A stretch of DNA of 64,000 nt, from assembly GCF_000973625.1 (NCBI RefSeq), contig NZ_CP007501.1, positions 310,001 to 374,000 of the forward strand. The letters are read 5' to 3'. The DNA comes from Polynucleobacter duraquae (GTDB lineage Bacteria > Pseudomonadota > Gammaproteobacteria > Burkholderiales > Burkholderiaceae). This document shows positions 1 to 64,000 of the stretch, in pieces. How positions within the stretch are numbered: the stretch's first letter is position 1; each line of letters opens with the position of its first letter. The translations under genes and the position numbers were made by a program. The notes beneath the pieces were generated by a model. That model was given only the letters and a program-made list of their open reading frames with translations. It was not told where the DNA came from and did no database searches.

Positions 1-1
1 T

Positions 2-1171
2 GATTTAAACAATAATTCTAATACTATTTTTTTTAAAACACTCAAATCTAACAATATTTCAATTAAAGTAATAAATGATGCAATATACTCAGATAATATA
101 GATCACTTGAATCTAATCTCCAAGATACTTGAAAGAGACTGGGTAGAGCCGCAAGTTCATTTAATGAACAAAAGCGTAGCAGGAAAAAGTATATTAATTA
201 CTGGCGCAGGCGGTTCAATTGGATCTGAAATTTGTAGGCAGGTAATTAGGTTGGAACCTTCAAAATTATTATTACTTGATAATTCAGAATACGCATTGTT
301 TAAAATTTATCAAGAGATCACTTCATTAACACTAAATGTAGAAGTAATACCAGTGCTTGAATCGGTTTGCTCTAATGATTTAGAGCGCATATTTAAAGAA
401 AATAAAATTGATACTATATTTCATGCTGCGGCATATAAACATGTTGGATTAGTTGAATGTAATCCTAAATATTCTATATATAACAATGTGATTGGTATAG
501 CAAATCTAATTGATTTATCTATTAAATATGGCATATTGAATTTCACCTTGATAAGTACAGATAAAGCCGTTAACCCATCAAATATAATGGGTTTGACTAA
601 GAGAATATCAGAGTTAATACTTCATAATAAGAGACTTCAGGTTAAAGACTCTATAAAAATCGATATTGTTAGGTTTGGGAATGTAATAGGCTCTTCTGGT
701 TCTGCAGTTGAAATTTTTAAAAAGCAGATTGCTAATGGGGGGCCCGTTACAGTTACCCATCCAGATGTAACGAGATATTTCATGAGCATACCTGAAGCTG
801 CTCAATTAGTAATACAGTCCTGTTCCATTCCGAATCATAATGGGATTTTTATTTTGGATATGGGAAAACCTATTAAAATCCTTGAGATTGCAAGGGCATT
901 GATAGAAAAAAATACCCTAGATGAGATAGAGATACAAATTACAGGACTTAAGAAGGGGGAGAAGTTGCATGAGGAGCTATCAATTTCTCAAAGGCTTATA
1001 GCTAGTAACCATGAAAAAATTAGAATTGCACAAGACGAGTTGTATGCTGTAAAGGATATTAACTGTCATTTGGACAATTTAAAAAATCAATTGTTAAATA
1101 GTAATTCAGATCAAAATAAATGTTATGAAATACTTCAAAAAATTGTTCCTAATTATGAATACCCAATATAA
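2..1171 (+). CDS. UDP-N-acetyl-hexosamine 4,6-dehydratase, WbpM/PglF/CapD type (5' truncated by window)
   Basis: NAD-dependent SDR that would convert UDP-GlcNAc to the 4-keto-6-deoxy sugar used for D-QuiNAc, D-FucNAc or bacillosamine-type residues. The reading frame is open back to base 2. The first plausible start inside the window (TTG at 107) lies in the middle of the protein, so the N-terminal transmembrane part typical of the long WbpM form is probably outside. Seen: Rossmann motif GAGGSIGSE, then YKHVGLVE, then STDKAVNP, whose TDK is the catalytic triad of PglF-type dehydratases, followed by MGLTKR. The C-terminal part (KKGEKLHEEL) matches the family. The 3' end overlaps the next gene, so the two are probably co-transcribed. 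Family assignment is firm; the exact sugar is inferred. Confidence 0.9.
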   Translation, partial: DLNNNSNTIFFKTLKSNNISIKVINDAIYSDNIDHLNLISKILERDWVEPQVHLMNKSVAGKSILITGAGGSIGSEICRQVIRLEPSKLLLLDNSEYALFKIYQEITSLTLNVEVIPVLESVCSNDLERIFKENKIDTIFHAAAYKHVGLVECNPKYSIYNNVIGIANLIDLSIKYGILNFTLISTDKAVNPSNIMGLTKRISELILHNKRLQVKDSIKIDIVRFGNVIGSSGSAVEIFKKQIANGGPVTVTHPDVTRYFMSIPEAAQLVIQSCSIPNHNGIFILDMGKPIKILEIARALIEKNTLDEIEIQITGLKKGEKLHEELSISQRLIASNHEKIRIAQDELYAVKDINCHLDNLKNQLLNSNSDQNKCYEILQKIVPNYEYPI

Positions 1172-2591
1172 ATATGGTGCATTATTAATTCTTACATTAT
1201 TTATTGGATTAATTGCAAACTTAGATTATCTGCAGATGCATACGCACTATGTCGGATATGCTTCTCTATTGTTATTTTCAATCATGGCAATTATTTCACC
1301 GGCATTTAGCCTTGGATGGCTAATTATCTCATCAGTTTTAATTGAGAAAATTGGCATTATAAGTGGACAGTATTTACAAACAAAATGTTTCTTAATTATT
1401 ACAGTTATAGGAATTATCTATTACATAAATAGTATATATCAAAAAAAAGAGCAGTTAAATATAAATAAATTTAAGATATTTCTTAATTTAACTTTATTTA
1501 CATTTTTATTTTTGCTAATGATAAAAATTCAATTTAAAGATATTTATTTGCTTTACGAATATCTCATAAGCTCGGTGACATCAAAATTATCAGATAATAC
1601 AAATGCATTTTATTATGTAATGATAATACGTTGGTCCGCTATAGTAGTAGTGACAGCGCTTATTATCAAAGAATTTGAGCAACTTGACCAATTAATTATG
1701 GGTATTACCATATCAGGAATTGGATTACTTTTTTCATTAGATGCTAATATTTTTAATGGCATTTATTTGTTATGTAGTGGTACGGGCGGTGAAGGAGTAC
1801 AAAATCTTTACATTAATAGAGCTGACTATGCATTTAAGCTTTCATTATCACTCTACGGAATATCAGCATTATTGATTATGAAGTTGAGGAACAATGTATT
1901 GCTTGCATTTATATTTTCCATTTTTATAATCACTTTGTTAGTAACCGGAGGTAAAGGTGGTCTCTTAGGTTATATATTATGCGTTTTCATTGGGCTAATC
2001 TATTTAAGACGCTGGAGACCAATGCTATATATACCAATTGTACTGACCACTCTATACTTTATAATTACACCTTTAAAAATTTGTAATCCAAATGTATTTT
2101 TAACTCAACATTTTAGCGCTTTGCTAACAAAAGGAGTAATGGTCCGACTAAGTCTATACGATCAATCACTTGAGCGCTTCGAAAATAATATTCCTCAGAA
2201 AAACTCAAATGAACTTAGCTATAATTTGTATACCCCGCTTCTTAAAGGCAGCAACGAATCATACGGTGATTTTGTACATAGGGTTGATCAACATACCGAA
2301 GTAGGGGTATATAGATCAGGCTCTGGCTCTCATAATGTTTTTATAGACATTATTAATCAATACGGGTTAATAATCGGGCTATTATTAATTTTTATTATTA
2401 TATTTCCGATATTAATTTTATTGTATAAGTTGTATATTAATAAAATGACATATTACTTATTGACAATCTTTGGTTTTATAATAATCATATTTCTTTATGC
2501 AAACATAACTGCAGCTTTACACGTTGCAATTCTTGTTCCTTTAGTTTTTTCAATGTCAATTAGCGCCTTAAAGCTATTAATTGATGACTAA
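1155..2591 (+). CDS. O-antigen polymerase/ligase-like polytopic membrane protein (Wzy_C/WaaL family)
   Basis: Integral membrane protein with about a dozen hydrophobic segments and one large periplasmic loop late in the chain (around residues 310-400). The segment GGKGG within a membrane helix and the SGSHNVFIDIINQYG stretch just after the loop resemble the conserved His-Asn signature of the O-antigen ligase/polymerase superfamily. It therefore probably polymerises or ligates lipid-linked oligosaccharide on the periplasmic face. I prefer ATG 1155 over ATG 1125 because it shortens the overlap with the dehydratase gene from 47 to 17 bases. No Shine-Dalgarno sequence is obvious at either start. 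Wzy and WaaL cannot be told apart from sequence alone. Confidence 0.75.
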   Translation: MNTQYKYGALLILTLFIGLIANLDYLQMHTHYVGYASLLLFSIMAIISPAFSLGWLIISSVLIEKIGIISGQYLQTKCFLIITVIGIIYYINSIYQKKEQLNINKFKIFLNLTLFTFLFLLMIKIQFKDIYLLYEYLISSVTSKLSDNTNAFYYVMIIRWSAIVVVTALIIKEFEQLDQLIMGITISGIGLLFSLDANIFNGIYLLCSGTGGEGVQNLYINRADYAFKLSLSLYGISALLIMKLRNNVLLAFIFSIFIITLLVTGGKGGLLGYILCVFIGLIYLRRWRPMLYIPIVLTTLYFIITPLKICNPNVFLTQHFSALLTKGVMVRLSLYDQSLERFENNIPQKNSNELSYNLYTPLLKGSNESYGDFVHRVDQHTEVGVYRSGSGSHNVFIDIINQYGLIIGLLLIFIIIFPILILLYKLYINKMTYYLLTIFGFIIIIFLYANITAALHVAILVPLVFSMSISALKLLIDD

Positions 2592-3714
2592 AAAAAATAT
2601 TCTTATATTAGTTGATTATTTTTATCCTGGAGTAAGGGGGGTTGGCCCTGCAAAATCTATAATTAATTTTATTGATAAAATTGGTGATAGAGCGCGTATT
2701 AAAGTATTTACATGGAATTGGGATATCGGTGGCGTATCATATTCCAGTAAAGATAAATTAAAGTTTTTGTGTGACTGTAATTTCGAATGTACATATGTGA
2801 ATAATTATTTATTTTTCTTATTAAATATTTTTCACATTTTTTCCCAAAATAAATTTAATAAAGTAATTTTGAATAGTTTTTTTTCATTATATTTCACGCT
2901 ATTACCATTGCTTATAGCCAAGGTTACAAAGTCTCAATCAAAGTTTTTTTTAGCCCCAAGAGGAGAATTATTCTCTGAAGTTTTAGATCTCAAAGGTAAA
3001 AAAAAGAATTTTTATATCAACATCGTTAAATTTCTGAATGTTTATTCAAAAGTTACTTTCATTGCATCTAATGACATTGAGGCTAATGTCATTAGGCTCA
3101 TATTTCCTTTCAATGAAATTATCATTATTCCTGATGGGATAAATATCTCCCAATCAAATAACGCAAGATTACATAATAAGAAAGCTGGTGTTCTTAAGAT
3201 TGTTTACTTATCTAGAATTCTTAAAAAGAAAAATCTAAGATATCTAATTGAACTGCTTGAAAAAGTAACTGGAAATATTTCTTTGCATATTTACGGACCT
3301 ATAGAAGAAAGGGCGTACTTCAATTCTTGCATGCAACTGGCTAAGGAAGTGTCCTTACATTCAAATATCTCTATAGAGTATATGGGTGAAGTTCTTGCGC
3401 CTAATGTTATTGAAACATTTGCAAATTATGATCTAATGATATTACCAACTATTGGTGAAAACTTTGGCCATGTTATAAGCGAATCTCTTCTGGCTAAAAC
3501 CCCAGTCTTAATCTCTGATAGGACACCCTGGATTTCTGATGGCAATAATTTAGTAAATGTTTTATCTCTAGACTTCCCTTTGAGATGGGTAGAAATAATT
3601 AAATTATTTTATGAAATGGATGAAGATCGCTACAATGACCTTGTAAATAATTCAAATCAATATCTAGCTAGTATCCATAATAATTTTGAAATTGAAAAAT
3701 TTATAAATGTTTAA
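2584..3714 (+). CDS. GT4-family glycosyltransferase
   Basis: Cytoplasmic GT-B fold enzyme expected to add one sugar to the lipid-linked repeat unit. The N-terminus (ILILVDYFYPGVRGVGPAKS) is the typical acceptor-domain start with a glycine-rich loop. APRGEL follows near residue 120 and the inter-domain IIPDGIN near residue 183. The donor-binding E-x7-E-like segment GENFGHVISESLLAKTPV sits in the C-terminal half. The start is ATG 2584, forming an 8-base overlap (ATGACTAA) with the upstream membrane gene and implying translational coupling. A TTG one codon upstream is also possible. The sequence is strongly AT-rich like its neighbours. Donor and acceptor are unknown. Confidence 0.85.
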   Translation: MTKKNILILVDYFYPGVRGVGPAKSIINFIDKIGDRARIKVFTWNWDIGGVSYSSKDKLKFLCDCNFECTYVNNYLFFLLNIFHIFSQNKFNKVILNSFFSLYFTLLPLLIAKVTKSQSKFFLAPRGELFSEVLDLKGKKKNFYINIVKFLNVYSKVTFIASNDIEANVIRLIFPFNEIIIIPDGINISQSNNARLHNKKAGVLKIVYLSRILKKKNLRYLIELLEKVTGNISLHIYGPIEERAYFNSCMQLAKEVSLHSNISIEYMGEVLAPNVIETFANYDLMILPTIGENFGHVISESLLAKTPVLISDRTPWISDGNNLVNVLSLDFPLRWVEIIKLFYEMDEDRYNDLVNNSNQYLASIHNNFEIEKFINV

Positions 3715-3800
3715 TTTTTACTAGCAGTTCTGAGGTTTTTAACATTGTTGTTACAAATTTACTCTTAGCTGATAAAACAAAAGAATACTATCAAATAATG

Positions 3801-4358
3801 CTAGTGTGAAATGTCAGTTGAATTAATAAGTTTCTTGGCAGTTATTAAGATTATTTGTAAATCAAGGATTATTGATTGTGATTTATAGTACAAGAGGTCA
3901 TAGGCAACCTTTCTTCGTATGGAAATTTTATCGCGACCATTTATTTGGGCTAAGCCAGTTATGCCAGGTTTGAGTTTATCTACGTTGTATTTTTGTCGAT
4001 AAGTAATTAAATCGTATTGATTAAAAAGTGCAGGTCTAGGCCCAACGAAACACATATCACCAATTAAAATATTTATTAATTGTGGGATTTCATCGAGGCT
4101 TGATTTTCTTAAGAAAAAACCTAAATTAGTTATGTAATTATCAGGATTAATTATGAGATGAGTCGCAATTTCAGGCGTTTTTATATGCATTGTTCTGAAT
4201 TTGAACATTCGAAATTCTTTACAGTGCCTTCCAATTCTTGGAGATATATAAAAAATTGGCCGGCCAGATGATAATAAAATAGCTATGCATATTAGTAAAA
4301 AAATTGGGGAGAGTGTTATTAGCATTAATAGCGCACTCAGGCGTGAAAGTAACTGCAT
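3801..4358 (-). CDS. Small polyprenyl-phosphate sugar-1-phosphate transferase (PglC/WreU/WcaJ C-terminal type)
   Basis: Initiating phosphoglycosyl transferase that would move a sugar-1-phosphate from a UDP-sugar to undecaprenyl phosphate. At 185 aa it is the minimal monotopic form, with one N-terminal re-entrant hydrophobic helix (about residues 8-30) and none of the extra helices of full WbaP. Seen: FRMFKFRTM, then SLDEIPQLINILIGDM with the catalytic Asp-Glu pair, then FVGPRPAL and KPGITGLAQINGR. It is the last gene of a five-gene minus-strand operon, one base after the reductase gene. The pairing of this enzyme with a 4-ketoreductase resembles WreQ/WreU of D-QuiNAc-initiated O-antigen, which suggests D-QuiNAc-phosphate as its substrate (inference). 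Confidence 0.9.
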   Translation of the reverse strand: MQLLSRLSALLMLITLSPIFLLICIAILLSSGRPIFYISPRIGRHCKEFRMFKFRTMHIKTPEIATHLIINPDNYITNLGFFLRKSSLDEIPQLINILIGDMCFVGPRPALFNQYDLITYRQKYNVDKLKPGITGLAQINGRDKISIRRKVAYDLLYYKSQSIILDLQIILITAKKLINSTDISH

Positions 4359-4359
4359 T

Positions 4360-5298
4360 TTAATTCTCAGTTTTATTCATCTCAGATAGCACTTGATTCA
4401 TCCTTACAACAGGTGTCCAACCTAAATCATTTTTAATTTTTTCTATATTAAGAGAGAAGTTTGAAGATACCTTTTGAAAAAAAACTTCCTGCTTTAATAA
4501 TTTAAAAATTAATTCCAGCTTTTTTTGATTTATATTAAAAAGATAAGCTTTTTTATTCATTGATGTGCAAATCCTTCTAAAAAGTTCTGAAATTGAAATG
4601 TCGTCATCATCTGATACTAGATAAATACTACTTTTCTGAAAATTAGTTTCAATACAGAGCATTATTGCACTAATTAAATTATCAATTGCTATAAAACTTC
4701 TGGCGTTGTCAATATCACCAATAGGGAGAGGTATTCCAATTTTAGCTATTAAATTTAAAAGTTTAAAATTAGCTTTGACTCCACGACCATAAACTAAAGG
4801 TGGTCTAAGTACAAAATACTGCATTTCTTTGTCTAAGCATAAATTTATTAAATGCTTCTCCCCATAAAACTTTGACTCAGCATATATATTTTGGGGGTTC
4901 AGTTCTCTTGTTTCGTCAAACTTTATTTTCTCAACAGAAATCTCGCCATGTACCTTTGAGGTACTAATGTAAATGAATCTTTTTACACCATTTTTTAAGG
5001 CGCCTTCTGCTAGTAACTTTGTTAATGTTGAGTTTGCTTCAAAAACTCTATCTTGAAATGATTTTGAGTTATTTATCGGTGCATGAGCCATCCCAGCGCA
5101 ATGGACAACTGTATGAATATCTTTAAAAATAGCATTCGACAAGGGTAGTCCGGGTGTATAGGAAATTATCTCTGTATTTGTGCAATGAGAACGCAGTAAT
5201 GATGCGTCTCTAGTCAAAATTCTTTTTTTATATGAGTTTGGGAGCGAATTCATTAGGTGACTGCCGATAAATCCCGTAGCTCCTGTAATGAGGATCAT
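4360..5298 (-). CDS. NAD-dependent epimerase/4-ketoreductase (WbpV/WreQ-like)
   Basis: Extended SDR of 312 aa with the N-terminal dinucleotide motif ITGATGFIGSHL, the active-site stretch YISTSKVHGE followed by YAESKFYGE (YxxxK), and the substrate-binding segment LRPPLVYGRGVKANF. These features match the reductase/epimerase branch containing WbpV and WreQ, which reduce UDP-4-keto-6-deoxy-GlcNAc to UDP-D-QuiNAc or its epimer. The substrate could be supplied by the WbpM-type dehydratase at the left edge. The start overlaps the end of the 2-epimerase gene by 4 bases (ATGA). The stereochemistry of the product cannot be read from sequence. Confidence 0.8.
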   Translation of the reverse strand: MILITGATGFIGSHLMNSLPNSYKKRILTRDASLLRSHCTNTEIISYTPGLPLSNAIFKDIHTVVHCAGMAHAPINNSKSFQDRVFEANSTLTKLLAEGALKNGVKRFIYISTSKVHGEISVEKIKFDETRELNPQNIYAESKFYGEKHLINLCLDKEMQYFVLRPPLVYGRGVKANFKLLNLIAKIGIPLPIGDIDNARSFIAIDNLISAIMLCIETNFQKSSIYLVSDDDDISISELFRRICTSMNKKAYLFNINQKKLELIFKLLKQEVFFQKVSSNFSLNIEKIKNDLGWTPVVRMNQVLSEMNKTEN

Positions 5299-6425
5299 AT
5301 ATTTTTATGCCAAACAAGGTCATTAATTTGATTTATATAGCTGAGTACAATATTTAAAATCTTATGGGATACATTGGGAGCTTCATAGTCATCGACCTTC
5401 AAGAATGAATTCTTACAACTTTCCCATCTATTAATGGAAATTCGAATATTTTCAAACAAGCTGCGATGATCAAAACTTGACATAATTAAAGTGCCAAAAT
5501 CCATCCCTTCGGGGCGCTCATGCGACTTTCTTATTGTAATGGCGCACAATCCTAGTATTGAAGCCTCTTCAGTAATCGTCCCACTATCTGAGATAACACA
5601 GAGAGATTCAATTTGTAATTTATTGTAATCAAAGAACCCAAATGGCTTCGATAGGATAATTAAGTCACTCTTAACATACGAAGAAAGAAGTTCAATTCTT
5701 TTTCGTGTCCTTGGGTGAGTCGAAATAATAATTGGTAAATTATATTCTTTAGCAATTAGATTTAGTGATTGTAAAATTTGTAAAAGGTTTTTTTCATCAT
5801 CAACATTATCTTCTCTATGTAAACTTACCAAGAAGTATCCTTTTTTTTCAATCTTGAGTTCACTTAGAATGTTTGAACTTAAGATTTTAGGCATGTAATG
5901 GTTAAAAACTTCTTTCATGTGGGAGCCGGTTTTGAAAATTCTATCTGGGGCAATCCCTTCCCTAATGAGATATCTTCGAGCGTGTTCAGTAAGTGTAAGA
6001 TTAATATCACTCAGGTGATCTAATACTTTGCGATTTAATTCCTCCGGCACTCTTTGATCAAAAGATCTATTTCCTGCTTCCATGTGAAAAACCGGTATCT
6101 TCAGTCTTTTCGCAGAAATAACAGATAGACAAGAATTTGTATCTCCATATAGAAGGACAGCATCAGGCATTTCTTTCCTGAGGACTTCATCGGATTTAAT
6201 AATTACCTGGCCAATAGTTGATGCAGCTGTTTCTCCAGACGCAGACAAGAAATAGTCAGGCTTTCTAATACTCAAGTCTTTAAAGAAAACCTCATTCAAC
6301 TCGTAATCGTAATTTTGGCCAGTATGGACCAAAACATGATTTATGCTCTCATCCATCAGGGAAATTACTCGAGACATCTTTATTATTTCTGGGCGAGTAC
6401 CTAAAATGGTCATAATTTTAGTCAT
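5295..6425 (-). CDS. UDP-N-acetylglucosamine 2-epimerase, WbjD/FnlC branch
   Basis: GT-B-like C2 epimerase of 376 aa. N-terminal GTRPEIIKMSRVI, GQNYDYELNEVFF, the YGDTNS motif, and MEAGNRSFDQRVPEELNRK are characteristic of the FnlC/WbjD subgroup acting on 6-deoxy-L-talose-type intermediates rather than of housekeeping WecB. SDSGTITEEASILG and the RPEGMDFG segment are also present. In UDP-L-FucNAc or L-QuiNAc synthesis this enzyme carries out the final C2 inversion. It overlaps the upstream reductase gene by 8 bases and the downstream gene by 4 bases, so this is one operon. The subgroup call rests on motif memory and needs a tree. Confidence 0.85.
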   Translation of the reverse strand: MTKIMTILGTRPEIIKMSRVISLMDESINHVLVHTGQNYDYELNEVFFKDLSIRKPDYFLSASGETAASTIGQVIIKSDEVLRKEMPDAVLLYGDTNSCLSVISAKRLKIPVFHMEAGNRSFDQRVPEELNRKVLDHLSDINLTLTEHARRYLIREGIAPDRIFKTGSHMKEVFNHYMPKILSSNILSELKIEKKGYFLVSLHREDNVDDEKNLLQILQSLNLIAKEYNLPIIISTHPRTRKRIELLSSYVKSDLIILSKPFGFFDYNKLQIESLCVISDSGTITEEASILGLCAITIRKSHERPEGMDFGTLIMSSFDHRSLFENIRISINRWESCKNSFLKVDDYEAPNVSHKILNIVLSYINQINDLVWHKNI

Positions 6426-7284
6426 AAAGTGTATGTTCCTTTAGAAATTGTTTTAATTCAATTAATTGCTTAGAAAATTTCTTTGGTATGTAATTAGTCT
6501 CAAGGCTAAATTTAGTGCTTGAAAGCGTCCTATCAACAATAAATGTTTTATTTGCTTCTATAAAAATTTTCTTGCCTAAAACTATCGAAAATAATCTTAG
6601 TAAGTTATATTTAGATATTCTATTAGACGATATATGGAAAAGACCTTGAAGGTGAGGACTAGGCAATATTATATCGTTCATAATTTTTGAAAATTCAAGT
6701 GATGTAATCCCATTAAAAAAAGCATTTCTAAATCCATAACATTTATCTTCGCAAGACATAAACCAGGCCAGTAAACCATATTTAGTGTTCAGCTCAGGCC
6801 CTACAGTAGAAATACGCACTGTTAAATGTGGTTCATCAATTTCGCCAGCAAACTTTGAAGTGCTGTAAATACCTTCCCCATCAGGTTTATCTAATTCTGT
6901 ATAACCACCTTTTACTCCCGAAAAGACGCAGTCTGTACTTACCTGAATTAGTCGAACATTACGTTGCTTACAAATAAGAGATAAATTTTGAGGAAGAATT
7001 CGATTCATATATTCAACTCTTTTAGTGTCATTTATCTCCGATAAGTGTTTGGTAATGCCGGCACAGTTAATAATAACTTGAGGGTTAATGCTGTCTAACA
7101 AGTTAGAAATTTTTTTAGTATCAGTAAAAAAATCAAAGGGGGTTATGGATAAGTTGATACTTTCATTGGGATGAAAATATTTAGTACGGCTAATACCGTA
7201 TATAGAATTATTTGAATATAAAGATAAATACGTGAAGAGCATTCTTCCGATTAGACCAGTAGTGCCAAGTATAAGAACCCTCAT
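6418..7284 (-). CDS. RmlD-like NDP-sugar 4-ketoreductase (WbvR-like)
   Basis: SDR of 288 aa related to dTDP-4-dehydrorhamnose reductase. Motifs are LGTTGLIGRML at the N-terminus, INCAGITKHL, VSTDCVFSG and YSTSKFAGE (YxxxK). It lacks the C-terminal cupin domain of FnlB/WbjC, so it matches the shorter reductase used for L-QuiNAc/L-RhaNAc-type sugars better than the FucNAc enzyme. It lies between a WbuB-like transferase gene and the 2-epimerase gene with 3- to 8-base junctions. The partner 4,6-dehydratase/5-epimerase (FnlA/WbjB type) expected upstream is not in this window. Confidence 0.8.
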   Translation of the reverse strand: MRVLILGTTGLIGRMLFTYLSLYSNNSIYGISRTKYFHPNESINLSITPFDFFTDTKKISNLLDSINPQVIINCAGITKHLSEINDTKRVEYMNRILPQNLSLICKQRNVRLIQVSTDCVFSGVKGGYTELDKPDGEGIYSTSKFAGEIDEPHLTVRISTVGPELNTKYGLLAWFMSCEDKCYGFRNAFFNGITSLEFSKIMNDIILPSPHLQGLFHISSNRISKYNLLRLFSIVLGKKIFIEANKTFIVDRTLSSTKFSLETNYIPKKFSKQLIELKQFLKEHTLYD

Positions 7285-7287
7285 TTT

Positions 7288-8541
7288 TTAATCACCAATA
7301 AGTATGGAATTATTTTTTAATATGTCACTTAATTGTTTTGCAATTAAATTTGGATTAAAATTTTCAACATAGTATTTATATCCATTAGAACCAAACTCAT
7401 CAAGTTCAAGCTGAGTTAGCTTGGAAAGTTTCTCAATATTATGAGCTAGTAAAGTTGGATCTCCAGGAGATGACACAAATCCACATTTAGCCATAGTAAT
7501 TATTGATGATGCAACACCCCCGACCGCCCCTATTATAGGTCGCTTTGATGAGAGGTATCCTTGAAGTTTAGCTGGGACAGTTTGATTAAGTAGTTGGTTG
7601 TCATTGAGGGTAACTAAAAGTGCACTTGACATCTTATTAATAAATTCCATGTCAGTCTCAGGAAGTGAATCAAAGATAAAAAAATTATTTAAGTTAAATT
7701 TAGCATTTAACTTCCTCAATTCATCTTTTTTGCTTCCATCACCTATTATGATGAATTTAATATTCTCATTATTAATTAAAATTTTAGCCGCTTCTAATAC
7801 AGTTTCAAGAGATTGAGCTGCACCAATATTCCCTGTGTAAACTACTTTGAAACAGACTTTCTCAAGTAGTTGTAGTAATTCAGGGGGGATCTTAGAAACT
7901 TCCGGTGATCCAGGTTGATGCGGATCAAATAAACCTGGATTTGGAAGATAAAAAATAGATTTATCCTTACATCTATCTTGAACAGGCCTACGAAAATCTT
8001 GCGATGAAATTAGTAAAAAATCATTCTTGGAATAAATAAAATTAACAACTTTTCCAGCAATTGTTATTATTAACTGATTTTTAATGTGAGAGGTAAGAAA
8101 TAAAGCCTCTGGCCATAGATCTTGTATCCATGTTACCAATGTATTTGAGTATCCAATGGCCTTTAAAAAGATGCCCACTAAAGATTGTAGTATTGGGGAG
8201 GGGGCATAAGTAAAGATTGCATCGTATTTTTCCTTCCTTAGAAAAAAGGGAGCAAAGAAACAGGCGCTAAATATAAACGAAATATAGTTAACGAAAAGTG
8301 CTGTAGAGGTTGATTTAAACCTAGGTATAATGGGCACGCGTATTACTTTAATATCATTAATGGTAGACCTAAACTTAAAGCTCCATATATCAAAACCCTT
8401 ATAAAATTTCCCATTCGGATAATTGGGTAAGCCAGTCAAAATAGTAATTTCATGTCCTTGACGACTTAAGTAAGTAGAAACAATGTTTATACGAAAATTT
8501 TCTGGAAAAAAATATTGAGTAACTATTAAAATTTTCATCAA
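7288..8541 (-). CDS. WbuB-type glycosyltransferase (GT4)
   Basis: GT-B transferase of 417 aa whose N-terminus (KILIVTQYFFPENFRIN, then GHEITILTGLPNYPNGKFYKGF) is the hallmark of WbuB/WbjE-like L-FucNAc or L-QuiNAc transferases. Further features are WIQDLWPEAL near residue 140, YTGNIGAAQSLETVLEA near residue 235, and SSKRPIIGAVGG in the donor-binding region. It is the first gene of the five-gene minus-strand operon, and its start is 65 bases from the divergent GT2 gene, so the operon promoter is probably there. It probably transfers the L-sugar made by the next two gene products. Confidence 0.85.
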   Translation of the reverse strand: MMKILIVTQYFFPENFRINIVSTYLSRQGHEITILTGLPNYPNGKFYKGFDIWSFKFRSTINDIKVIRVPIIPRFKSTSTALFVNYISFIFSACFFAPFFLRKEKYDAIFTYAPSPILQSLVGIFLKAIGYSNTLVTWIQDLWPEALFLTSHIKNQLIITIAGKVVNFIYSKNDFLLISSQDFRRPVQDRCKDKSIFYLPNPGLFDPHQPGSPEVSKIPPELLQLLEKVCFKVVYTGNIGAAQSLETVLEAAKILINNENIKFIIIGDGSKKDELRKLNAKFNLNNFFIFDSLPETDMEFINKMSSALLVTLNDNQLLNQTVPAKLQGYLSSKRPIIGAVGGVASSIITMAKCGFVSSPGDPTLLAHNIEKLSKLTQLELDEFGSNGYKYYVENFNPNLIAKQLSDILKNNSILIGD

Positions 8542-8606
8542 TTAAATACTTATAAATTTCAGTAAAGGAGTAATATAAATGGGAACAAATAAACTAAAAA
8601 TTTCAT

Positions 8607-9647
8607 ATGACAACAGAACCATTCTTTTCTATTTGCATACCACAGTACAACAGGGCTCAAAAACTCTTACGCTTACTTGAGTCTATAAAAATACAAAATT
8701 ATAAATCATATGAAGTATGTATTAGCGATGGTAAGTCAACCGATAACTCATTGGAACTTTCGGAAAACTACTTAACTACACACAATATAAACCATAGCAT
8801 ATCAAGAGCAAATAAACAAAGACGGTATGATGAAAATATTAGAAACTCGATTGCAATTTCTAAAGGAAAATTTCTTATACTAATGGGAAATGATGATTTA
8901 TTAAAAGATGAAAATAGTCTTCAAGATTTGTATAAGATTTTAAATTGTTTGGACTATTCAAATTTTGGTTTCTTAATAACAAATTTTCAAGATTTAGAAA
9001 GCGGCAGCACATACTATCGAGTTGGAGAAACCTTGAATAATAAGAACATATTTAAGGTTTCTGAAATATTCCGGTCACTGTCTTTTGTGAGCGGTCTTGT
9101 TTTTAATGCTTCCTTTGCAAAAAAATACTCAAGTAATGAAGTGGATGGCTCAGAAATGTATCAAATGTATTTGGCAGCCAAATTCTTATCTAATGATGTT
9201 TATTGCAAATTATCATCTTTAGTTAGCGTAAGGAAGGATCCGGGTGATGGTTTATTAAATCTAGCCGAAAATCAACTTCCGCTGCCAATGTCTAAAATTC
9301 CGAACACAATTGCCTATGGAATTGGCCTTAAGAGTGGTGAAATCAACCGTGAACTTAGGTCAGTAATAATACAGCTTTATCTTTACATATACCCATATTG
9401 GATTTACAGATACAGAGGAAGTGTGGATAAAAAAATTTGGCTCAAATTTTGCGCATCACTTGATCCAAAGAATCTACAATTAAAATACGGAATGATCGGC
9501 AATAAATTTCAATATCACTTGCTAAGGACTATCTACTATTTAAGTATTATTGCAAGCATTTGCATTCCAAAGAGGATATTTGATTACATATTACCCTTTT
9601 TGCACAAAATTGCAAAGAGGAAGATGGGTGGTTCGGTCGGCATTTGA
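8607..9647 (+). CDS. GT2-family glycosyltransferase
   Basis: Cytoplasmic GT-A transferase. The N-terminus FSICIPQYNRAQKL is the nucleotide-binding strand-loop, DGKSTDNS follows near residue 40, and LILMGNDDLLKDENS near residue 95 contains the metal-binding acidic pair. The C-terminal part (about residues 230-346) carries Tyr-rich hydrophobic stretches but no convincing transmembrane bundle. It reads divergently from the WbuB operon and is followed within 10 bases by a GTG-started membrane-protein gene, probably in the same transcript. Donor sugar and position in the repeat unit are unknown. Confidence 0.8.
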   Translation: MTTEPFFSICIPQYNRAQKLLRLLESIKIQNYKSYEVCISDGKSTDNSLELSENYLTTHNINHSISRANKQRRYDENIRNSIAISKGKFLILMGNDDLLKDENSLQDLYKILNCLDYSNFGFLITNFQDLESGSTYYRVGETLNNKNIFKVSEIFRSLSFVSGLVFNASFAKKYSSNEVDGSEMYQMYLAAKFLSNDVYCKLSSLVSVRKDPGDGLLNLAENQLPLPMSKIPNTIAYGIGLKSGEINRELRSVIIQLYLYIYPYWIYRYRGSVDKKIWLKFCASLDPKNLQLKYGMIGNKFQYHLLRTIYYLSIIASICIPKRIFDYILPFLHKIAKRKMGGSVGI

Positions 9648-9656
9648 GGAAGTATT

Positions 9657-11396
9657 GTGATCATATTTTCAGTTATCCTTAGTATTTCCCTTATTTATGT
9701 ATATCAAAACCAAGGGGGGAAGTATTTCGGGCGAAATCAGTCCGAATATTACGGACTGACTTCAGTCTGGGCATTATATTTTCTAATATTATTTGTGTTA
9801 AATAATTTTTTAAATAGTATTAATTCATTTATATATATATCTTGTATAATATTAATTATATTATTAACATATAGTATAAAAAAAATTAAGCTTATTACTG
9901 TATACTCTAAGTTTTTATTTTTAATATATATTTTAATATTTTTATCGTATATTATTTTTGATAAAAATTTATATAATAAAATTTATAATTGGGATGATTA
10001 TTCACATTGGTTAAGAGTATATAAAATATATTCTATTTATGGTTTAAATCATTTAAAAGTATCTGAGCTTGTATTAACTTACAACTCTTTTCCAAATAAT
10101 ATAATACAGCATTATCCTGCAATAAATTCGTATGTTGCATCTATATTATTTCCATACCCTTATTTTGATACTTTTAATGTATATTTTTTGCAAATATTTT
10201 TTTTATATATTATTATATTTGATTTATATATTTATCTTAGAGTTCCAGGCAATAAAGTAGTATTATTTCTACTAATTTCATTATTATTATTTTCTGGTTC
10301 AACACCTTTAAATCATAATTTATTGTCTGATATTGTTATTCCCGCCTTAATCGTATTGGGGCTCAGTCAAATAAAAAACAGTAATCTTAATATAAATTTC
10401 TTATTTTCAGGTTCACTTTTTGCTTATGCAATTATGATAAAACCTCCAACAGCTATTGTTTTGGTGTTTATTGCATTTACTAATTTAATTCTTATTGAAA
10501 ATAAATTTAAATATAAATGGTTTAAAGTAATGCTTATGTTTTTTTCAATATTAATCCCTTATATTTTATTTTTATTAATTTATATACCTTATTTAAATAC
10601 TGGTTCAACCGGCATTCCCAATGGTAATATTACTCATATTATAAACAGCGTTATAAATAATTTCTTTGAATTTTTTAGGGTTGAACTTTTGGGGCCTATT
10701 TTTTCATTGAAGCCAAGCAAGTCATCTGTTAATTTAATCTCAATAATCTTTATTTGCTGGTGCTATTTTGTAAATAGTGATAAAAGAAATGTAATATATG
10801 TATTATCTAGCCTATCTATATATTTATTATACCTGGCAATCACATATAATTTTGTAGTATTAGATTCATCCAATGAAAGATTTGCATCTTTTGACCGGTA
10901 TTTCTTAAGTTATTATATATATATAATGTTTTATTTTATGCATTATATTTTTACTAATGAAAAAATTAAAAATTATACGTGGATATTGATCATATTATTA
11001 TATTTTAATACATGCTATTTCGTACCAAATTATTTATTATTAATGATTCCTGTAATTTTTATTGCTTATTTATTGAGGACTGTTCTACAAAATAAATTAT
11101 TTTTAATTAATTACTTTCTTCCAATTTTCTTTATCGCATCCACTATTATTATGGGGCACAAGTTTTATCCGCCAAAATATCTTGTAGAGAACGGATTATT
11201 CTTGCAACAATTCGCTATAGTTTCTAAAAATTCAGCTGACGATATTGTCATTATTGAAGTATGCAATCCCACTCAGTATGATTATTTAGCTCTTTCATAT
11301 TACAGTAATTTTTCTAATAATTTTTCTGTTATAGAGATTAAAAAATGTTCGGGTGATTTTAAATACAGGTATGCGTCTGGTAAAAATTATAATTAG
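9657..11396 (+). CDS. Polytopic membrane protein, possible GT-C-type glycosyltransferase
   Basis: 579-aa protein with roughly a dozen hydrophobic helices and a short C-terminal soluble tail. The first long loop contains WDDYSHW (Asp113, Asp114, His117), placed like the acidic first-loop motif of GT-C enzymes such as ArnT/PMT relatives, so a periplasmic sugar transferase using a polyprenyl-phosphate donor is possible. GTG start 9657 is preceded by GAGGAAG at a suitable distance. This is the most AT-rich gene in the window, full of TTA, ATA and AAT codons, suggesting recent acquisition. It could instead be a repeat-unit polymerase. No close family is recognised. Confidence 0.6.
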   Translation: MIIFSVILSISLIYVYQNQGGKYFGRNQSEYYGLTSVWALYFLILFVLNNFLNSINSFIYISCIILIILLTYSIKKIKLITVYSKFLFLIYILIFLSYIIFDKNLYNKIYNWDDYSHWLRVYKIYSIYGLNHLKVSELVLTYNSFPNNIIQHYPAINSYVASILFPYPYFDTFNVYFLQIFFLYIIIFDLYIYLRVPGNKVVLFLLISLLLFSGSTPLNHNLLSDIVIPALIVLGLSQIKNSNLNINFLFSGSLFAYAIMIKPPTAIVLVFIAFTNLILIENKFKYKWFKVMLMFFSILIPYILFLLIYIPYLNTGSTGIPNGNITHIINSVINNFFEFFRVELLGPIFSLKPSKSSVNLISIIFICWCYFVNSDKRNVIYVLSSLSIYLLYLAITYNFVVLDSSNERFASFDRYFLSYYIYIMFYFMHYIFTNEKIKNYTWILIILLYFNTCYFVPNYLLLMIPVIFIAYLLRTVLQNKLFLINYFLPIFFIASTIIMGHKFYPPKYLVENGLFLQQFAIVSKNSADDIVIIEVCNPTQYDYLALSYYSNFSNNFSVIEIKKCSGDFKYRYASGKNYN

Positions 11397-11437
11397 TAAT
11401 AATCAACCATCTATGAAAATTTAGTCATCTGTTATTC

Positions 11438-11788
11438 TTATGCGTATGACAGATATATGCCCATAATTATGAATCCTGATCCAATAAAGTTTGATTTTGA
11501 AACCTCTTCGCCTAAAATTAGACTTGAAAGAAAAGGTATCATCACAAACGTTAGCCCTGATATAGGTATGGCAACATTTAAGGGTACTACCCTAATTGTC
11601 TGTATCCAAAAAATCATTGCGATTGCATATAGACCTAATCCGGTAATAATCCAGATATTTTGAAGGGCTGCTGGTATAAATTGATTAAAACCTTCCGCAA
11701 GGCTTTCTGCTCCATATTTAAGGGAGATCTGACCAAGAGAGGTTAGAGTTGCGACCATAACAAGCGTTAAAAAATGTTTTAGAGTCAT
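11438..11788 (-). CDS. Small EamA/DMT-family membrane protein (ArnE/ArnF-like)
   Basis: 116-aa protein with four hydrophobic helices and a one-domain EamA architecture. Seen: TSLGQISLKYGAESL in helix 1, VVPLNVAIPISGLTFVMIPFLS in helix 3, and the LGEEVSKSNFIGSGFIIMGIYL ending typical of small drug/metabolite-transporter proteins. ArnE/ArnF pairs of this size flip undecaprenyl-phosphate-linked sugars. The neighbouring divergent GT2 gene looks like a polyprenol-phosphate glycosyltransferase, which fits that role. Only 28 bases separate the two divergent start codons. No second ArnE/F-like partner is seen here, so it may form homodimers or pair with a protein encoded elsewhere. Confidence 0.7.
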   Translation of the reverse strand: MTLKHFLTLVMVATLTSLGQISLKYGAESLAEGFNQFIPAALQNIWIITGLGLYAIAMIFWIQTIRVVPLNVAIPISGLTFVMIPFLSSLILGEEVSKSNFIGSGFIIMGIYLSYA

Positions 11789-11816
11789 TAGTTTATTAGT
11801 AGGAGTTTTCAGGTAA

Positions 11817-12776
11817 ATGAATTTAAAAAAAATTTCCGTTGTAATTCCCTGCTATCGTGTTAAAAATCATATTCTAGCTGTTATTGAGGGAATAGGTCAG
11901 GAAGTTTCTACTATTTATGTAATTGATGATTTTTGCCCAGAATTTTCTGGCGATCATGTAGGGATAAATTGCGTAGATAGGCGAGTGATTGTTTTAAGAA
12001 ATAATTTTAATTTAGGCGTCGGTGGCTCAGTAATGGTTGGGTATAAAAGGGCGTTAAAAGATGGTGCTGACGTAATTGTAAAAATTGATGGTGATGGACA
12101 AATGGATCCGTCATTGCTTATGAGATTTGCTTCACCAATCATTTCCGGTGTTGCTGATTATTGCAAGGGCAATAGATTTTATGATCTTGAGGGTCTCAAT
12201 TCTATGCCAAAAGTAAGATTGCTGGGTAATGCTGGTCTATCTTTTATTGCTAAATTTTCAACAGGCTATTGGAATTTATTTGATCCAACTAATGGCTATA
12301 CAGCAATCAGCAGAGAGGTTGCATCACGGATTCCTTATGAAAAAATTAGTAAAAGATATTTTTTTGAAACTGATATTTTATTTAGGTTAAATCTTTTAAG
12401 GGCAGTTGCAGTTGATATTCCAATGACCTCAATATATTCGAATGAGGTTAGCAACTTACGCATTAAAAAAATATTTTTTGAATTTCTATATAAAAACTTT
12501 AGAAATTACCTAAAAAGAATTTTTTATAATTATTATTTACGCGATATGTCTGTCGCTTCCATTGAATTGCCTCTGGGAATATGTTTATTCGGCTTTGGCC
12601 TTATTTATGGTTTGGCTGGCTGGTGGCATAGCTCCTTAAGCGGTTCAAGTACACCGGTTGGAACCATAATGCTCTCCTCGGTCACAATCTTAACGGGCAT
12701 ACAGTTTCTGCTTGCATTTATTAACTACGACATAGGATACGTCCCTACAAAGCCTATTTCAAAGCTAGATTACTAA
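11817..12776 (+). CDS. Polyprenol-phosphate-type GT2 glycosyltransferase with C-terminal membrane helices
   Basis: 319 aa. The GT-A domain has SVVIPCYRV, VIDDFCPE, NNFNLGVGGSVMVGYKRAL and the donor/metal motif KIDGDGQMD near residue 90, as in dolichol- or undecaprenyl-phosphate hexose synthases. FDPTNGYTAISR and FETDILFRLN follow. Two hydrophobic helices near residues 255-275 and 285-305 anchor the C-terminus, as in ArnC/GtrB relatives. The likely product is a polyprenyl-phosphate sugar in the inner membrane, flipped by the adjacent DMT protein and used by a GT-C enzyme (inference). It leads the plus-strand run into the acyl-synthesis genes. Confidence 0.75.
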   Translation: MNLKKISVVIPCYRVKNHILAVIEGIGQEVSTIYVIDDFCPEFSGDHVGINCVDRRVIVLRNNFNLGVGGSVMVGYKRALKDGADVIVKIDGDGQMDPSLLMRFASPIISGVADYCKGNRFYDLEGLNSMPKVRLLGNAGLSFIAKFSTGYWNLFDPTNGYTAISREVASRIPYEKISKRYFFETDILFRLNLLRAVAVDIPMTSIYSNEVSNLRIKKIFFEFLYKNFRNYLKRIFYNYYLRDMSVASIELPLGICLFGFGLIYGLAGWWHSSLSGSSTPVGTIMLSSVTILTGIQFLLAFINYDIGYVPTKPISKLDY

Positions 12777-12805
12777 TTTCTATCAAAACAAATTTCAAGG
12801 TCTTA

Positions 12806-13105
12806 ATGCTTACTTTTGACAATATAATTTCCCTTATTCAGGATTCCTTAGATGGGCTGTATAGCGCATCCATGATTGAATCAAAAATTCAAATATCTGA
12901 TAACACGCCCCTTTTTGGTGGGCAATCAAATATAGATTCTATGTGCTTCGTGGCCTTAATAACAGATGTCGAGGACGGTTTATGTAGATCAACTGGTAAG
13001 GATGTCTTTGTTGTACTTTCCGATATAGAGGAGCTTTACCCTGATTCACCCGTGCTAACAGCTGGGATGTTAGCCAATTATTTGGTAAGCCTTGGTAATG
13101 ATTAA
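12806..13105 (+). CDS. Acyl carrier protein-like protein (first of two)
   Basis: 99-aa acidic protein with a predicted four-helix ACP fold. The phosphopantetheine site is Ser45 in the N-I-D-S-M context. This differs from the usual D-S-L, although the Asp-Ser core is kept. The loop before it (TPLFGGQSN) resembles stand-alone carriers of biosynthetic clusters more than fatty-acid AcpP. It would tether the growing acyl chain for the adjacent reductase, condensing enzyme and hydratase. Its stop overlaps the ATG of the next gene by 8 bases (ATGATTAA). It needs a phosphopantetheinyl transferase, which is not encoded here. Confidence 0.75.
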   Translation: MLTFDNIISLIQDSLDGLYSASMIESKIQISDNTPLFGGQSNIDSMCFVALITDVEDGLCRSTGKDVFVVLSDIEELYPDSPVLTAGMLANYLVSLGND

Positions 13106-13820
13106 TGCGGCGAATGATGGCGCCCAAGTGATGGTAGTGACTGGAACAAGTCGGGGGATTGGGTTCGAGATTGCAAATTGTTTTTTGCAAAAAGGATTCG
13201 TTGTGGTTGGATGCAGCAGAGGAGCGCAAACAATTCAACACCCAAGTTATAAACATTACATAGTGGATGCTTGCAATGAACTTGAAGTAAAAAAATGGGT
13301 AAGAACCGTAAAAAATGAATATAGAAAAATCAATATTTTGATTTGTAACGTTGGCCTTGTGCAGCTCGGTGCCGTGACTGGTGCTACAAGTTTAGAGAGC
13401 TTTAAATCGTTCTTAGATTCAAATTTAGTAAGCACTTTTTTAGTTTGCCGTGAATTTTCTAAAGTTATGATGCTTCAGAGGTATGGTCGAATTATTAATA
13501 TTGGATCCATCATGTCGGAGATGCACGCTCCAGGGACCTGTGCTTACGCGCCTACAAAATTGGCCGTTGTTGAATTTACAAAAGTGCTTGCGCGTGAATT
13601 GGCTGATTATGGCGTCACATGCAACATTGTTTCTCCTTCAATGGTGAGGACTGACTCAAATCTAGTTTTTGGGAGTAAGTGGGAAAAGGCTATGCTCGAC
13701 ATGCAAACAATTAAACGCCCAATTGAAGCGTCTGAGTTATGCCACTTGATAGATTTCTTTGCATCCCCCTTGAGTTCTATCGTGACAGGTCAAATTCTGC
13801 ATACTTGTTTTGTGAATTAA
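13098..13820 (+). CDS. SDR oxidoreductase, FabG-like
   Basis: Short-chain dehydrogenase of about 240 aa. TGTSRGIG is the cofactor-binding motif; NVG replaces the more common NAG; INIGSIMSE holds the catalytic Ser; YAPTK gives the Tyr and Lys. These match 3-oxoacyl-ACP reductases. With an ACP immediately upstream and a KAS III downstream, it probably reduces a beta-ketoacyl-ACP in the cytoplasm. ATG 13098 is chosen because it gives an 8-base stop-start overlap with the ACP gene. A TTG two codons earlier is an alternative. The substrate is inferred from context only. Confidence 0.8.
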   Translation: MINAANDGAQVMVVTGTSRGIGFEIANCFLQKGFVVVGCSRGAQTIQHPSYKHYIVDACNELEVKKWVRTVKNEYRKINILICNVGLVQLGAVTGATSLESFKSFLDSNLVSTFLVCREFSKVMMLQRYGRIINIGSIMSEMHAPGTCAYAPTKLAVVEFTKVLARELADYGVTCNIVSPSMVRTDSNLVFGSKWEKAMLDMQTIKRPIEASELCHLIDFFASPLSSIVTGQILHTCFVN

Positions 13821-13826
13821 ATTCGT

Positions 13827-14531
13827 ATGGGACTACGTTTTCCTCAATTGGGGTCTTATAGATATAGTGTTCACACCCTACAAACTGGGCCTTTTAAGGA
13901 AAATTGTTACGTTGTCGTTGGCGGTAATGGAGAAGATGCCGTAATTATAGATCCTGGCGGTGAGGAGGATTATTTAAAGACTGAAATTGACTCTTTGGGC
14001 GTTAATATCAACATGATTTTGCTGACCCACGGCCACTTTGATCATATTGGGGCTGTTGAGAATTTAGCTAATTATTATGGGGTTCTAGTACATGCCCACC
14101 AGATTGAAAAGGCATTGATAAGGCAGGCTGGGATTTATGCCTATCGATTCAATAAGGAGAGATTAATTCCACCTGTTAATGTTACATATTTTGACGAATG
14201 CCAAGATTTATACTGGCCTGGAGGGGTCATAACCACAATTCCTTGCCCGGGTCATACAGCGGGTTGCGTAAGTTATGGTTTTGAATCTGAAATAGTGTTT
14301 ACAGGTGATACTTTATTTAGGGGTTATGTTGGACCAACAAATTACCCTACTAGTAATTACCATGATTTAATAAATTCAGTAGAGAGTCTTCTAGCTAATT
14401 TGCCACCTGATTGCATTATTTTTCCTGGGCATGGTAGGTCTTGGCTGGCGGGGGATGCGACAGTATGGTGGAACGGGATTTCTAATAATCCTCCACAATT
14501 TCATTTATTCGGAGATGATAAAGGTGGCTAA
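13827..14531 (+). CDS. MBL-fold metallo-hydrolase (glyoxalase II-like)
   Basis: 234-aa metallo-beta-lactamase-fold protein with a complete dinuclear metal site: H68-G-H70-F-D72-H73, PGHTAG near residue 147, the metal-bridging Asp in FTGDTLF, and the final His in PGHG. It is shorter than glyoxalase II and lacks its C-terminal glutathione-binding domain. Inside an ACP/KAS III/FabG operon it may act as a thioesterase releasing or proof-reading an acyl thioester, as some MBL enzymes do for polyketide thioesters. That role is inference. Its stop overlaps the following KAS III gene. Confidence 0.8.
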   Translation: MGLRFPQLGSYRYSVHTLQTGPFKENCYVVVGGNGEDAVIIDPGGEEDYLKTEIDSLGVNINMILLTHGHFDHIGAVENLANYYGVLVHAHQIEKALIRQAGIYAYRFNKERLIPPVNVTYFDECQDLYWPGGVITTIPCPGHTAGCVSYGFESEIVFTGDTLFRGYVGPTNYPTSNYHDLINSVESLLANLPPDCIIFPGHGRSWLAGDATVWWNGISNNPPQFHLFGDDKGG

Positions 14532-15525
14532 TAAGAGGTCAATCGGAATTCTAGGTGTGGGAAAGTGTATTCCAGAAACACTTTTAACAAATGAAGAGGT
14601 TGAGAAAAAAGCTGGACTTCCTATTGGGACAATAGAGGCAAAAACAGGCGTTAAAAAAAGATATATAGCCAGCGAATCAGAAACTGCCTCTGGATTGTCT
14701 GCGATAGCTTGCGAGGCAGCCCTTAATTCAGCCAAGATTTGTTCGGAGCAAGTCAATTCAATAATTGCTTGCACTTTTACTGCAGACTATGTAATGCCAG
14801 CATTGGCATGCAAAGTGCATCAGTTGCTGGGTGCAAAAAATGCTTCTGCATTTGACGTAATGGCCAATTGCACTGGATTTCAGGTAGGCCTCAATCTTAT
14901 GTCTGATCGTCTAACATCAGATGTTAGTCAGTCTTATGGTTTGGTTGTTGGAGCAGCCTTGCAATCAAGGTTTGTCAACTGGAGCGATTCTAGTTCTTGT
15001 ATGTATTTTGGTGATGGTTTCGGAGCTGCAGTTTTAGGTGAGGTACCAGAGGGCTATGGATTTTTATCCCACGATACCTTAACTAATTCTTCAGTTTACG
15101 AATCAGTGAGGATACGCGGTGGCGGATCTAGTTTTCCAATGCGACCTGAAAATATAAGTAGTAATTTGAATTACTATGAAATTAACGGCATGGAAGTGTG
15201 GAAGCAAGTTGTGCAATATCAACCTAAGATCATTAAAAGCGCACTCGCTAAAGCGGGTTTAAGTATTGATGATGTGGATTTTTTTATTTTTCACCAAGCA
15301 AATATGAATCTCATAAGCTATTTAATGGGCAAAATGAAGATGTCTATAGATAAAACTCATACTAATGTTGCTGAGATAGGTAATACTGCAGAGGCTTCTA
15401 TGGCTATAGCTCTGTGCGAAGCCGTTCAGGAGAATAAAATTAAAAGCGGGGATGTTGTAGTTATTTCAGGAGTAGGCGCTGGGTTTACCTATGGTGCATC
15501 TGTGATGAGATGGTGGGCTCCATGA
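14515..15525 (+). CDS. 3-oxoacyl-ACP synthase III (FabH-like)
   Basis: Thiolase-fold condensing enzyme with an intact Cys-His-Asn triad: C119 in ANCTGF, H260 in FHQAN and N290 in GNTAEAS. The RGGG segment and the terminal GVGAGFTYGA match KAS III enzymes. ATG 14515 and GTG 14524 are both possible; GTG has GGAG nine bases upstream and an 8-base overlap with the preceding stop. An ATG much further upstream (14431) would add residues encoded inside the hydrolase gene and is unlikely. In tetronate pathways a FabH-like enzyme works with an FkbH-like protein and an ACP, and both are encoded just downstream. Confidence 0.88.
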   Translation: MIKVANKRSIGILGVGKCIPETLLTNEEVEKKAGLPIGTIEAKTGVKKRYIASESETASGLSAIACEAALNSAKICSEQVNSIIACTFTADYVMPALACKVHQLLGAKNASAFDVMANCTGFQVGLNLMSDRLTSDVSQSYGLVVGAALQSRFVNWSDSSSCMYFGDGFGAAVLGEVPEGYGFLSHDTLTNSSVYESVRIRGGGSSFPMRPENISSNLNYYEINGMEVWKQVVQYQPKIIKSALAKAGLSIDDVDFFIFHQANMNLISYLMGKMKMSIDKTHTNVAEIGNTAEASMAIALCEAVQENKIKSGDVVVISGVGAGFTYGASVMRWWAP

Positions 15526-16802
15526 GTTACTTGATCGATGATGTAAAAGTTAAAAAACTTAATTTTGATCTAATAAAAATTGGGGATACTGCAGAGATCA
15601 CTCATAAGATCACGCAGGATGACGTTAATTTATTTGCATCATTAACTGGTGACTTTAATCCTCTGCATGTAAATAAAGAATATGCAAAAACTACACGATT
15701 TCATAAGCCAGTAGTTCATGGGATGCTATCTGCATCCTTTATATCTCCACTAATCGGCACATGTTTGCCAGGGGAAGGTGCGCTGTGGTCATCGCAAAAC
15801 CTCGAGTTTTTAAGGCCAGCATTTGTTGACGATACTCTTATAGTTCAATCCACTGTTATTCAAAAATCTGTTGCTACTCGATCACTTATATTGGATACAA
15901 AAGTAGCTAATCAGCACAATCAAATACTGGTATCAGGCAGATCATTAGTTAAGGTTCTTGAATCTGAGGGTGAGCATGCAACAGTCGGCTCAGGTGATGG
16001 GGTTCAGGGTCAACCTATTGGATTAAAGCAGTCGCATATACAAAATTCCTCATCTACTGACAATGGACGAATTGTCTTAATAACTGGAGCAAGTCGTGGA
16101 ATTGGTGCGGCCATTGCGTCCAAGCTTGCCGAACGGGGGTATAAGGTTGTAGTTAATTACAGTAGTGATGCCGATGGCGCATCAGACCTTATTAAAAAAA
16201 TATGCTCAATGGGATATGTGGCTGTAGATGGTAAGGCTGATGTTTCAAAGATTGAGGACCTGGAGAACTTAAAAATACGCATCCAGAAGAGTATTGGCTC
16301 AATTACGGATGTTGTGCACTGTGCCTCCCCGCTTCCAATCCCAACGGCATTCGAGCTACTTTCGTGGTCAGATTTTCAGTTACAAATAGACGTGCAATTG
16401 AAAGGTGCCTTTAATTGCACCAAAGTATTTTTGCCCTCCATGCTTGAATTAAAAAAGGGAACGTTTACTTATTTAAGCTCTATCTTTGCTGAAGGAACTC
16501 CTCCTGGCCTCCAGGCTCACTATGTATCAACTAAAGCTGCCTTATCTGCCTTTGGACGCTCTATAGCGGCCGAGTATGGGAATAGGGGTATTCGTTCTAA
16601 TATTGTTGCGCCAGGGATGACGCAAACAGATATGATTTCTGGAGTGCCTGACAAAACAAAATTATTAGCAAAAATGAATACTCCCCTAAGGAAAATTGCT
16701 ACTCCTGAAGATATTGCAAATGCCGTAGAATTTTTAGTCGGGGATAATAGCGGTCACATTACCGGCGAAACCATTCGCGTATGTGGTGGAATCACAATGT
16801 GA
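15522..16802 (+). CDS. Fusion of MaoC-like (R)-enoyl hydratase and FabG-like reductase
   Basis: 426-aa two-domain protein. Residues about 10-145 form a hot-dog MaoC/PhaJ hydratase with the catalytic Asp/His segment TGDFNPLHVN and KPVVHGML. A polar Gly/Ser/Gln linker covers about 150-180. Residues about 182-426 form an SDR with TGASRGIG, YLSSIFAEG, YVSTK and a C-terminal GHITGETIRVCGG typical of FabG. The two activities would interconvert 3-hydroxyacyl, enoyl and 3-oxoacyl thioesters on one polypeptide. ATG 15522 overlaps the KAS III stop by 4 bases (ATGA). The fusion lies in one continuous frame, with no sign of an assembly artefact. Confidence 0.85.
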   Translation: MSYLIDDVKVKKLNFDLIKIGDTAEITHKITQDDVNLFASLTGDFNPLHVNKEYAKTTRFHKPVVHGMLSASFISPLIGTCLPGEGALWSSQNLEFLRPAFVDDTLIVQSTVIQKSVATRSLILDTKVANQHNQILVSGRSLVKVLESEGEHATVGSGDGVQGQPIGLKQSHIQNSSSTDNGRIVLITGASRGIGAAIASKLAERGYKVVVNYSSDADGASDLIKKICSMGYVAVDGKADVSKIEDLENLKIRIQKSIGSITDVVHCASPLPIPTAFELLSWSDFQLQIDVQLKGAFNCTKVFLPSMLELKKGTFTYLSSIFAEGTPPGLQAHYVSTKAALSAFGRSIAAEYGNRGIRSNIVAPGMTQTDMISGVPDKTKLLAKMNTPLRKIATPEDIANAVEFLVGDNSGHITGETIRVCGGITM

Positions 16803-16809
16803 GGAAAGA

Positions 16810-18642
16810 ATGAAAAAGCCCACTGATTTACCTGGCGAAAAAATTAGCCGCACCAATCCTAGAGAGCGTAAGTATTCAGATTACATAGAATTGTTATCGG
16901 ATATTAAGAAAAATAATGAATTTTCTAAAGATTTCCCAAGTCTTAAAATTGCAGTACTAAGAAATTTTACAGTTGAGCCACTATTGCCCGTACTAGAGGC
17001 AGAAATTTATCTTGCAGGATTCATACCAAATATATGGGTTGGTGACTTCGATAATATTGCGTTCGAAGCAATGTCAATTACGTCTGGATTGGAGGAGTTT
17101 GAACCAGATTTTATATTGATTTTTAATTGGCTGGATACAATTAGCCCGGCCTTAACCACGCAATTTATCTTAAAATCGAAAGGTGAGATTGACGAAGAAG
17201 TTGTGAGGGTGCGTCAGGTTTATAGAGATATTGAGGGTAGTCTACGCAAGAGTTTTTCTGTGCCCATTGCCATTACTAATTTTAACCTGCCAGTGGACTC
17301 AACCCTAGGAATCCTTGACAGCCAGGATTCTGACTATCAATTTCACACAATCCAGAATTTAAACCTTCAAATTTTACTTGATGCTAAAAGTTTTGCTGAT
17401 GTCTATATTCTTGATATCGCCAAAATATTTGCAGCGGAAGGTTATCTAAACGCATTCGATTCAAGACATTGGCAAATGGCGAGAGCCCCATTCACTCAGC
17501 GTGCTATTTTAACTATTTGTAATGAGCTTGGAAGATTGTTTAAGGCTTTGCGTGGAAAATCAAAGAAGTGTTTAGTGCTTGATTGTGACAACACTCTTTG
17601 GGGAGGTGTTATAGGCGAAGATGGAATGGGGGGTATCAAGCTAGGGACCACATTCCCCGGCTCTTGTTACAAAGCATTGCAAGAGGAGGTTTTGAACTTA
17701 AGAGAGCGAGGAGTAATTTTGGCCCTCTGCAGCAAAAATAACGAATCAGATGTACTTGAGGTATTAAATAATCATCCTGAAATGTTAATTAAGGAAAAGC
17801 ATGTCTCAACTTGGCAGATAAATTGGGATGACAAGGCTACAAATTTACGAAGACTAGCAAAAGAATTAAATATTGGCCTAGACAGTTTTGTTTTTGTTGA
17901 TGATAACGAATTTGAAATTAATCTTATTAGGGAGCAGTTGCCCGAAGTTGCTACGATACATTTAACGGGTAATACTTCCGGCTATAGAAGCCTGCTATCA
18001 AGTTTTGGATATTTTGATTCCCTTACATTTACTGCAGAGGATAGAAGAAAAAATGAAATGTATGGCGAAGCACATATTCGCAATAAGCTGGAATCTGAAT
18101 CAAGCTCGATCGAAGAATATCTTGAAAATCTTGGACTAGAGGCTGCTTTAGGAATTCCTACTATTTCTGATATTGCTCGATGTTCGCAGTTGACGCAAAA
18201 AACTAATCAATTCAACTTAACTACTTGTCGTTATAGTGAAGGGCAGATTGCTGAGTTGATATCTGACAAAGACTCTGACGTATTTTACTTGCGTGTGAAG
18301 GATAAGGTGGCTGACTTGGGTTTAGTTGGGGTCGCTGTAGTTAGGTATCGTGAACTTGAGGCTCAAATTGAAGCCTTTATGATGAGTTGTAGGGCAATTG
18401 GCCGAGGCGCAGAAACCGCATTACTCGCATATATTGCAAACCAATCCAAGAGTAAGCGCGGTTCACATTCCCTTTCTGCTAAGTACTTACACACAGCAAA
18501 GAATGAATCGCTCGTAAGAAACTTTTATGAGGAAAATGGATTCGAAAAAGTAAGTCAGCAGGGAGAAGACACTAATTGGGAGCTAGATCTCCGTACCGAA
18601 GAAATATCATATCCAGCATGGATCAAAATTAATGAAAGTTAG
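16810..18642 (+). CDS. FkbH-like HAD-family protein (glyceryl-ACP type)
   Basis: 610-aa protein of the FkbH family. An N-terminal region of about 250 aa precedes the HAD-IIIC domain with the nucleophile motif D258-C-D260-N-T, followed by SKNNESDV and FVDDNEFE. The C-terminal third resembles the GNAT-like domain of FkbH proteins (MSCRAIGRGAET, then LVRNFYEENGF). Family members such as RkE and FkbH dephosphorylate 1,3-bisphosphoglycerate and load D-glycerate onto an ACP, giving glyceryl-ACP. The carrier here is probably the ACP encoded 8 bases downstream. ATG 16810 is preceded by a strong GAGGAAAG ribosome-binding site. Actual substrate use is inferred. Confidence 0.88.
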   Translation: MKKPTDLPGEKISRTNPRERKYSDYIELLSDIKKNNEFSKDFPSLKIAVLRNFTVEPLLPVLEAEIYLAGFIPNIWVGDFDNIAFEAMSITSGLEEFEPDFILIFNWLDTISPALTTQFILKSKGEIDEEVVRVRQVYRDIEGSLRKSFSVPIAITNFNLPVDSTLGILDSQDSDYQFHTIQNLNLQILLDAKSFADVYILDIAKIFAAEGYLNAFDSRHWQMARAPFTQRAILTICNELGRLFKALRGKSKKCLVLDCDNTLWGGVIGEDGMGGIKLGTTFPGSCYKALQEEVLNLRERGVILALCSKNNESDVLEVLNNHPEMLIKEKHVSTWQINWDDKATNLRRLAKELNIGLDSFVFVDDNEFEINLIREQLPEVATIHLTGNTSGYRSLLSSFGYFDSLTFTAEDRRKNEMYGEAHIRNKLESESSSIEEYLENLGLEAALGIPTISDIARCSQLTQKTNQFNLTTCRYSEGQIAELISDKDSDVFYLRVKDKVADLGLVGVAVVRYRELEAQIEAFMMSCRAIGRGAETALLAYIANQSKSKRGSHSLSAKYLHTAKNESLVRNFYEENGFEKVSQQGEDTNWELDLRTEEISYPAWIKINES

Positions 18643-18650
18643 GTGGAAAT

Positions 18651-18893
18651 ATGATTAATAATGAAATACTTTTAAAAAATACTGTTGCCAAAGTGTTGGG
18701 CGTAAATCTAGATGATATCAATGATGACTCATCAATGGATAACTTGCATGAATGGGATTCGGTAAAGCATCTTAATCTTGTGCTTGCAATCGAGGAAGTA
18801 TTTGGAATTTCAATGACAGAGGAGCAATCTCTTGAGATGTTAAGTTTTCCACTAATCAAGTTAGTTTTATCTGAGCACAACATTAATTTTTAA
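18651..18893 (+). CDS. Acyl carrier protein (second; probable FkbH partner)
   Basis: 80-aa acidic protein with a standard ACP fold. Ser37 in EWDSVKHLNLVLAIEE is the phosphopantetheine attachment site. The WDS context is typical of carriers that accept unusual starter or glyceryl groups. It follows the FkbH-like gene by only 8 bases, as in glyceryl-ACP modules of tetronate and methoxymalonyl pathways. The AGGTGG sequence before ATG 18651 serves as ribosome-binding site. Having two different ACPs in one operon suggests that two acyl pools are kept separate and then joined. Confidence 0.85.
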   Translation: MINNEILLKNTVAKVLGVNLDDINDDSSMDNLHEWDSVKHLNLVLAIEEVFGISMTEEQSLEMLSFPLIKLVLSEHNINF

Positions 18894-18915
18894 AACTCCA
18901 TTACTAGAGGCTAAG

Positions 18916-20280
18916 TTGAATGAAATAGATACCCTCTTAAAGAGGATGGAGGGATTTGGCTCTCTTCCTGCAATTATTTGGAAAAATAACCAACTAAATT
19001 ACATTGAATTTGTTGATCTGATAAATGATTGGGAGTTAAAGCTTCCCAATCTCGGAGTTACTCGAGGAACGGTTTGTAGTGTACTAGGGGACTTTTCTCC
19101 TAAATGTTGCGCACTTTTTTTTGCATTAATGAAGGCTGGATCAATTGTTGTCCCGCTTACGAAATCAATAGTCAATGAAAGTGAGCAGTTTAAGCGGATT
19201 GCCGGCGTCCAAATATCAATTGAATTTGCTGATGATGATTCTTTCAATTCTAAAGTTGAAGATTCCTATCCAGATAATTTCTTAATAAAAGAATTTCGAT
19301 CCACAAAAAATTCATCTGGATTAGTAGTTTTTTCTTCTGGTTCAACGGGTGAGCCAAAGGGAATTTTGCACGATTTTGAATGTGTAATTCGTAAATTCAT
19401 TAGTCAACGCAAGGGATGGAAATCAATTTTATTTTTATTGATGGATCATTTTGGCGGATTCAATACGTTTATTGCGGCTTTTGCCTATGGTGGTGTTGCA
19501 GTTTGCGTACATGACCGCGATCCAAGCGCCATTTGCGAGGCGATTCAATCATCTCGTGCAACTCTTCTCCCAACAACACCCACCTTCATTAATTTATTGA
19601 TCGCATCTCGGGCTTTTATGTCATTCGATTTATCGTCAATAGAGCTCATAACATATGGTACTGAAGTAATGCCAGAGGCAACATTGAATAAATTGAAAAC
19701 AATTTTTCCAAATGCTTCATTAAAGCAAACATATGGCCTATCTGAGGTGGGTGTACTGCGCTCGAAGTCTGAGAATGATGCATCGCTTTGGGTAAAGATT
19801 GGTGGAGATGGTTTTGAGGTAAGAATTGAGAACAATATTTTATGGATAAAATCTGAGTCTAATATGGTCGGCTACCTCAATGCTCCATCACCCTTTGATG
19901 AGGGAGGGTGGATGTGCACGGGCGATCAAGTTGAGGTTAATGGCGACTACATGCGTATTATTGGCCGTAAATCTGAAATGATTAATGTAGGAGGCCAAAA
20001 GGTTTTCCCTGCGGAAATTGAAACCATTTTGCTCGAAGATGAGAATGTAAAAGAGGCTACTGTTTATGGGGTTAAAAATCCATTGATGGGGCATGTGGTT
20101 CATGCCAATATAGCCCTACTTGAGGAGGAATCCTCTGAAAATCTCACAATACGACTAAGAAAGTCGTGTATCTTAAAGCTAGCAAAATATAAGATTCCAG
20201 TAAAATTTAATGTTGTTCACGGCGAGAGTCAACGTAACGAACGTTTTAAAAAGATTCGGACAGGGCTTGATAAGTCCTAA
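18916..20280 (+). CDS. AMP-dependent acyl-CoA/acyl-ACP ligase
   Basis: 454-aa ANL-superfamily adenylating enzyme, somewhat shorter than typical acyl-CoA synthetases (500-550 aa). The P-loop-like motif SSGSTGEPKG is near residue 140, TYGLSEVG near residue 275, GDQVEVNGDYMRIIGRKSEMINVGG marks the hinge to the C-terminal domain, and KIRTG near the end carries the catalytic Lys. It probably activates a carboxylic acid as the AMP ester and loads it on one of the two ACPs. The only in-frame start fitting the N-terminus is TTG 18916, with AGAGG ten bases upstream. The acid substrate is unknown. Confidence 0.85.
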   Translation: MNEIDTLLKRMEGFGSLPAIIWKNNQLNYIEFVDLINDWELKLPNLGVTRGTVCSVLGDFSPKCCALFFALMKAGSIVVPLTKSIVNESEQFKRIAGVQISIEFADDDSFNSKVEDSYPDNFLIKEFRSTKNSSGLVVFSSGSTGEPKGILHDFECVIRKFISQRKGWKSILFLLMDHFGGFNTFIAAFAYGGVAVCVHDRDPSAICEAIQSSRATLLPTTPTFINLLIASRAFMSFDLSSIELITYGTEVMPEATLNKLKTIFPNASLKQTYGLSEVGVLRSKSENDASLWVKIGGDGFEVRIENNILWIKSESNMVGYLNAPSPFDEGGWMCTGDQVEVNGDYMRIIGRKSEMINVGGQKVFPAEIETILLEDENVKEATVYGVKNPLMGHVVHANIALLEEESSENLTIRLRKSCILKLAKYKIPVKFNVVHGESQRNERFKKIRTGLDKS

Positions 20281-20299
20281 GCGAATGTAAATATAGTCT

Positions 20300-21379
20300 A
20301 TGAGTAATCTTTATGAAATTCGTGATGTTGTGGATGACGATCTTAATGCTATCGCAAATTTAGCATCGGAAAATGAACTTCTTTTGGAAGGGCTGACACC
20401 ATCTATATTTTCTGTAATGTTGAGGTGGTTATATTCAAAATCTGAAATGGGTAAAAAGATACAAATACTAGCTCAAATTCCCACAGGGGTTATCGCTCAT
20501 TATGGCGGTGTCCCATTTAAGATGAAGTGGCATGAGAAAGCTATCTCTGCAACTCTGGCATCCAATCTAGTAGTTGATAGGAATTTTCGCAAGTACTCTC
20601 CTTTTTTTTCGTTACAGAAAGAGTTCATTAAAAGATACCAAGAAAAAGGATATAGCTTTGCTTATGGGGCTATAACTAGAGAGGGAGTTTTAAACCCTCA
20701 CCTTAGGATGGGGTGGAAGTCCTTAGGCTCCTTGGATGTCTACGTTAGACCCATTTCCCTTGCTTCCATTTTTGGAAAGTTGGTGAACTATCCCGTAATT
20801 TCATTGTTGGCTAAATTTCCACTACAACTAATACAAAAGCTTTGGGACGCTATCTTTTATTTAAGACATCATAATATCCAAGTTTTAGAGGAGACATCTT
20901 TTGCCGATTCAATGTCTTCCCCTTTGAATTGTTGGATGAAAAAAAAGAAAATTTGCGCTGTAAGATCAATCGAAGCCTTAAATTGGAGATTTTCTGCTTT
21001 TAAAGATAGGAATTATCGTATTTTTATTCCGTATGTAAATTCACTTCCAGCCGGCTACTTGGTTGTGAGATTAATGCCGATGAAACAATTTTTATCAGTT
21101 GCTATTATTGATCTTGTTGTTTTCAACGATGAAAAAAAAGTATTTAATGCCCTGATAAAAAGATGTATTTGCTTTGCTCGTCAAAGCAATGCAGATCTTG
21201 TTGCTTCTGCGTTTACAGATCATGATGAGTTAGCTAATTCTTTTCGCTGGGCTGGTTTTTTTAAATCACGTGAAAAATTTATAATTGTTGGACATTTTCC
21301 CAAGAGTGGAGATACAAAATTCTCAGAATTTAATTTTTCTGATTTTCATATCAATTGGTTTGATCATGATTATGTTTGA
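20300..21379 (+). CDS. GNAT-family N-acyltransferase
   Basis: 359-aa protein whose N-terminal half (IRDVVDDDLNAIANLASEN, then SATLASNLVVDRNFRKYSPFFSLQKEFI) matches the beta-strand/CoA-binding loop of GNAT enzymes. A second GNAT-like region lies in the C-terminal half, so it may be a tandem-GNAT or FemAB-like protein. It is followed by a PIG-L deacetylase gene and preceded by an acyl-activating set. A sensible role is transfer of the newly made acyl group from ACP or CoA onto a free amino group of a sugar (inference). No transmembrane helix is evident, so it would act in the cytoplasm. Confidence 0.65.
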   Translation: MSNLYEIRDVVDDDLNAIANLASENELLLEGLTPSIFSVMLRWLYSKSEMGKKIQILAQIPTGVIAHYGGVPFKMKWHEKAISATLASNLVVDRNFRKYSPFFSLQKEFIKRYQEKGYSFAYGAITREGVLNPHLRMGWKSLGSLDVYVRPISLASIFGKLVNYPVISLLAKFPLQLIQKLWDAIFYLRHHNIQVLEETSFADSMSSPLNCWMKKKKICAVRSIEALNWRFSAFKDRNYRIFIPYVNSLPAGYLVVRLMPMKQFLSVAIIDLVVFNDEKKVFNALIKRCICFARQSNADLVASAFTDHDELANSFRWAGFFKSREKFIIVGHFPKSGDTKFSEFNFSDFHINWFDHDYV

Positions 21380-21411
21380 TTGATCAATAGAAATACAAAC
21401 TACAAACTTTA

Positions 21412-22179
21412 ATGGCCACAGCACTTTTTCTATTTGCTCATCAGGATGATGAGTGTGGGGTTTTTCAAGCCATAGATTCTGAATTGAACTCAGGAAGTAC
21501 GGTACATTGCTGCTACTTTACTAGTGGCACCCCTAGCGGCTTAGATTCAAGTCGCCGTGATCTTGAGTCGCAGAAGGTGCTCGCAAGTCTGGGTATTGAC
21601 CCTAAAAATATGCACTTTATCGGCGGCCTGCAGTCTATACCTGATGGTAATTTAGTTGCCAATGTTAATTTTGCATATGAATGGATTCTTTCATTTCTGA
21701 AATCAAATGGAAATGTAATAAATATATATTTACCTGCATGGGAGGGTGGACATCCTGACCATGATGTTTTGCATGCTGTTGGAGTTAGGGCAGCTAATAA
21801 TGCAAACTTTATTGACACCACGTTTCAGTACCCCTTATACAATGGATATCACTGTTTTGGTCCATTCTTCAGAACTCTGCTTCCGCTGATTCAGAATGGA
21901 GATGTTCGCACTACCAACATACACATTTTCAATCGACTTAGATTCTTGGGGCTATGTCTTAGGTACCCCAGTCAGGTTAAAACTTGGATTGGTTTATTCC
22001 CTTTTTTTTTACTGCATTATTTTTTTTGGGGCACTCAGGATCTTCAAAAAGTTTCTCTTGATCGCCTGAGACAGAAGCCTCATGCTGGATCTTTATACTA
22101 CGAAAGAAGAAAATTTTCCTCTTGGGAAAAAATCTCTTCGGAATTAATTTTTTTTGAAAAAAATTACCTATTTTTATAA
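21412..22179 (+). CDS. PIG-L/LmbE-family deacetylase
   Basis: 255-aa Zn-dependent N-deacetylase. The metal motif AHQDDE is at residues 9-14 and the second motif HPDHD near residue 120. Family members remove acetyl from GlcNAc-type groups (PIG-L, MshB, BshB). It is the last gene of the plus-strand cassette, next to a GNAT gene, so the pair could exchange N-acetyl for another acyl group on an amino sugar. A hydrophobic Phe-rich stretch (FPFFLLHYFFW) near residue 200 may contact membrane lipid. That could mean a polyprenyl-linked substrate, though this is only a hint. Confidence 0.85.
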   Translation: MATALFLFAHQDDECGVFQAIDSELNSGSTVHCCYFTSGTPSGLDSSRRDLESQKVLASLGIDPKNMHFIGGLQSIPDGNLVANVNFAYEWILSFLKSNGNVINIYLPAWEGGHPDHDVLHAVGVRAANNANFIDTTFQYPLYNGYHCFGPFFRTLLPLIQNGDVRTTNIHIFNRLRFLGLCLRYPSQVKTWIGLFPFFLLHYFFWGTQDLQKVSLDRLRQKPHAGSLYYERRKFSSWEKISSELIFFEKNYLFL

Positions 22180-22269
22180 GGTAAAAGTGTTTAAGAATAA
22201 GGTGATTTTAATAGGTGAGTAGAGGGGCAGGAGTGCTAATACTCCTTATCGCTTTATGTTTTATCTTAT

Positions 22270-23298
22270 CTAAGGTACTAAACTCAAAAATAAGAATTCA
22301 AAGAAAATAATCAAGTGAACCACACCCTGTAACAGGGTGGTTCTGCCAATGGCAAGGGTGAGCGCCCCAATAAAAAAGCTCAGATACATAAGCGTCATAT
22401 TGAGTGAACTGATCCCCAGACTGATTGGTAAATCAAAGAAGATTGCAAATGCAGCTACAGTAGGTATTGTTAAACCAATACTCGCCAAGGCTGAGCCTAA
22501 AGCTAGATTCAAACTGCTTTGTAAGCGATTTGCTCTTGCTGCTCTAACTGCTGCATAAGCTTCGGGCAGTAGTACCAGAAGGGCGATAGCGATGCCAACG
22601 ACTGTTTTGGGTGCGCCAGCTGACTTTACTCCAGCCTCAATAGCAGGGTTAAGCGCCTCTGCCAAGCCGACCACAATCATCAGTGATAACAATAGAAGAA
22701 AGACGCTGACAGTAGTTTTTAAATTGCTGGGTTTATCCGCATGTATATCACTATCAGTCTTTTTATCTTCTGCTTTTGGGAGGTAGTAGTCACGATGGCT
22801 AACTGTTTGGAAGAAAATAAATGCACCGTAGAGGGCAAATGAAGCAATGCCAGCAAAGGCCAATTGGCTCTGAGTAAAGTCAGGGCCAGGAGTGCTCATG
22901 GTTGCTATTGGCATGACTAAAATGAAAGTCGCCAGGGCGGTAAGCACTGCTAGAGCTGAATTAGTTCCTTCATTGCGAAAAGACATCTCATGATGTTTAA
23001 AGCCACCCATGAAGATGCATAAACCAATTACGCCATTGACCACAATCATGACTGTGGCAAAAACTGCATCTCGAGCAATAAATTCAGAGCCTTCATGACC
23101 GGCTAACATCATCGTGATAATGAGTGATACTTCGATAATCGTGACGCTAATTGAGAGTACAAGTGTTCCATAAGGTTCACCAGTTTTATGGGCAATGACT
23201 TCAGCGTGGTGCACTGCCGACAGGACCGCTCCAATCAAGGTAAAACCCATTAAAGCAATGAACCAAGTTTGATTAAGTAATGGAGCTAAAGAGTGCAT
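22270..23298 (-). CDS. chaA: Ca2+/H+ (Na+/H+) antiporter, ChaA-like
   Basis: 342-aa inner-membrane cation exchanger with about eleven hydrophobic helices in two inverted Na_Ca_ex repeats. The first repeat carries GEPYGTLVLSISVTIIEVSLI and the second LLVLLPEAYAAVRAARANRLQSSLNLALGSALASIGLTIP, the acidic alpha-repeat signatures. A hydrophilic Lys/Asp-rich linker near residues 175-195 separates them. Length is close to ChaA of E. coli. It stands alone, convergent to the PIG-L gene, and marks the return to ordinary base composition after the AT-rich island. Preferred cation is not determinable here. Confidence 0.9.
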   Translation of the reverse strand: MHSLAPLLNQTWFIALMGFTLIGAVLSAVHHAEVIAHKTGEPYGTLVLSISVTIIEVSLIITMMLAGHEGSEFIARDAVFATVMIVVNGVIGLCIFMGGFKHHEMSFRNEGTNSALAVLTALATFILVMPIATMSTPGPDFTQSQLAFAGIASFALYGAFIFFQTVSHRDYYLPKAEDKKTDSDIHADKPSNLKTTVSVFLLLLSLMIVVGLAEALNPAIEAGVKSAGAPKTVVGIAIALLVLLPEAYAAVRAARANRLQSSLNLALGSALASIGLTIPTVAAFAIFFDLPISLGISSLNMTLMYLSFFIGALTLAIGRTTLLQGVVHLIIFFEFLFLSLVP

Positions 23299-23431
23299 AA
23301 ATAATGGGATCTTTTTGGTAAGAAATGCTATTACTCGTTAATATAGAGTGCGATAAATAGTATCTGCCAATTTTAAAGTCATTTAATTACATTTCTCTAA
23401 GCGCCTTAACTTTAATCCCATAAGGATCAAT

Positions 23432-23794
23432 ATGAAAGCCCTCATTTTCTTTGGCCATGGTGCTCGAGATACCCGTTGGCGTGAGCCATTTGATCGTTTG
23501 GCTGTCTTATGGAGAGCGCAACATCCAAATACACGAGTGGAGCTTGCATTCTTAGAGCTAATGGAGCCTAGCTTAGAAGAGGCGATTTCTTTACAAGTAG
23601 CTATCGGAGCAACTGAAGTGGTTGTAGTTCCGGTGTTTTTTGGCCAAGGTGGCCATTTGCGTAATGACTTCCCAGTCCTGCTTTCTGCTTGCCAAGATCA
23701 ATTCCCTGAAATTCAACTAAGCGCTACGCCTGCAGTCGGTGAGGATGAGGCTGTCTTGCAAGCCATCATCGAATTTAGCGCTAGAACTCTGTAA
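23432..23794 (+). CDS. cbiX: CbiX/SirB-type sirohydrochlorin chelatase (short form)
   Basis: 120-aa single-domain class II chelatase. LIFFGHGARDTRWREPF carries the metal-binding His, and VVVPVFFGQGGHLRNDFP carries the second His. This half-length form works as a homodimer and inserts Fe2+ (or Co2+) into sirohydrochlorin. It lies beside the uroporphyrinogen methyltransferase and sulfite reductase genes, so siroheme synthesis is the likely role. Its last 78 bases overlap the 3' end of the convergent methyltransferase gene, an unusually long antisense overlap. The true stop is clear (TAA after ARTL). Confidence 0.88.
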   Translation: MKALIFFGHGARDTRWREPFDRLAVLWRAQHPNTRVELAFLELMEPSLEEAISLQVAIGATEVVVVPVFFGQGGHLRNDFPVLLSACQDQFPEIQLSATPAVGEDEAVLQAIIEFSARTL

Positions 23795-24568
23795 TTCTTC
23801 CGTTTGCTTCATTATTGGTTTTTCTCTTAAGGCTTCGCCAACCATGATTAGCGCTGGCAAAGTGCTATCAAACCAATTATTCGCTCTGCCATCGGCTAGT
23901 CTCCCTAGAGTGCTAGACCAGTGACGCTCATTCTTAGTGCTGACTGCTTCCAGAATATGAACAGGAGTTTCGCCGATATGGTTTGAACTGCTTTCAATTA
24001 GTTGCTTGGCAATCCTTGTAGCGTCTTTGCGACCCATGTAATACACCAAGGTATCAGCTTGTGGATTTTGAATTGGATATTTTTGACCGCCGTTATCGCC
24101 AAGATTTTCAGTGCCTTGCGCCAAGGTGATAAAAGCAACGCTACGAGAGACTCCACGCAGAGTAAGCGATTGTTGAATTGCGGCAGCACCCGCTAATGCC
24201 GCTGTAATGCCGGGCACCACTTCTACTTCAATATGATGATTCTTAAGTGCATTGATTTCCTCATCGGCACGGCCGAACATCATGGGGTCTCCACCCTTAA
24301 GGCGAACGATGATTTGATATTTTTGGGTCGCGTCAATCAAGCGCTTATTGATAAAGTGTTGTGCAGAAGAAAGCTTGCCGCAGCGTTTGCCGACAGGCTC
24401 TTTAATTGCTTGAGGGCAGAGCTCCAGCATCGCTGGATCTACCAATGCATCGTGAAAAACGATATCCGCCTTTGACAGTAGATTGGCACCGCGCACAGTA
24501 ATGAGATCAGTTGCGCCAGGGCCAGCACCAACTAAATACACTTTACCGAGTTTTCTTACATTGCTCAT
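23717..24568 (-). CDS. cobA: Uroporphyrinogen-III C-methyltransferase
   Basis: SAM-dependent methyltransferase that makes precorrin-2, the first committed step to siroheme. Seen: VYLVGAGPGATDLITVRG, HDALVDPAMLEL, VRLKGGDPMMFGRADEE and VEVVPGITAALAGAAA, all family signatures. It lacks the CysG N-terminal dehydrogenase/chelatase domain. The precorrin-2 dehydrogenase must therefore come from elsewhere, while CbiX next door can supply chelation. I chose ATG 24568. A GTG at 24619 would add 17 residues but overlap the DUF934 gene. It belongs to the cysI-DUF934-cobA operon. Confidence 0.92.
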   Translation of the reverse strand: MSNVRKLGKVYLVGAGPGATDLITVRGANLLSKADIVFHDALVDPAMLELCPQAIKEPVGKRCGKLSSAQHFINKRLIDATQKYQIIVRLKGGDPMMFGRADEEINALKNHHIEVEVVPGITAALAGAAAIQQSLTLRGVSRSVAFITLAQGTENLGDNGGQKYPIQNPQADTLVYYMGRKDATRIAKQLIESSSNHIGETPVHILEAVSTKNERHWSSTLGRLADGRANNWFDSTLPALIMVGEALREKPIMKQTEELQSSSAKFDDGLQDSLILTDCRRSA

Positions 24569-24587
24569 GATTTGTGCTAAATCTGCC

Positions 24588-25136
24588 TTAGTTGACTTCT
24601 TGAGTGCTACGTTGAACACGCCAACTATTTTGAGTAGTTACGCTAAAAAGATCAAATTGCTTGAGTGCAACATTAAGATTTTGATCGGGGCGCAGTTCAA
24701 AAGCATCAAAGCCTACACGTGCACCTTGCAAGAGTTGATCAATCAAAACATCACCAATTGCACGGACTTCGCCTTGCCACTCAAAGCGATCTCTGAGTAG
24801 GGCCGCAGTACTAAAACTTCTACCATCTCTAAAGATAGGGAAGTGCGCACCAATCACTGGCCAAAGTGTTTTTCCGGTCTCAATGAGGTCTTCATGTTTC
24901 AGAATGTCATCATCCGCAGCAAACCAAATGCCAATCTCGCCTTTGCTTACCCTGTCTAGTACATCTGGATTCTTATGGTGGGTAATCCACCAATGAAACG
25001 GTACCAAGACTTTATGAAAGCCATGCTCAAGATCAGGGATGCCGCCTTCATCATGCTCGCCATCCCAGATTTGCCATTCATTAGCCACAACTGTGGGTTT
25101 GCCATCTTTTGGGAAGTAAATAATCTGCTGGTTCAT
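24588..25136 (-). CDS. DUF934 protein associated with sulfite reductase
   Basis: 182-aa protein of the DUF934 family, which in proteobacteria almost always follows the sulfite/nitrite reductase gene cysI. Family features seen are a Trp-rich N-terminal third (VPFHWWITHH), IGIWFAADDDILKH, FPIFRDGRSFSTAALLRDR and the acidic GFDAFELRPDQ. Its biochemical role is not established; a reductase accessory or electron-delivery role has been assumed for the family. It sits 13 bases after cysI and 19 bases before cobA, clearly in one operon. Confidence 0.85.
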   Translation of the reverse strand: MNQQIIYFPKDGKPTVVANEWQIWDGEHDEGGIPDLEHGFHKVLVPFHWWITHHKNPDVLDRVSKGEIGIWFAADDDILKHEDLIETGKTLWPVIGAHFPIFRDGRSFSTAALLRDRFEWQGEVRAIGDVLIDQLLQGARVGFDAFELRPDQNLNVALKQFDLFSVTTQNSWRVQRSTQEVN

Positions 25137-25149
25137 TCTTTTTTCATGA

Positions 25150-26877
25150 TTAAACTATGGCGCCCTTGCCTGATTCTTTGGAGTGCTTGCCATTGTTCTT
25201 GTAGGCGGCCTCTTTAAAGGGGGCTACTCCTAAACGACGGTAAGCATCAATAAAGGGTTCATCTGCTGCGCGGTGCTGAACGAAGGTATTGATAATGCTA
25301 GTCATCACATCTGGAATCTCATTGGCATAGAAAGAGGGTCCAATAACTTTGCCAATAGAGGCATCGTTGCCTTGGTCTCCACCCAAAGTGATTTGATACC
25401 ACTCTTCACCATCCTTATCGACACCCAGGACGCCAATATTGCCAACATGATGATGGCCGCAAGAATTAATGCACCCTGAGATATTTAGACTGATATCACC
25501 TAAATCAAACAAGTAATCCAAATCATCAAAACGTTCTTGAATCGCTTTTGCAATTGGTAATGATTTGGCGTTAGCCAATGAGCAGAAGTCACCACCAGGG
25601 CAAGCAATGATGTCGGTGAGTAATCCAATATTAGGGATTGCCACATGTTGTTGCTTGGCAGCCTGCCAAAGTTCTTGCAATTTGGATTGCTCTACGTCAG
25701 CCAGCACTAAGTTTTGTTCATGCGTAACACGTAATTCGCCAAAGCTGTATTGATCGGCTAAATCCGCAATGGCATTCATCTGTGCGCTAGTGGCATCACC
25801 AGGGGCAACCTTACCATGCGGCTTGAGTGACAGAATCACGCTAGCATAGCCTGGTACTTGATGGGGCTTAACGTTGCGCTCTAGCCAGCGAGCAAAAGCA
25901 GCTCTCTCGGCCTCTGGTGTGGTTGCTAGGATAGCTTCATTACTGACCACTGTTAATTTCTGATACGCAGGTTTGGTGAAGTGCTTGGCAACTCGCCCCC
26001 ACTCAGCCTGTGTGAAATTATCTTTACTCTGTATTTCTTCATTATGAAGTTGTACCCATTCACCTTCAACTTGGCGGGCGAACTCTTCTGGACCCAACGC
26101 TTTCACTAAAATCTTGATGCGGGCCTTGTATAGATTATCTCTTCTACCAAATCGGTTATATACACGTAATAGTGCAGTTAAGTAACTCGGCAGAACTTGC
26201 CAAGGCAAATCTTGTTTAATTAATGACCCAAAAATTGGAGTACGCCCCATGCCACCACCAGCATAGATATTTGCTGTTAACTCACCATTGTTTATGTTTG
26301 GATTTTTCTTGAGCTCAATACCTACGTCATGGCAAAGTAAGACAGTACGATCTTCTTTTGCGCCATTGATGGCAAATTTGAATTTGCGTGGCAGGTGTGC
26401 AAATTCTGGGTGCAATGTTGACCATTGGCGGAGTAACTCGCAGACTGGTCTTGGGTCAACGTATTCATCGGCCGCAACACCAGCAAAGGCATCGCTTGTG
26501 ATATTTCTGATACAGTTCCCTGAAGTTTGGATAGCATGCATCTCCACTTTAGCTAATTCAGCCAAGATGTCCGGAGTCTGTTCTAGCTCTACCCAGTTGA
26601 ACTGAATGTTTTGACGGGTTGTGAAGTGCCCGTAACCGCGATCGTATTTATCAGCTATGAAGGCTAGCGTGCGAAGTTGTTTAGCGCTCAATAAGCCATA
26701 AGGGATCGCAACACGCAACATGTAAGCATGGCGCTGGTGGTAAAGGCCATTCTGTAAACGAAGGGGACGGAATTCTTCTTCGGCTAAGGTGCCGTTGAGG
26801 CGTCTTTCAACCTGGTCTCGGAATTGGATAACCCGTTGATCTACAAGGGTTTGGTCAATATGATCATATTTGTACAT
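25150..26877 (-). CDS. cysI: Sulfite (nitrite/sulfite) reductase hemoprotein
   Basis: 575-aa siroheme/[4Fe-4S] enzyme reducing sulfite to sulfide with six electrons. The cluster ligands are visible: C426-x5-C432 (CPGGDFC) and C469-x3-C473 (CINSC). The duplicated ferredoxin-like half-domains include GHFTTRQNIQFNW and TSGNCIRNITSDAFAG in the N-terminal half. No flavoprotein subunit is nearby, so electrons probably come from ferredoxin or from a DUF934-linked route. It heads the cysI-DUF934-cobA operon. An AT-rich inverted repeat lies 56-77 bases upstream and may be an operator. Confidence 0.92.
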   Translation of the reverse strand: MYKYDHIDQTLVDQRVIQFRDQVERRLNGTLAEEEFRPLRLQNGLYHQRHAYMLRVAIPYGLLSAKQLRTLAFIADKYDRGYGHFTTRQNIQFNWVELEQTPDILAELAKVEMHAIQTSGNCIRNITSDAFAGVAADEYVDPRPVCELLRQWSTLHPEFAHLPRKFKFAINGAKEDRTVLLCHDVGIELKKNPNINNGELTANIYAGGGMGRTPIFGSLIKQDLPWQVLPSYLTALLRVYNRFGRRDNLYKARIKILVKALGPEEFARQVEGEWVQLHNEEIQSKDNFTQAEWGRVAKHFTKPAYQKLTVVSNEAILATTPEAERAAFARWLERNVKPHQVPGYASVILSLKPHGKVAPGDATSAQMNAIADLADQYSFGELRVTHEQNLVLADVEQSKLQELWQAAKQQHVAIPNIGLLTDIIACPGGDFCSLANAKSLPIAKAIQERFDDLDYLFDLGDISLNISGCINSCGHHHVGNIGVLGVDKDGEEWYQITLGGDQGNDASIGKVIGPSFYANEIPDVMTSIINTFVQHRAADEPFIDAYRRLGVAPFKEAAYKNNGKHSKESGKGAIV

Positions 26878-26932
26878 AGACCCGTATTGTCTGGGGCTAT
26901 CTGCATAACTACAAATACTTAAATATTGAATC

Positions 26933-26954
26933 TATATATCTATATTGATATATA
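26933..26954. promoter_or_regulatory. AT-rich inverted repeat upstream of cysI (possible operator)
   Basis: Arms TATATATC and GATATATA (8 bp, perfect) flank a 6-base spacer, centred about 66 bases upstream of the cysI start. The region between cysI and the small membrane-protein gene is the only place for the operon promoter. The repeat is compatible with a dimeric regulator, but AT-rich palindromes arise by chance in such DNA. The regulator is unknown. CysB sites are not recognisable by eye. Confidence 0.4.
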
Positions 26955-27009
26955 AGGATCGTTAATAGTTAATTGCTGTTTATTACTAAAGGGACTCTAT
27001 CTATAGTGT

Positions 27010-27390
27010 TTAGAAGCTAAATTCTCTGTAATGTCTATAGAGGTTGGCAATTGATGCAAATCCCAAAACAACAATCAGAACAGCAAATAAGTAATCCAAT
27101 GTGAGGTATGTAAACATGCCGGTCTGAATGGCTACTGCCGCCGCAATAAAAGCTGCAATAGCTCCGAAGACTACTAGTTTGAAGTTGGGAATAAAAGCGC
27201 CAAGCGTAATAGCTACAAATAACAAAATCAGATCTGAAACTAATTGATCTGCAGTCTGAAAAATTTGATTGGTGAGCTCAGGGTTGGTCATCTTTCCCAG
27301 GACTGCCAACATCAATATGCTGGCAAGCACTGCAAAGTTCAGCTTTGCTTTATTGAAAATCGTTTTAAGTTGAACATTCACGGCAAGCAC
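27010..27390 (-). CDS. Small four-helix membrane protein, function unknown
   Basis: 126 aa with four hydrophobic segments (about residues 18-34, 50-68, 72-88 and 94-112) and a basic C-terminal tail. No family is recognised. The GTG at 27390 is used as start, and a second GTG three codons later is an alternative. It follows the 75-aa membrane protein gene by 18 bases on the same strand, so the two are probably co-transcribed and may form one membrane complex. Nothing links them to sulfur metabolism beyond location. Confidence 0.6.
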   Translation of the reverse strand: MLAVNVQLKTIFNKAKLNFAVLASILMLAVLGKMTNPELTNQIFQTADQLVSDLILLFVAITLGAFIPNFKLVVFGAIAAFIAAAVAIQTGMFTYLTLDYLFAVLIVVLGFASIANLYRHYREFSF

Positions 27391-27408
27391 TCTTTATTGG
27401 TGAGATAT

Positions 27409-27636
27409 TTAGGGATTGGCGCTACCGCTAAATACAAGGCTGATACCAATCCACAATAGGATGAAGGCGACCAAAATGGTGAAGCCAATCTTCTTGAGGA
27501 AATACTCCAAGGTATCCATATAAGCTTCATCATTACGACCAAAGTATTGATCAAAGCGTTTCCATACCAGGCGACCCACTACCAGTGGAAGTAGCATGGC
27601 AACAATGCCGAAAATAATAGTAAACGTGTTGTCCAT
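27409..27636 (-). CDS. Small two-helix membrane protein, function unknown
   Basis: 75 aa with an N-terminal hydrophobic helix (residues 5-22), a charged middle (WKRFDQYFGRNDEAYMDTLEYF) and a second helix (residues 50-68). The arrangement suggests a small inner-membrane subunit. ATG start at 27636. It precedes the 126-aa membrane protein gene by 18 bases on the minus strand and lies 38 bases after the amidohydrolase start. Family not recognised. Confidence 0.6.
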   Translation of the reverse strand: MDNTFTIIFGIVAMLLPLVVGRLVWKRFDQYFGRNDEAYMDTLEYFLKKIGFTILVAFILLWIGISLVFSGSANP

Positions 27637-27674
27637 GAGGTTTGTATTCTTTCTTGCGAATTGCTTATATGTAT

Positions 27675-28583
27675 CTAGTAGTTGCCAGTAAAGACAGGGA
27701 AGTCATATAGCATACAGGGATTATTGGACAGAATGGCTTTTCTAAGCTCTGGATCGGATACCCAAGATCCAAGCAGATCGCAGAGATCGGCATCATGTGG
27801 CATTTGCTTTTTGACCATGACATGAGGCCAATCGCTACCCCAAATTAGCCTTTTGCTATTGGCTTTAATCACTGCATCATTAAACACTCGCATATCTGCG
27901 TAGGGAAAGTCCCCATCACAAATGCGATAGGGGCCAGTCATCTTGACCCAGGCTTTGTTATTTCTCAGAAGCTCTAGCAGACCCTGAAAGCCTTTGTCAT
28001 TGATGCCATACTTTGTATGGGAGTAGCCAAAGTGACCAAACACCAAGTCCACCGGAAAGTTTGCAAATGTTTTAGCGAGATCAGGATATTCATTGACATG
28101 GGCGAGCAATTCCAAATGCCAACCAAAGGGTTCGATGTGCCTAGCGATTACAGTTAATTCATCGATTGGTAAGCCTTTCGATTTATCGGCAACATCGACA
28201 ACATTGCAACGAATACCTCGCACGCCAGCTTGATGAAGCTTCTCAAGTTCAGCATCACTGATATCACTGTCTATGACTGCAACCCCACGAAATCTGTTGG
28301 GGTTCGCAGAGAGTGCAGCCAGCATGGCTCGATTATCAGTGCCATATACGCTGGGCTGAACTAAGACGGCGCGATCAACCCCCAACATATTCAATAGAGA
28401 CTCGTATTTAGTCAGTGTGGCATCGGGTGGGGTGTAGATGCGCTCATCAGCATAAGGAAACTCCAAGGCTGGCCCACATACATGAGCATGGCAATCTACC
28501 GCCCCAGCAGGAAATTGAATCTTGGGTGATCGAATTTCCGGATCTGGGGCCTGGCAGAGTGGTGCAGCGTGTATTGAGTTCAA
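27675..28583 (-). CDS. Amidohydrolase-family lactonase (LigI / 2-pyrone-4,6-dicarboxylate hydrolase-like)
   Basis: 302-aa TIM-barrel amidohydrolase. The N-terminal metal motif VDCHAHV (His-x-His), FGHFGYSH in the middle and LIWGSDWPH near the C-terminus (catalytic Asp) are characteristic of COG3618 enzymes, including LigI and galactarolactone isomerases. These open lactones without a tightly bound metal in several members. It is encoded 15 bases downstream of a Bug-type tricarboxylate-transporter receptor gene on the same strand, suggesting catabolism of an imported carboxylic acid or lactone. The substrate is not determinable. Confidence 0.8.
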   Translation of the reverse strand: MNSIHAAPLCQAPDPEIRSPKIQFPAGAVDCHAHVCGPALEFPYADERIYTPPDATLTKYESLLNMLGVDRAVLVQPSVYGTDNRAMLAALSANPNRFRGVAVIDSDISDAELEKLHQAGVRGIRCNVVDVADKSKGLPIDELTVIARHIEPFGWHLELLAHVNEYPDLAKTFANFPVDLVFGHFGYSHTKYGINDKGFQGLLELLRNNKAWVKMTGPYRICDGDFPYADMRVFNDAVIKANSKRLIWGSDWPHVMVKKQMPHDADLCDLLGSWVSDPELRKAILSNNPCMLYDFPVFTGNY

Positions 28584-28597
28584 TTTACCTTAGCCAC

Positions 28598-29608
28598 TTA
28601 CTGAGGTTCAATATTGGCATCTTTGGCAATCTTCTGATACTTCGCCATTTCTTCGCGCACAAACTTAGCAAATTCTTGTGGGCTCATTGGTGTTGCTTTA
28701 ATTCCTTTGGCTTCATAAGCGGCTTTCACTTCGGGGGATTGCATTGCCAAATTGATATCTTGATTAATCTTTTTCACAATCGCTGATGGCACACCAGCAG
28801 GTGCCCATACACCAAACCAAAGACCAATTTCAAAGTTGGAGTAACCCAACTCAGCAATGCTTGGGATATCTGGAACGGCGGCATTACGTGCTTTGCTAGT
28901 AACCCCAAGCGCCCTTACTTTGCCGCCTTTGAGCTGCCCGATAGCAGTATCGAGTGGAGCCATGTAAAAAGCAGTACGCCCAGCCATCGTGTCTGAAATA
29001 GCTTCTGGTGACCCTTTGTAAGGAACGTGAATGAGCTTAATGCCCATCATTTGATTAAAGTACTCGGCTGCAAGGTGGGTTGAGCTACCAACGCCTGCCG
29101 ATGCAAAAGTAATTTCACCAGGCTTGGATTTTGCCGCGATCACCAGATCTCTGATGGATTGGTATGGACCCTCTGCAGACGTGATTAAGACGTAAGGAGT
29201 TTGTCCAAGGATATCGACATCAACGAGACTCTTCAATGGATCGTAAGGCAGTTTTTTATAGATTGCAGGATTAGCTGCGTATGAGGCAGATTGCACCAGA
29301 AGAGTGTATCCATCAGGCTCGGCACCGACTACTGCACCAGTACCGATTAAGCCACCAGCACCAGGACGATTTTCAATGATGACGGATTGTTTCCAAGTTT
29401 CAGAAAGGCTCTTGGCAACGATTCTGCCCGCGATATCTGCGCCAGACCCAGCGGTCAGGGGCACAATCATCTTGACTGTTCTATTGGGGTAGCTTTGCGC
29501 ATTGGCAGTCATTGAAACGAGGTTCAGGCTCAAGCCCAAGCCAATGAGTAAGCTGACCAATAAGTTACGCTTCAGCAAACGGGGGGATTGCAATATCTTT
29601 TGCATCAT
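28598..29608 (-). CDS. Bug-type (TctC family) tripartite tricarboxylate transporter substrate-binding protein
   Basis: 336 aa with a Sec signal peptide (basic start, hydrophobic core, cut near NAQS) directing it to the periplasm. The mature part begins with YPNRTVKMIVPLTAGSGADIAGR, the diagnostic TctC/Bug N-terminus, and continues with ENRPGAGGLIGT and ASAGVGSSTHLAAEYF. Such proteins bind carboxylates and are greatly expanded in Burkholderiales. No TctA/TctB membrane genes are adjacent, so it is an orphan receptor. It is probably co-transcribed with the lactonase-type hydrolase gene 15 bases downstream. Confidence 0.92.
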   Translation of the reverse strand: MMQKILQSPRLLKRNLLVSLLIGLGLSLNLVSMTANAQSYPNRTVKMIVPLTAGSGADIAGRIVAKSLSETWKQSVIIENRPGAGGLIGTGAVVGAEPDGYTLLVQSASYAANPAIYKKLPYDPLKSLVDVDILGQTPYVLITSAEGPYQSIRDLVIAAKSKPGEITFASAGVGSSTHLAAEYFNQMMGIKLIHVPYKGSPEAISDTMAGRTAFYMAPLDTAIGQLKGGKVRALGVTSKARNAAVPDIPSIAELGYSNFEIGLWFGVWAPAGVPSAIVKKINQDINLAMQSPEVKAAYEAKGIKATPMSPQEFAKFVREEMAKYQKIAKDANIEPQ

Positions 29609-29722
29609 GTCTCCTTAGTATTTTTATTGTTTCGTTGGATAATCTACCATGCTCCTTTCAAGATCTCCATGATTAAGACGGGATATTTAAAAATTGCCGA
29701 GCCGGTTAGAAAGTAGAGACAA

Positions 29723-30538
29723 ATGAGCCAAAAACTAGAAAAACAGATCATTAAGGTGAATGGAATTGATATTGCCTATCGTTTTGATGGTCCTAGCGAT
29801 GGTCATGTGGTGATAATGGCTAACAGCTTAATGTCTGACTGCAGTATGTGGGATTGGAATGTGCCTGCATTAAGTGATCGTTATCGAGTACTGCGCTTTG
29901 ATAAACGTGGGCACGGGGACTCAGAAACAACCCCGGCGCCCTATAGCATCCCTCAATTGGCTGATGATGCAATTGGCTTATTAGATGCACTGAAAATTGA
30001 TAAAGTGCATTTTATTGGACTCTCAATGGGCGGCATGATTGGTCAGCAACTTGGTGCCCGTTTTCCGGAGCGTGTTTATTCTCTATCCCTTTGTGACACA
30101 GCTAGTGAAATGCCACCACGCAGTTTGTGGGAAGAGCGTTTTGAGATTGCTCGAAAAGAAGGAACTGCTGGTTTGGTGGATGGCACTATTAAGCGCTGGT
30201 TTACCGCCCCATTCATTGCGCGGGCACCTCAAGATATTGCCAAGGTGCGCGAGATGATTTTAGGTACCGGAGTTGAGGGTTATCTGGGATGTGCAAGTGC
30301 GGTAAGAGATATGGCACAAACCACCATGCTCTTAAAAATTAAGGCCCCAACACTCATCTTGACTGGTCGTCAGGATCCTGCCTGCACTGTGGATCAAGCT
30401 ATTGTGCTGAACCGTATGATTGATGGATCCAAGTTTGTCATATTGGAAGATGCCGCACATTTGTCTAATATTGAGCAGCCAGAAGCATTTAATCGCAGCA
30501 TTCGTGACTTTATTGATTCAGTCGATAACACTTTGTAG
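29723..30538 (+). CDS. pcaD: Alpha/beta hydrolase, 3-oxoadipate enol-lactonase (PcaD)-like
   Basis: 271-aa alpha/beta-hydrolase. The nucleophile elbow GLSMGG has Ser101, LTGRQDPAC holds the probable acid, and the catalytic His is in DAAHLSNIEQP. The N-terminal RFDGPSDGHVVIMANSLMSD and DKRGHGDSE match PcaD-type enol-lactonases of the beta-ketoadipate pathway. No other pca genes are adjacent, so the assignment could be general for this hydrolase group. It is divergent from the Bug receptor gene with 114 bases between starts, room for two promoters. Confidence 0.75.
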   Translation: MSQKLEKQIIKVNGIDIAYRFDGPSDGHVVIMANSLMSDCSMWDWNVPALSDRYRVLRFDKRGHGDSETTPAPYSIPQLADDAIGLLDALKIDKVHFIGLSMGGMIGQQLGARFPERVYSLSLCDTASEMPPRSLWEERFEIARKEGTAGLVDGTIKRWFTAPFIARAPQDIAKVREMILGTGVEGYLGCASAVRDMAQTTMLLKIKAPTLILTGRQDPACTVDQAIVLNRMIDGSKFVILEDAAHLSNIEQPEAFNRSIRDFIDSVDNTL

Positions 30539-30563
30539 GAATGTATTTAAACATTAAAGCGCT

Positions 30564-30743
30564 ATGTCAATGAAAAAAACAGACCTCTATAAAAACCTTG
30601 CCCTGACCACTGCTCAGCGCATGAAAAATGCTGCAAAGACACCAAAGCCAGGTACGGCAGAAGGTATTGCAAAAACCAAGAAAGAGCTTGCTAGTAGTAA
30701 TCCTATGCTGGCCTCTTTAATGGGCAAGACTAAATCCAAATAG
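30564..30743 (+). CDS. Small basic hypothetical protein (59 aa)
   Basis: A continuous frame from ATG 30564 to TAG 30743 encodes a very Lys/Ala/Thr-rich protein (MSMKKTDLYKNLAL at the start, MGKTKSK at the end). It has no hydrophobic segment. Codon use resembles genuine genes, with few rare codons. It lies 25 bases after the hydrolase gene and 12 bases before the acyltransferase start, on the same strand and in the same frame as the acyltransferase. It may be a small nucleic-acid-binding or structural protein; the function is unknown. An antisense frame here is judged a shadow. Confidence 0.5.
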   Translation: MSMKKTDLYKNLALTTAQRMKNAAKTPKPGTAEGIAKTKKELASSNPMLASLMGKTKSK

Positions 30744-30755
30744 CGCTCACGATTC

Positions 30756-31832
30756 TTGAAGCAAGACCCCCCATTCTTTCTGATAGATCTGCTGAAGGTC
30801 TTTGCTGCTCTAGTTATCATCCTGCATCACCTATCTAGCTATGGTCAGATTGCAGAAGATGCCCGAGCATTCTTGCCAGGTGTGATGAACTTCTTATTTG
30901 AGTATGGTCGCTATGCCGTACAAATTTTCTTAGTCATGGCAGGTTATCTCGCAACCCAATCTCTGACACGATTTGCGAATGCAAAATTGAGTAGCCAAAA
31001 TTTATTGCGAGTCATTATCAATCGTTATTTGCGTTTGTTTGCTCCCTATATAGTCGCCTTAGTTTTTACGATTCTCTGTGCCTGGATTGCACGCTTTTGG
31101 GTTAATGATGAGTTCGTTGGCGAGCAAGAAACGCTCGGTCAGTTCCTGGCGCACTTATTCTTCTTGCAAGGTATCTTAGGCTTAGATTCGATCTCTGCTG
31201 GCGTTTGGTATGTAGCGATTGATTGGCAGTTGTATTCAGTACTAGCGGTCCTACTGATTAGTTTTTCTTCTTATCAGGCTTTGATTTGGTTCATCAGCAT
31301 CATTGCGACTGCTTCTTTGCTGTACTTCAATCGCTCGAATCAGTATGAGGCCTACTTCATTTACTTTATTGGCTCATATAGCCTTGGTGTATTGGCTTAT
31401 CTTGGGAAGAACTTTGCGGATAAGAAGATCCAAGGCTTAGTCAAGTTTGTGCTGATTGCAATCGGAGTGATTATCGTGATCTCTTCATGGCATCAAGTGT
31501 GGTTACGAAATTTCTTGGCTTGGTTTGTGGCTATTGCGTTACTGGTATGGGGCAATACTGCTTATCCTAGTGCAGGTTCTGTGACTCACGGATTAAGAGT
31601 ATCGCTATTGCGAGCGATTGCTTGGGCGAGCCCGCGATCTTATTGCGCTTTCTTAATTCACTTTGCATTTATCTTGCTTGCGAACACGCTTTATATTGCT
31701 TCTGGAATTCACACTCACGAGAGTGGGCTGATTGCAATGGGCTTAATGCTGGGGGTTGTGGTGTGTAGCGCTATTGCTGCCAACTATATGTATCGCTGGG
31801 TAGAAATTCCCTCAGCCAAGCTGAAGATCTAA
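30756..31832 (+). CDS. Acyltransferase 3 family membrane protein
   Basis: 358-aa integral membrane O-acyltransferase (OafA/NodX family) with about ten hydrophobic helices. The N-terminal DLLKVFAALVIILHHLSSYG carries the essential His pair in helix 1, and NRYLRLFAPYIVAL is the conserved R-x-x-R-like loop. Such proteins move acetyl or other acyl groups onto surface polysaccharides, glucans or peptidoglycan. The only start that keeps helix 1 is TTG 30756; no clear ribosome-binding site precedes it, so coupling to the upstream small gene is possible. It lies far from the O-antigen island, so its target is open. Confidence 0.85.
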   Translation: MKQDPPFFLIDLLKVFAALVIILHHLSSYGQIAEDARAFLPGVMNFLFEYGRYAVQIFLVMAGYLATQSLTRFANAKLSSQNLLRVIINRYLRLFAPYIVALVFTILCAWIARFWVNDEFVGEQETLGQFLAHLFFLQGILGLDSISAGVWYVAIDWQLYSVLAVLLISFSSYQALIWFISIIATASLLYFNRSNQYEAYFIYFIGSYSLGVLAYLGKNFADKKIQGLVKFVLIAIGVIIVISSWHQVWLRNFLAWFVAIALLVWGNTAYPSAGSVTHGLRVSLLRAIAWASPRSYCAFLIHFAFILLANTLYIASGIHTHESGLIAMGLMLGVVVCSAIAANYMYRWVEIPSAKLKI

Positions 31833-31841
31833 AGCAACAAT

Positions 31842-32369
31842 TTAAATCCCCATATCCTTAAGAACACGGAAGATCTCTCGATAAGCCTTAGGGGGTTTAT
31901 TGGATTCTTTTTCCTTGCGCGCATTACGGATGAGGGTGCGCATATTCTGAATATCCATGTCCGGATATTGCTCAATCATCTTGGTAAAGGTTTCATCATT
32001 TGCGATTAGGCGATCGCGATAAGACTCTAGATGATGCAGCTTTGCGGTCTCTGCTTTGCTGATGCCTTGGATAGCATCTAAACGCTTTTGAATAGCATTT
32101 AACTCCTCTTCATCCAAAAAGCGCATGAGCTTGCCAAGATATTGTTTATGTCGACGGATTGCCTCAAAACTCTTAATCTTGTTGGTTTCTGCAATGGAAG
32201 CTTTAATGGCTTCATCCATTGGTATGGTCTTCAAGGCATCGCTACTAAGCGCTGCTAGAACTTCAGCCAGCTTTTGACGCTCGGTCATCAAGCGCTTTAG
32301 CTCAGATTTGCTTGGGCCCTCATCAAGATCTTCCTTCTTGGGGGTGCGGTTCTTTTCATTGACATGCAT
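31842..32369 (-). CDS. darP: Ribosome biogenesis protein DarP (YjgA, DUF615)
   Basis: 175-aa, highly charged, helical protein of the YjgA/DUF615 family, which associates with late 50S assembly intermediates. Seen: PSKSELKRLMTERQKLAEVLA, IRRHKQYLGKLMRFLDEEEL and the terminal YREIFRVLKDM. Length is normal. It is convergent with the acyltransferase gene (9 bases between stops) and divergent from the GMC oxidoreductase gene, so it is monocistronic here. Confidence 0.92.
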   Translation of the reverse strand: MHVNEKNRTPKKEDLDEGPSKSELKRLMTERQKLAEVLAALSSDALKTIPMDEAIKASIAETNKIKSFEAIRRHKQYLGKLMRFLDEEELNAIQKRLDAIQGISKAETAKLHHLESYRDRLIANDETFTKMIEQYPDMDIQNMRTLIRNARKEKESNKPPKAYREIFRVLKDMGI

Positions 32370-32482
32370 GGGCGTATTTTAGACGGGTATTTGCCGTTTC
32401 TAGCTGAATCACCTAATTTCTTCGTATTGGGAGAATTAGTAAATAATAGAGTTTAAAAATAGGTATCGATAAAAGTAGAGAC

Positions 32483-34126
32483 ATGAGTACAACAAGTCAT
32501 CAAAACACCTACGACTTCATCATCATCGGCGCGGGCAGCGCGGGCTGCATGCTTGCCAAGCGTTTGACTGAGAATCCAGCTAAACGGGTTCTTTTGATTG
32601 AGGCCGGCAAGAACGATAACTACATCTGGATCCATGTGCCAGTTGGTTATTTGTATTGCATCGATAACCCAAGAGCAGATTGGCGTTTTAAGACTGCTAC
32701 TGAAAAAGGCCTTAACGGACGCTCACTGCTATATCCACGTGGTCGGATTTTGGGCGGCTGCTCTTCAATTAACGGCATGATCTATATGCGCGGCCAAGAG
32801 GGTGACTACGCATCTTGGGTTAGTTCAACTGGTGATGACTCTTGGTCTTGGCAAAATGCATTGCGTCGATACAAATCATTTGAGGATTACCACGGTACTG
32901 CTAATCAGTGGCATGGCAAAGGCGGAGAATGGACAGTCTCTAAGCAGCGTTTGCGTTGGCCCATCATGGATGTTTTTAGAGAGGCTGCAGTGCAAGCGGG
33001 TATCCCAGCATCAGATGACTTTAACCAAGGCGATAACTTTGGTGTGGGTTACTTTGATGTGAGTCAGCGTAAAGGTTGGCGCCTGAATACATCCAAAGCA
33101 TTTTTGCGTGACGCTGCCAAGCGATCCAACCTCACTGTAGTTACTGAAGCGATTGTCAATAAATTATTGATTGATCCAAGCTCTAAAAATTGCTACGGCG
33201 TTCAATATATTCAAGATGGTAAAACCATCGATGTGCATTGCACTGCTTCGGGCGCTGCTAATCAAGGCGAAGTGATTCTAAGTGCAGGTGCCATTGGCAG
33301 TGTGCAGGTTCTAGAGCGCTCGGGTGTTGGATCAGCTGCGCATCTGAATAAATTGGGCACCCCTGTCATTGCTGACTTACCAGGCGTGGGAGAAAACTTA
33401 CAAGACCATTTGCAATTACGCATGATCTATAAGGTCAATGGCATTAAGACTCTCAATACCAAAGCGAATTCTTTGCTTGGCAAACTGCTAATTGGTATGG
33501 AGTATGTGTTTAAGCGCTCTGGCCCGATGTCGATGGCTCCTTCACAGTTAGGGGCTTTTGCATACAGCTCACCAGATCAGCCTTCTGCTAATTTGGAGTA
33601 TCACGTTCAACCGCTATCACTAGAAAAGTTCGGTGAAGATTTACATTCCTTTAATGCGATTACTGCGAGCGTTTGTAACTTGCGACCAACATCTCGCGGC
33701 AGTGTTCATATCAGCTCGATTGATCCAGAAGCACCTCCAGTAATTGCGCCAAATTATTTATCGACTGATGAAGATCGCAAAGTTGCTGCCGACTCATTAC
33801 GTCTTACGCGCAAGATTGTGGAAAGTCCTGCGCTCAAACCGTACACGCCTGATGAGTATAAGCCAGGCAAGCAGTATCAAACTGACGAGGAGCTCATCAA
33901 AGCTGCTGGTGATATTGGTACGACGATTTTCCATCCAGTAGGCACCTGCAAGATGGGGCGCGACGATGATCCGATGGCAGTGCTGGATACTCAATTACGA
34001 GTTCGGGGTATTCATCATCTGAGAGTGGTGGATGCATCTGCGATGCCAACGATTACTTCTGGCAATACTGCGGCACCTACGATGATGATTACGCAACGCG
34101 CCGCAGAATTACTTACTGGTGAATAG
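32483..34126 (+). CDS. GMC-family FAD-dependent oxidoreductase (choline dehydrogenase-like)
   Basis: 547-aa flavoenzyme. The N-terminal FAD motif IIIGAGSAGCMLAKRL with LLIEAG, the GMC signature GRILGGCSSINGMIYMRG, the second signature GAIGSVQVLERSGVG, and the C-terminal active-site FHPVGTCKMG and TSGNTAAPTMMI are all intact. It resembles BetA and alcohol dehydrogenases of the group; no betaine aldehyde dehydrogenase gene is near, so choline is not assured as substrate. The next gene overlaps by 8 bases (GTGAATAG), implying co-expression with the EamA exporter. Confidence 0.9.
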   Translation: MSTTSHQNTYDFIIIGAGSAGCMLAKRLTENPAKRVLLIEAGKNDNYIWIHVPVGYLYCIDNPRADWRFKTATEKGLNGRSLLYPRGRILGGCSSINGMIYMRGQEGDYASWVSSTGDDSWSWQNALRRYKSFEDYHGTANQWHGKGGEWTVSKQRLRWPIMDVFREAAVQAGIPASDDFNQGDNFGVGYFDVSQRKGWRLNTSKAFLRDAAKRSNLTVVTEAIVNKLLIDPSSKNCYGVQYIQDGKTIDVHCTASGAANQGEVILSAGAIGSVQVLERSGVGSAAHLNKLGTPVIADLPGVGENLQDHLQLRMIYKVNGIKTLNTKANSLLGKLLIGMEYVFKRSGPMSMAPSQLGAFAYSSPDQPSANLEYHVQPLSLEKFGEDLHSFNAITASVCNLRPTSRGSVHISSIDPEAPPVIAPNYLSTDEDRKVAADSLRLTRKIVESPALKPYTPDEYKPGKQYQTDEELIKAAGDIGTTIFHPVGTCKMGRDDDPMAVLDTQLRVRGIHHLRVVDASAMPTITSGNTAAPTMMITQRAAELLTGE

Positions 34127-35048
34127 TTCGCAAGCCTTGCGCGATCATCAGCCAGAGAATCAATTGCCTGTCAGTCATTTACTGCTGGCTTTAGGAATTG
34201 TGGCGGTGTGGGGCACTAACTTTGTGGTGATTAAAAACAGTTTGGCGTCTTTCCCGCCGTTTTACTTTGCCGCATTGCGCTATATCTTTGTTTTGTTACC
34301 CTTTGTATTTTTCCTGCGCAGACCCAAAGTATCTTGGATTAATTTGTGTATTTATGGATTAGCCACCGGAGTAGGTCAGTTTGGGGTGATGTATTACGCA
34401 GTGAATAGCCAGATTTCTCCAGGCCTGGCTTCATTGGTAGTTCAGACACAAGTGTTCTTTACGATTGGCTTTGCAATGCTCTTTGCAAAAGAGGGGCTTA
34501 AGCCTTATCAAGCGGTTGCAGTTGCCATTGCCATGATTGGCCTAGGAATTATTGCGCTACACACAGATGCCACGACAACTTTCTTAGGTTTAGCCTTGGT
34601 GGTTTTTGCCGGCCTATCCTGGGGAGTTGCCAATACGGTGAGCCGTATGGCAGGTGCCATCAACATGCTGTCTTATGTTGTTTGGGCAAGCGCATTCTCA
34701 ATACCTCCTTTACTGCTTGTTTCACTCATTTTTGAGGGTGGCGCCAGTCATTTATGGGAAGTCACCCTGGTGGCTCCCATGGGAGCTTGGATTGGGGTGC
34801 TCTGGCAGTCTTGGGCTAACACCCTTTTTGGGTATGCAGCCTGGGGTTGGCTCCTCTCGAAGCATCCAGCGGCTGTGGTGGCTCCCGCACCCTTGCTTGT
34901 GCCTATCTTTGGCATGGGCGCATCTGCCTTCTTTTTGGGGGAGGCTTTACCGGCCTGGAAAGTCGAGGCTGCAAGCTTGGTCATTGCCGGTTTGGTCGTC
35001 AATCTTTTCTGGCCCACATTACGAGAACAAAGTCGTCAGTTTTTTTAA
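34119..35048 (+). CDS. EamA/DMT-superfamily transporter
   Basis: 309-aa inner-membrane protein with ten hydrophobic helices in two EamA repeats. IVAVWGTNFVVIKNSLASFPPFYFAALRY opens repeat 1 and FAGLSWGVANTVSRMAG opens repeat 2. The family exports amino acids and other small metabolites. GTG start 34119 overlaps the oxidoreductase stop by 8 bases, which suggests export of a compound related to that enzyme (inference). A strong intrinsic terminator follows about 60 bases after the stop. Confidence 0.88.
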   Translation: MNSSQALRDHQPENQLPVSHLLLALGIVAVWGTNFVVIKNSLASFPPFYFAALRYIFVLLPFVFFLRRPKVSWINLCIYGLATGVGQFGVMYYAVNSQISPGLASLVVQTQVFFTIGFAMLFAKEGLKPYQAVAVAIAMIGLGIIALHTDATTTFLGLALVVFAGLSWGVANTVSRMAGAINMLSYVVWASAFSIPPLLLVSLIFEGGASHLWEVTLVAPMGAWIGVLWQSWANTLFGYAAWGWLLSKHPAAVVAPAPLLVPIFGMGASAFFLGEALPAWKVEAASLVIAGLVVNLFWPTLREQSRQFF

Positions 35049-35106
35049 AACGACCTTTATCGCTAGGGGCTAGTAGCCACTAATATTTAGTAGCACCGTG
35101 TTATTC

Positions 35107-35132
35107 AAAAGCCCTCGAAAGAGGGCTTTTTC
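35107..35132 (+). terminator. Rho-independent terminator after the GMC/EamA operon
   Basis: Perfect 10-bp stem AAAAGCCCTC / GAGGGCTTTT with a GAAA tetraloop and a T-run. The symmetrical A/T flanks let it work in both directions, so it also serves the convergent TauE gene. Confidence 0.93.
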
Positions 35133-35187
35133 TATTGGAGATTAAATCAGCTCTTTAACTTTCTTGTTTTGAATTAGCAAGATGGCA

Positions 35188-36012
35188 TCACAGATTCAAA
35201 CTGAGTACGCCTTTAATCAATAAACTCATTGCAATCGCTAAAGTGAAGATTGAGAAAATCAGTTGAGTGTATGAACCACTTAATTTTTTACCCAGTAGCT
35301 GTCCAATTAATAGCCCGCCCAAAGCCGCAAGCGCAAAAGGCGCGGCAACTAAGATATTTAAGCTACCACTAGCTGCCGAGAATATTGCTCCGCCACCAGT
35401 GATGATGGCGAGCACTCCCAGCGAGGTAGCAACAATTGATTTGATAGGTAGGTCGGTATAGCGAGTTAGTGCAGGTACGATGATGAAGCCACCCCCAACA
35501 CCAAGTAGGCCAGATAGAAAGCCTGCAATACTACCGGCGAGCATGAGGGCGCGAGCGCAAGGCAGTGTCCATTGGAGTTTCCCAATGGCAGGGTTGATGA
35601 GGCAAGGTGGAGGCTTTCTCTTTTCGTCAGGGATGCCATTAATTTGATTGCGCGCCTGACTCAATAATCGGATAGCTACATATAACAAGATGAAACTAAA
35701 GAGTATCTGTAGGGGTGCATTCGGAATCTGAGGCGCAAGCCAAAGTCCCAGTGGAGATAGCGCTAAACCAAAGATCGCCATAAAGCCTGCCGCTTTATAG
35801 CGCAAGATCTTATTTTTGAGGCCCAGGATAGCGCCAATGGTGGAAGCTAGGGCAACGGCACATAGCGCAATCGGCGCTGCCTCTGCAATTGACAAGCCTA
35901 GGAAGAAAACTAACAGTGGTACAGATAAAATTCCGCCCCCCGCACCAGTTAGGCCCATGAGGACGCCTACTAGTATTCCTAGTGCTGGGCTGATGAGAGA
36001 GGAATAGTCCAT
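35188..36012 (-). CDS. TauE/SafE-family sulfite/anion exporter
   Basis: 274-aa membrane protein with about eight hydrophobic helices and two internal repeats: LVGVLMGLTGAGGGILSVPLLVFFLG and IAGFLSGLLGVGGGFIIVPAL. This is the TauE/SafE glycine-rich signature. It is divergent from a persulfide dioxygenase gene with an AT-rich palindrome between them and a BigR-like regulator gene beyond. In Xylella and Agrobacterium the BigR module likewise combines the regulator, Blh and a TauE-like exporter that removes sulfite. The same function is likely here. Confidence 0.88.
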   Translation of the reverse strand: MDYSSLISPALGILVGVLMGLTGAGGGILSVPLLVFFLGLSIAEAAPIALCAVALASTIGAILGLKNKILRYKAAGFMAIFGLALSPLGLWLAPQIPNAPLQILFSFILLYVAIRLLSQARNQINGIPDEKRKPPPCLINPAIGKLQWTLPCARALMLAGSIAGFLSGLLGVGGGFIIVPALTRYTDLPIKSIVATSLGVLAIITGGGAIFSAASGSLNILVAAPFALAALGGLLIGQLLGKKLSGSYTQLIFSIFTLAIAMSLLIKGVLSLNL

Positions 36013-36033
36013 TGCAATTTATTTTATATTAAT

Positions 36034-36057
36034 ATAGTATATAAATATATATACTAT
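36034..36057. promoter_or_regulatory. AT-rich palindromic operator, probable BigR-type binding site
   Basis: Perfect inverted repeat ATAGTATATA - 4 bases - TATATACTAT in the 66-base gap between the divergent TauE and persulfide dioxygenase genes. BigR-family ArsR repressors bind AT-rich palindromes of this kind, and a BigR-like gene is encoded one gene away. Binding would control both divergent transcripts. The regulator match is inferred; the palindrome is directly visible. Confidence 0.75.
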
Positions 36058-36078
36058 TTACGCACCCGAAAGAATCAG

Positions 36079-36951
36079 TTGACTACAAAGCCCACCCCCT
36101 TGATTAAAGACTTTTTTGACCCAGAAACATGGACCTATACCTATGTGGTTTATGAGCGTGAGGGAGCTCCTTGCGCCATCATTGACTCTGTGCTGAACTA
36201 TGACCCTAAATCAGGGAGAACTAGTACCAAGTCTGCTGACGAGGTGATTGCATTTGTAAAGGCGCACCAACTCCAAGTGGATTGGATCTTAGAGACCCAT
36301 GCTCATGCAGATCATTTAACGGCTGCCCCTTACTTGCAAAGTCACCTAGGTGGTAAGTTGGTGATTGGGGATCATATTACCCATGTGCAGGAAGTATTTA
36401 AAGGCGTCTTCAACCTTGATGATTCCTTTAAGGCAGATGGAGCTCAATTTGACTACTTGTTAAAAGAGGGTGAGTCACTTGCATTCGGCAACCTCTCCTT
36501 AAAAGCACTCTTCGTACCAGGCCATACACCAGCTTGTATGGCTTATGAAATCGGTGACGCTATTTTTGTGGGTGACACCTTATTTAGGCCAGATGTTGGC
36601 ACAGCCCGTTGTGATTTTCCGGGTGGTGATGCAAAGACGCTCTATCGATCTATTCAAAAGATTTTGTCTTATCCCGGTCAAACCAAGTTGTATATGTGTC
36701 ATGACTATCCACCCAATAATCGGCCTGCGACTGGAGTGAGCACCGTTGCTGATGAGAAAGCAAATAATATCCATGTGCATGATGGTGTGACTGAAGCGCA
36801 ATTTGTTCAAATGCGTACTACACGAGATAACACATTAGAGATGCCAACATTAATTTTGCCTTCCATTCAGGTCAATATACGAGCTGGACATTTTCCTGAG
36901 GCTGAAAGCAATGGAGTTTCATATTTAAAAATTCCATTAAATGCACTCTGA
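36079..36951 (+). CDS. blh: Persulfide dioxygenase-like MBL-fold protein (Blh/ETHE1 family)
   Basis: 290-aa metallo-beta-lactamase-fold enzyme expected to oxidise glutathione persulfide to sulfite with a single iron. Metal ligands seen: H74-A-H76-A-D78-H79, PGHTPACMAYEI, and the Asp in FVGDTLFRPDVGTARCDFPGGDA, the ETHE1/Blh-specific segment. YMCHDYPP gives the last His. TTG 36079 is the only start preserving the family N-terminus (FDPETWTYTYVVYE). It is encoded between the palindrome and the overlapping ArsR gene (11 bases shared), as in the bigR-blh operon. Confidence 0.9.
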   Translation: MTTKPTPLIKDFFDPETWTYTYVVYEREGAPCAIIDSVLNYDPKSGRTSTKSADEVIAFVKAHQLQVDWILETHAHADHLTAAPYLQSHLGGKLVIGDHITHVQEVFKGVFNLDDSFKADGAQFDYLLKEGESLAFGNLSLKALFVPGHTPACMAYEIGDAIFVGDTLFRPDVGTARCDFPGGDAKTLYRSIQKILSYPGQTKLYMCHDYPPNNRPATGVSTVADEKANNIHVHDGVTEAQFVQMRTTRDNTLEMPTLILPSIQVNIRAGHFPEAESNGVSYLKIPLNAL

Positions 36952-37282
36952 ACAGAGAATGACAATAAATATGCCTATCTCTAAGGCAGAGTTAAAGAAG
37001 ATGCAGTCAGCTGCAGATGATGCTTGTAAGCTGATGAAGGTCTTATCTAACCGAGATCGCATGATGCTCCTATGTGAAATCGGACAAGCAGAAAAATGTG
37101 TTGGTGAGTTAGAGGCTGCATTAGATTTACATCAACCAACTCTTTCGCAGCAACTTACCGTTTTGCGCAAGGAAAAGCTAGTTAAAACACGAAGAGAGGG
37201 TAAGCAAATTTATTACACCCTATCTAGTGAGGTTGCAGTCGCAGTAATGAGTTTGCTTTATAAGCATTACTGTAAGAAGTAA
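36941..37282 (+). CDS. bigR: ArsR-family repressor, BigR/SqrR-like sulfide/persulfide sensor
   Basis: 113-aa winged-helix regulator. KVLSNRDRMMLLCEIG and the recognition helix LHQPTLSQQLTVLRKEKLVKTRREGKQIYYTL define the ArsR fold. Cys45 (LLCEI) and Cys111 (HYCKK) sit where BigR has its Cys42/Cys108 redox pair, which forms a di- or tetrasulfide link and releases DNA. A further Cys53 lies nearby. No metal-binding ELCVCDL motif is present. It overlaps the persulfide dioxygenase gene by 11 bases and probably represses the divergent promoters through the palindrome (inference from the family). Confidence 0.85.
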   Translation: MHSEQRMTINMPISKAELKKMQSAADDACKLMKVLSNRDRMMLLCEIGQAEKCVGELEAALDLHQPTLSQQLTVLRKEKLVKTRREGKQIYYTLSSEVAVAVMSLLYKHYCKK

Positions 37283-37306
37283 TCAATTATTTTGAAAGGC
37301 TATGAT

Positions 37307-37702
37307 TCAATATGCCTTTTTAGAATAAACACCGTGTAGTAAAAAGATGGCCAAGAAGGCAATACCAATCATCCAGTGTGTCGCAATGACCCCATCCCGA
37401 ATTTCTGCGGGGCCGTAGTACAACAAGGCGCCCGATACTAATAAGATGGTTAAAAAAGCCAATTGACTCAAGCCACTCCATAGCTTCCTCTTGGATTTGA
37501 GACCTGCTTTTAGATGAAAGGGTAAGGCTGAGCCTAGAGCTATCGTAGCTAATATGGCGGCAATGCCGTGCCATGCCAATACTGAGTGAGCTCCGAAAAT
37601 AGCCCTTTGAATATGGAATTCATGGCCAAGTAAATACGCTGTTCCAGTGAGGGAGCAACTCAACATAGCAATTTGAACAAAGTATTTCTGCCATGTGGGC
37701 AT
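37307..37702 (-). CDS. Small four-helix, histidine-rich membrane protein (possible b-type cytochrome)
   Basis: 131 aa from ATG 37702, with four hydrophobic helices (about 8-26, 38-60, 76-96 and 104-124). Histidines 39, 45, 63, 109 and 123 lie in or at the ends of helices, and such pairs could bind one or two b-hemes as in small cytochrome-b-like proteins. A longer frame to 37843 would run over the ApbE gene and is rejected. It is the last gene of the operon with the outer-membrane-like protein, FMN-binding protein and ApbE, so it may pass electrons from the inner membrane to the flavoprotein. Heme binding is untested inference. Confidence 0.6.
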   Translation of the reverse strand: MPTWQKYFVQIAMLSCSLTGTAYLLGHEFHIQRAIFGAHSVLAWHGIAAILATIALGSALPFHLKAGLKSKRKLWSGLSQLAFLTILLVSGALLYYGPAEIRDGVIATHWMIGIAFLAIFLLHGVYSKKAY

Positions 37703-37725
37703 TTTTCCAAGGCGATTTGTATTTT

Positions 37726-38553
37726 TCACGGGGATTGGGTATTGGGGATGCGGATTGCTTGAGCAGAAAAATAACTCAAGCAAGGATGGTGAGAATTTCC
37801 AGAAATACTCACTACCTTGGTTAAGGCATCTGCGTAGACACATCTACTGACGATTACTGAGTAAGACTCTGAAAACTCAACATGCTCTTGACTGATGGGG
37901 TGCACCATAAAACTTTTTGCACTGATATTGCGATTTGCAAAGTAGAGACTGCTCGTAGCAATCGCACCTTTTGTCATACTGCCGATCTGGATGAGTTCAT
38001 GCGGTTTTGATGGGTTACGGATTTGAATATCTTGGGAACGATCCCCAAATACGCGGATATCCCCACCCGCGTTGACTGATCCAGTTTGGATACCGTTAGC
38101 GATTAATATTTCAACCGCTTTATCAACTGCATATCCTTTGGCAATACCGCCAAGATCAAGGCAAAGCGGTAGCGACGATCGAACCAAGGTAGATTCAATA
38201 AATTGGAGATCCTCAATACCCCCAAATGAGTAGTCATTGAGGTTGAAATGCCTAGGGAGTAGATCTGCTTCCATCAGACAATGACCAACTCCACAATTAA
38301 ATACTCCTTGGGATTGGAGGAAAACCTCCTTTGCTACTCGCAACACTTCAGCCGTCCAGGGGTGAATCCGAATAGGCTCTACATAGGATCTGGCGTTGAT
38401 CTGGGAAAGCTGGCTATTAGGATTGTGGAAACCCATCAGAGATTGCACTTCTTCTATGGCTAAAAAAGCCTCATCTAGTGCTTTCAATGTGGGTGATGGA
38501 TCTTCAATCCTGATTTCTACGAAGGTACCTAAGAGCGGTTTGCAGCGAATCAT
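37726..38553 (-). CDS. apbE: FAD:protein FMN transferase (ApbE)
   Basis: 275-aa enzyme that attaches FMN from FAD covalently to Thr/Ser of periplasmic or membrane proteins. CKPLLGTFVEIRI starts the fold, LDLGGIAKGYAVDKAVEIL is the FAD-binding signature, VNAGGDIRVFG follows, and KGAIATSS and the C-terminal VYADALTKVV (metal-binding Asp-Ala-x-x-Thr) complete it. The N-terminus lacks a clear signal peptide, so localisation is uncertain. Its start overlaps the FMN-binding protein gene by 4 bases, so the two are translationally coupled and that protein is the obvious substrate. Confidence 0.92.
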   Translation of the reverse strand: MIRCKPLLGTFVEIRIEDPSPTLKALDEAFLAIEEVQSLMGFHNPNSQLSQINARSYVEPIRIHPWTAEVLRVAKEVFLQSQGVFNCGVGHCLMEADLLPRHFNLNDYSFGGIEDLQFIESTLVRSSLPLCLDLGGIAKGYAVDKAVEILIANGIQTGSVNAGGDIRVFGDRSQDIQIRNPSKPHELIQIGSMTKGAIATSSLYFANRNISAKSFMVHPISQEHVEFSESYSVIVSRCVYADALTKVVSISGNSHHPCLSYFSAQAIRIPNTQSP

Positions 38554-39104
38554 TTTGCTTTTAGACTTAAGGCCTGATTTTTTAAAGCGATGTCATATAA
38601 AACTGCAACCCGTTTGACGCCATCAGTCAGATGTTTGCAAGAGAGGGTAGCGCCACCAATATTCTGAATATCTTGATTAAGCTTGATGGGGTCTGCAGCC
38701 GTCTTTCCAAGGAACTGTTTTCGCCAGTTGGCTTCTGCAACTTCGTAGCCATAAGATTCAACATATTCCAGAATCTCAATTCCAGTGACTGCACCCGATG
38801 GATTGAGTGCAACTGCGTAAGTAATCATTTCATGTTTACCGACAACCTCATCTACGATGAACCAACTCCCATCAGCCGCCCTCCAAATTCGATCTCCTTG
38901 AAAGGGGTGACGAATACTCGAGGCTGAGCGCATTTTGTCTTGCAGCTCATCGGTGATGATGATGGGATTTTTAATAAGTGATTTATTCGGTATCAGTATC
39001 TGCTGGGCTTGTTCAACGGATACATAAATCTTGGCCTGGGCAATGATTGGTGCAGTTGCTATAGCTAGACCAAGCATGAATAGAGGGTTGGGTTTCCAGT
39101 TCAT
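38550..39104 (-). CDS. Exported FMN-binding domain protein, likely ApbE substrate
   Basis: 184 aa with an N-terminal signal peptide (hydrophobic stretch FMLGLAIATAPIIAQA), so the protein is periplasmic. The body resembles the FMN-bind domain of RnfG/NqrC: ITYAVALNPSGAVTGIEILEYVESYG is the core, and GGAT ends at Thr153, matching the S/T-G-A-T flavinylation motif with Gly in place of the first Ser/Thr. The next gene encodes ApbE. Together they probably form a periplasmic flavin electron carrier. Two Fur boxes control the operon, so a role in iron reduction or uptake is likely (inference). Confidence 0.85.
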   Translation of the reverse strand: MNWKPNPLFMLGLAIATAPIIAQAKIYVSVEQAQQILIPNKSLIKNPIIITDELQDKMRSASSIRHPFQGDRIWRAADGSWFIVDEVVGKHEMITYAVALNPSGAVTGIEILEYVESYGYEVAEANWRKQFLGKTAADPIKLNQDIQNIGGATLSCKHLTDGVKRVAVLYDIALKNQALSLKAK

Positions 39105-39114
39105 ATTTATTTCT

Positions 39115-40029
39115 TTAGTTCAAAGGAAATCCAACTTTGACGATAAATTCGTTTACTGAATGGCTATCCCAGACGCGAGCATTGGAGCACTCAGCTTCGC
39201 CGCCACCCATGCAAGTGCCACCTTTGAGTTGATAACGCCAAGCGCCAGTGACCCACCAGTCTTTTGCGGCATAGTGCATATTGGGCCCAACAAAAGTTGC
39301 ACGTTGGACTTGATTGTGTAAATTTAACTCTGAATAGTCATTGTGAAAACGTGCCTCAACACCGGCGGACCATTTAGGTGCAAATCGATAGCTAGCGCCC
39401 ACAAGGAGGTCGAGCATTGATTCTGGTACGTTGCCATTCTCGATAAACTTCAAACGTTCATTGGCTACAACTAAGTTGCCTGCCAAGACCAATCGATCAT
39501 CAATGAAATTCGATTGCAAGAGTAAGCGCGCTTCAATTTCATCTTTGTTTCTGCCCCAGGTCGGCTCTAAATACAGGCCCACACCCACTGGTGATGTCAC
39601 TGGATTGGTTAGTCGATAAATGGCTTCTAAGGAGCCGCCTTCAATACCGCTTTTCCTATAAGGAGTAGCAGGGTCATGACTAGATGGCACGCCATAACCA
39701 CCGGTGCAACTTGAGCTATCACCACAGGCTTCTGGATTGGTGTAATTCTGGCTTGCGCTGGTGTAGTAGGAATTGATATAGCCAGCAATTTGTAAATCAT
39801 TGGTAAGGCCATACTCCAACTCAGTTCTAGCTGTCCACGCATCGTAGGTGCCGGCAGCTTGTTGTTTATTCAGTTGCAAGCGCTGCTCAAACTCGAGCTT
39901 TCCTTTGGGCTGGAGATCGAGGGTGTAAATCCAACCAAATGCACCTTCACCCGCATTGGCGAACGAGAAGTGTAGGGCTGTGGCTAATAGGATGCTAAAG
40001 GCAACAAGTCTTTTGATAGTCATTTTCAT
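39115..40029 (-). CDS. Predicted outer-membrane beta-barrel protein, Fur-regulated
   Basis: 304 aa with a signal peptide (about residues 1-26, ending FANA). The mature part alternates polar and aromatic residues (LEFEQRLQLNKQQA, EARLLLQSNFIDDRLVLAGNLVV and similar) and ends with a hydrophobic-aromatic strand VNEFIVKVGFPLN, the pattern of an outer-membrane barrel. Two Cys pairs may form disulfides in loops. The family is not recognised with certainty. It is the first gene behind the tandem Fur boxes and is followed within 10 bases by the FMN-binding protein gene, so it belongs to the same iron-regulated system. Confidence 0.65.
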   Translation of the reverse strand: MKMTIKRLVAFSILLATALHFSFANAGEGAFGWIYTLDLQPKGKLEFEQRLQLNKQQAAGTYDAWTARTELEYGLTNDLQIAGYINSYYTSASQNYTNPEACGDSSSCTGGYGVPSSHDPATPYRKSGIEGGSLEAIYRLTNPVTSPVGVGLYLEPTWGRNKDEIEARLLLQSNFIDDRLVLAGNLVVANERLKFIENGNVPESMLDLLVGASYRFAPKWSAGVEARFHNDYSELNLHNQVQRATFVGPNMHYAAKDWWVTGAWRYQLKGGTCMGGGEAECSNARVWDSHSVNEFIVKVGFPLN

Positions 40030-40056
40030 GGTCTGCTGGTCTGGTCAATAAAAGTA

Positions 40057-40075
40057 AATGAGAATGATTCTCAAT
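40057..40075. promoter_or_regulatory. Fur box 1
   Basis: Near-perfect 19-bp inverted repeat AATGAGAAT-G-ATTCTCAAT, the classical GAGAATnATTCTC core of ferric-uptake-regulator sites. It lies 28 bases upstream of the outer-membrane-like gene start (minus strand), where a promoter would be. One mismatch between arms. Confidence 0.88.
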
Positions 40076-40083
40076 ATACAGTA

Positions 40084-40102
40084 AATGAGAATAATTCTCA
40101 AT
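40084..40102. promoter_or_regulatory. Fur box 2
   Basis: Second repeat AATGAGAAT-A-ATTCTCAAT, centred 27 bases from box 1. Tandem sites allow Fur dimers to cover the promoter of the ApbE/FMN operon and possibly also that of the divergent DUF3820 gene 76 bases away. Confidence 0.88.
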
Positions 40103-40177
40103 TGAGAAAATGACCCTGAGAGCTTTGTTGTTGAGTTTTTGTCTAGAAGTACTCCCGATCTTGTAGTATTTGGGTCT

Positions 40178-40420
40178 ATGGATTCTGAAGCCCTGGTGAA
40201 GCTGGTCACAATGAAGATGCCCTTCGGCAAACATGCTGGCCGAGCACTTGCAGATCTGCCTAGTAATTATTTGGCGTGGTTTGCGCGCGAGGGATTTCCT
40301 AAGGGAGAGCTTGGGCAGTTGCTGGAGTTAATGCACACCCTAGATCACAATGGCTTGCGTGGATTATTAGGCCCCATCCAACGGGCTCATGGAATTGCTC
40401 CTCGCAATCGAGAGCAATAA
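40178..40420 (+). CDS. DUF3820 family protein
   Basis: 80 aa from ATG 40178. The segment MPFGKHAGRALADLPSNYLAWFAREGFPKGELGQLLELM matches the DUF3820 core (PFGK...GR...LPxxYLxWF...FPKGELG). Function unknown; the domain occurs alone or beside exonuclease domains in proteobacteria. A TTG at 40139 would add 13 non-conserved residues and is less likely. It is divergent from the Fur-controlled operon and convergent with a nuclease gene, with 4 bases between stops. Confidence 0.8.
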   Translation: MDSEALVKLVTMKMPFGKHAGRALADLPSNYLAWFAREGFPKGELGQLLELMHTLDHNGLRGLLGPIQRAHGIAPRNREQ

Positions 40421-40424
40421 AGAT

Positions 40425-41444
40425 TTATTTAGAGCGCACTATTGCTATGACGCGATTACGTTCATAGATCACATTGGCTGAGTCTGGCGGACTACTTTGG
40501 GAGAGGGTGGCCTGCAATGAGCTTTGCACCTGAATTTCTTGCACTAGCTTTTGAGCTAACTCGAGATTGCGGTCGTATTGAATCTGGACGCTGGCAACCT
40601 TCCCCGCTTTGATATGAGAGATCAATGTTACAAGCTTCTCAGCCGAATACTGATCAAAAAAGACGGGATACCACCCACCCACCGTGGGTTTAGATTCCGA
40701 ACTACTTTTTTCAGCTGGTTTACTAGACTTGCTCTCGCTGCCCTCTAGCGCTAGGTGAAAGTCGATGCCAGTCCTCTGAATCAATTCAGCATAAGAAATT
40801 GGGGCAGTCATTTGCGCATCATCTGTGTTCTCAACCCAGTATGCCCAAGCTAGCTTTTTGGCGGGATCATAGACCAACTTATAGAGATGACTCGGAATGG
40901 TGACCTTGCCTTTGCCAATACTGCCGGCATTACCCACTGACCCGGTAAAGACATAAACATTGCCCGGTGCGCGCTTGATATACATCCTAGTCGGCTCTTC
41001 CACTCGTTTGGCCCAAATACCCTGATTGTTTTGCCTTGCTTGCGGCATCATATTTGCGAGGGAGAATGACTGCGCCATGCCCCGTTCACTTGTCATATCG
41101 CCAGCTGGTACGTTGTGACCCCGGTCATATCCGCTACCGCGATAGTCTGCCAGTAAGGCGCGTTCATGCGCTGGGAGCCTGGCTTCTTCGTAGAACTGAT
41201 TGGTACGGCGTGGGTGTGGCGCCTGAAGTTTCTCGCCATTTAACTTCTCAACGGTATAAATGGGCTTTTTATCTGAAGGCGAGTAATAGACCGCAAAATC
41301 ATCAAAACAGAGGTCCCGACCTACTTGGGCAGTGCTGGGTATTTGTTGGGCTGGGAATAGATCTTGGCATTGATCGAAGAGTGCCAACGCACTCAGTGGA
41401 AGCCAAAGCGAACTAAATAAGAAGAGTTTGGCCAGTAAATTCAT
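40425..41444 (-). CDS. Secreted DNA/RNA non-specific endonuclease (NUC1/NucA family)
   Basis: 339 aa with a signal peptide (FLFSSLWLPLSALA). The beta-beta-alpha-metal nuclease motif is YDRGHNVPAGDM with the general-base His, preceded by YRGSGYDRGH and followed by FSLANMMPQARQNNQGIW, whose Asn is the Mg ligand. The C-terminal 120 residues add a Ser/Lys-rich low-complexity stretch and a unique domain. It may degrade extracellular nucleic acids for phosphate or nucleotide scavenging. It is monocistronic; a long upstream region without genes separates it from the lytic transglycosylase. Confidence 0.9.
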   Translation of the reverse strand: MNLLAKLFLFSSLWLPLSALALFDQCQDLFPAQQIPSTAQVGRDLCFDDFAVYYSPSDKKPIYTVEKLNGEKLQAPHPRRTNQFYEEARLPAHERALLADYRGSGYDRGHNVPAGDMTSERGMAQSFSLANMMPQARQNNQGIWAKRVEEPTRMYIKRAPGNVYVFTGSVGNAGSIGKGKVTIPSHLYKLVYDPAKKLAWAYWVENTDDAQMTAPISYAELIQRTGIDFHLALEGSESKSSKPAEKSSSESKPTVGGWYPVFFDQYSAEKLVTLISHIKAGKVASVQIQYDRNLELAQKLVQEIQVQSSLQATLSQSSPPDSANVIYERNRVIAIVRSK

Positions 41445-41876
41445 TGCATGTCAGTGTAATGAGTGTCATCCCAAGGGGTTCAAAGTTTTGTGATCAAGCT
41501 AGCTATAAAACTGGTGTTGATGTGTGCTTGAAAGACTTTTGGCTGATGTTTTATGCGATCGCAAATCATGAAAATAGGCTAAGGCACAACTTGAGCTTGT
41601 GAGCGGAAAAACACTACCGGTAGAATATTTAGACCTTCAAAATACTAGATGTACGGGTCAGACATCTCTTTTGAAGAGTAAAAATAGTAAAAAAGTCGTA
41701 ATTTAAGCACTTTTTTATTATATGAAATAAGCCCCTACTAACTTCTTTAAGCCATTGAATTTAAATGGATAAATATCAAATCTAGAGGTGTTAATAGAGA
41801 TCACCTGCATTTCAAGACCTATAAGTTATGGAAATCATATTCCTTATTCTTGACTTGATATAAGAACCTTTTTAGA
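41445..41876. other. Intergenic region of about 430 bases
   Basis: No convincing gene, tRNA or known riboswitch is visible. It holds weak structures only: CTCTTTTGAAGAG (near 41667-41679) and a 9-bp stem TAAAAAAGT / ACTTTTTTA at 41688-41717 that could be a small terminator. A possible sigma-70 promoter TTGACT (41850) - 17 bases - TAGAGT lies just before the transglycosylase gene, which would place transcription start near 41885 and favour a start codon at 41919 or later. A small RNA is possible but unsupported. Confidence 0.4.
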
Positions 41877-41918
41877 GTGACTCATGTTTTTAACTTATTG
41901 CATTGCAACATAAATCAG

Positions 41919-42935
41919 ATGTTTGATTTTTGGAGTGCTGCAAGACTACGAATGATTAAATGTTTTTCTACCAAAGCGAGTGACATGCAATTAGCGCAGC
42001 CAGCAACGGCTCACGCTAAGGATTTGTTGGCTCACGCACTAACTCCTGTCTATCGGGTCATGAATGGTCTATTGATTTCGACTGTTTTTATGATTGTCGG
42101 ACTCTGGCTCTCGGGTAACGGAACTCAAGCGGGTGCATTCGATTTAGCTCGAATCCTGGTTCCAGACGAAGCCCGTCATATAGTGTGGCCAAATGGTTTT
42201 GGCATCCTGTATCAGTATCAAGATGCAGCTCCCAAGGTATCTGCAGATGCTGAGATTGCTAATGTGCTTTACGGAAATTCATCGGCCATGCCTGGCAGTG
42301 GTTTATTTAGCGCCAAGCAACAAACAGTTGCTCTGTTGATGCCCTCAGTGGCGCACACTCAGGTAAAGCCGATATCCCATTTGGCTGATCGCATTCCCAC
42401 TTCAAAAATTGATCCTGAGGCACTGGATTCAAAGTTGATGGTGTCTATACAGAATCAACGCGCAGTAGCCGATTTCTTCGAGAAGAAGTACAAATTAGAT
42501 CGTGCCAAGATTGAGGAATATGTTTCGAATACTGTGTTGATTGCAAAAGAAGTCAAAATCGATCCCGTTTTATTGCTCGCCGTGATTTCTGTTGAGTCGA
42601 ACTTCAACCCTGTTATTAAAAGTCACGCTGGTGCTGAAGGCTTGATGCAGGTGATGACTACGATTCATAAAGATAAGTACGCCCTGTATGGCGGCGCTAC
42701 TGATGCGGTAAAGCCGGAAGTCAATATTCGGGTGGGCGCTTACATCCTCAAGTATTTGATTGCTACTAGCGGTTCATTGCGTAATGGCTTGAAATACTAT
42801 GTTGGTGCTGCAAATGCAGAGAATGATGGTGGCTATGCCGATAAGGTACTGGCCGAAAGAAATCGTTTAATTAGTTTGTGTCAGCCAGCAACACCGAATA
42901 AATTCACTTTGAACGGCAAAGATTTGCGCTCATAA
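41919..42935 (+). CDS. Lytic transglycosylase (SLT domain)
   Basis: Peptidoglycan lytic transglycosylase, about 338 aa. An N-terminal hydrophobic helix (VMNGLLISTVFMIVGLWLSG) anchors or exports it. The SLT domain spans about residues 190-320, with catalytic Glu226 in ISVESNFNP, then SHAGAEGLMQVM and YVGAAN. The annotated frame opens at GTG 41877, but ATG 41919 or ATG 41952 is more plausible if the promoter noted upstream is real. It is followed by a good bidirectional terminator. It is not part of a secretion or conjugation cluster here. Confidence 0.85.
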   Translation: MFDFWSAARLRMIKCFSTKASDMQLAQPATAHAKDLLAHALTPVYRVMNGLLISTVFMIVGLWLSGNGTQAGAFDLARILVPDEARHIVWPNGFGILYQYQDAAPKVSADAEIANVLYGNSSAMPGSGLFSAKQQTVALLMPSVAHTQVKPISHLADRIPTSKIDPEALDSKLMVSIQNQRAVADFFEKKYKLDRAKIEEYVSNTVLIAKEVKIDPVLLLAVISVESNFNPVIKSHAGAEGLMQVMTTIHKDKYALYGGATDAVKPEVNIRVGAYILKYLIATSGSLRNGLKYYVGAANAENDGGYADKVLAERNRLISLCQPATPNKFTLNGKDLRS

Positions 42936-42964
42936 GATCTGTAGTTTTTCCCAGGGGAAAGATA

Positions 42965-42997
42965 AAGGCCACTCAGTTTATTGAACCGAGTGGCCTT
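42965..42997. terminator. Bidirectional intrinsic terminator
   Basis: Stem AAGGCCACTC / GAGTGGCCTT with a 13-base loop between the convergent transglycosylase and FKBP genes. The T-run is short on both sides. Confidence 0.75.
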
Positions 42998-43021
42998 ATT
43001 ACTTTCGAGTACAAGGCGAGA

Positions 43022-43369
43022 TTAATTTACGCCATGAAGCTCCACATCAAATACCAGTGTTGCATTTGGGGGAATAACACCACCCGCACCACGTGGGCCG
43101 TAACCCATCTCAGATGGAATGATTAAGGTGCGCTTACCACCAATTTTCATACCTTGTACGCCTTCATCCCAGCCTTTAATGACATGGCCAGCGCCTAAGG
43201 GAAAACTAAATAATTGGCCACGGTCTAAGGAGCTATCAAACTTCTGACCTTTATGGTCAGGCGCCTGTTCATCAAACAACCAGCCGGTGTAATGCACATC
43301 TACATGATTGCCGGCAATCGCTTCTTTACCATCGCCCACAACGGTATCTACTTTTTGGAGTTCGCTCAT
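43022..43369 (-). CDS. FKBP-type peptidyl-prolyl cis-trans isomerase
   Basis: 115-aa single FKBP domain from ATG 43369, which has AGAGGAAG just upstream. Seen: [52 protein letters not shown], and [27 protein letters not shown], the complete active-site pocket. No signal peptide, so cytoplasmic. An upstream extension to 43504 would run through the divergent gene and is rejected. It catalyses proline isomerisation during folding. Confidence 0.95.
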
Positions 43370-43444
43370 GTTTATCTTCCTCTTTGGCTGAAATTGAGGG
43401 GCTAGTATATTCTGAGCGTAATCTTTTTGTTCGAGCAAACTAAC

Positions 43445-44461
43445 ATGACAAATTTCTGGCCTCATTCTGCATACAAAACCCTGACAGTGGGGTCTGACAA
43501 GCAATTGCTGGTAACCGATGATTTTCTGCGCACCTACTTATTACGCCCTGAGTTAAACCTTGTTCCTGAGTCATGCGCTGTTGAACGCGCCTTACATCAG
43601 CGCTTAAGCGAGAACCCTCGGGCAGCTATCGCCGATGAAGAAATTGCTGGCATGGCAGATCCTGATATTCAGGTGAACTACCAAGTGTGGCTGAGGTATC
43701 GGGCCAAGCTGTTGGCTGCTAGCTCTTTAGAAAACTTTTATATGAGCTTGTTTAAGGGTGATGGCGTAGATGTGCCACCTCTATTTATATCTCAACTAGC
43801 GCAAATATTTATTCGACATATTTTGGGTGAGGATTGCCATCCCTTGGATGCGCGTATGGGTGAGCTCTTCTTTCGGACTCAAAAGATCACTGTGTTGGAA
43901 GACGGCGTGGTGATGGGCGCGGATGATGAGGTCGTGACTCGAAATGCGCAGGCAGGGGAGACTGGCAACATCATGGATCTGCTCAAGAGCAAGTCGATGT
44001 CTATGCGCTCTATCGACTTAGATGTCTTGCATGAAGAAAATGCCGAGCTCTATTGGGAAAAGAGTGAAGATTATGACTTTGCAGTGCAGTTGAACTTTGG
44101 TCAGCCGCCTATTAATCATTTTTGCCGCGTCCTCGAGAAATGGGTGCAACATTTTTTAGGTGCCCAGGTGCGCATTACGCCGATGCAGCAAATCTCCGAT
44201 CCAAAATGGTCTTGGCATGTTGGACTAGATGCTGCTGCGACGGATATCCTAAATAAACTTTACAACAAAGAGCCGGTTGACACCGACGAGCTTGAGAAGG
44301 TAATTTGCTTATTCCGTTTGGACTTTATTGATGAGGCTGCAGTGACCCAATCTCAGGCTGGAAAGCCGGTGTACATGGGTATTGCGATGAATGATGAGAA
44401 GCAACTCAAACTCAAACCGCAAAATCTACTCTTCAATCTACCTTTAGCAAAAGCTTCTTAA
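43445..44461 (+). CDS. Conserved hypothetical protein (DUF6352-like)
   Basis: About 338 aa, soluble, no signal peptide. Seen: [44 protein letters not shown] and a conserved central part ([17 protein letters not shown]). I believe this is the betaproteobacterial DUF6352 family, of unknown function. ATG 43445 is preferred to TTG 43427 because it begins at the conserved start. It is divergent from the FKBP gene (75 bases) and its stop overlaps that of the convergent MFS gene by 4 bases. Confidence 0.65.
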
Positions 44462-45660
44462 ACGGTAGGGGAGGCGCTAGCCTTCTTACGATTAGCGCTA
44501 AGCCAAAGCAAAGCACCGGCAGTGACGGCAACGGGAAGCAGCGATCCTAGATTGAGGATATTCCAGCCCTGCGAGGTAATCAGCGCTCCAGAGCCAAAGG
44601 AAGTAAAAGCCATCGTGCCAAAGACAAAGAAGTTAATGGCTGCCTGAGCTTTGTCTCGCTCCTCAGGTCGGTATGCAGTCATCGCTAATGATGTGGATCC
44701 GGTAAATAAAAAGTTCCAGCCAACGCCCAATAAAAATAAGGCAATTAAAAATTGGTGGAAGTTGACACCAGTGAGTGCGATTGCAATACACAGGAGATTG
44801 AGGGCAACTCCAACACCCATGATTTTGAGTGTGCCAAAGCGCTGAATGAGTGAACCGGTAAAAAACCCAGGCGCGAACATACCAATCACATGCCACTCTA
44901 AAACTATAGCCGTGTCCGAAAACGGGAGTCCACAAATTTGCATGGCAAGTGGGGTAGCCGCCATGAGGAGATTCATGACGCCATACCCCAGAGAGGCGCC
45001 AATCACGGCAACCATAAAGACCGGTTGCTGCAAAATAGTTTTGAGACTTCTGCCGGCAGAAAGTGAGTGCTGAGTCTTGAACTCATCCGGAAAGTGAATG
45101 AATTGCATCACGAAGATGCCAATCAAGCCAGCTATCGAGAGGGAGAGGTAAGCCCCTAAAAAAGCAGTGTCAAAGAAATCCTTGGTCCAAGATGCGAGGT
45201 TGGGTCCAATGACGGCCCCTAGGATTCCGCCAGCCAGCACCCAAGAGACTGCTTTATCTCTCTGACTGACCGCAGTTAACTCAGCAGCCGCAAATCGATA
45301 GAGTTGCCCATTAGCACTGTAATAGCCGGCAATAAAGGTGCCGAGCACCAGAAGCCAGAAGTTTTTGGAAACGGCAGCGTAGGCGCACAGAAGGGCTGAA
45401 AATACTGCTACCAGGAGACCAAGCTGAAAAGAAATCTTGCGGCCAAAGCAATTTTGGGTTTTAGCGACGATGGAGGTTGAGAAGGCGCCCCCCACAACAT
45501 AGCCCATGACAGGTAAGGTAGTCATCCAGGCAACCGGACTCAGACTGAGTCCAACTAGGCCATTAATAGCGATAAAGGTCACATTGTTGGTTAAAAACAA
45601 GCCCTGGCAGAGAATCAACAGTACAAGGTTTTTATTGAGCAGGGGGTGCTTATTCATCAT
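44458..45660 (-). CDS. Major facilitator superfamily transporter
   Basis: 400 aa with twelve hydrophobic helices and a central loop. GRKISFQLG after helix 2 is the MFS motif-A region, and FGTLKIMGVG is its second-half counterpart. No drug-specific motif is clear, so the substrate is unknown. It lies convergent to the DUF6352-like gene and divergent from icd. Its N-terminus (LLNKNLVLLILCQGLFLTNN) fits an ATG start at 45660. Confidence 0.88.
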   Translation of the reverse strand: MMNKHPLLNKNLVLLILCQGLFLTNNVTFIAINGLVGLSLSPVAWMTTLPVMGYVVGGAFSTSIVAKTQNCFGRKISFQLGLLVAVFSALLCAYAAVSKNFWLLVLGTFIAGYYSANGQLYRFAAAELTAVSQRDKAVSWVLAGGILGAVIGPNLASWTKDFFDTAFLGAYLSLSIAGLIGIFVMQFIHFPDEFKTQHSLSAGRSLKTILQQPVFMVAVIGASLGYGVMNLLMAATPLAMQICGLPFSDTAIVLEWHVIGMFAPGFFTGSLIQRFGTLKIMGVGVALNLLCIAIALTGVNFHQFLIALFLLGVGWNFLFTGSTSLAMTAYRPEERDKAQAAINFFVFGTMAFTSFGSGALITSQGWNILNLGSLLPVAVTAGALLWLSANRKKASASPTV

Positions 45661-45911
45661 GCAGTCCAGTTTACGATGTAAGTCGATATGGGCTCACCTC
45701 GGTGGATTCCCTTAAATTGATGCACTTGGACTCATTTGCAGGCTAAATCCCCTGAAATTGCTGGGGTCGATGATTTAAAATAGATTTCTCGGTCCAGTGC
45801 GTGAAATGACACCCAAGACAGCCAAAAGCGCCTGAAGTGTTGCGTACGGAATGCGAGAGTGGTTCGGTATAAGGCCGACCCCTAATATTTACCCATATCG
45901 AGGAAACATCA

Positions 45912-48149
45912 ATGGCTTCAGAGACATCAAAGATCATTTACACGCTGACAGATGAAGCGCCTTTATTGGCGACCTGTGCATTCTTGCCAATCATTCGTAC
46001 TTTTACGGCTCCAGCAGGAGTTCAGGTTATAGAAAGCGATATTTCTGTTGCGGCACGTATTTTGTCAGAGTTCTCTGATTGCTTAACGGCTGAGCAAAAA
46101 GTTCCCGATAATTTGGGTGAGCTGGGCCGCATGACTTTATTGCCTGATACCAACATCATTAAGTTGCCTAATATCAGTGCGTCAGTTCCACAGTTGCTTG
46201 CCGCTATTAAAGAATTGCAAGCCAAGGGTTACAAACTTCCTGATTTTCCAGATGATCCTAAAAATGATGCTGAAAAAGCAATTCGTACGCGTTACTCCAA
46301 ATGTTTAGGTAGTGCAGTAAACCCTGTATTGCGCGAAGGTAATTCTGATCGCCGCGCACCAAATGCCGTTAAACGCTATGCCCGTAAGAATCCGCACTCG
46401 ATGGGTGAGTGGAGCCAAGCCTCCCGAACACACGTATCACATATGCATGGTGGCGACTTCTATGCGGGTGAGAAGTCAATGACGATGACTAAAGCATGTG
46501 ATGTGAAGATGGATCTGGTAACGAAGAGTGGTAAGACGATTGTTCTCAAGCCAAAAGTCTCGTTGCTCGCTGGTGAAATTATTGACAGCATGTACATGAG
46601 TAAAAAAGCACTCTGCGAGTTCTATGAAAAAGAAATTGAAGATGCCTACAAGACTGGCATGATGTTGTCCTTGCACGTTAAGGCCACCATGATGAAGGTG
46701 TCACACCCTATCGTATTTGGTCATGCTGTAAAGATTTTCTACAAAGATGCATTTAAAAAGCATGGCAAGTTGTTTGAAGAATTGGGTGTAAACCCAAACA
46801 ACGGTATGAGTAGTTTGTATGAAAAAATCAAGACTTTGCCAGAATCCAAGCGCGAAGAAATCATCCAAGACTTGCATGCATGCCATGAACACCGTCCAGC
46901 ATTGGCGATGGTTGACTCTGCTAAAGGCATTACCAATCTCCATTCACCAAGTGATGTGATCGTAGATGCATCGATGCCAGCGATGATTCGTGTGGGCGGC
47001 AAGATGTGGGGTGCTGACGGTCGCTTGCATGACACTAAAGCGGTCATTCCTGAGAGTACTTTCGCTCGCATCTATCAAGAGATTATTAATTTCTGCAAGA
47101 CGCACGGTAACTTTGATCCCAAAACAATGGGTACAGTACCTAATGTGGGCTTGATGGCTCAGCAGGCAGAAGAATATGGTTCACATGACAAGACCTTTGA
47201 AATTACTGAGACTGGTGTAGCTCGCATTGTTGCGGATGATGGCACAGTCTTGTTGGAGCAGAATGTCGAAGAGGGTGATATCTGGCGTATGTGTCAGGTA
47301 AAAGATGCGCCGATTCGTGACTGGGTGAAGTTAGCAGTCAATCGTGCACGCCTGTCACATACTCCTGCCGTATTTTGGTTAGATGAGTACCGTCCACATG
47401 AAGCTGAGTTGATCAAGAAGGTACAAGCCTATTTGAAAGAGCACGACTTAACCGGTGTAGATATCCAGATCATGTCTCAGACTCGTGCAATGCGCTACAC
47501 CTTAGAGCGCATCATTCGCGGTAAGGATACGATTTCTGTGACCGGTAATATTTTGCGTGATTACCTTACCGACTTATTCCCAATTATGGAACTCGGTACT
47601 AGTGCCAAGATGTTATCTATCGTGCCTTTAATGGCTGGTGGCGGTCTCTTTGAAACTGGTGCAGGCGGTTCTGCTCCTAAGCATGTTCAACAGCTGGTCG
47701 AAGAAAACCATTTGCGCTGGGATTCCTTAGGTGAGTTTTTGGCCTTGGCAGTTTCTTTGGAAGATATTGGTGATAAAACTAATAATTCAAAAGTGAAAAT
47801 TCTGGCTCGCACTTTAGATGAGGCAACTGGCACATTATTGGATAACAATAAGTCTCCATCACCACGTACTGGTGAGTTAGATAATCGCGGCAGCCAATTC
47901 TATTTGGCGATGTACTGGGCTCAAGCTTTAGCTGCTCAAACCGAAGACAAAGAATTGCAAGCCCACTTTGCTCCGCTTGCAAAAGCCTTGACTGAAAACG
48001 AGCAAAAGATTGTTGCCGAGTTCAAAGCGGTACAAGGAAAACCAGCGGATATTGGTGGTTACTATATGCCTGATCACGACAAGTTCGTGGCTGTGATGTG
48101 TCCAAGCACTACCTTGAATGGCATCTTAAAAATGGCATCAGCTGCTTAA
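45912..48149 (+). CDS. icd: NADP-dependent isocitrate dehydrogenase, monomeric type
   Basis: 745-aa TCA-cycle enzyme of the monomeric IDH family, unrelated in length to the dimeric 400-aa form. Seen: [18 protein letters not shown] and [16 protein letters not shown] (substrate binding), [54 protein letters not shown], and the C-terminal [15 protein letters not shown] and [15 protein letters not shown]. Ribosome-binding site GAGGAAAC precedes ATG 45912. A strong terminator follows the stop, so it is monocistronic. Confidence 0.97.
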
Positions 48150-48165
48150 AATAAGCTTGCTTCAC

Positions 48166-48197
48166 AAAAAGGGTAAACCGTTTGGTTTACCCTTTTT
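48166..48197 (+). terminator. Rho-independent terminator of icd
   Basis: 14-bp stem AAAAAGGGTAAACC / GGTTTACCCTTTTT with a GTTT loop and a T-run, 17 bases after the icd stop codon. Confidence 0.95.
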
Positions 48198-48305
48198 TCT
48201 TGTGCGCCCTTTAGCTGGATGCAGTAGCTCAGCAATAAATTGATAGGCGTAGGAGAATAAGGTCTACTGTCACTATTAGATTAAATCCATTGAGGAGACT
48301 TTGAT

Positions 48306-49268
48306 ATGTCCACAAATGAGCAAAAGCGGCTTTCCCAGGAAATTACTCCTAAAGCAGTCTTTGAGAGGCGCCGTGACCTAATCAAGCATGCTGCGGCCGG
48401 AGCTTTTGGTCTAGCGCTCGCACCTTGGTTCTCACGTGAGGCTCTTGCTAGTAATGCGCAAAAGTTAATTGCTACGCCAAACCCAAACTTTGTTCTGAAA
48501 GAGGAATCAACTAGTTATCAATATGTCACTGGCTATAACAACTTCTATGAGTTTGGAACGGATAAATCAGATCCCGCTGCTAATGCCCATAGTTTGCAAA
48601 CTCGGCCATGGACTGTATCGATTGAAGGTTTGGTTAAAAAACCAATGACTTTAGATATAGATGCCTTGCTAAAGCTCGCTCCGATGGAGGAGCGTATTTA
48701 TCGTATGCGCTGCGTTGAGGGATGGTCGATGGTCATTCCTTGGGATGGTTACTCTCTATCGAAATTACTGAATCAGGTGCAGCCTTTAGGCTCCGCAAAG
48801 TATGTTGAATTTATTACCTTAGCTGATCGCAAGCAAATGCCGGGACTGAAGAGCCAGATTATCGATTGGCCTTATCGAGAAGGTCTACGTTTGGATGAGG
48901 CTATGAATCCCCTGACACTGCTCACTTTTGGTCTTTACGGCGAAACGTTACCAAAGCAGAATGGCGCCCCAGTCCGAATCGTGGTGCCCTGGAAATATGG
49001 ATTTAAGAGCGCCAAGTCGATTGTGAAAATTCGTTTAACAGAAGAAATGCCCAAGACTAGCTGGAGCCAGTTTGACGCACGCGAGTATGGGTTTTATTCC
49101 AATGTAAATCCTTTGGTAGATCACCCTCGCTGGAGTCAGGCGACCGAGCGTCGTATTGGCGACTCTAAAGGTGGCTTTGCTCCCAAAATCAAAACCCAAA
49201 TGTTCAATGGTTATGGCGATCAAGTGGCGAGTATGTATGCTGGGATGGATTTGAAGAAATTCTATTAA
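48306..49268 (+). CDS. msrP: Protein-methionine-sulfoxide reductase catalytic subunit MsrP
   Basis: 320-aa periplasmic molybdoenzyme (YedY) that repairs oxidised methionine. Twin-arginine-type signal with [23 protein letters not shown] near residues 20-43. The molybdenum-ligating C136 is in [18 protein letters not shown], preceded by [12 protein letters not shown] and followed by [20 protein letters not shown]. Length is standard. msrQ follows after 23 bases, the usual operon, so electrons reach it from the quinone pool through MsrQ. Confidence 0.95.
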
Positions 49269-49291
49269 TGCAGCACGATAAGTAAAGCTGG

Positions 49292-49879
49292 ATGAAGCTA
49301 CTGATCTTCCTATTAGCCTTATTGCCATTAGATCGTTTGATTTGGTTGGGATTTACTGATGGTTTGGGCGCGAATCCGATTGAGTTCATTACGCGCTCAA
49401 CAGGAACATGGGCGCTAGTTTTCTTATGCCTAACGCTGGCGATGACGCCATTGCGTTTGTTAACGAATTCAACGACGTGGATCCGGCATCGCAGAATGTT
49501 AGGTCTATTTAGTTTCTTTTACGCATCGCTTCATTTTGCCATTTGGCTTTGGCTAGATCAGGATTTTGATCTAATAGAGATGTTGAAAGATGTAGTGAAG
49601 CGGCCCTTTATTACGATGGGCTTTATTAGCCTGGTTTTGCTATTTCCACTAGCGCTGACCTCTACCCATTCGGCCCAAAGAAAATTGGGTCGTCGCTGGG
49701 CGCACTTACATCGACTCATCTATCTCATTGCCTGTACTGCAATTCTCCACTATTGGTGGCATAAGGCGGGCAAGAATGATTTAGATACCGTCACAATCTA
49801 TGCAGTGGTTTTGCTATTGCTGTTATGTTGTAGGATTCCTTATATTCGTAAGCTCTTGGGCAAGCGATCTACCATTTAA
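49292..49879 (+). CDS. msrQ: Heme-binding subunit MsrQ (YedZ)
   Basis: 195-aa inner-membrane protein with about six hydrophobic helices of the ferric-reductase-like domain. Conserved His in FYASLHFAIWLWLDQ and in HLHRLIYLIACTAILHYWWH bind b-heme. WALVFLCLTLAMTPLR and LGRRWAHLHR are family segments. It passes quinol electrons to MsrP. The lipocalin gene starts 13 bases after the stop, probably in the same transcript. Confidence 0.93.
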   Translation: MKLLIFLLALLPLDRLIWLGFTDGLGANPIEFITRSTGTWALVFLCLTLAMTPLRLLTNSTTWIRHRRMLGLFSFFYASLHFAIWLWLDQDFDLIEMLKDVVKRPFITMGFISLVLLFPLALTSTHSAQRKLGRRWAHLHRLIYLIACTAILHYWWHKAGKNDLDTVTIYAVVLLLLLCCRIPYIRKLLGKRSTI

Positions 49880-49892
49880 GAATATTTCGCTC

Positions 49893-50477
49893 ATGACCTT
49901 ATTTCCACATTCCCGCGCCTCATTGATCTCTATATTGGGCATCCTATTGATTTGTCTTGGATCGTCCCAAGTCTTGGCGCAGCAGGGTGATCAGGGTGTC
50001 AAGACCATAGCTACTTTAGATGTTCCTCGCTACCTAGGTACATGGTATGAGATTGCAAAATTCCCAAACTGGTTTCAGAAAAAATGTATCTCCAACACCA
50101 AAGCGGTTTATAGCGCTAAGCCCGATGGCAATCTTCGGGTCCTCAATAGCTGTAAAACTGCTACTGGTGAGACTTCAGAGGCAGAGGGTTTGGCTCGCCA
50201 AATTGGTAGTAAGGATTCACCCAAATTAGAGGTGCGTTTCGCACCCGAGTGGCTCTCTTTTTTACCCTTAGTGTGGGGTGACTACTGGGTCATTGATTTA
50301 GATCCACAATATCAATTAGCTGCTGTGAGCGACCCTAGAAGAGAATATCTTTGGGTGCTATCAAGAACCCCTCAGGTCGACCCAAAAGTCTATGCTGATT
50401 TATTGCAGCGCCTAAAGCAACAACAATTTGATATTCAAAAGCTAGAAATCACTTCGCAGAAAAATGAAGGTACTTGA
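49893..50477 (+). CDS. blc: Lipocalin family protein (Blc-like)
   Basis: About 194 aa from ATG 49893 with an N-terminal signal peptide (LISILGILLICLGSSQVLAQ). The mature protein opens with VPRYLGTWYEIAKFPNWFQKK, the GxW lipocalin signature, then NLRVLNSCKT and WGDYWVIDLDPQYQLAAVSDP. No lipobox Cys is apparent at the cleavage site, so it may be a soluble periplasmic protein instead of the lipoprotein Blc. A longer frame from 49800 lies inside msrQ and is rejected. Placement after msrPQ suggests a role in envelope stress. Confidence 0.88.
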   Translation: MTLFPHSRASLISILGILLICLGSSQVLAQQGDQGVKTIATLDVPRYLGTWYEIAKFPNWFQKKCISNTKAVYSAKPDGNLRVLNSCKTATGETSEAEGLARQIGSKDSPKLEVRFAPEWLSFLPLVWGDYWVIDLDPQYQLAAVSDPRREYLWVLSRTPQVDPKVYADLLQRLKQQQFDIQKLEITSQKNEGT

Positions 50478-51408
50478 AAAGCGGATTGGCAATTACTTGC
50501 TCCCACCCGGAATTGAAATTTTCGAGCGCGGGTGGTTATCGGCAAATAATGTATTACTTTTTAGTGAGGAAGATGTATCGCTAGTTGATAGCGGTTACTG
50601 TGCACACCAGCAGTTAACTGTTGATCTAGTCACTCATGCGCTTAAGCAACATCACTTGGAAACGCTAAATAAAGTAGTGAATACTCATCTGCACTCAGAT
50701 CACTGTGGTGGTAACACAGTCTTATCAGAGACATTCGATTGTGAGATATGGATACCAGAAGCAGAAGCAATCGCCATACGAGACTGGAATGAGGATTTGC
50801 TGAGCTTTCAGCAATTGGGGCAAGAATGTCCACGCTTCACGCATCATGCCCTGCTTGTGCCTGGCGAAGAAATTATCTTAGGACCTTATCGCTGGCAAAT
50901 TCTGGCAGCCCCTGGCCATGACAACCATTCGATCATGTTATACCAAGAGCAGCATCAAATCTTGATCTCGGCTGATGCGCTATGGGAGGAAGGCTTTGGA
51001 GTCATCTTTCCTGAGCTCTGGGGTGAGGGTGGTTTTGAGGAGGTAGCGCAGACCTTAGAGTTGATTGAGAGTCTCCCTGTTGCCTTAGTTATTCCTGGGC
51101 ATGGCAAGCCTTTTACGGATGTCAGGCAGTCAATTGAGACTGCAAAATCGCGCCTCGATTACCTCTCAAGTGATGCTGACCGCAATGCACGTCATGGTGC
51201 TAAGGTCCTGCTGAAGTACAAACTGTTGGAATGGCGTAGTCAGAAGTTAGCAGAGGTCAATCAGTGGATTGCAGGTACGCCTGTATTGGAAAGTATTCGC
51301 AAGCAGCTCAATATGAGCAGTGAAGATTTTCAAGTTTGGTTGGTAGAGGCTTTAGTGAAATCGAAAGCAGCTGCTGTTCATAAAGATCATTTGGTCAATC
51401 TGGGTTAA
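50464..51408 (+). CDS. MBL-fold metallo-hydrolase
   Basis: 314-aa metallo-beta-lactamase-fold protein with metal-site motif NTHLHSDHCGGN near residue 76, AAPGHDNHSIMLY, the Asp in ISADALWEEGFGV, and IPGHGKPF with the last His. The C-terminal quarter forms a helical extension (about residues 235-314) seen in SoxH/RNase-J-like small hydrolases. Substrate unknown. ATG 50464 overlaps the lipocalin gene by 14 bases. It is convergent with a broken gene downstream. Confidence 0.85.
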   Translation: MKVLEKRIGNYLLPPGIEIFERGWLSANNVLLFSEEDVSLVDSGYCAHQQLTVDLVTHALKQHHLETLNKVVNTHLHSDHCGGNTVLSETFDCEIWIPEAEAIAIRDWNEDLLSFQQLGQECPRFTHHALLVPGEEIILGPYRWQILAAPGHDNHSIMLYQEQHQILISADALWEEGFGVIFPELWGEGGFEEVAQTLELIESLPVALVIPGHGKPFTDVRQSIETAKSRLDYLSSDADRNARHGAKVLLKYKLLEWRSQKLAEVNQWIAGTPVLESIRKQLNMSSEDFQVWLVEALVKSKAAAVHKDHLVNLG

Positions 51409-51415
51409 GTGCTAC

Positions 51416-52240
51416 TCAGAAATTAAACGATAGCTTTCCATAAAAAGACCAGTCGTAAACAGGATAGCTTTGCACGACCTGTTTGCTGGCACCCACCGCG
51501 AATAAAAAACTTTTATTAAGGCGATGAGTCACCATGGCATCGAGCGGGACAAACCAGCCACCCCCTCCACCGGTATTCAAGATGATTCCATTCTCATCCC
51601 ACAATCGAATTTGAGTATTGGGAGAGATATTAAATCCAAGTGTTGGAAAAATATTGAGATTACGTACGAGGGGTGGTTGATTGGGATTGCTAGCAAACGA
51701 ATTACCCTTGGTATCAAATCCATACATATACCTGAGTAAAGGTGAAAAGTCTGAGAGTCGTGAGTCGCTGCCTTTGTTTGGTACATATACTGTGCCGATC
51801 TGAGGGCCGGCAGCCCATTGCCCGTTATTACCAAACGGAAAGACAACCCGAGCGCCTAATATACCTTCCCAATTTTTGAGAATGCTGGGGTGATTTCCCT
51901 AGACCGTGAGCATGGTATTACCGGCGTTATAAGTGCCAGATGACTGCTCGGCTAGAGTGGGTCCGTAAGTTGAAACATAGGAGGTATCGAGCCGCATAGT
52001 GCCTCGCCACTGGTCAAACTGCAGAGGCTGGTAGTAGCGAAGCTTCAAAGTATCGCTTTGGGTTTGTTCTCCAAAGGTATTGTGATATCCCCAAAATTCC
52101 AGAACCCGCTGACTCGAGTATTGATCGGATGCTTTCTCTAGATTTAAAAAGCCTCCTGAAAACTTGCTTTCATCAGCAGCAGCATTTCCTATTAAGCCTA
52201 AGGAAACTAGGCAGTGGGCAAAAATACGTAACAATCTCAT
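51416..52240 (-). pseudogene. Exported beta-barrel-like protein gene interrupted by one amber codon
   Basis: A single reading frame of 275 codons runs from ATG 52240 to TAA 51416 and is broken only by a TAG at 51899-51901 (after ...TMLTV, continuing GNHPSILKNWEG...). The N-terminal part has a signal peptide (IFAHCLVSLGLIGNAAA). The body alternates hydrophobic and polar residues, and the last strand YDWSFYGKLSFNF ends in Phe, as in outer-membrane or meta-pathway phenol-degradation-type porin-like proteins. No frameshift is needed, so it is probably a recent nonsense mutation or sequencing difference. Readthrough cannot be excluded. Confidence 0.75.
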
Positions 52241-52292
52241 ATACGCAGTAATATAAATGACTCAGTCAATTACATGAAATAAGTAGAAGAAT

Positions 52293-53063
52293 ATGGAACA
52301 TACCGTTTTAGTTACCGGCGCTACTGCTGGCTTTGGAGAGGCAACTGCGAGACGATTTTTAGCGCATGGCCATCAAGTGATTGCGCTAGGCAGAAGAGTT
52401 GAGCGCCTAGAGGCTCTAAAGGCATCTCTTCCGGCGGAGCAGCAGAAAAAATTACTCACTTTAGTCGTTGATGTTTGCAATAGCGCAAAGGTTGATGGAC
52501 TCGCTGCCACACTACCAACTGATTTTGCTAAGGTGACAGTACTAGTAAATAATGCTGGATTGGCTTTAGGTCTTGAGCTGGCACATCAAGCTTTTCTTGC
52601 AGATTGGGATCGAATGATTGATACCAACATCAAGGGGCTAGTACATATGACGCGTGCCTTTTTACCGGGCATGGTGGAGCGCAAGTGTGGACATGTGATT
52701 AATCTAGGCTCAGTGGCGGCAAGTTATCCCTATCCAGGGGGTAACGTCTACGGAGGTACTAAAGCCTTTGTTCATCAATTTAGCTTAAATCTCAGGGCAG
52801 ATTTAATTGGTACACCAGTGCGTGTTACTTGCGTTGAGCCAGGGATGTGTTCTGGAACTGAGTTTTCGAATGTGCGCTTTAAGGGTGATGATATTAAGGC
52901 TGATAAGGTCTACACCGGAGTGAAAGCATTAAGTGCGGATGATGTAGCGGAGGCTATTTATTGGTCTGCTAACTTACCAAGTCATATGAACATTAATTTA
53001 TTAGAACTCATGCCAGTGCAACAGGCCTTCAACCCTTTTCATATTCACCGTGGTGAACTTTAA
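52293..53063 (+). CDS. ydfG: SDR oxidoreductase YdfG (3-hydroxy acid/malonic semialdehyde reductase-like)
   Basis: 256-aa classical SDR with TGATAGFGEATARRFL, VNNAGLALGLE, INLGSVAASYPYPGGNVYGGTKAF (catalytic Ser, Tyr and Lys) and VEPGMCSGTEFSNVRFKGD, a segment specific to YdfG. The C-terminal NINLLELMPVQQAFNPFHIHR also matches. It reduces 3-hydroxy acids or malonic semialdehyde with NADP(H). It is divergent from the broken barrel gene and convergent with a DUF2889 gene. Confidence 0.9.
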   Translation: MEHTVLVTGATAGFGEATARRFLAHGHQVIALGRRVERLEALKASLPAEQQKKLLTLVVDVCNSAKVDGLAATLPTDFAKVTVLVNNAGLALGLELAHQAFLADWDRMIDTNIKGLVHMTRAFLPGMVERKCGHVINLGSVAASYPYPGGNVYGGTKAFVHQFSLNLRADLIGTPVRVTCVEPGMCSGTEFSNVRFKGDDIKADKVYTGVKALSADDVAEAIYWSANLPSHMNINLLELMPVQQAFNPFHIHRGEL

Positions 53064-53069
53064 GAAAAC

Positions 53070-53609
53070 TTAGACTGTCGGCTTCCATTTGTAAAACTTG
53101 GGGTAGACGCGCATCACCACTGGTCCATTGAAATCCCAAGATTTACAGGTTCCCAAATAGAGTGGCGGTTTGTTGTCATCCGGGTCAAATAATGCGCCTG
53201 GAATAGACTGGAATGCGGCGGTAGCTACATTGCTGAGAAGTTCGCGTAAATGAGTGCACCCCTTAATGCCTCCAAGGTGTTCATTGATCGTTTTGCGCCA
53301 ACCCTTGCCAATGCGCGCTCCAATCAACGCATCCATTGGAGGTATCACTTGCGGGCATTCTGGGTGGGGATGGCTGTCCATGGCCACTTCAATTGCTTGA
53401 ATCACTAACTCAGTATTGACGGTAATACGAACCCACATATCGTGGAAGGCTTGGCCCGGCTCCCAAGTTTTTCCGCCGGTAGTAAATGGCTGAAATTTAA
53501 AATCTCGCAAATGCGCTTCAATATCCCATAAGCCATCCTCGCGAGCATAGCCCTGAAAAGTAATTTCACGAGTATGAAGAGGATTTCTGGATGCTGGGGT
53601 TGAGAGCAT
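53070..53609 (-). CDS. DUF2889 family protein
   Basis: 179 aa, soluble. Family features: RNPLHTREITFQGYAREDGLWDIEAHLRD at the N-terminus, MWVRITVNTELVIQAIEVAMDSHPHPECP, and GCTHLRELLSNVATAAFQ with the conserved Cys-Thr-His triplet. Function unknown in the literature as far as I know. It is divergent from rsuA with a 100-base promoter region. The start follows the conserved N-terminus at 53609. Confidence 0.85.
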   Translation of the reverse strand: MLSTPASRNPLHTREITFQGYAREDGLWDIEAHLRDFKFQPFTTGGKTWEPGQAFHDMWVRITVNTELVIQAIEVAMDSHPHPECPQVIPPMDALIGARIGKGWRKTINEHLGGIKGCTHLRELLSNVATAAFQSIPGALFDPDDNKPPLYLGTCKSWDFNGPVVMRVYPKFYKWKPTV

Positions 53610-53709
53610 GGTGGTAGTAAGTAAGAAGCTCGGAGGCGATATGTATCCATCATAACGGCTTCATTCCACGACTACTGTGAGAGTGGCTTTGTAGTATTCT
53701 CGGCAAGAT

Positions 53710-54444
53710 ATGGCCAAACCAATTTCTCTCGAAAAAATACTATTTAGCCAAGGCTTTGGTACCAGGCGCTATTGCAGCGATTTAGTCTATGCCGACCTAG
53801 TCAAGGTTAATGGTGTTCCGGCGGATGATCCAGAGGAGCGCATTGCTACCGAAGGGTTAATGCTTAACGTAGAGGGCAAAGATTGGGAGTTTCATGAAAA
53901 AGCTTATATTGCGTTTAATAAGCCGCCAAACTATGAGTGCTCTCATAAAACTACGCATCATCCCAGCGTCTACAGTTTGCTGCCTAAACCTTTTGTAGAA
54001 CGAGGCTTGCAATGTGTCGGGCGCTTAGACTTTGACACTACTGGCTTAATTTTGATATCAGATGATGGCCAGTTTATTCATAAGATGACTACACCCAAGA
54101 AAAACATTGGCAAGGTTTATGAGATCACCACTCCTGAGCCCATTACCCAAAAGCAGATCGATCATTTATTAACAGGGGTTGTTTTGGATGATGATCCAAA
54201 GCCCTGTTTTGCCACAGCATGCAAGCAGCTTGGAGAGAATGTGTTGGCAATGACTATTGTTGAGGGTCGTTATCATCAAGTAAAACGAATGATGGCTGCG
54301 GTAGGCAATCATGTTGCCAAGCTTCATCGAACTGAAATCGGACAATTCATCATGCCAGTAGATTTGGCTGAGGGTGAGTGGCGTTGGCTTTACCCGGATG
54401 ATTTACAGAAACTATCTCAGAGTGTAGGAGCTCCCAATGTCTAA
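53710..54444 (+). CDS. rsuA: 16S rRNA pseudouridine(516) synthase RsuA
   Basis: 244-aa pseudouridine synthase. An N-terminal S4-like domain (ILFSQGFGTRRYCSDLV) is followed by the catalytic domain with D107 in GRLDFDTTGLILISDDG, VYEITT and VEGRYHQVKRMMAAVGNHVAKLHR. It modifies uridine 516 of 16S rRNA. Its stop overlaps the pterin dehydratase start by 8 bases, giving a two-gene operon. Confidence 0.92.
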   Translation: MAKPISLEKILFSQGFGTRRYCSDLVYADLVKVNGVPADDPEERIATEGLMLNVEGKDWEFHEKAYIAFNKPPNYECSHKTTHHPSVYSLLPKPFVERGLQCVGRLDFDTTGLILISDDGQFIHKMTTPKKNIGKVYEITTPEPITQKQIDHLLTGVVLDDDPKPCFATACKQLGENVLAMTIVEGRYHQVKRMMAAVGNHVAKLHRTEIGQFIMPVDLAEGEWRWLYPDDLQKLSQSVGAPNV

Positions 54445-54739
54445 ACCCAATACACTTGCTCAAGATTTTGATTTTGCAAAAGTGTTACCTGAGTGGCGGG
54501 TAAATCTGGATACTCAAGAGCTAGAGCGGGTATTTGTATTTAAGGACTTTAAGAGGGCTTTTGAATTCATGACGCTGTGTGCAGATTTTGCTGAGCAGTT
54601 AGATCATCACCCAGACTGGTCAAACGCTTGGAATAAAGTATCGGTGCGATTGAGCACCCATTCCATGAAGGCCTTAACCGAGCTAGACATCACCATGGCG
54701 TGCACCATGGATCAGTTCGCCCTTAAAGTCTCAGCTTAG
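54437..54739 (+). CDS. phhB: 4a-hydroxytetrahydrobiopterin (pterin carbinolamine) dehydratase
   Basis: 100 aa with the PCD/DCoH core: FKDFKRAFEFMTLCADFAEQLDHHPDWSNAWNKVSVRLSTH, carrying the HHPDW motif with catalytic His residues and the Asp/Trp pocket. It recycles pterin cofactor of phenylalanine hydroxylase, or acts in molybdopterin-related metabolism. It overlaps rsuA by 8 bases and is convergent with a small acidic protein gene (6 bases). Confidence 0.93.
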   Translation: MSKPNTLAQDFDFAKVLPEWRVNLDTQELERVFVFKDFKRAFEFMTLCADFAEQLDHHPDWSNAWNKVSVRLSTHSMKALTELDITMACTMDQFALKVSA

Positions 54740-54745
54740 TTTCTT

Positions 54746-54964
54746 TTACTGCACTTCCTCATCATCTTCATCCTCTGAGGTGATGCTCATGAGGATGGTT
54801 GCTAAGAGACCATAAACTACTTCTGTAGCGATCATGCCATCTTCATCAAGCTCATCAATCAGATCATTTAAGCAATCTTCAGTGGGCTCATTCAAGAGCG
54901 TCATAGCGCATTCGCACCCGTAATCAAAATCTTCGTCGTTTTGGGTTTGAGTGTCGTTCGTCAT
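54746..54964 (-). CDS. Small very acidic protein, function unknown
   Basis: 72 aa, almost a third Asp/Glu, ending in an acidic run after LLATILMSITS. One mildly hydrophobic helix (about 48-62) and a Cys pair (YGCECAM) are visible. ATG at 54964 with a weak purine-rich site. No family recognised. Codon use looks real and it lies neatly between two convergent or tandem genes, but the call rests on the open frame alone. Confidence 0.5.
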   Translation of the reverse strand: MTNDTQTQNDEDFDYGCECAMTLLNEPTEDCLNDLIDELDEDGMIATEVVYGLLATILMSITSEDEDDEEVQ

Positions 54965-55022
54965 AGGAATCCTTTAAGTGATGCTGCAGAATAGCAAATA
55001 AAGACTCGCAAGCCCAGCCCTA

Positions 55023-55565
55023 TTATTTTAGTAGCGCAAGAACTTCTTTGAAGACGGGATTTTGCGCTGTCTTTAGCCACTCAAATCCGAGCATCTCCGC
55101 CGTAATAAGTCGTGCTCCAGCAATGTTTAGTCGATCAAGTGCAATTTGCTTATCAAGTGCCCAGCGTGAGCCAACTCCATCTACCACTACGGAAACATCG
55201 TAGCCTTTATCAATGAGATTAAGCGCAGTTTGCATTAAGCAAACGTGGGTTTCGCATCCCATCAGAATGCACTGTTGGCGATTATCAGGAATGGCGGCAG
55301 TCAGGCCATCAGCGCAGGCATTGAAATGCTCTTTCTCAATCGTTTTACTGCAAAAAGACTGAATAGAGTCGAGATTACTTCCTAAACTATTTGGACTTTG
55401 CTCTGTGCCAATAATCGGAATCTCGAGTAGTTGGGCAATTTGAGCCGTGCGAATACATTGCTTGAGCACTGCTTCACCTTGATCAATCGCAGGCATCAGA
55501 CGCCCCTGTAAATCGATCAAGATAAGGATTGAATTTTCTGAGTGGATTTGGTTAGATTGGTTCAC
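55023..55565 (-). CDS. Isochorismatase-family cysteine hydrolase (YcaC-like)
   Basis: 180-aa alpha/beta/alpha hydrolase. The catalytic Asp is in ILIDLQGRLMPAI, a Lys in SFCSKTIEKEHFNA, and the nucleophile Cys in LMGCETHVCLMQTALNLID. These are the triad of the isochorismatase/nicotinamidase superfamily. Substrate unknown. Its start overlaps the stop of the GNAT gene by 4 bases (ATGA), so the two are translationally coupled. Confidence 0.9.
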   Translation of the reverse strand: MNQSNQIHSENSILILIDLQGRLMPAIDQGEAVLKQCIRTAQIAQLLEIPIIGTEQSPNSLGSNLDSIQSFCSKTIEKEHFNACADGLTAAIPDNRQQCILMGCETHVCLMQTALNLIDKGYDVSVVVDGVGSRWALDKQIALDRLNIAGARLITAEMLGFEWLKTAQNPVFKEVLALLK

Positions 55566-56092
55566 AGTGGCAGGCTCACAGTTTTAAAGTCAGGGTCATC
55601 ATCTTGCCTGTGAGTCTGAAAGCCCAGATCAGAGACAAGATGAAGCATTCTAGAATTTTTAATCAAAACATATCCAATCATTTCTTGCAATCCATTCTTT
55701 TTGGCATGTTCAATAAGATCAAGCATTAAATGTGTGCCAATACCATGTGTAGTGTAGTTATCACTCACGCTCAGGGAGAACTCACAAGCATTTTGATTGG
55801 GCGGCGTCACATAGCGTGCAATCCCAATAATCTCCTCGGTACCAGTGAGGCTGGTGATTACCGCAAGTAATGCCATTTCTTTTTTATAGTCCAAGTGCAA
55901 GATGTCATCAAGAAAGTCATCTGGAAGTTTGGAGATTGCATGGGCAAATCGAAGATAGCGACTATCGGGCGAAAGGTGATTGAATAGCTCAATAATTCGC
56001 TCACGATCATCCGCTTGAATAGAGCGAATCTGGTAATAGCCCCCATCACCAAGCGCATAGGTCTTGTTGGTAAATGGGGTAGGTATATTCAT
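55562..56092 (-). CDS. GNAT-family acetyltransferase
   Basis: 176 aa, full GNAT fold: YQIRSIQADDRERIIELFNHLSPDSRYLRF at the N-terminus, acetyl-CoA-binding loop VSDNYTTHGIGTHLMLDLIEHAKKNG (Q/R-x-x-G-x-G/A variant) and LHLVSDLGFQTH near the end. The N-terminal half resembles the acetyltransferase domain linked to acyl-CoA synthetases (Pat-like). Substrate unknown. Encoded upstream of and overlapping the isochorismatase-like gene. Confidence 0.88.
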   Translation of the reverse strand: MNIPTPFTNKTYALGDGGYYQIRSIQADDRERIIELFNHLSPDSRYLRFAHAISKLPDDFLDDILHLDYKKEMALLAVITSLTGTEEIIGIARYVTPPNQNACEFSLSVSDNYTTHGIGTHLMLDLIEHAKKNGLQEMIGYVLIKNSRMLHLVSDLGFQTHRQDDDPDFKTVSLPL

Positions 56093-56203
56093 GAGTGATC
56101 AATTGGGCAGTCTGATCGCCTTAGGATACCTTTTTTAGGTCCCCCCTAAAAGCTTTTAGCCCTAAAATGAATTTCTATTAATTACGTATTTAGCAAGCTC
56201 CTC

Positions 56204-56977
56204 ATGATTTCTTTGCTTCAAGCCTTTGACGACCACTCTTTAGCCTTCTTTGTATTTGCGGCAATTAGCGTCATTATTGTGGGTATTTCTAAAAGTGGGT
56301 TCGGTGCTGGCCTGGGAGTGCTTTCACTCCCCCTGATGGCAAGTCAGTCCAGCATCAATGAGGCTTTAGCAATTATGTTGCCACTTTTGATCGCAATTGA
56401 TTTAGTTGGACTGAGACGATTCCTTAAAAATGCCGATTGGCGAATACTGAGGTTAGTGTTATTACCTGCTGCATTTGGAATGCTTTTAGGCTACCTCTTC
56501 TTTTCGGCCATTACTCCTAAAATTCTCTCTCTTTCGATCGGTATTTTTACCTTACTCTTTTTGATTCAAAGTGTAGTGATGTCGCGTATTGATTTAAAAG
56601 AGGCTAGGCCATTTCCTTGGCTCGGTAGATTGATGGGGGGTGTATCTGGATTTACCTCTTTTATTGCGCATATAGGCGGTCCGCCAATCACGATCTATAT
56701 GTTGAGGGAAAAAGTTTTACCTATCGTATACACCTCAACCTTGGGGATATTTTTCACTTGTATCAATTTTGGGAAATTGGTTCCATATGCCTATCTTGAC
56801 TTGCTGAACTTTAAGCAACTAGCCACTTCAATCCTACTATTGCCCTTGGTGCCGGTGGGTGTCTATTTAGGGTTTTATTTAGCTGAGAAGATTTCAGTAA
56901 AGTGGTACTACATCATCGTTCAAATTTTCTTGTTGATCGCGAGTATTAAATTAATTGCAGATGGCTTATTAGCCTAA
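56204..56977 (+). CDS. TauE/SafE-family anion exporter (second copy)
   Basis: 257-aa membrane protein with about eight hydrophobic helices and the two repeats GISKSGFGAGLGVLSLPLMA and GGVSGFTSFIAHIGGPPITIYML. It differs from the TauE of the BigR module in sequence and context, so the two are probably not redundant. No regulator or sulfur gene adjoins it. The short secreted protein gene follows after 14 bases and may be co-transcribed. Confidence 0.88.
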   Translation: MISLLQAFDDHSLAFFVFAAISVIIVGISKSGFGAGLGVLSLPLMASQSSINEALAIMLPLLIAIDLVGLRRFLKNADWRILRLVLLPAAFGMLLGYLFFSAITPKILSLSIGIFTLLFLIQSVVMSRIDLKEARPFPWLGRLMGGVSGFTSFIAHIGGPPITIYMLREKVLPIVYTSTLGIFFTCINFGKLVPYAYLDLLNFKQLATSILLLPLVPVGVYLGFYLAEKISVKWYYIIVQIFLLIASIKLIADGLLA

Positions 56978-56991
56978 GCTAAGAAAGATTC

Positions 56992-57309
56992 ATGAATATC
57001 TCCATTCGTCTTAAAGCAATTACTCTCTTTAGGGCAACTCTCTGCTTTGTGTTTCCAATAACTGTCATTGCACAGACATTCTCACCCTACACTCCCAAGC
57101 AAATCCAAGAGTTTAATAATCAGCCTATTGCCCCTGCGGAGACTCCTGCAGGCCCGGTTTACTTGGAGTCACCGCCTGTCAGTCAGAAACCAAATGCATC
57201 TATTGATTCTCACTACATTAAAAATCCCGATGGTGAGGAGCAGGCTGAAGCACAGGGCGCGGAGTCTTCTGCACCCTTTGAACCCATTCCTACGACCTTC
57301 ACCTTTTAG
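56992..57309 (+). CDS. Small exported Pro-rich hypothetical protein
   Basis: 105 aa with a signal-peptide-like N-terminus (LFRATLCFVFPITVIAQT, cut near AQT). The mature region is rich in Pro, Ala and Glu (FNNQPIAPAETPAGPVYLESP, then acidic EEQAEAQGAESSAPFEPI) and looks disordered. No family recognised. It lies between the TauE gene and a parvulin gene on the same strand; no function is inferred. Confidence 0.55.
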   Translation: MNISIRLKAITLFRATLCFVFPITVIAQTFSPYTPKQIQEFNNQPIAPAETPAGPVYLESPPVSQKPNASIDSHYIKNPDGEEQAEAQGAESSAPFEPIPTTFTF

Positions 57310-57358
57310 TAGTTGCTAACTGTTAAGATTACTTCTACATTTTAGAAAAGAGTTATTC

Positions 57359-58177
57359 ATGAAATCCCATGCCATTCGTTTTTTTCTTAGCGCTTTGCTT
57401 GTAATTAGTTTTGTAGGCTCTTCATCTGCTCAGGATGCGCTACCAATCAATGCTGCTGCTTCTGTTAATGGCGTCATCATTTCGAACGATGCTGTTGAGC
57501 AAGGTATTCAGGTGGCGTTATCTCAAGGTCAAAAAGATTCTCCAGAGCTGCGTAAGGCAGTTCTAGGAAAAATGATTGAAATTTCTCTTTTATCGCAACA
57601 AGCCGAAAAAGATGGGCTCGCAAATTCTGATCGGGCTAATAGTCAACTGGCTCTGATTCGCCAAAATTATTTAGCAGATCTCGAGTTATCTACATATATG
57701 TCAAGAAACCCGGTGAGCGATACTGATGTTCAAGCTGAGTACAACCGTGAGATTGCTACTCTAGGATCGCAGGGCATGATTGTGGAATATAAGGTGAGTG
57801 ATATTGCTGTTGCTACTGAGGCTGACGCACAAGCTGCGCTAGCCAGAATTAAAAAAGGTGAGTCCTTCGATAAAGTGGCTAAGAGTGTTTCACTCGCGCC
57901 AAATAAGGTTCAGGGTGGGGCAGTAGGTTGGGTGCAAGCAGGACAGACTTTGCCACAGATTGCTACCGTATTAATAGGCTTGTCCAAGGGTCAGATTTCT
58001 CCGGCACCGATTCAGATGCCCCAGGGCTGGTACTTAATTAAATTGGAAGATAAAAAATTTAGCAAGCCTCCAACCTATGAGCAGGCTAAGGCAGCCATTC
58101 GTAATGGCTTGATGCAAAAAAAGCAGTTTGAGTTCTTATCTCAATTGCGTCAGGGTGCTAATATCGTCGTACGCTAA
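57359..58177 (+). CDS. Periplasmic peptidyl-prolyl isomerase, parvulin (PpiC) type
   Basis: 272 aa with a signal peptide (FFLSALLVISFVGSSSAQ). The N-terminal chaperone-like helices (VNGVIISNDAVEQGI, then LLSQQAEKDGLANSDRANSQLALIRQNYL) are followed by a rotamase domain at about residues 135-240 with EADAQAALARIKKGESFDKVAKSVSLAP, GGAVGWVQAGQ and PIQMPQGWYLIKLED. Resembles SurA/PrsA-type periplasmic foldases. A terminator follows the stop. Confidence 0.9.
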   Translation: MKSHAIRFFLSALLVISFVGSSSAQDALPINAAASVNGVIISNDAVEQGIQVALSQGQKDSPELRKAVLGKMIEISLLSQQAEKDGLANSDRANSQLALIRQNYLADLELSTYMSRNPVSDTDVQAEYNREIATLGSQGMIVEYKVSDIAVATEADAQAALARIKKGESFDKVAKSVSLAPNKVQGGAVGWVQAGQTLPQIATVLIGLSKGQISPAPIQMPQGWYLIKLEDKKFSKPPTYEQAKAAIRNGLMQKKQFEFLSQLRQGANIVVR

Positions 58178-58205
58178 ACTAGGGTAAGTTGACTTGCTTT
58201 ACTAA

Positions 58206-58231
58206 AAAAGGGCGCCTATGGGCGCTCTTTT
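58206..58231 (+). terminator. Rho-independent terminator after the parvulin gene
   Basis: 11-bp stem AAAAGGGCGCC / GGCGCTCTTTT (one G-T pair) with a TATG loop, running into T-rich sequence, about 30 bases after the stop. Confidence 0.88.
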
Positions 58232-58326
58232 GCATTTTTGTCCATCTCTAGTGGTATTTCTCTATCTCAATGCTTTTCATTCGGGAGTAGATTGAATCAA
58301 TCACCAATAGAACTAGGGAGACGTGT

Positions 58327-58887
58327 ATGAGTAAAAATCCATTTGATTTAGGCGGAATGGCAAATCAGACCAAGGGTATGAAGGCTGCTCAGGCGGTTGG
58401 CCAGGCAGCGCTTACTAGTGCTCAGGAGATTGCCCAATTAAATCAGCGTGCTGCACAAGATCTCTCCTCTCGAATGCAAGCCAAAGTAGCAGAGCTGATG
58501 AAAACACAGGATCCTAAGGCGGCATTTGATTATGTTCATGCTGAGGTATTGCAAGACGCTGCCAAAGAGGTGGCCGAGTATCAGTCCCAACTCTTTCAAG
58601 CCTTAGCTAGTGGAAATAAAGAGTTGGCAAAAATTGCTGAGGCAATGATCAAAGAGTCTCAACATGATTTAATTCATTTTGTGAATGAGGCAACACAAAA
58701 TTCTCCTGCCGGTGCTGAGCCATACACCTCGATATTTAAAGTCTCCTTTAATAGTGCCCTTGAAAATTTTGAATTAATTCGAGCGGCCATGACGAATTCA
58801 TTTTCCAGCCTTGAGAAGGGTATGGAGAGTATGAATCAGTCTTCAGATAGGGAGAAAACTGGCTCTGCACTAAAACCTAAAAAGTAA
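58327..58887 (+). CDS. Phasin family protein
   Basis: 186 aa, helical and Ala/Gln-rich, no signal peptide. Segments MKAAQAVGQAALTSAQEIAQLNQRAAQDLSSRMQ and VAEYQSQLFQALASGNKELAKIAE resemble the phasin 2 family that coats polyhydroxyalkanoate granules. PHB genes are not in the window. It stands alone after a terminator; GGGAGAC upstream of ATG 58327 serves as ribosome-binding site. Confidence 0.85.
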   Translation: MSKNPFDLGGMANQTKGMKAAQAVGQAALTSAQEIAQLNQRAAQDLSSRMQAKVAELMKTQDPKAAFDYVHAEVLQDAAKEVAEYQSQLFQALASGNKELAKIAEAMIKESQHDLIHFVNEATQNSPAGAEPYTSIFKVSFNSALENFELIRAAMTNSFSSLEKGMESMNQSSDREKTGSALKPKK

Positions 58888-59104
58888 AAGTGATACTTGC
58901 ATTAATAGGTTTTTTTGATCTAAACCTTTGATGGTTGGGGCTGCCATTAGGCCAATATCCAATCGAAAATGGCGCTATGAGTTTTTGACTGGCATCTCCG
59001 TTCATGACTGTATCCATATTACCCATTTTCGAAACATGCCTATATATTAATAAAACACACCTAATTCAATATATTTGCAATAAGTATGATCTAATAAAGA
59101 TTCA
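58888..59104. other. Intergenic region before the riboswitch candidate
   Basis: No gene found. The region probably holds the promoter of the RND efflux operon; AT-rich sequence near 59040-59095 would suit a promoter, but no unambiguous -35/-10 pair was identified. The phasin gene has no clear terminator here. Confidence 0.4.
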
Positions 59105-59212
59105 CATATGGGGAGTAGCCTGCTCAGCTTTCTGAGTCTCTTATGCCGACAGTCCGACCTTTAGGTCCGGTATAAGGGTGAGTCAATATCAAGGCAAGAC
59201 CATTTTAATTTT
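59105..59212 (+). ncRNA. Candidate yybP-ykoY (Mn2+-sensing) riboswitch
   Basis: The leader begins with GGGGAGTAGCC (59110-59120), the diagnostic yybP-ykoY loop motif. Next come a small hairpin CTCAG-CTTT-CTGAG and a longer hairpin CTTAT ... CCGACC-TTTA-GGTCCGG ... ATAAG. It ends with GGCAAGACC (59193-59201), matching the conserved GACGAGACC-like 3' segment of proteobacterial members. The element ends about 150 bases before the efflux operon start. Known members bind Mn2+ and raise expression of Mn exporters (MntP, TerC/Alx, UPF0016). Identified by eye from primary motifs; an RF00080 covariance search is needed. Confidence 0.7.
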
Positions 59213-59363
59213 TATAAATGGCTATCCCGTGAATTTTCAGTCTTTAAATTTGATTTGCCCGTTAAAAATCATACCCAGATCCCTAATCTGGCGAATTTCT
59301 CATATTTTTACGTCTACTAGGCTAGATAATTGGTTACCGCACCTATTCTCTAAAGTTGTCGTA

Positions 59364-60629
59364 ATGAATCGCTTAAGTTCTGCGCTTATCTTTGTGGTTA
59401 GCATCCTATGTGCAGGAGGAGTGAATGCACAAGGTCAAAAACCACTTTCACTCAATGAGCTGATTGGAATGGCCCTAGAGTCCAGCCCTCAAGTACTAGG
59501 CGCAAGAGATCAATCTAAGGCGATTAAGGGGCAACTCTCTTCGGCTCGCGCGATTCCAAATCCTGAGTTTGAAATGAACACTGGACAACAGAGGTCAGCA
59601 ACTGGGCCGCTCACTACGGGCAATGTTTCCTCCTGGTCGGTAACTCAGCCTCTGGACATGCCATACACCCGCTATCCCAGAGTAAATGCTGCTGAAGCAA
59701 ATGTCCGCGCTGCAGAGGCGACTCGGATTGCTTTTGAAATTGAAATGATCTCTAGAGTCCAGCAGCGTTTTTATGAATTGATGCGTCGCGATGCAGAATT
59801 AAAAGCTGCGGAAGAAGATTTAGGTTTGACAAAGCAAATTCGTGATCGCATGCAAATTCGTTATGACGTCGGTGATACCGCACGATTTGAATTGATTCGC
59901 GCGCAAACTGAATTTCTGAATGCACAAATTAATACTGAATCAAGCAAGTTGAGGGTTGAGCAGGCCAAGGGTCAGCTCAGGCAAGTAGTAGGACATAGCT
60001 TGCCACCGGACTATGAGGTGGTTTCGCAACCCTTAAAGATGGAGCCATTACCTCCCTTGCCAATATTACTCAGTGAGCTTCATGCGCAAAGCCCTGAGTT
60101 GCAGAAGGCAAAAGCAGAAGTCGAGGCAACCGAATCCAAGCTGAGTTTTGAGCAGAACTCTCGCTTACCTCGACTCTCCATTAAAGCCCAGCAATATAAC
60201 GACCCTAACTTTACCGATCGTCTTTATGGCTTGGTGGTCAGTATTCCTATTTGGGATTTTAAGGGTGGTCAGATAGCGGAGGCAGAGGCTAATGCTTCTA
60301 AAGCCAGGAACCAATTAAATGCCCAGAGTCAAAGTCTGGAGCAGCAGTTAGAGACTGCTTATAAGCTTTACCAAATGACGAGCTATCAGGTAAAAATATT
60401 GGACCAAGAGGTTGTTCAGTTGGCTTCGAGTGCAAGACGAATTGCTGAAGTTTCCTATCGGTATGGTGAGCGTGGCATGCTTGAGTATTTAGATGCGCAA
60501 AGAACATTCAGGGTGGCTCGTAATGACTTGATTAAGGCTCGCTTTGATTTGGCTTCGGTCCTTACGGAGATTCAGCGTTTAAGAGCAACCCCAGAGTGGA
60601 TTGCAAAAATTGAGAGTGGAAAGCAATGA
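59364..60629 (+). CDS. Outer-membrane efflux factor of an RND system (CzcC/TolC family)
   Basis: 421 aa from ATG 59364 with a signal peptide (LIFVVSILCAGGVNAQ). Two OEP repeats: LSLNELIGMALESSPQVLGARD, NPEFEMNTGQQRS and an extended coiled coil around residues 100-190, repeated in the C-terminal half (HAQSPELQKAKAEVEATESKL, then YGERGMLEYLDAQRTFR). It would form the outer-membrane duct of a heavy-metal RND pump. A longer frame from 59178 would overlap the riboswitch and is rejected. Its stop overlaps the adaptor start by 4 bases. Confidence 0.9.
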   Translation: MNRLSSALIFVVSILCAGGVNAQGQKPLSLNELIGMALESSPQVLGARDQSKAIKGQLSSARAIPNPEFEMNTGQQRSATGPLTTGNVSSWSVTQPLDMPYTRYPRVNAAEANVRAAEATRIAFEIEMISRVQQRFYELMRRDAELKAAEEDLGLTKQIRDRMQIRYDVGDTARFELIRAQTEFLNAQINTESSKLRVEQAKGQLRQVVGHSLPPDYEVVSQPLKMEPLPPLPILLSELHAQSPELQKAKAEVEATESKLSFEQNSRLPRLSIKAQQYNDPNFTDRLYGLVVSIPIWDFKGGQIAEAEANASKARNQLNAQSQSLEQQLETAYKLYQMTSYQVKILDQEVVQLASSARRIAEVSYRYGERGMLEYLDAQRTFRVARNDLIKARFDLASVLTEIQRLRATPEWIAKIESGKQ

Positions 60630-61972
60630 AGCAAAAGTTCACAGTAATGATGGATCAGTTAAAGGCTTGGTATACCCAATACCTGGCAATTGCAAAAGTC
60701 TATGTGCAAGAATGGACCGCTGTTGTCATCAAAACTCAAAATGATCTATATGTACTTACCCATGAGTGGTTTACCGCCCACCTGCCTCGGGTGGCTCAGC
60801 AATATGACAAGAGTCCTCAGTGGACGCAGAAAAGCCTTTTTTATCTTCCGTGGTTTTGTTTATTTTTGATCATCCTCAATTACTTCAACGTATTTGATCG
60901 TAGCCCAAGCATTAAAACTGTTCAAGATCCAAATGTGGTGATTGTGAATAACGACTTGCGGAATATGATTACCGACGGTCGCATCTACACCGGTACCTTT
61001 GTAGAGGAACTGCGTGCATCTGGACGTGTTGATTTCAATGAACTATTTTTATCGCGTATTGGTGCAAATGTCACGGGTCGTGTGTCCGATATTTTGGCGA
61101 TACCGGGACAGCGTGTTAAGCAGGGTGATATTTTGGCAAAAATTACTTCAACTGAATTGACCCAATCTCAGCTGTCTTACTTGAAGGCAAAGAGTGCTAG
61201 TCAGCTGGCTGATCAAGCCGCTAATCGTGCCAGAATTTTATACAAAGAGGATGTAATTGCCTTAGCAGAGCTACAAAGACGCGAGGCTGAAGCGAGTAGT
61301 GCAAGGGCAGAGTTTCGAGCCACGAACGACCAATTACGCGTTCAGGGAATGGATCAACCTAGCATTGATCGTTTGGCTAAATCAGGTGTGATTGAATCAA
61401 TCAATAATGTCATCGCAACCATCCCTGGTGAAATTGTTGAGCGCAAAATTAATAAGGGGCAGGTAGTTCAACCTGCTGATGCTTTATTTACAGTTGCTGA
61501 CTTAAGTACTCTTTGGGCTGTTGCGGAGATTCCAGAGAGTAATGCCTACCTTATTCATAAGGGTCAGAAAGTAACCTTAGTTATTCCGGCCTTAAGAAAT
61601 GCATCAATTGAGGGTGTTGTTGCTCACGTCGATTCGATCGTCAACCCGCAAACACGCACAGTTGTCGTCAGAATGGAAGTGCCCAATAAAGATAGTCTTA
61701 TCAAGCCAGGCATGTTGGCAACCATGATGATTGAGAGCCAGCCTACTGAGCGATTACTAGTGCCCTCTAGCGCGGTGATTCGTGAAGATAATCATGATCA
61801 CGTATTTATTCGTGAGGATGAAGATACCTATCGGATGGTCACGGTTAAATTAGGTCCAGAGGGCAAGGGCTATCGCCCAGTCATTTCCGGTCTGAAGGAT
61901 GGTCAGGAAATCGCCGTTAATGGTGCCTTCCATTTAAATACTGAACGTAAGAGACAGTTGAGTGGTGGTTAG
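60626..61972 (+). CDS. RND efflux periplasmic adaptor (CzcB/CusB-like) with N-terminal extension
   Basis: 448-aa membrane-fusion protein. Residues about 100-448 hold the adaptor: LSRIGANVTGRVSDILAIPGQRVKQGDILAKI (first barrel-sandwich half), a coiled coil (LADQAANRARILYKEDVIALAELQRREAEASSARAEF), VIATIPGEIVERKINKGQVVQPADALFTVADLSTLW and a C-terminal beta-barrel. Unusually the first 70 residues are aromatic and amphipathic, followed by one transmembrane helix (about 72-90), so the protein is anchored by an uncleaved N-terminus with a cytoplasmic tail. It overlaps the efflux-factor gene by 4 bases and precedes the pump gene by 5 bases. Confidence 0.9.
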   Translation: MKQKFTVMMDQLKAWYTQYLAIAKVYVQEWTAVVIKTQNDLYVLTHEWFTAHLPRVAQQYDKSPQWTQKSLFYLPWFCLFLIILNYFNVFDRSPSIKTVQDPNVVIVNNDLRNMITDGRIYTGTFVEELRASGRVDFNELFLSRIGANVTGRVSDILAIPGQRVKQGDILAKITSTELTQSQLSYLKAKSASQLADQAANRARILYKEDVIALAELQRREAEASSARAEFRATNDQLRVQGMDQPSIDRLAKSGVIESINNVIATIPGEIVERKINKGQVVQPADALFTVADLSTLWAVAEIPESNAYLIHKGQKVTLVIPALRNASIEGVVAHVDSIVNPQTRTVVVRMEVPNKDSLIKPGMLATMMIESQPTERLLVPSSAVIREDNHDHVFIREDEDTYRMVTVKLGPEGKGYRPVISGLKDGQEIAVNGAFHLNTERKRQLSGG

Positions 61973-61977
61973 TCGCG

Positions 61978-64000
61978 ATGATTGAAAAGATTGTTCGTCT
62001 CTCACTGCAGCAGCGTTTATTAGTTGTCATCATTGCGCTGGTGTTGTTCGTTGCTGGATTACTGGCAACTAAGCGCCTATCGGTCGACGCATTTCCGGAT
62101 GTAACTAACGTCCAAATCCAAATTGCAGCAGAGGCCCCAGGCAGATCTCCGGAAGAGGTTGAGCGATTCGTCACAGTTCCAATTGAGTTGGGTATGACGG
62201 GCTTGCCCGGCTTAACTGAAATGCGCTCACTCAATCGCAATGGTATTTCAGTCATTACTTTGGTCTTTTCAGAAAAGACAGATCTTTACTTTGCCAGACA
62301 GCTGGTTACGGAGCGCTTGATTGAAGTGGCCTCTGCTATGCCATTGGGTATTACTCCCGTTATGGCGCCACCGTCGACTGGTTTGGGGGAAATTTATCAA
62401 TACACACTCGACCATCCATCGGATGGCGATAGGCAGCTGACGGTTGAAGAGCTTGAGGAGCGTCGCACGATTCAAGATTGGATTGTTCGTCCGATGTTGC
62501 GATCTATCGCAGGTGTTGCAGAGATTAATACGCAAGGCGGTTATGCACGCGAGTACCAGGTCTTAGTCAATCCTGAAAGATTGCGTCACTATCAAGTAGG
62601 TCTTCGAGATATCTATGAAGCACTTGCCAGAAACAATGCTAATTCCGGCGGTGGGCAGTTACCTACTTATGCAGAGCGCTATCTCATACGTGGCGTGGGA
62701 CTCATTACTAAACCCGAAGATATTGGAAAAATTATTCTCAAGGAAGTAAAGGGCATTCCGGTCTATGTGAAGAACGTAGCTGAAGTTACTATTGGTAGCG
62801 AAATTCGGCAGGGAGCTGCCATTAAGAATGGCTATACCGAGAGTGTTGCTGGGATCATTCAAATGATCCGTGGTGGTAACGCGCGCGAAGTGGTTAATCG
62901 TATTAAGCTCAAAGTAGCCGAGATTAATGAGGGCAAGTTATTACCTGACGGACTGCAAATCGTGCCGTTTTACGATCGCACAGATCTTGTCAATGCGGCG
63001 ATGTTTAATGTCGCCAAAGTATTGATTGAAGGCGTCATTCTCGTAGTCATTCTGCTATTTTTATTCTTAGGTGATGTTCGTTCATCTCTCATTGTGGTGG
63101 CGACTTTAATTTTGACGCCGCTATTAACTTTTTTGGTAATGAATCGGTATGGCATCTCTGCTAACTTAATGTCCCTTGGTGGTCTCGCGATTGCGATTGG
63201 CATTATGGTGGATGGATCTGTAGTGGTTGTAGAAAACACCTTTGCAAAGCTAGGTGAAAGACTCAAAATGGGCGAGTCGAAGATTCGTATTATTTTGGAG
63301 GCTGCTACTGAGGTTGGTACTCCAGTGCTGTTTGGTGTTGGCATCATTATTTTGGTTTTCATGCCGCTTCTTTCTTTGGAGGGCATGGAAGGAAAAATGT
63401 TTGCGCCAATGGCCATTACGATTGCAATCGCATTAACCATCTCACTCATTCTTTCATTCACCTTATCGCCAGTTTTATGCTCTTACATCCTCAAAGGTGG
63501 AAGTGAAGATGACACAAAGGTTGTGGCTCGTTTGCGAGCTCCCTATGAGCGCTGGTTACATTGGTGTCTTGCCAATCCAAAGTTGGTTGTCAAAAGATCA
63601 TTAATAGGATTAGTTGCCAGCATCATTGGCTTTGCCCTTCTTGGAAAAGCTTTTATTCCTGTGATGCAAGAGGGCTCTATTACGCCAGTCATCGTACGTG
63701 CCCCTAATATTTCTTTAGATGAATCTATTAAGCTGGAGTTTGAGGCAATTAGACGCATCATGACGATCCCGGATGTGAAGATGGCAGTATCTCGCCTAGG
63801 AAAGGGTGAGTCGCCCGCAGACCCTGGACAGCCTAATGAATCTGATCCGATCGTGACGCTCAAGTCTACAGGTGATCGCAAATTTAGTCAGGAAGAAATC
63901 GCTCAGCAGATCCGTGACAAGTTAAAGACTTTGCCAGGTATCGAGCTCTCTATTTCCCAGCCAATCGCAGCAAGGGTTGACGAGATGGTCTCCGGTGTTC
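61978..64000 (+). CDS. Heavy-metal RND pump (CzcA/CusA family), cut by the right window edge
   Basis: Open from ATG 61978 to the window end (674 codons) without a stop. Seen: IEKIVRLSLQQRLLVVIIALVLF helix 1, LSVDAFPDVTNVQIQI (family signature), GYAREYQVLVNPERLRHYQVG in the porter domain, FYDRTDLVNAAMFNV, and TM4 GIMVDGSVVVVENTF. In TM4, D412 and E419 are present but Ala406 stands where CzcA has the first Asp of its DFG motif. So it is an HME-RND exporter but not of the classical Zn/Co/Cd subgroup. The upstream Mn2+ riboswitch candidate suggests Mn2+ (inference). Confidence 0.92.
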   Translation, partial: MIEKIVRLSLQQRLLVVIIALVLFVAGLLATKRLSVDAFPDVTNVQIQIAAEAPGRSPEEVERFVTVPIELGMTGLPGLTEMRSLNRNGISVITLVFSEKTDLYFARQLVTERLIEVASAMPLGITPVMAPPSTGLGEIYQYTLDHPSDGDRQLTVEELEERRTIQDWIVRPMLRSIAGVAEINTQGGYAREYQVLVNPERLRHYQVGLRDIYEALARNNANSGGGQLPTYAERYLIRGVGLITKPEDIGKIILKEVKGIPVYVKNVAEVTIGSEIRQGAAIKNGYTESVAGIIQMIRGGNAREVVNRIKLKVAEINEGKLLPDGLQIVPFYDRTDLVNAAMFNVAKVLIEGVILVVILLFLFLGDVRSSLIVVATLILTPLLTFLVMNRYGISANLMSLGGLAIAIGIMVDGSVVVVENTFAKLGERLKMGESKIRIILEAATEVGTPVLFGVGIIILVFMPLLSLEGMEGKMFAPMAITIAIALTISLILSFTLSPVLCSYILKGGSEDDTKVVARLRAPYERWLHWCLANPKLVVKRSLIGLVASIIGFALLGKAFIPVMQEGSITPVIVRAPNISLDESIKLEFEAIRRIMTIPDVKMAVSRLGKGESPADPGQPNESDPIVTLKSTGDRKFSQEEIAQQIRDKLKTLPGIELSISQPIAARVDEMVSGV

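Follow-up and report, generated by a model that had tools for sequence, protein, structure and literature searches.

Many unusual N-acyl groups, whose origins are often unknown, are borne by the surface sugars of bacteria. In the wfp O-antigen locus of Flavobacterium psychrophilum, a dedicated acyl carrier protein (ACP) together with a reductase and two ketoacyl-ACP synthases have been proposed to make the 3,5-dihydroxyhexanoyl group present on Qui4N, in an O-antigen that is described as also containing L-FucNAc (PMC6519341). The viosamine island of Pseudomonas syringae and the glycosylation island of P. aeruginosa PAK are described in relation to 3-hydroxybutyryl viosamine (PMC3927599).

The present analysis concerns a window of 64,000 nucleotides from Polynucleobacter duraquae (contig NZ_CP007501.1, positions 310,001 to 374,000), one operon of which possesses the dedicated ACP, ketoacyl-ACP synthase (KAS) and ketoreductase of the aminotransferase-based islands (vio, wfp, pse and fdt). 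On balance, we lean towards the reading that this operon builds a dedicated acyl group, short and hydroxylated, which takes the place of the acetyl on an amino sugar linked to polyprenyl phosphate; this sugar would then decorate a surface polysaccharide or another glycoconjugate.

Organization of the operon and of its acyl-building cassette

The open reading frames of the window include 11 genes, all on the + strand, that form one run at 11817-22179, with intergenic gaps of -17 to +32 bp for the start codons that we have chosen. The initial annotation had described ten tightly packed genes: the packing is indeed tight (gaps of at most 32 bp), but the count is 11. All the genes that it had named were found at their positions and on the + strand. 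Two genes had been left unnamed, the one encoding an MBL-fold hydrolase (13827-14531) and the GT2 glycosyltransferase gene that opens the run. A promoter scan gave fewer sites than in shuffled sequences and a terminator scan about as many, and neither was used. The acyl-building cassette comprises:

12806..13105, + strand: ACP1, atypical acyl carrier protein (DSM carrier motif, residue 44)
13098..13820, + strand: FabG-like SDR ketoreductase (PF13561/PF00106; S-Y-K motif)
13827..14531, + strand: MBL-fold hydrolase, candidate acyl thioesterase (PF00753; HGHFDH)
14515..15525, + strand: KAS III condensing enzyme (PF08541/PF08545; PRK09352, 273.5 bits for a cut-off of 249)
15522..16802, + strand: MaoC dehydratase-SDR reductase fusion (PF01575, PF13561; MaoC motif GDFNPLH)
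16810..18642, + strand: FkbH (TIGR01686, 293.7 bits for a cut-off of 146.65; PF21211)
18651..18893, + strand: ACP2, partner of FkbH (PF00550)
18916..20280, + strand: AMP-forming acyl ligase (PF00501/PF13193)

The gene families, the intact motifs and the packing of the operon are established by computation. Pfam and NCBIfam confirmed the families that had been proposed for loading (FkbH/ACP2), condensation (KAS III), reduction and dehydration (FabG and MaoC-SDR) and activation (AMP-ligase). The serines are intact in both ACPs, as are the S...Y...K motif in both SDRs (FabG and MaoC-SDR) and the C119/H260/N290 triad of KAS III. ACP1, which has no Pfam match, is also the first member of the cassette in L008, L012, L092 and L094. 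The MBL hydrolase is a recurrent member of the cassette, and its best solved relative is named hydroxyacylglutathione hydrolase. FkbH harbors an N-terminal domain, a HAD-IIIC domain and a C-terminal GNAT domain, together with a DCDNTLWG motif whose D258-C259-D260 is invariant in an alignment of 30; its model resembles 3slr and the C-terminus of this model resembles GNATs. FkbH is predicted to load a glyceryl-type unit on ACP2, the gene of which is found immediately 3′ of the FkbH gene in seven other loci (L008, L012, L045, L054, L089, L092 and L094). The AMP-ligase shares 56-63% identity with its counterparts in L008, L045 and L054.

Recurrence of the cassette and readings as a free metabolite

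The core of the cassette (ACP, FabG, hydrolase, KAS III, MaoC-SDR, FkbH, ACP and AMP-ligase) recurs, whole or partial, in several phyla, and since the same gene order is found in other phyla, this assemblage is more than chance. The search for the conserved gene set and its neighbors that the initial annotation had proposed often located the cassette near amino-sugar genes. Both amino-sugar genes, either of pseudaminic acid type or FdtA plus an aminotransferase, and a small GNAT adjoin it in six loci (L012, L045, L054, L089, L092 and L094), the small GNAT being a PseH above cut-off in three of them; L125 is a seventh cassette locus with a small GNAT. This recurrence beside amino-sugar genes, which is established by computation, therefore favors the decoration of an amino sugar by a novel acyl group, as had been suggested, and disfavors a tetronate. 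L016 carries FkbH and KAS III, but its nearby sugar genes are dTDP-sugar genes only, and a GNAT relative (28%) is found in the same genome next to an MBL gene on a different contig. The flanks of L010 and L011 are too short to judge neighboring sugar genes, and the KAS III match of G344 is devoid of any other cassette gene across 19.9 kb. Within the same genus, L091, L095 and L096 carry other FkbH types. The polysaccharide slot of this genus is flanked by ChaA.

FkbH, ACP and KAS III (TIGR01686 and PF00550 for the first two), the trio from which a small tetronate-like metabolite had been envisaged, are all present. The operon might then make a tetronate or other free metabolite, GNAT and PIG-L being bystanders, which we consider highly improbable. 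Besides the proximity of amino-sugar genes, the relatives of GNAT, PIG-L and FkbH share contigs, identity of contigs being inferred from equal lengths in a comparison of all 33 GNAT rows with 34 FkbH and 15 PIG-L rows, out of 120 listed for each of these two. RK-682-type tetronate pathways feature an E2-type acyltransferase and dehydratase tailoring genes; neither an E2-type acyltransferase nor this tailoring set was detected by Pfam among the 11 operon genes and the nine genes upstream, the scan ending at the right edge of the operon. Furthermore, KAS III keeps its Cys-His-Asn triad and groups in the tree with the KAS IIIs of sugar cassettes. The KAS III of a Streptomyces KAS III-FkbH-ACP trio, a single unproven plasmid cluster, has no aligned His and a very long branch in this tree, where it was trimmed to its last 360 residues.

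Phylogenetic placement in ordinary fatty-acid synthesis, the outcome against which the initial annotation had warned, was not observed either: the operon KAS III is not the FabH of the genome, and the only other KAS III match of this genome (1486468-1487433) is 34% identical to it and lies on a separate branch. Methoxymalonyl-ACP (FkbG-K) pathways include an acyl-CoA dehydrogenase and a 3-hydroxyacyl-CoA dehydrogenase. No such Pfam family was found among the operon genes, and a methoxymalonyl reading was set aside because both dehydrogenases are missing from the operon.

Acceptor side, tandem GNAT and associated deacetylases

The genes expected to act on the acceptor are located at both ends of the operon and just upstream:

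9657..11396, + strand: polytopic membrane protein of 579 aa, about 11 predicted TM segments (hydropathy count)
11438..11788, - strand: small SMR/EamA-type protein (EamA, 31.7 bits)
11817..12776, + strand: GT2 glycosyltransferase (PF00535), two C-terminal TM segments (by hydropathy)
20300..21379, + strand: putative tandem-GNAT N-acyltransferase of 359 aa (AlphaFold model, mean pLDDT 90.6)
21412..22179, + strand: PIG-L/LmbE-family de-N-acetylase (PF02585, 44.6 bits for a cut-off of 28.2; HQDD, HPDHD)

The GNAT and the deacetylase previously proposed at the end of the operon were thus recovered, the latter by PF02585 and the former by its predicted structure. In the operon, the acceptor side consists of GT2, PIG-L and the 359-aa acyltransferase, and no aminotransferase was detected by Pfam among the 11 operon genes and the nine upstream genes, up to the right edge of the operon. 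GT2, whose counterparts in L106 and L209 are 58% and 63% identical to it, has AglJ (35.7 bits) and PpgS (32.3 bits) as best NCBIfam matches, both far below cut-offs, and is predicted to be a polyprenyl-phosphate HexNAc synthase. The best NCBIfam matches of the SMR/EamA-type protein are ArnE (42.2 bits) and ArnF (38.5 bits), both under cut-off, and it is a candidate for the flippase subunit that would move a polyprenyl-phosphate amino sugar; the gene run of L106 also includes an ArnE-like gene (30.7 bits, under cut-off). The 579-aa membrane protein, which has no Pfam or NCBIfam match, is a candidate periplasmic GT-C transferase, and large membrane proteins are found near the module in L008 (seven segments by the same hydropathy count) and L209 (by eye). 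To our knowledge, the PIG-L enzymes studied act on GlcNAc already attached to an aglycone.

The exchange could also occur on a nucleotide sugar, PIG-L deacetylating a UDP-HexNAc, the GNAT re-acylating it and an ordinary glycosyltransferase using the product, as could be suggested by the sugar-nucleotide genes and small GNATs of the six amino-sugar loci. However, those six loci contain aminotransferases or Pse genes; in the window operon, an aminotransferase is lacking and the best matches of the GT2 are polyprenyl-phosphate synthases, with an ArnE/F-like neighbor (all below cut-off). Overall, such a UDP-sugar exchange seems unlikely.

At E 0.001, neither Pfam nor NCBIfam gave a match for the 359-aa protein, which is called a GNAT because of its AlphaFold model. 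The top match of this model is the eukaryotic N-myristoyltransferase (NMT; Foldseek, VIA-align): the alignment is nearly full length with 10-13% identity, the last residues of the model fall on the NMT C-terminus, and the predicted tandem GNAT fold extends to the C-terminus, as in NMT. As a model, this fold is established by computation. Membership in the NMT family by sequence was ruled out (no NMT match in Pfam or NCBIfam, and the low identity given above). The family is rare: a search set of about 5.8 billion yielded 33 proteins. The protein ends with DHDYV, a conserved acidic terminus positioned where NMT has its catalytic C-terminus, and the family members all end at one alignment column (32/32, one truncated protein being dropped). 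In a wider set of relatives, a terminal D-x-D-x-any pattern is found in 35 of 59 rows, among which four pairs are two pieces of one protein and five rows are cut by the locus end. Catalysis by a C-terminal carboxylate is therefore weakened as a firm claim, also because several distant relatives carry extra residues beyond the GDxD motif.

A NodB- or YdjC-type deacetylase is encoded at most 1.5 kb from the GNAT relative in 16 of 40 loci, mostly the highest-scoring of 60 match rows, belonging to two other phyla. The other 24 loci show no deacetylase of at least 40 bits in a scan that misses some, such as the Polysacc_deac_1 gene (81.4 bits) adjoining the GNAT in L212, which was not counted. A Fisher test compared these 16/40 with 2/62 in a control set (63 of 80 named FkbH loci, those of at least 11 kb, L008 being removed), the two sets coming from different phyla and their rows not being independent. 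By computation, closer GNAT relatives are linked with unrelated families of deacetylases (PIG-L, NodB and YdjC), which suggests that the amine is set free before it is acylated. No deacetylase was found in the loci of relatives scoring below 100 bits (0/11). In the control set, weak family members (26-67 bits) without deacetylase are present in 11 of the 63 FkbH loci besides L008, often directly after FkbH-ACP2; therefore, such GNATs may act without one.

These weak members, together with the use of non-sugar amines by tandem GNATs such as NMT, would fit an enzyme whose target is not the amine of a sugar but, for instance, a sugar hydroxyl, a lipid or flagellin. Two matches to the flagellin family are present in the genome, so that flagellin glycosylation is also conceivable. 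Given the linkage of closer relatives to PIG-L, NodB and YdjC, we nevertheless regard another acceptor as distinctly unlikely. Flagellin as sole target was set aside as less probable, no flagellar family being found by Pfam among the operon genes and the nine upstream genes scanned.

Proposed pathway and comparison with known systems

In the lipid-linked exchange that we favor, FkbH would charge ACP2 with a three-carbon glycolytic unit, KAS III, FabG and MaoC-SDR would extend and reduce it on ACP1, and the MBL hydrolase and AMP-ligase would release and re-activate, or prime, acids. GT2 would synthesize Und-P-HexNAc, PIG-L would strip the acetyl group from the HexNAc and the NMT-fold tandem GNAT, using its acidic C-terminus, would N-acylate the free amine from the custom acyl thioester. 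The ArnE/F-like protein would then flip the product and the 579-aa membrane protein would transfer it. Each substrate, the sequence in which the steps occur, the structure of the acyl group and the glycan finally formed are inferred, and it is a guess that FkbH and KAS III belong to a single linear pathway. Against this reading, GT2, ArnE/F and GT-C are assigned by scores under the curated cut-offs or from hydropathy.

More tentatively, lipid-linked N-acyl swapping may constitute a class of bacterial pathways, in which one of three unrelated deacetylases (PIG-L, NodB/DUF3473 or YdjC) would act on a polyprenyl-phosphate HexNAc and an NMT-fold enzyme with a catalytic acidic C-terminal tail would then re-acylate it, the donors coming from operon-encoded carrier-protein acyl factories. 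No description of such a system was found among the matches listed in the open-access literature. The acceptor modules with which the portable acyl-building cassette is paired differ between phyla, and the exchange of modules in one polysaccharide slot would explain how strains gain new N-acyl chemistry. With the acceptor module of the window, N-acyl sugars would have a second route of synthesis, in which an acetyl group is removed and replaced instead of an aminotransferase being used. Its acyltransferase, a bacterial relative by predicted fold of the drug target NMT, raises the question of C-terminal catalysis: if true, N-acyl swapping with a catalytic tail would end the claim that catalysis by the C-terminus is unique to NMT in the GNAT superfamily.

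Among the compared systems, the plasmid cassette of Streptomyces canus (L110), which we take to be of methoxymalonyl-ACP type, shares with the window an FkbH-type gene and a dedicated ACP but has the acyl-CoA and 3-hydroxyacyl-CoA dehydrogenases that the window operon lacks. In systems of NaxD and Arn type, the freed amine is not known to be acylated again; the window differs by the addition of a re-acylating enzyme and of an acyl-making cassette, and by its deacetylase, a PIG-L. These systems process undecaprenyl-phosphate amino sugars with a GT2, a deacetylase, a small flippase and a membrane transferase (PMC10927774 for NaxD), of which the window encodes candidate counterparts. Eukaryotic NMT, described as a tandem GNAT fold (PMC4964394), resembles the model of the 359-aa protein over nearly its whole length but differs by its expected donor and acceptor. 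The wfp O-antigen locus possesses, like the window, an ACP, a ketoacyl-ACP synthase and a reductase; unlike in the window, the acceptor amine is carried by a nucleotide sugar and a PglD-like enzyme serves as acyltransferase, and the main text of the article mentions neither FkbH nor AMP (PMC6519341). The viosamine islands, likened here by description and not by sequence, differ by an amine coming from the aminotransferase VioA, by VioB, listed as an acetyltransferase, by a flagellin target and by fewer acyl genes, but have in common with the window an ACP, a KAS III (VioS) and a ketoreductase (VioR) encoded next to sugar-amine/N-acyl genes (PMC3927599).

Operon organisation and recurrence of the acyl cassette

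The initial annotation described ten tightly packed genes; the packing was confirmed (intergenic gaps of -17 to +32 bp), but the run comprises eleven + strand genes, the MBL-fold hydrolase and the leading glycosyltransferase (GT2) having gone unnamed. It is packed as one operon would be.

Features of the window
11817-22179, + strand: GT2, ACP1, FabG, MBL-fold hydrolase, KAS III, MaoC-SDR, FkbH, ACP2, AMP-ligase, 359-aa GNAT, PIG-L
13827-14531, + strand: MBL-fold hydrolase
20300-21379, + strand: 359-aa tandem-GNAT acyltransferase (hereafter GNAT), predicted N-myristoyltransferase (NMT)-like fold
22270-23298: ChaA antiporter gene
45767-45903: Rfam icd-II motif match, upstream of the ORF starting at 45912

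Nine of the eleven genes were assigned by Pfam and NCBIfam, which gave no match for ACP1 (its DSM motif is present) or for the 359-aa gene at 20300, and catalytic motifs of the operon enzymes were intact wherever checked. The genome is a single contig of 2.03 Mb. Upstream of the operon lie surface-polysaccharide genes (Pfam families; farther upstream by eye), including epimerase and 2-epimerase genes read as an L-FucNAc set.

The acyl cassette (the eight genes from ACP1 to AMP-ligase) is a portable unit with a link to amino sugars. An alignment search with FkbH retrieved at least 80 named loci among the matches listed, and KAS III was found in the same stretch in seven of these 80.

FkbH loci that also carry KAS III
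L008, Eremiobacterota: gene order of the window, ACP1 through AMP-ligase
L010, Acidovorax MAG: cassette cut by contig end
L011, Rhodospirillales: two divergent arms
L012, Omnitrophota: order of the window, without ligase hit
L016, Eremiobacterota: FkbH locus with KAS III
L045, Ignavibacteriales: cassette cut by contig end
L054, Geobacteraceae: order of the window from FabG through AMP-ligase; ACP1 farther along

Within the genus, FkbH was matched (E <= 1e-60) in seven of 151 genomes, counting that of the window: G129 and G133 carry all eight cassette genes, G059 carries FkbH-ACP2-AMP-ligase and, at a contig end, ACP1-FabG, and the FkbH proteins of G030, G149 and G065 are of other types. In the phylum sample (398 genomes), KAS III (E <= 1e-62) was found in G000, G301 and G344; G301 has all eight genes in order, and the other cassette genes are absent from the 19.9 kb fetched for G344.

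The initial annotation had proposed searching genomes for the conserved gene set and its neighbours. The cassette recurs with Pse genes or with FdtA and an aminotransferase, which fits acyl decoration of an amino sugar. PseH, PseG, PseI and PseF (all above cut-off) adjoin it in L054, PseH and PseG in L012, and PseC, PseG and PseH in G059. In L045, G129 and G133 its neighbours are FdtA, a small GNAT and an aminotransferase of the DegT type that scores below equivalog cut-offs. G301 also has a small GNAT, which shares 60-62% identity with the G129 and G133 proteins. The exception is L016, with only dTDP-sugar genes nearby; the flanks of L010 and L011 are too short to judge acceptor genes.

Other features were observed in these and further loci. 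An MBL-fold hydrolase also lies between FabG and KAS III in L008, L012, L054, L092, L094, L105, L106 and L125, and may be a thioesterase. A phosphopantetheinyl transferase gene immediately precedes ACP1 in L008 (4956-5924). A Streptomyces plasmid (L108, 5346-8537) carries a KAS III-FkbH-ACP trio, possibly a tetronate-like cluster; in the alignment, its KAS III has no catalytic His.

Acceptor genes and deacetylases

The window operon contains no aminotransferase; GT2, PIG-L and the 359-aa protein stand in its place. The same acceptor set is found in another phylum, in L008 (GT2 next to PIG-L, then the cassette, then GNAT), whose KAS III is the nearest to that of the window in the tree (69% identity). 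The 359-aa family is rare: a large protein set held 33 members, and matches came from one of 186 genus genomes and one of 398 phylum genomes, in both cases that of the window. Among the matches listed, its members share a contig (judged by identical length) with FkbH in nine cases, with PIG-L in seven and with both in four.

PIG-L relatives occur in three of 186 genus genomes, that of the window, G008 and G556. The last two carry the run ACP1-FabG-MBL-KAS III-AMP-ligase-PIG-L without FkbH, ACP2 or MaoC-SDR, and one GNAT relative each (353-373 aa; hhalign probability 96.5, E 8.4e-10). G556 has a GT2 (58% identical to that of the window) and an ArnE-like gene within the run; the stretch fetched from G008 contains a GtrA-family gene but lacks a GT2. 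With no FkbH part, and with an SDR and a GMC-type oxidoreductase upstream of the run (2292-6301 in L105, the G008 locus; 2661-6667 in L106, that of G556), these loci suggest another acyl group on a similar acceptor module.

In three genus genomes with differing acyl modules, that of the window, G008 (90% over 336 aa) and G129 (89% over the 115 aa fetched), ChaA marks the edge of the polysaccharide island, so that the island looks like one exchange slot. ChaA lies at 12966-13982 in L105 and 10655-10999 in L093.

In the phylum of L008, GNAT was matched in five of 149 genomes (that of L008, G158 and the three below), and relatives (E <= 1e-12) were found in the phyla of L054 (27 of 257 genomes) and L012 (23 of 245).

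GNAT regions in the phylum of L008
G699: KAS III-SDR-GNAT-PIG-L-GT2
G720: SDR and GNAT; NodB-type gene on the opposite strand; GT2 about 6 kb off
G724 (weak match): GT2, YdjC and GNAT end to end

A deacetylase gene (>=40 bits) is present in 16 of 40 GNAT-relative regions (NodB-type 13, YdjC 3) versus three of 63 control FkbH loci (L008, L053, L082). These controls are the members of the 80 named loci with a length of 11 kb or more. With L008 removed (2/62), Fisher p = 2.7e-6, the two sets coming from different phyla, with non-independent rows and the 40 regions being mostly the highest-scoring of 60 match rows. Adding one 36-bit hit gives 17 regions, in which the nearest deacetylase is always on the same strand and directly adjacent in 14; Pfam confirmed all ten tested, and L212 has one further deacetylase missed by the scan. 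The strongest reason to infer that re-acylation follows prior release of the amine is that three deacetylase families, PIG-L, NodB and YdjC, are found next to a single family of acyltransferases. Evidence against it comes from 11 control FkbH loci that hold weak members of the GNAT family (scores of 26-67 bits) and no deacetylase. Among GNAT loci, deacetylases were found in 17 of 29 at >=100 bits and in none of 11 below; the signal is confined to closer GNAT relatives.

The weak members (L017, L022, L028, L030, L036, L044, L048, L050, L058, L068, L070) mostly lie just downstream of FkbH-ACP2. Compact pairs of a NodB/DUF3473-type deacetylase and a tandem GNAT, with touching or overlapping ORFs, were seen in L186, L188, L190, L192, L194, L196, L206, L208 and L209, which belong to two other phyla. 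L209 has in one run a membrane protein, GT2 (63% identical to that of the window), KAS III, SDR, an ACP-like gene, GNAT and NodB.

The window GT2 has two C-terminal TM segments. PpgS (polyprenyl-phospho-GalNAc synthase) is among the best curated matches of the GT2s of the window, L008, L106, L122 and L123, and AglJ among those of four of these five; a neighbouring SMR protein best matches ArnE and ArnF, all below cut-off. NaxD deacetylates undecaprenyl-phosphate-linked GalNAc (PMC10927774). These facts are consistent with steps on Und-P-HexNAc, without proving them.

Possible acyl group and known systems

As a guess from established enzyme types, FkbH and ACP2 would supply a glyceryl unit, KAS III would add malonyl, FabG would reduce, and MaoC-SDR would dehydrate and reduce, giving a short dihydroxy acyl chain. 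Because FkbH, ACP2 and MaoC-SDR are missing from G008 and G556, the product may also be a simpler 3-hydroxyacyl group like that of the viosamine island.

A gene for a methyltransferase (about 310 aa) lies inside the cassette in L012 (7814-8755), L045 (1031-1960), L054 (7844-8782) and L089, the G059 locus (13035-13964). These proteins form one family (35-55% identical among members) in loci of the pseudaminic-acid/FdtA type, and it is absent from the window. Since a di-O-methylglyceric acid derivative of pseudaminic acid has been reported in Campylobacter jejuni flagellin (PMC3958885), a glyceryl-derived group is plausible for the cassettes with the methyltransferase.

In the literature searched, we found no description of the FkbH/MaoC-SDR/MBL cassette as a unit that recurs across phyla, or of its combination with an NMT-fold acyltransferase and a deacetylase. 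Flagellin islands of Enterobacteriaceae and Aeromonas hold fatty-acid-type genes, and glycan islands of F. psychrophilum and P. syringae hold acyl-making genes (PMC6519341, PMC3927599).
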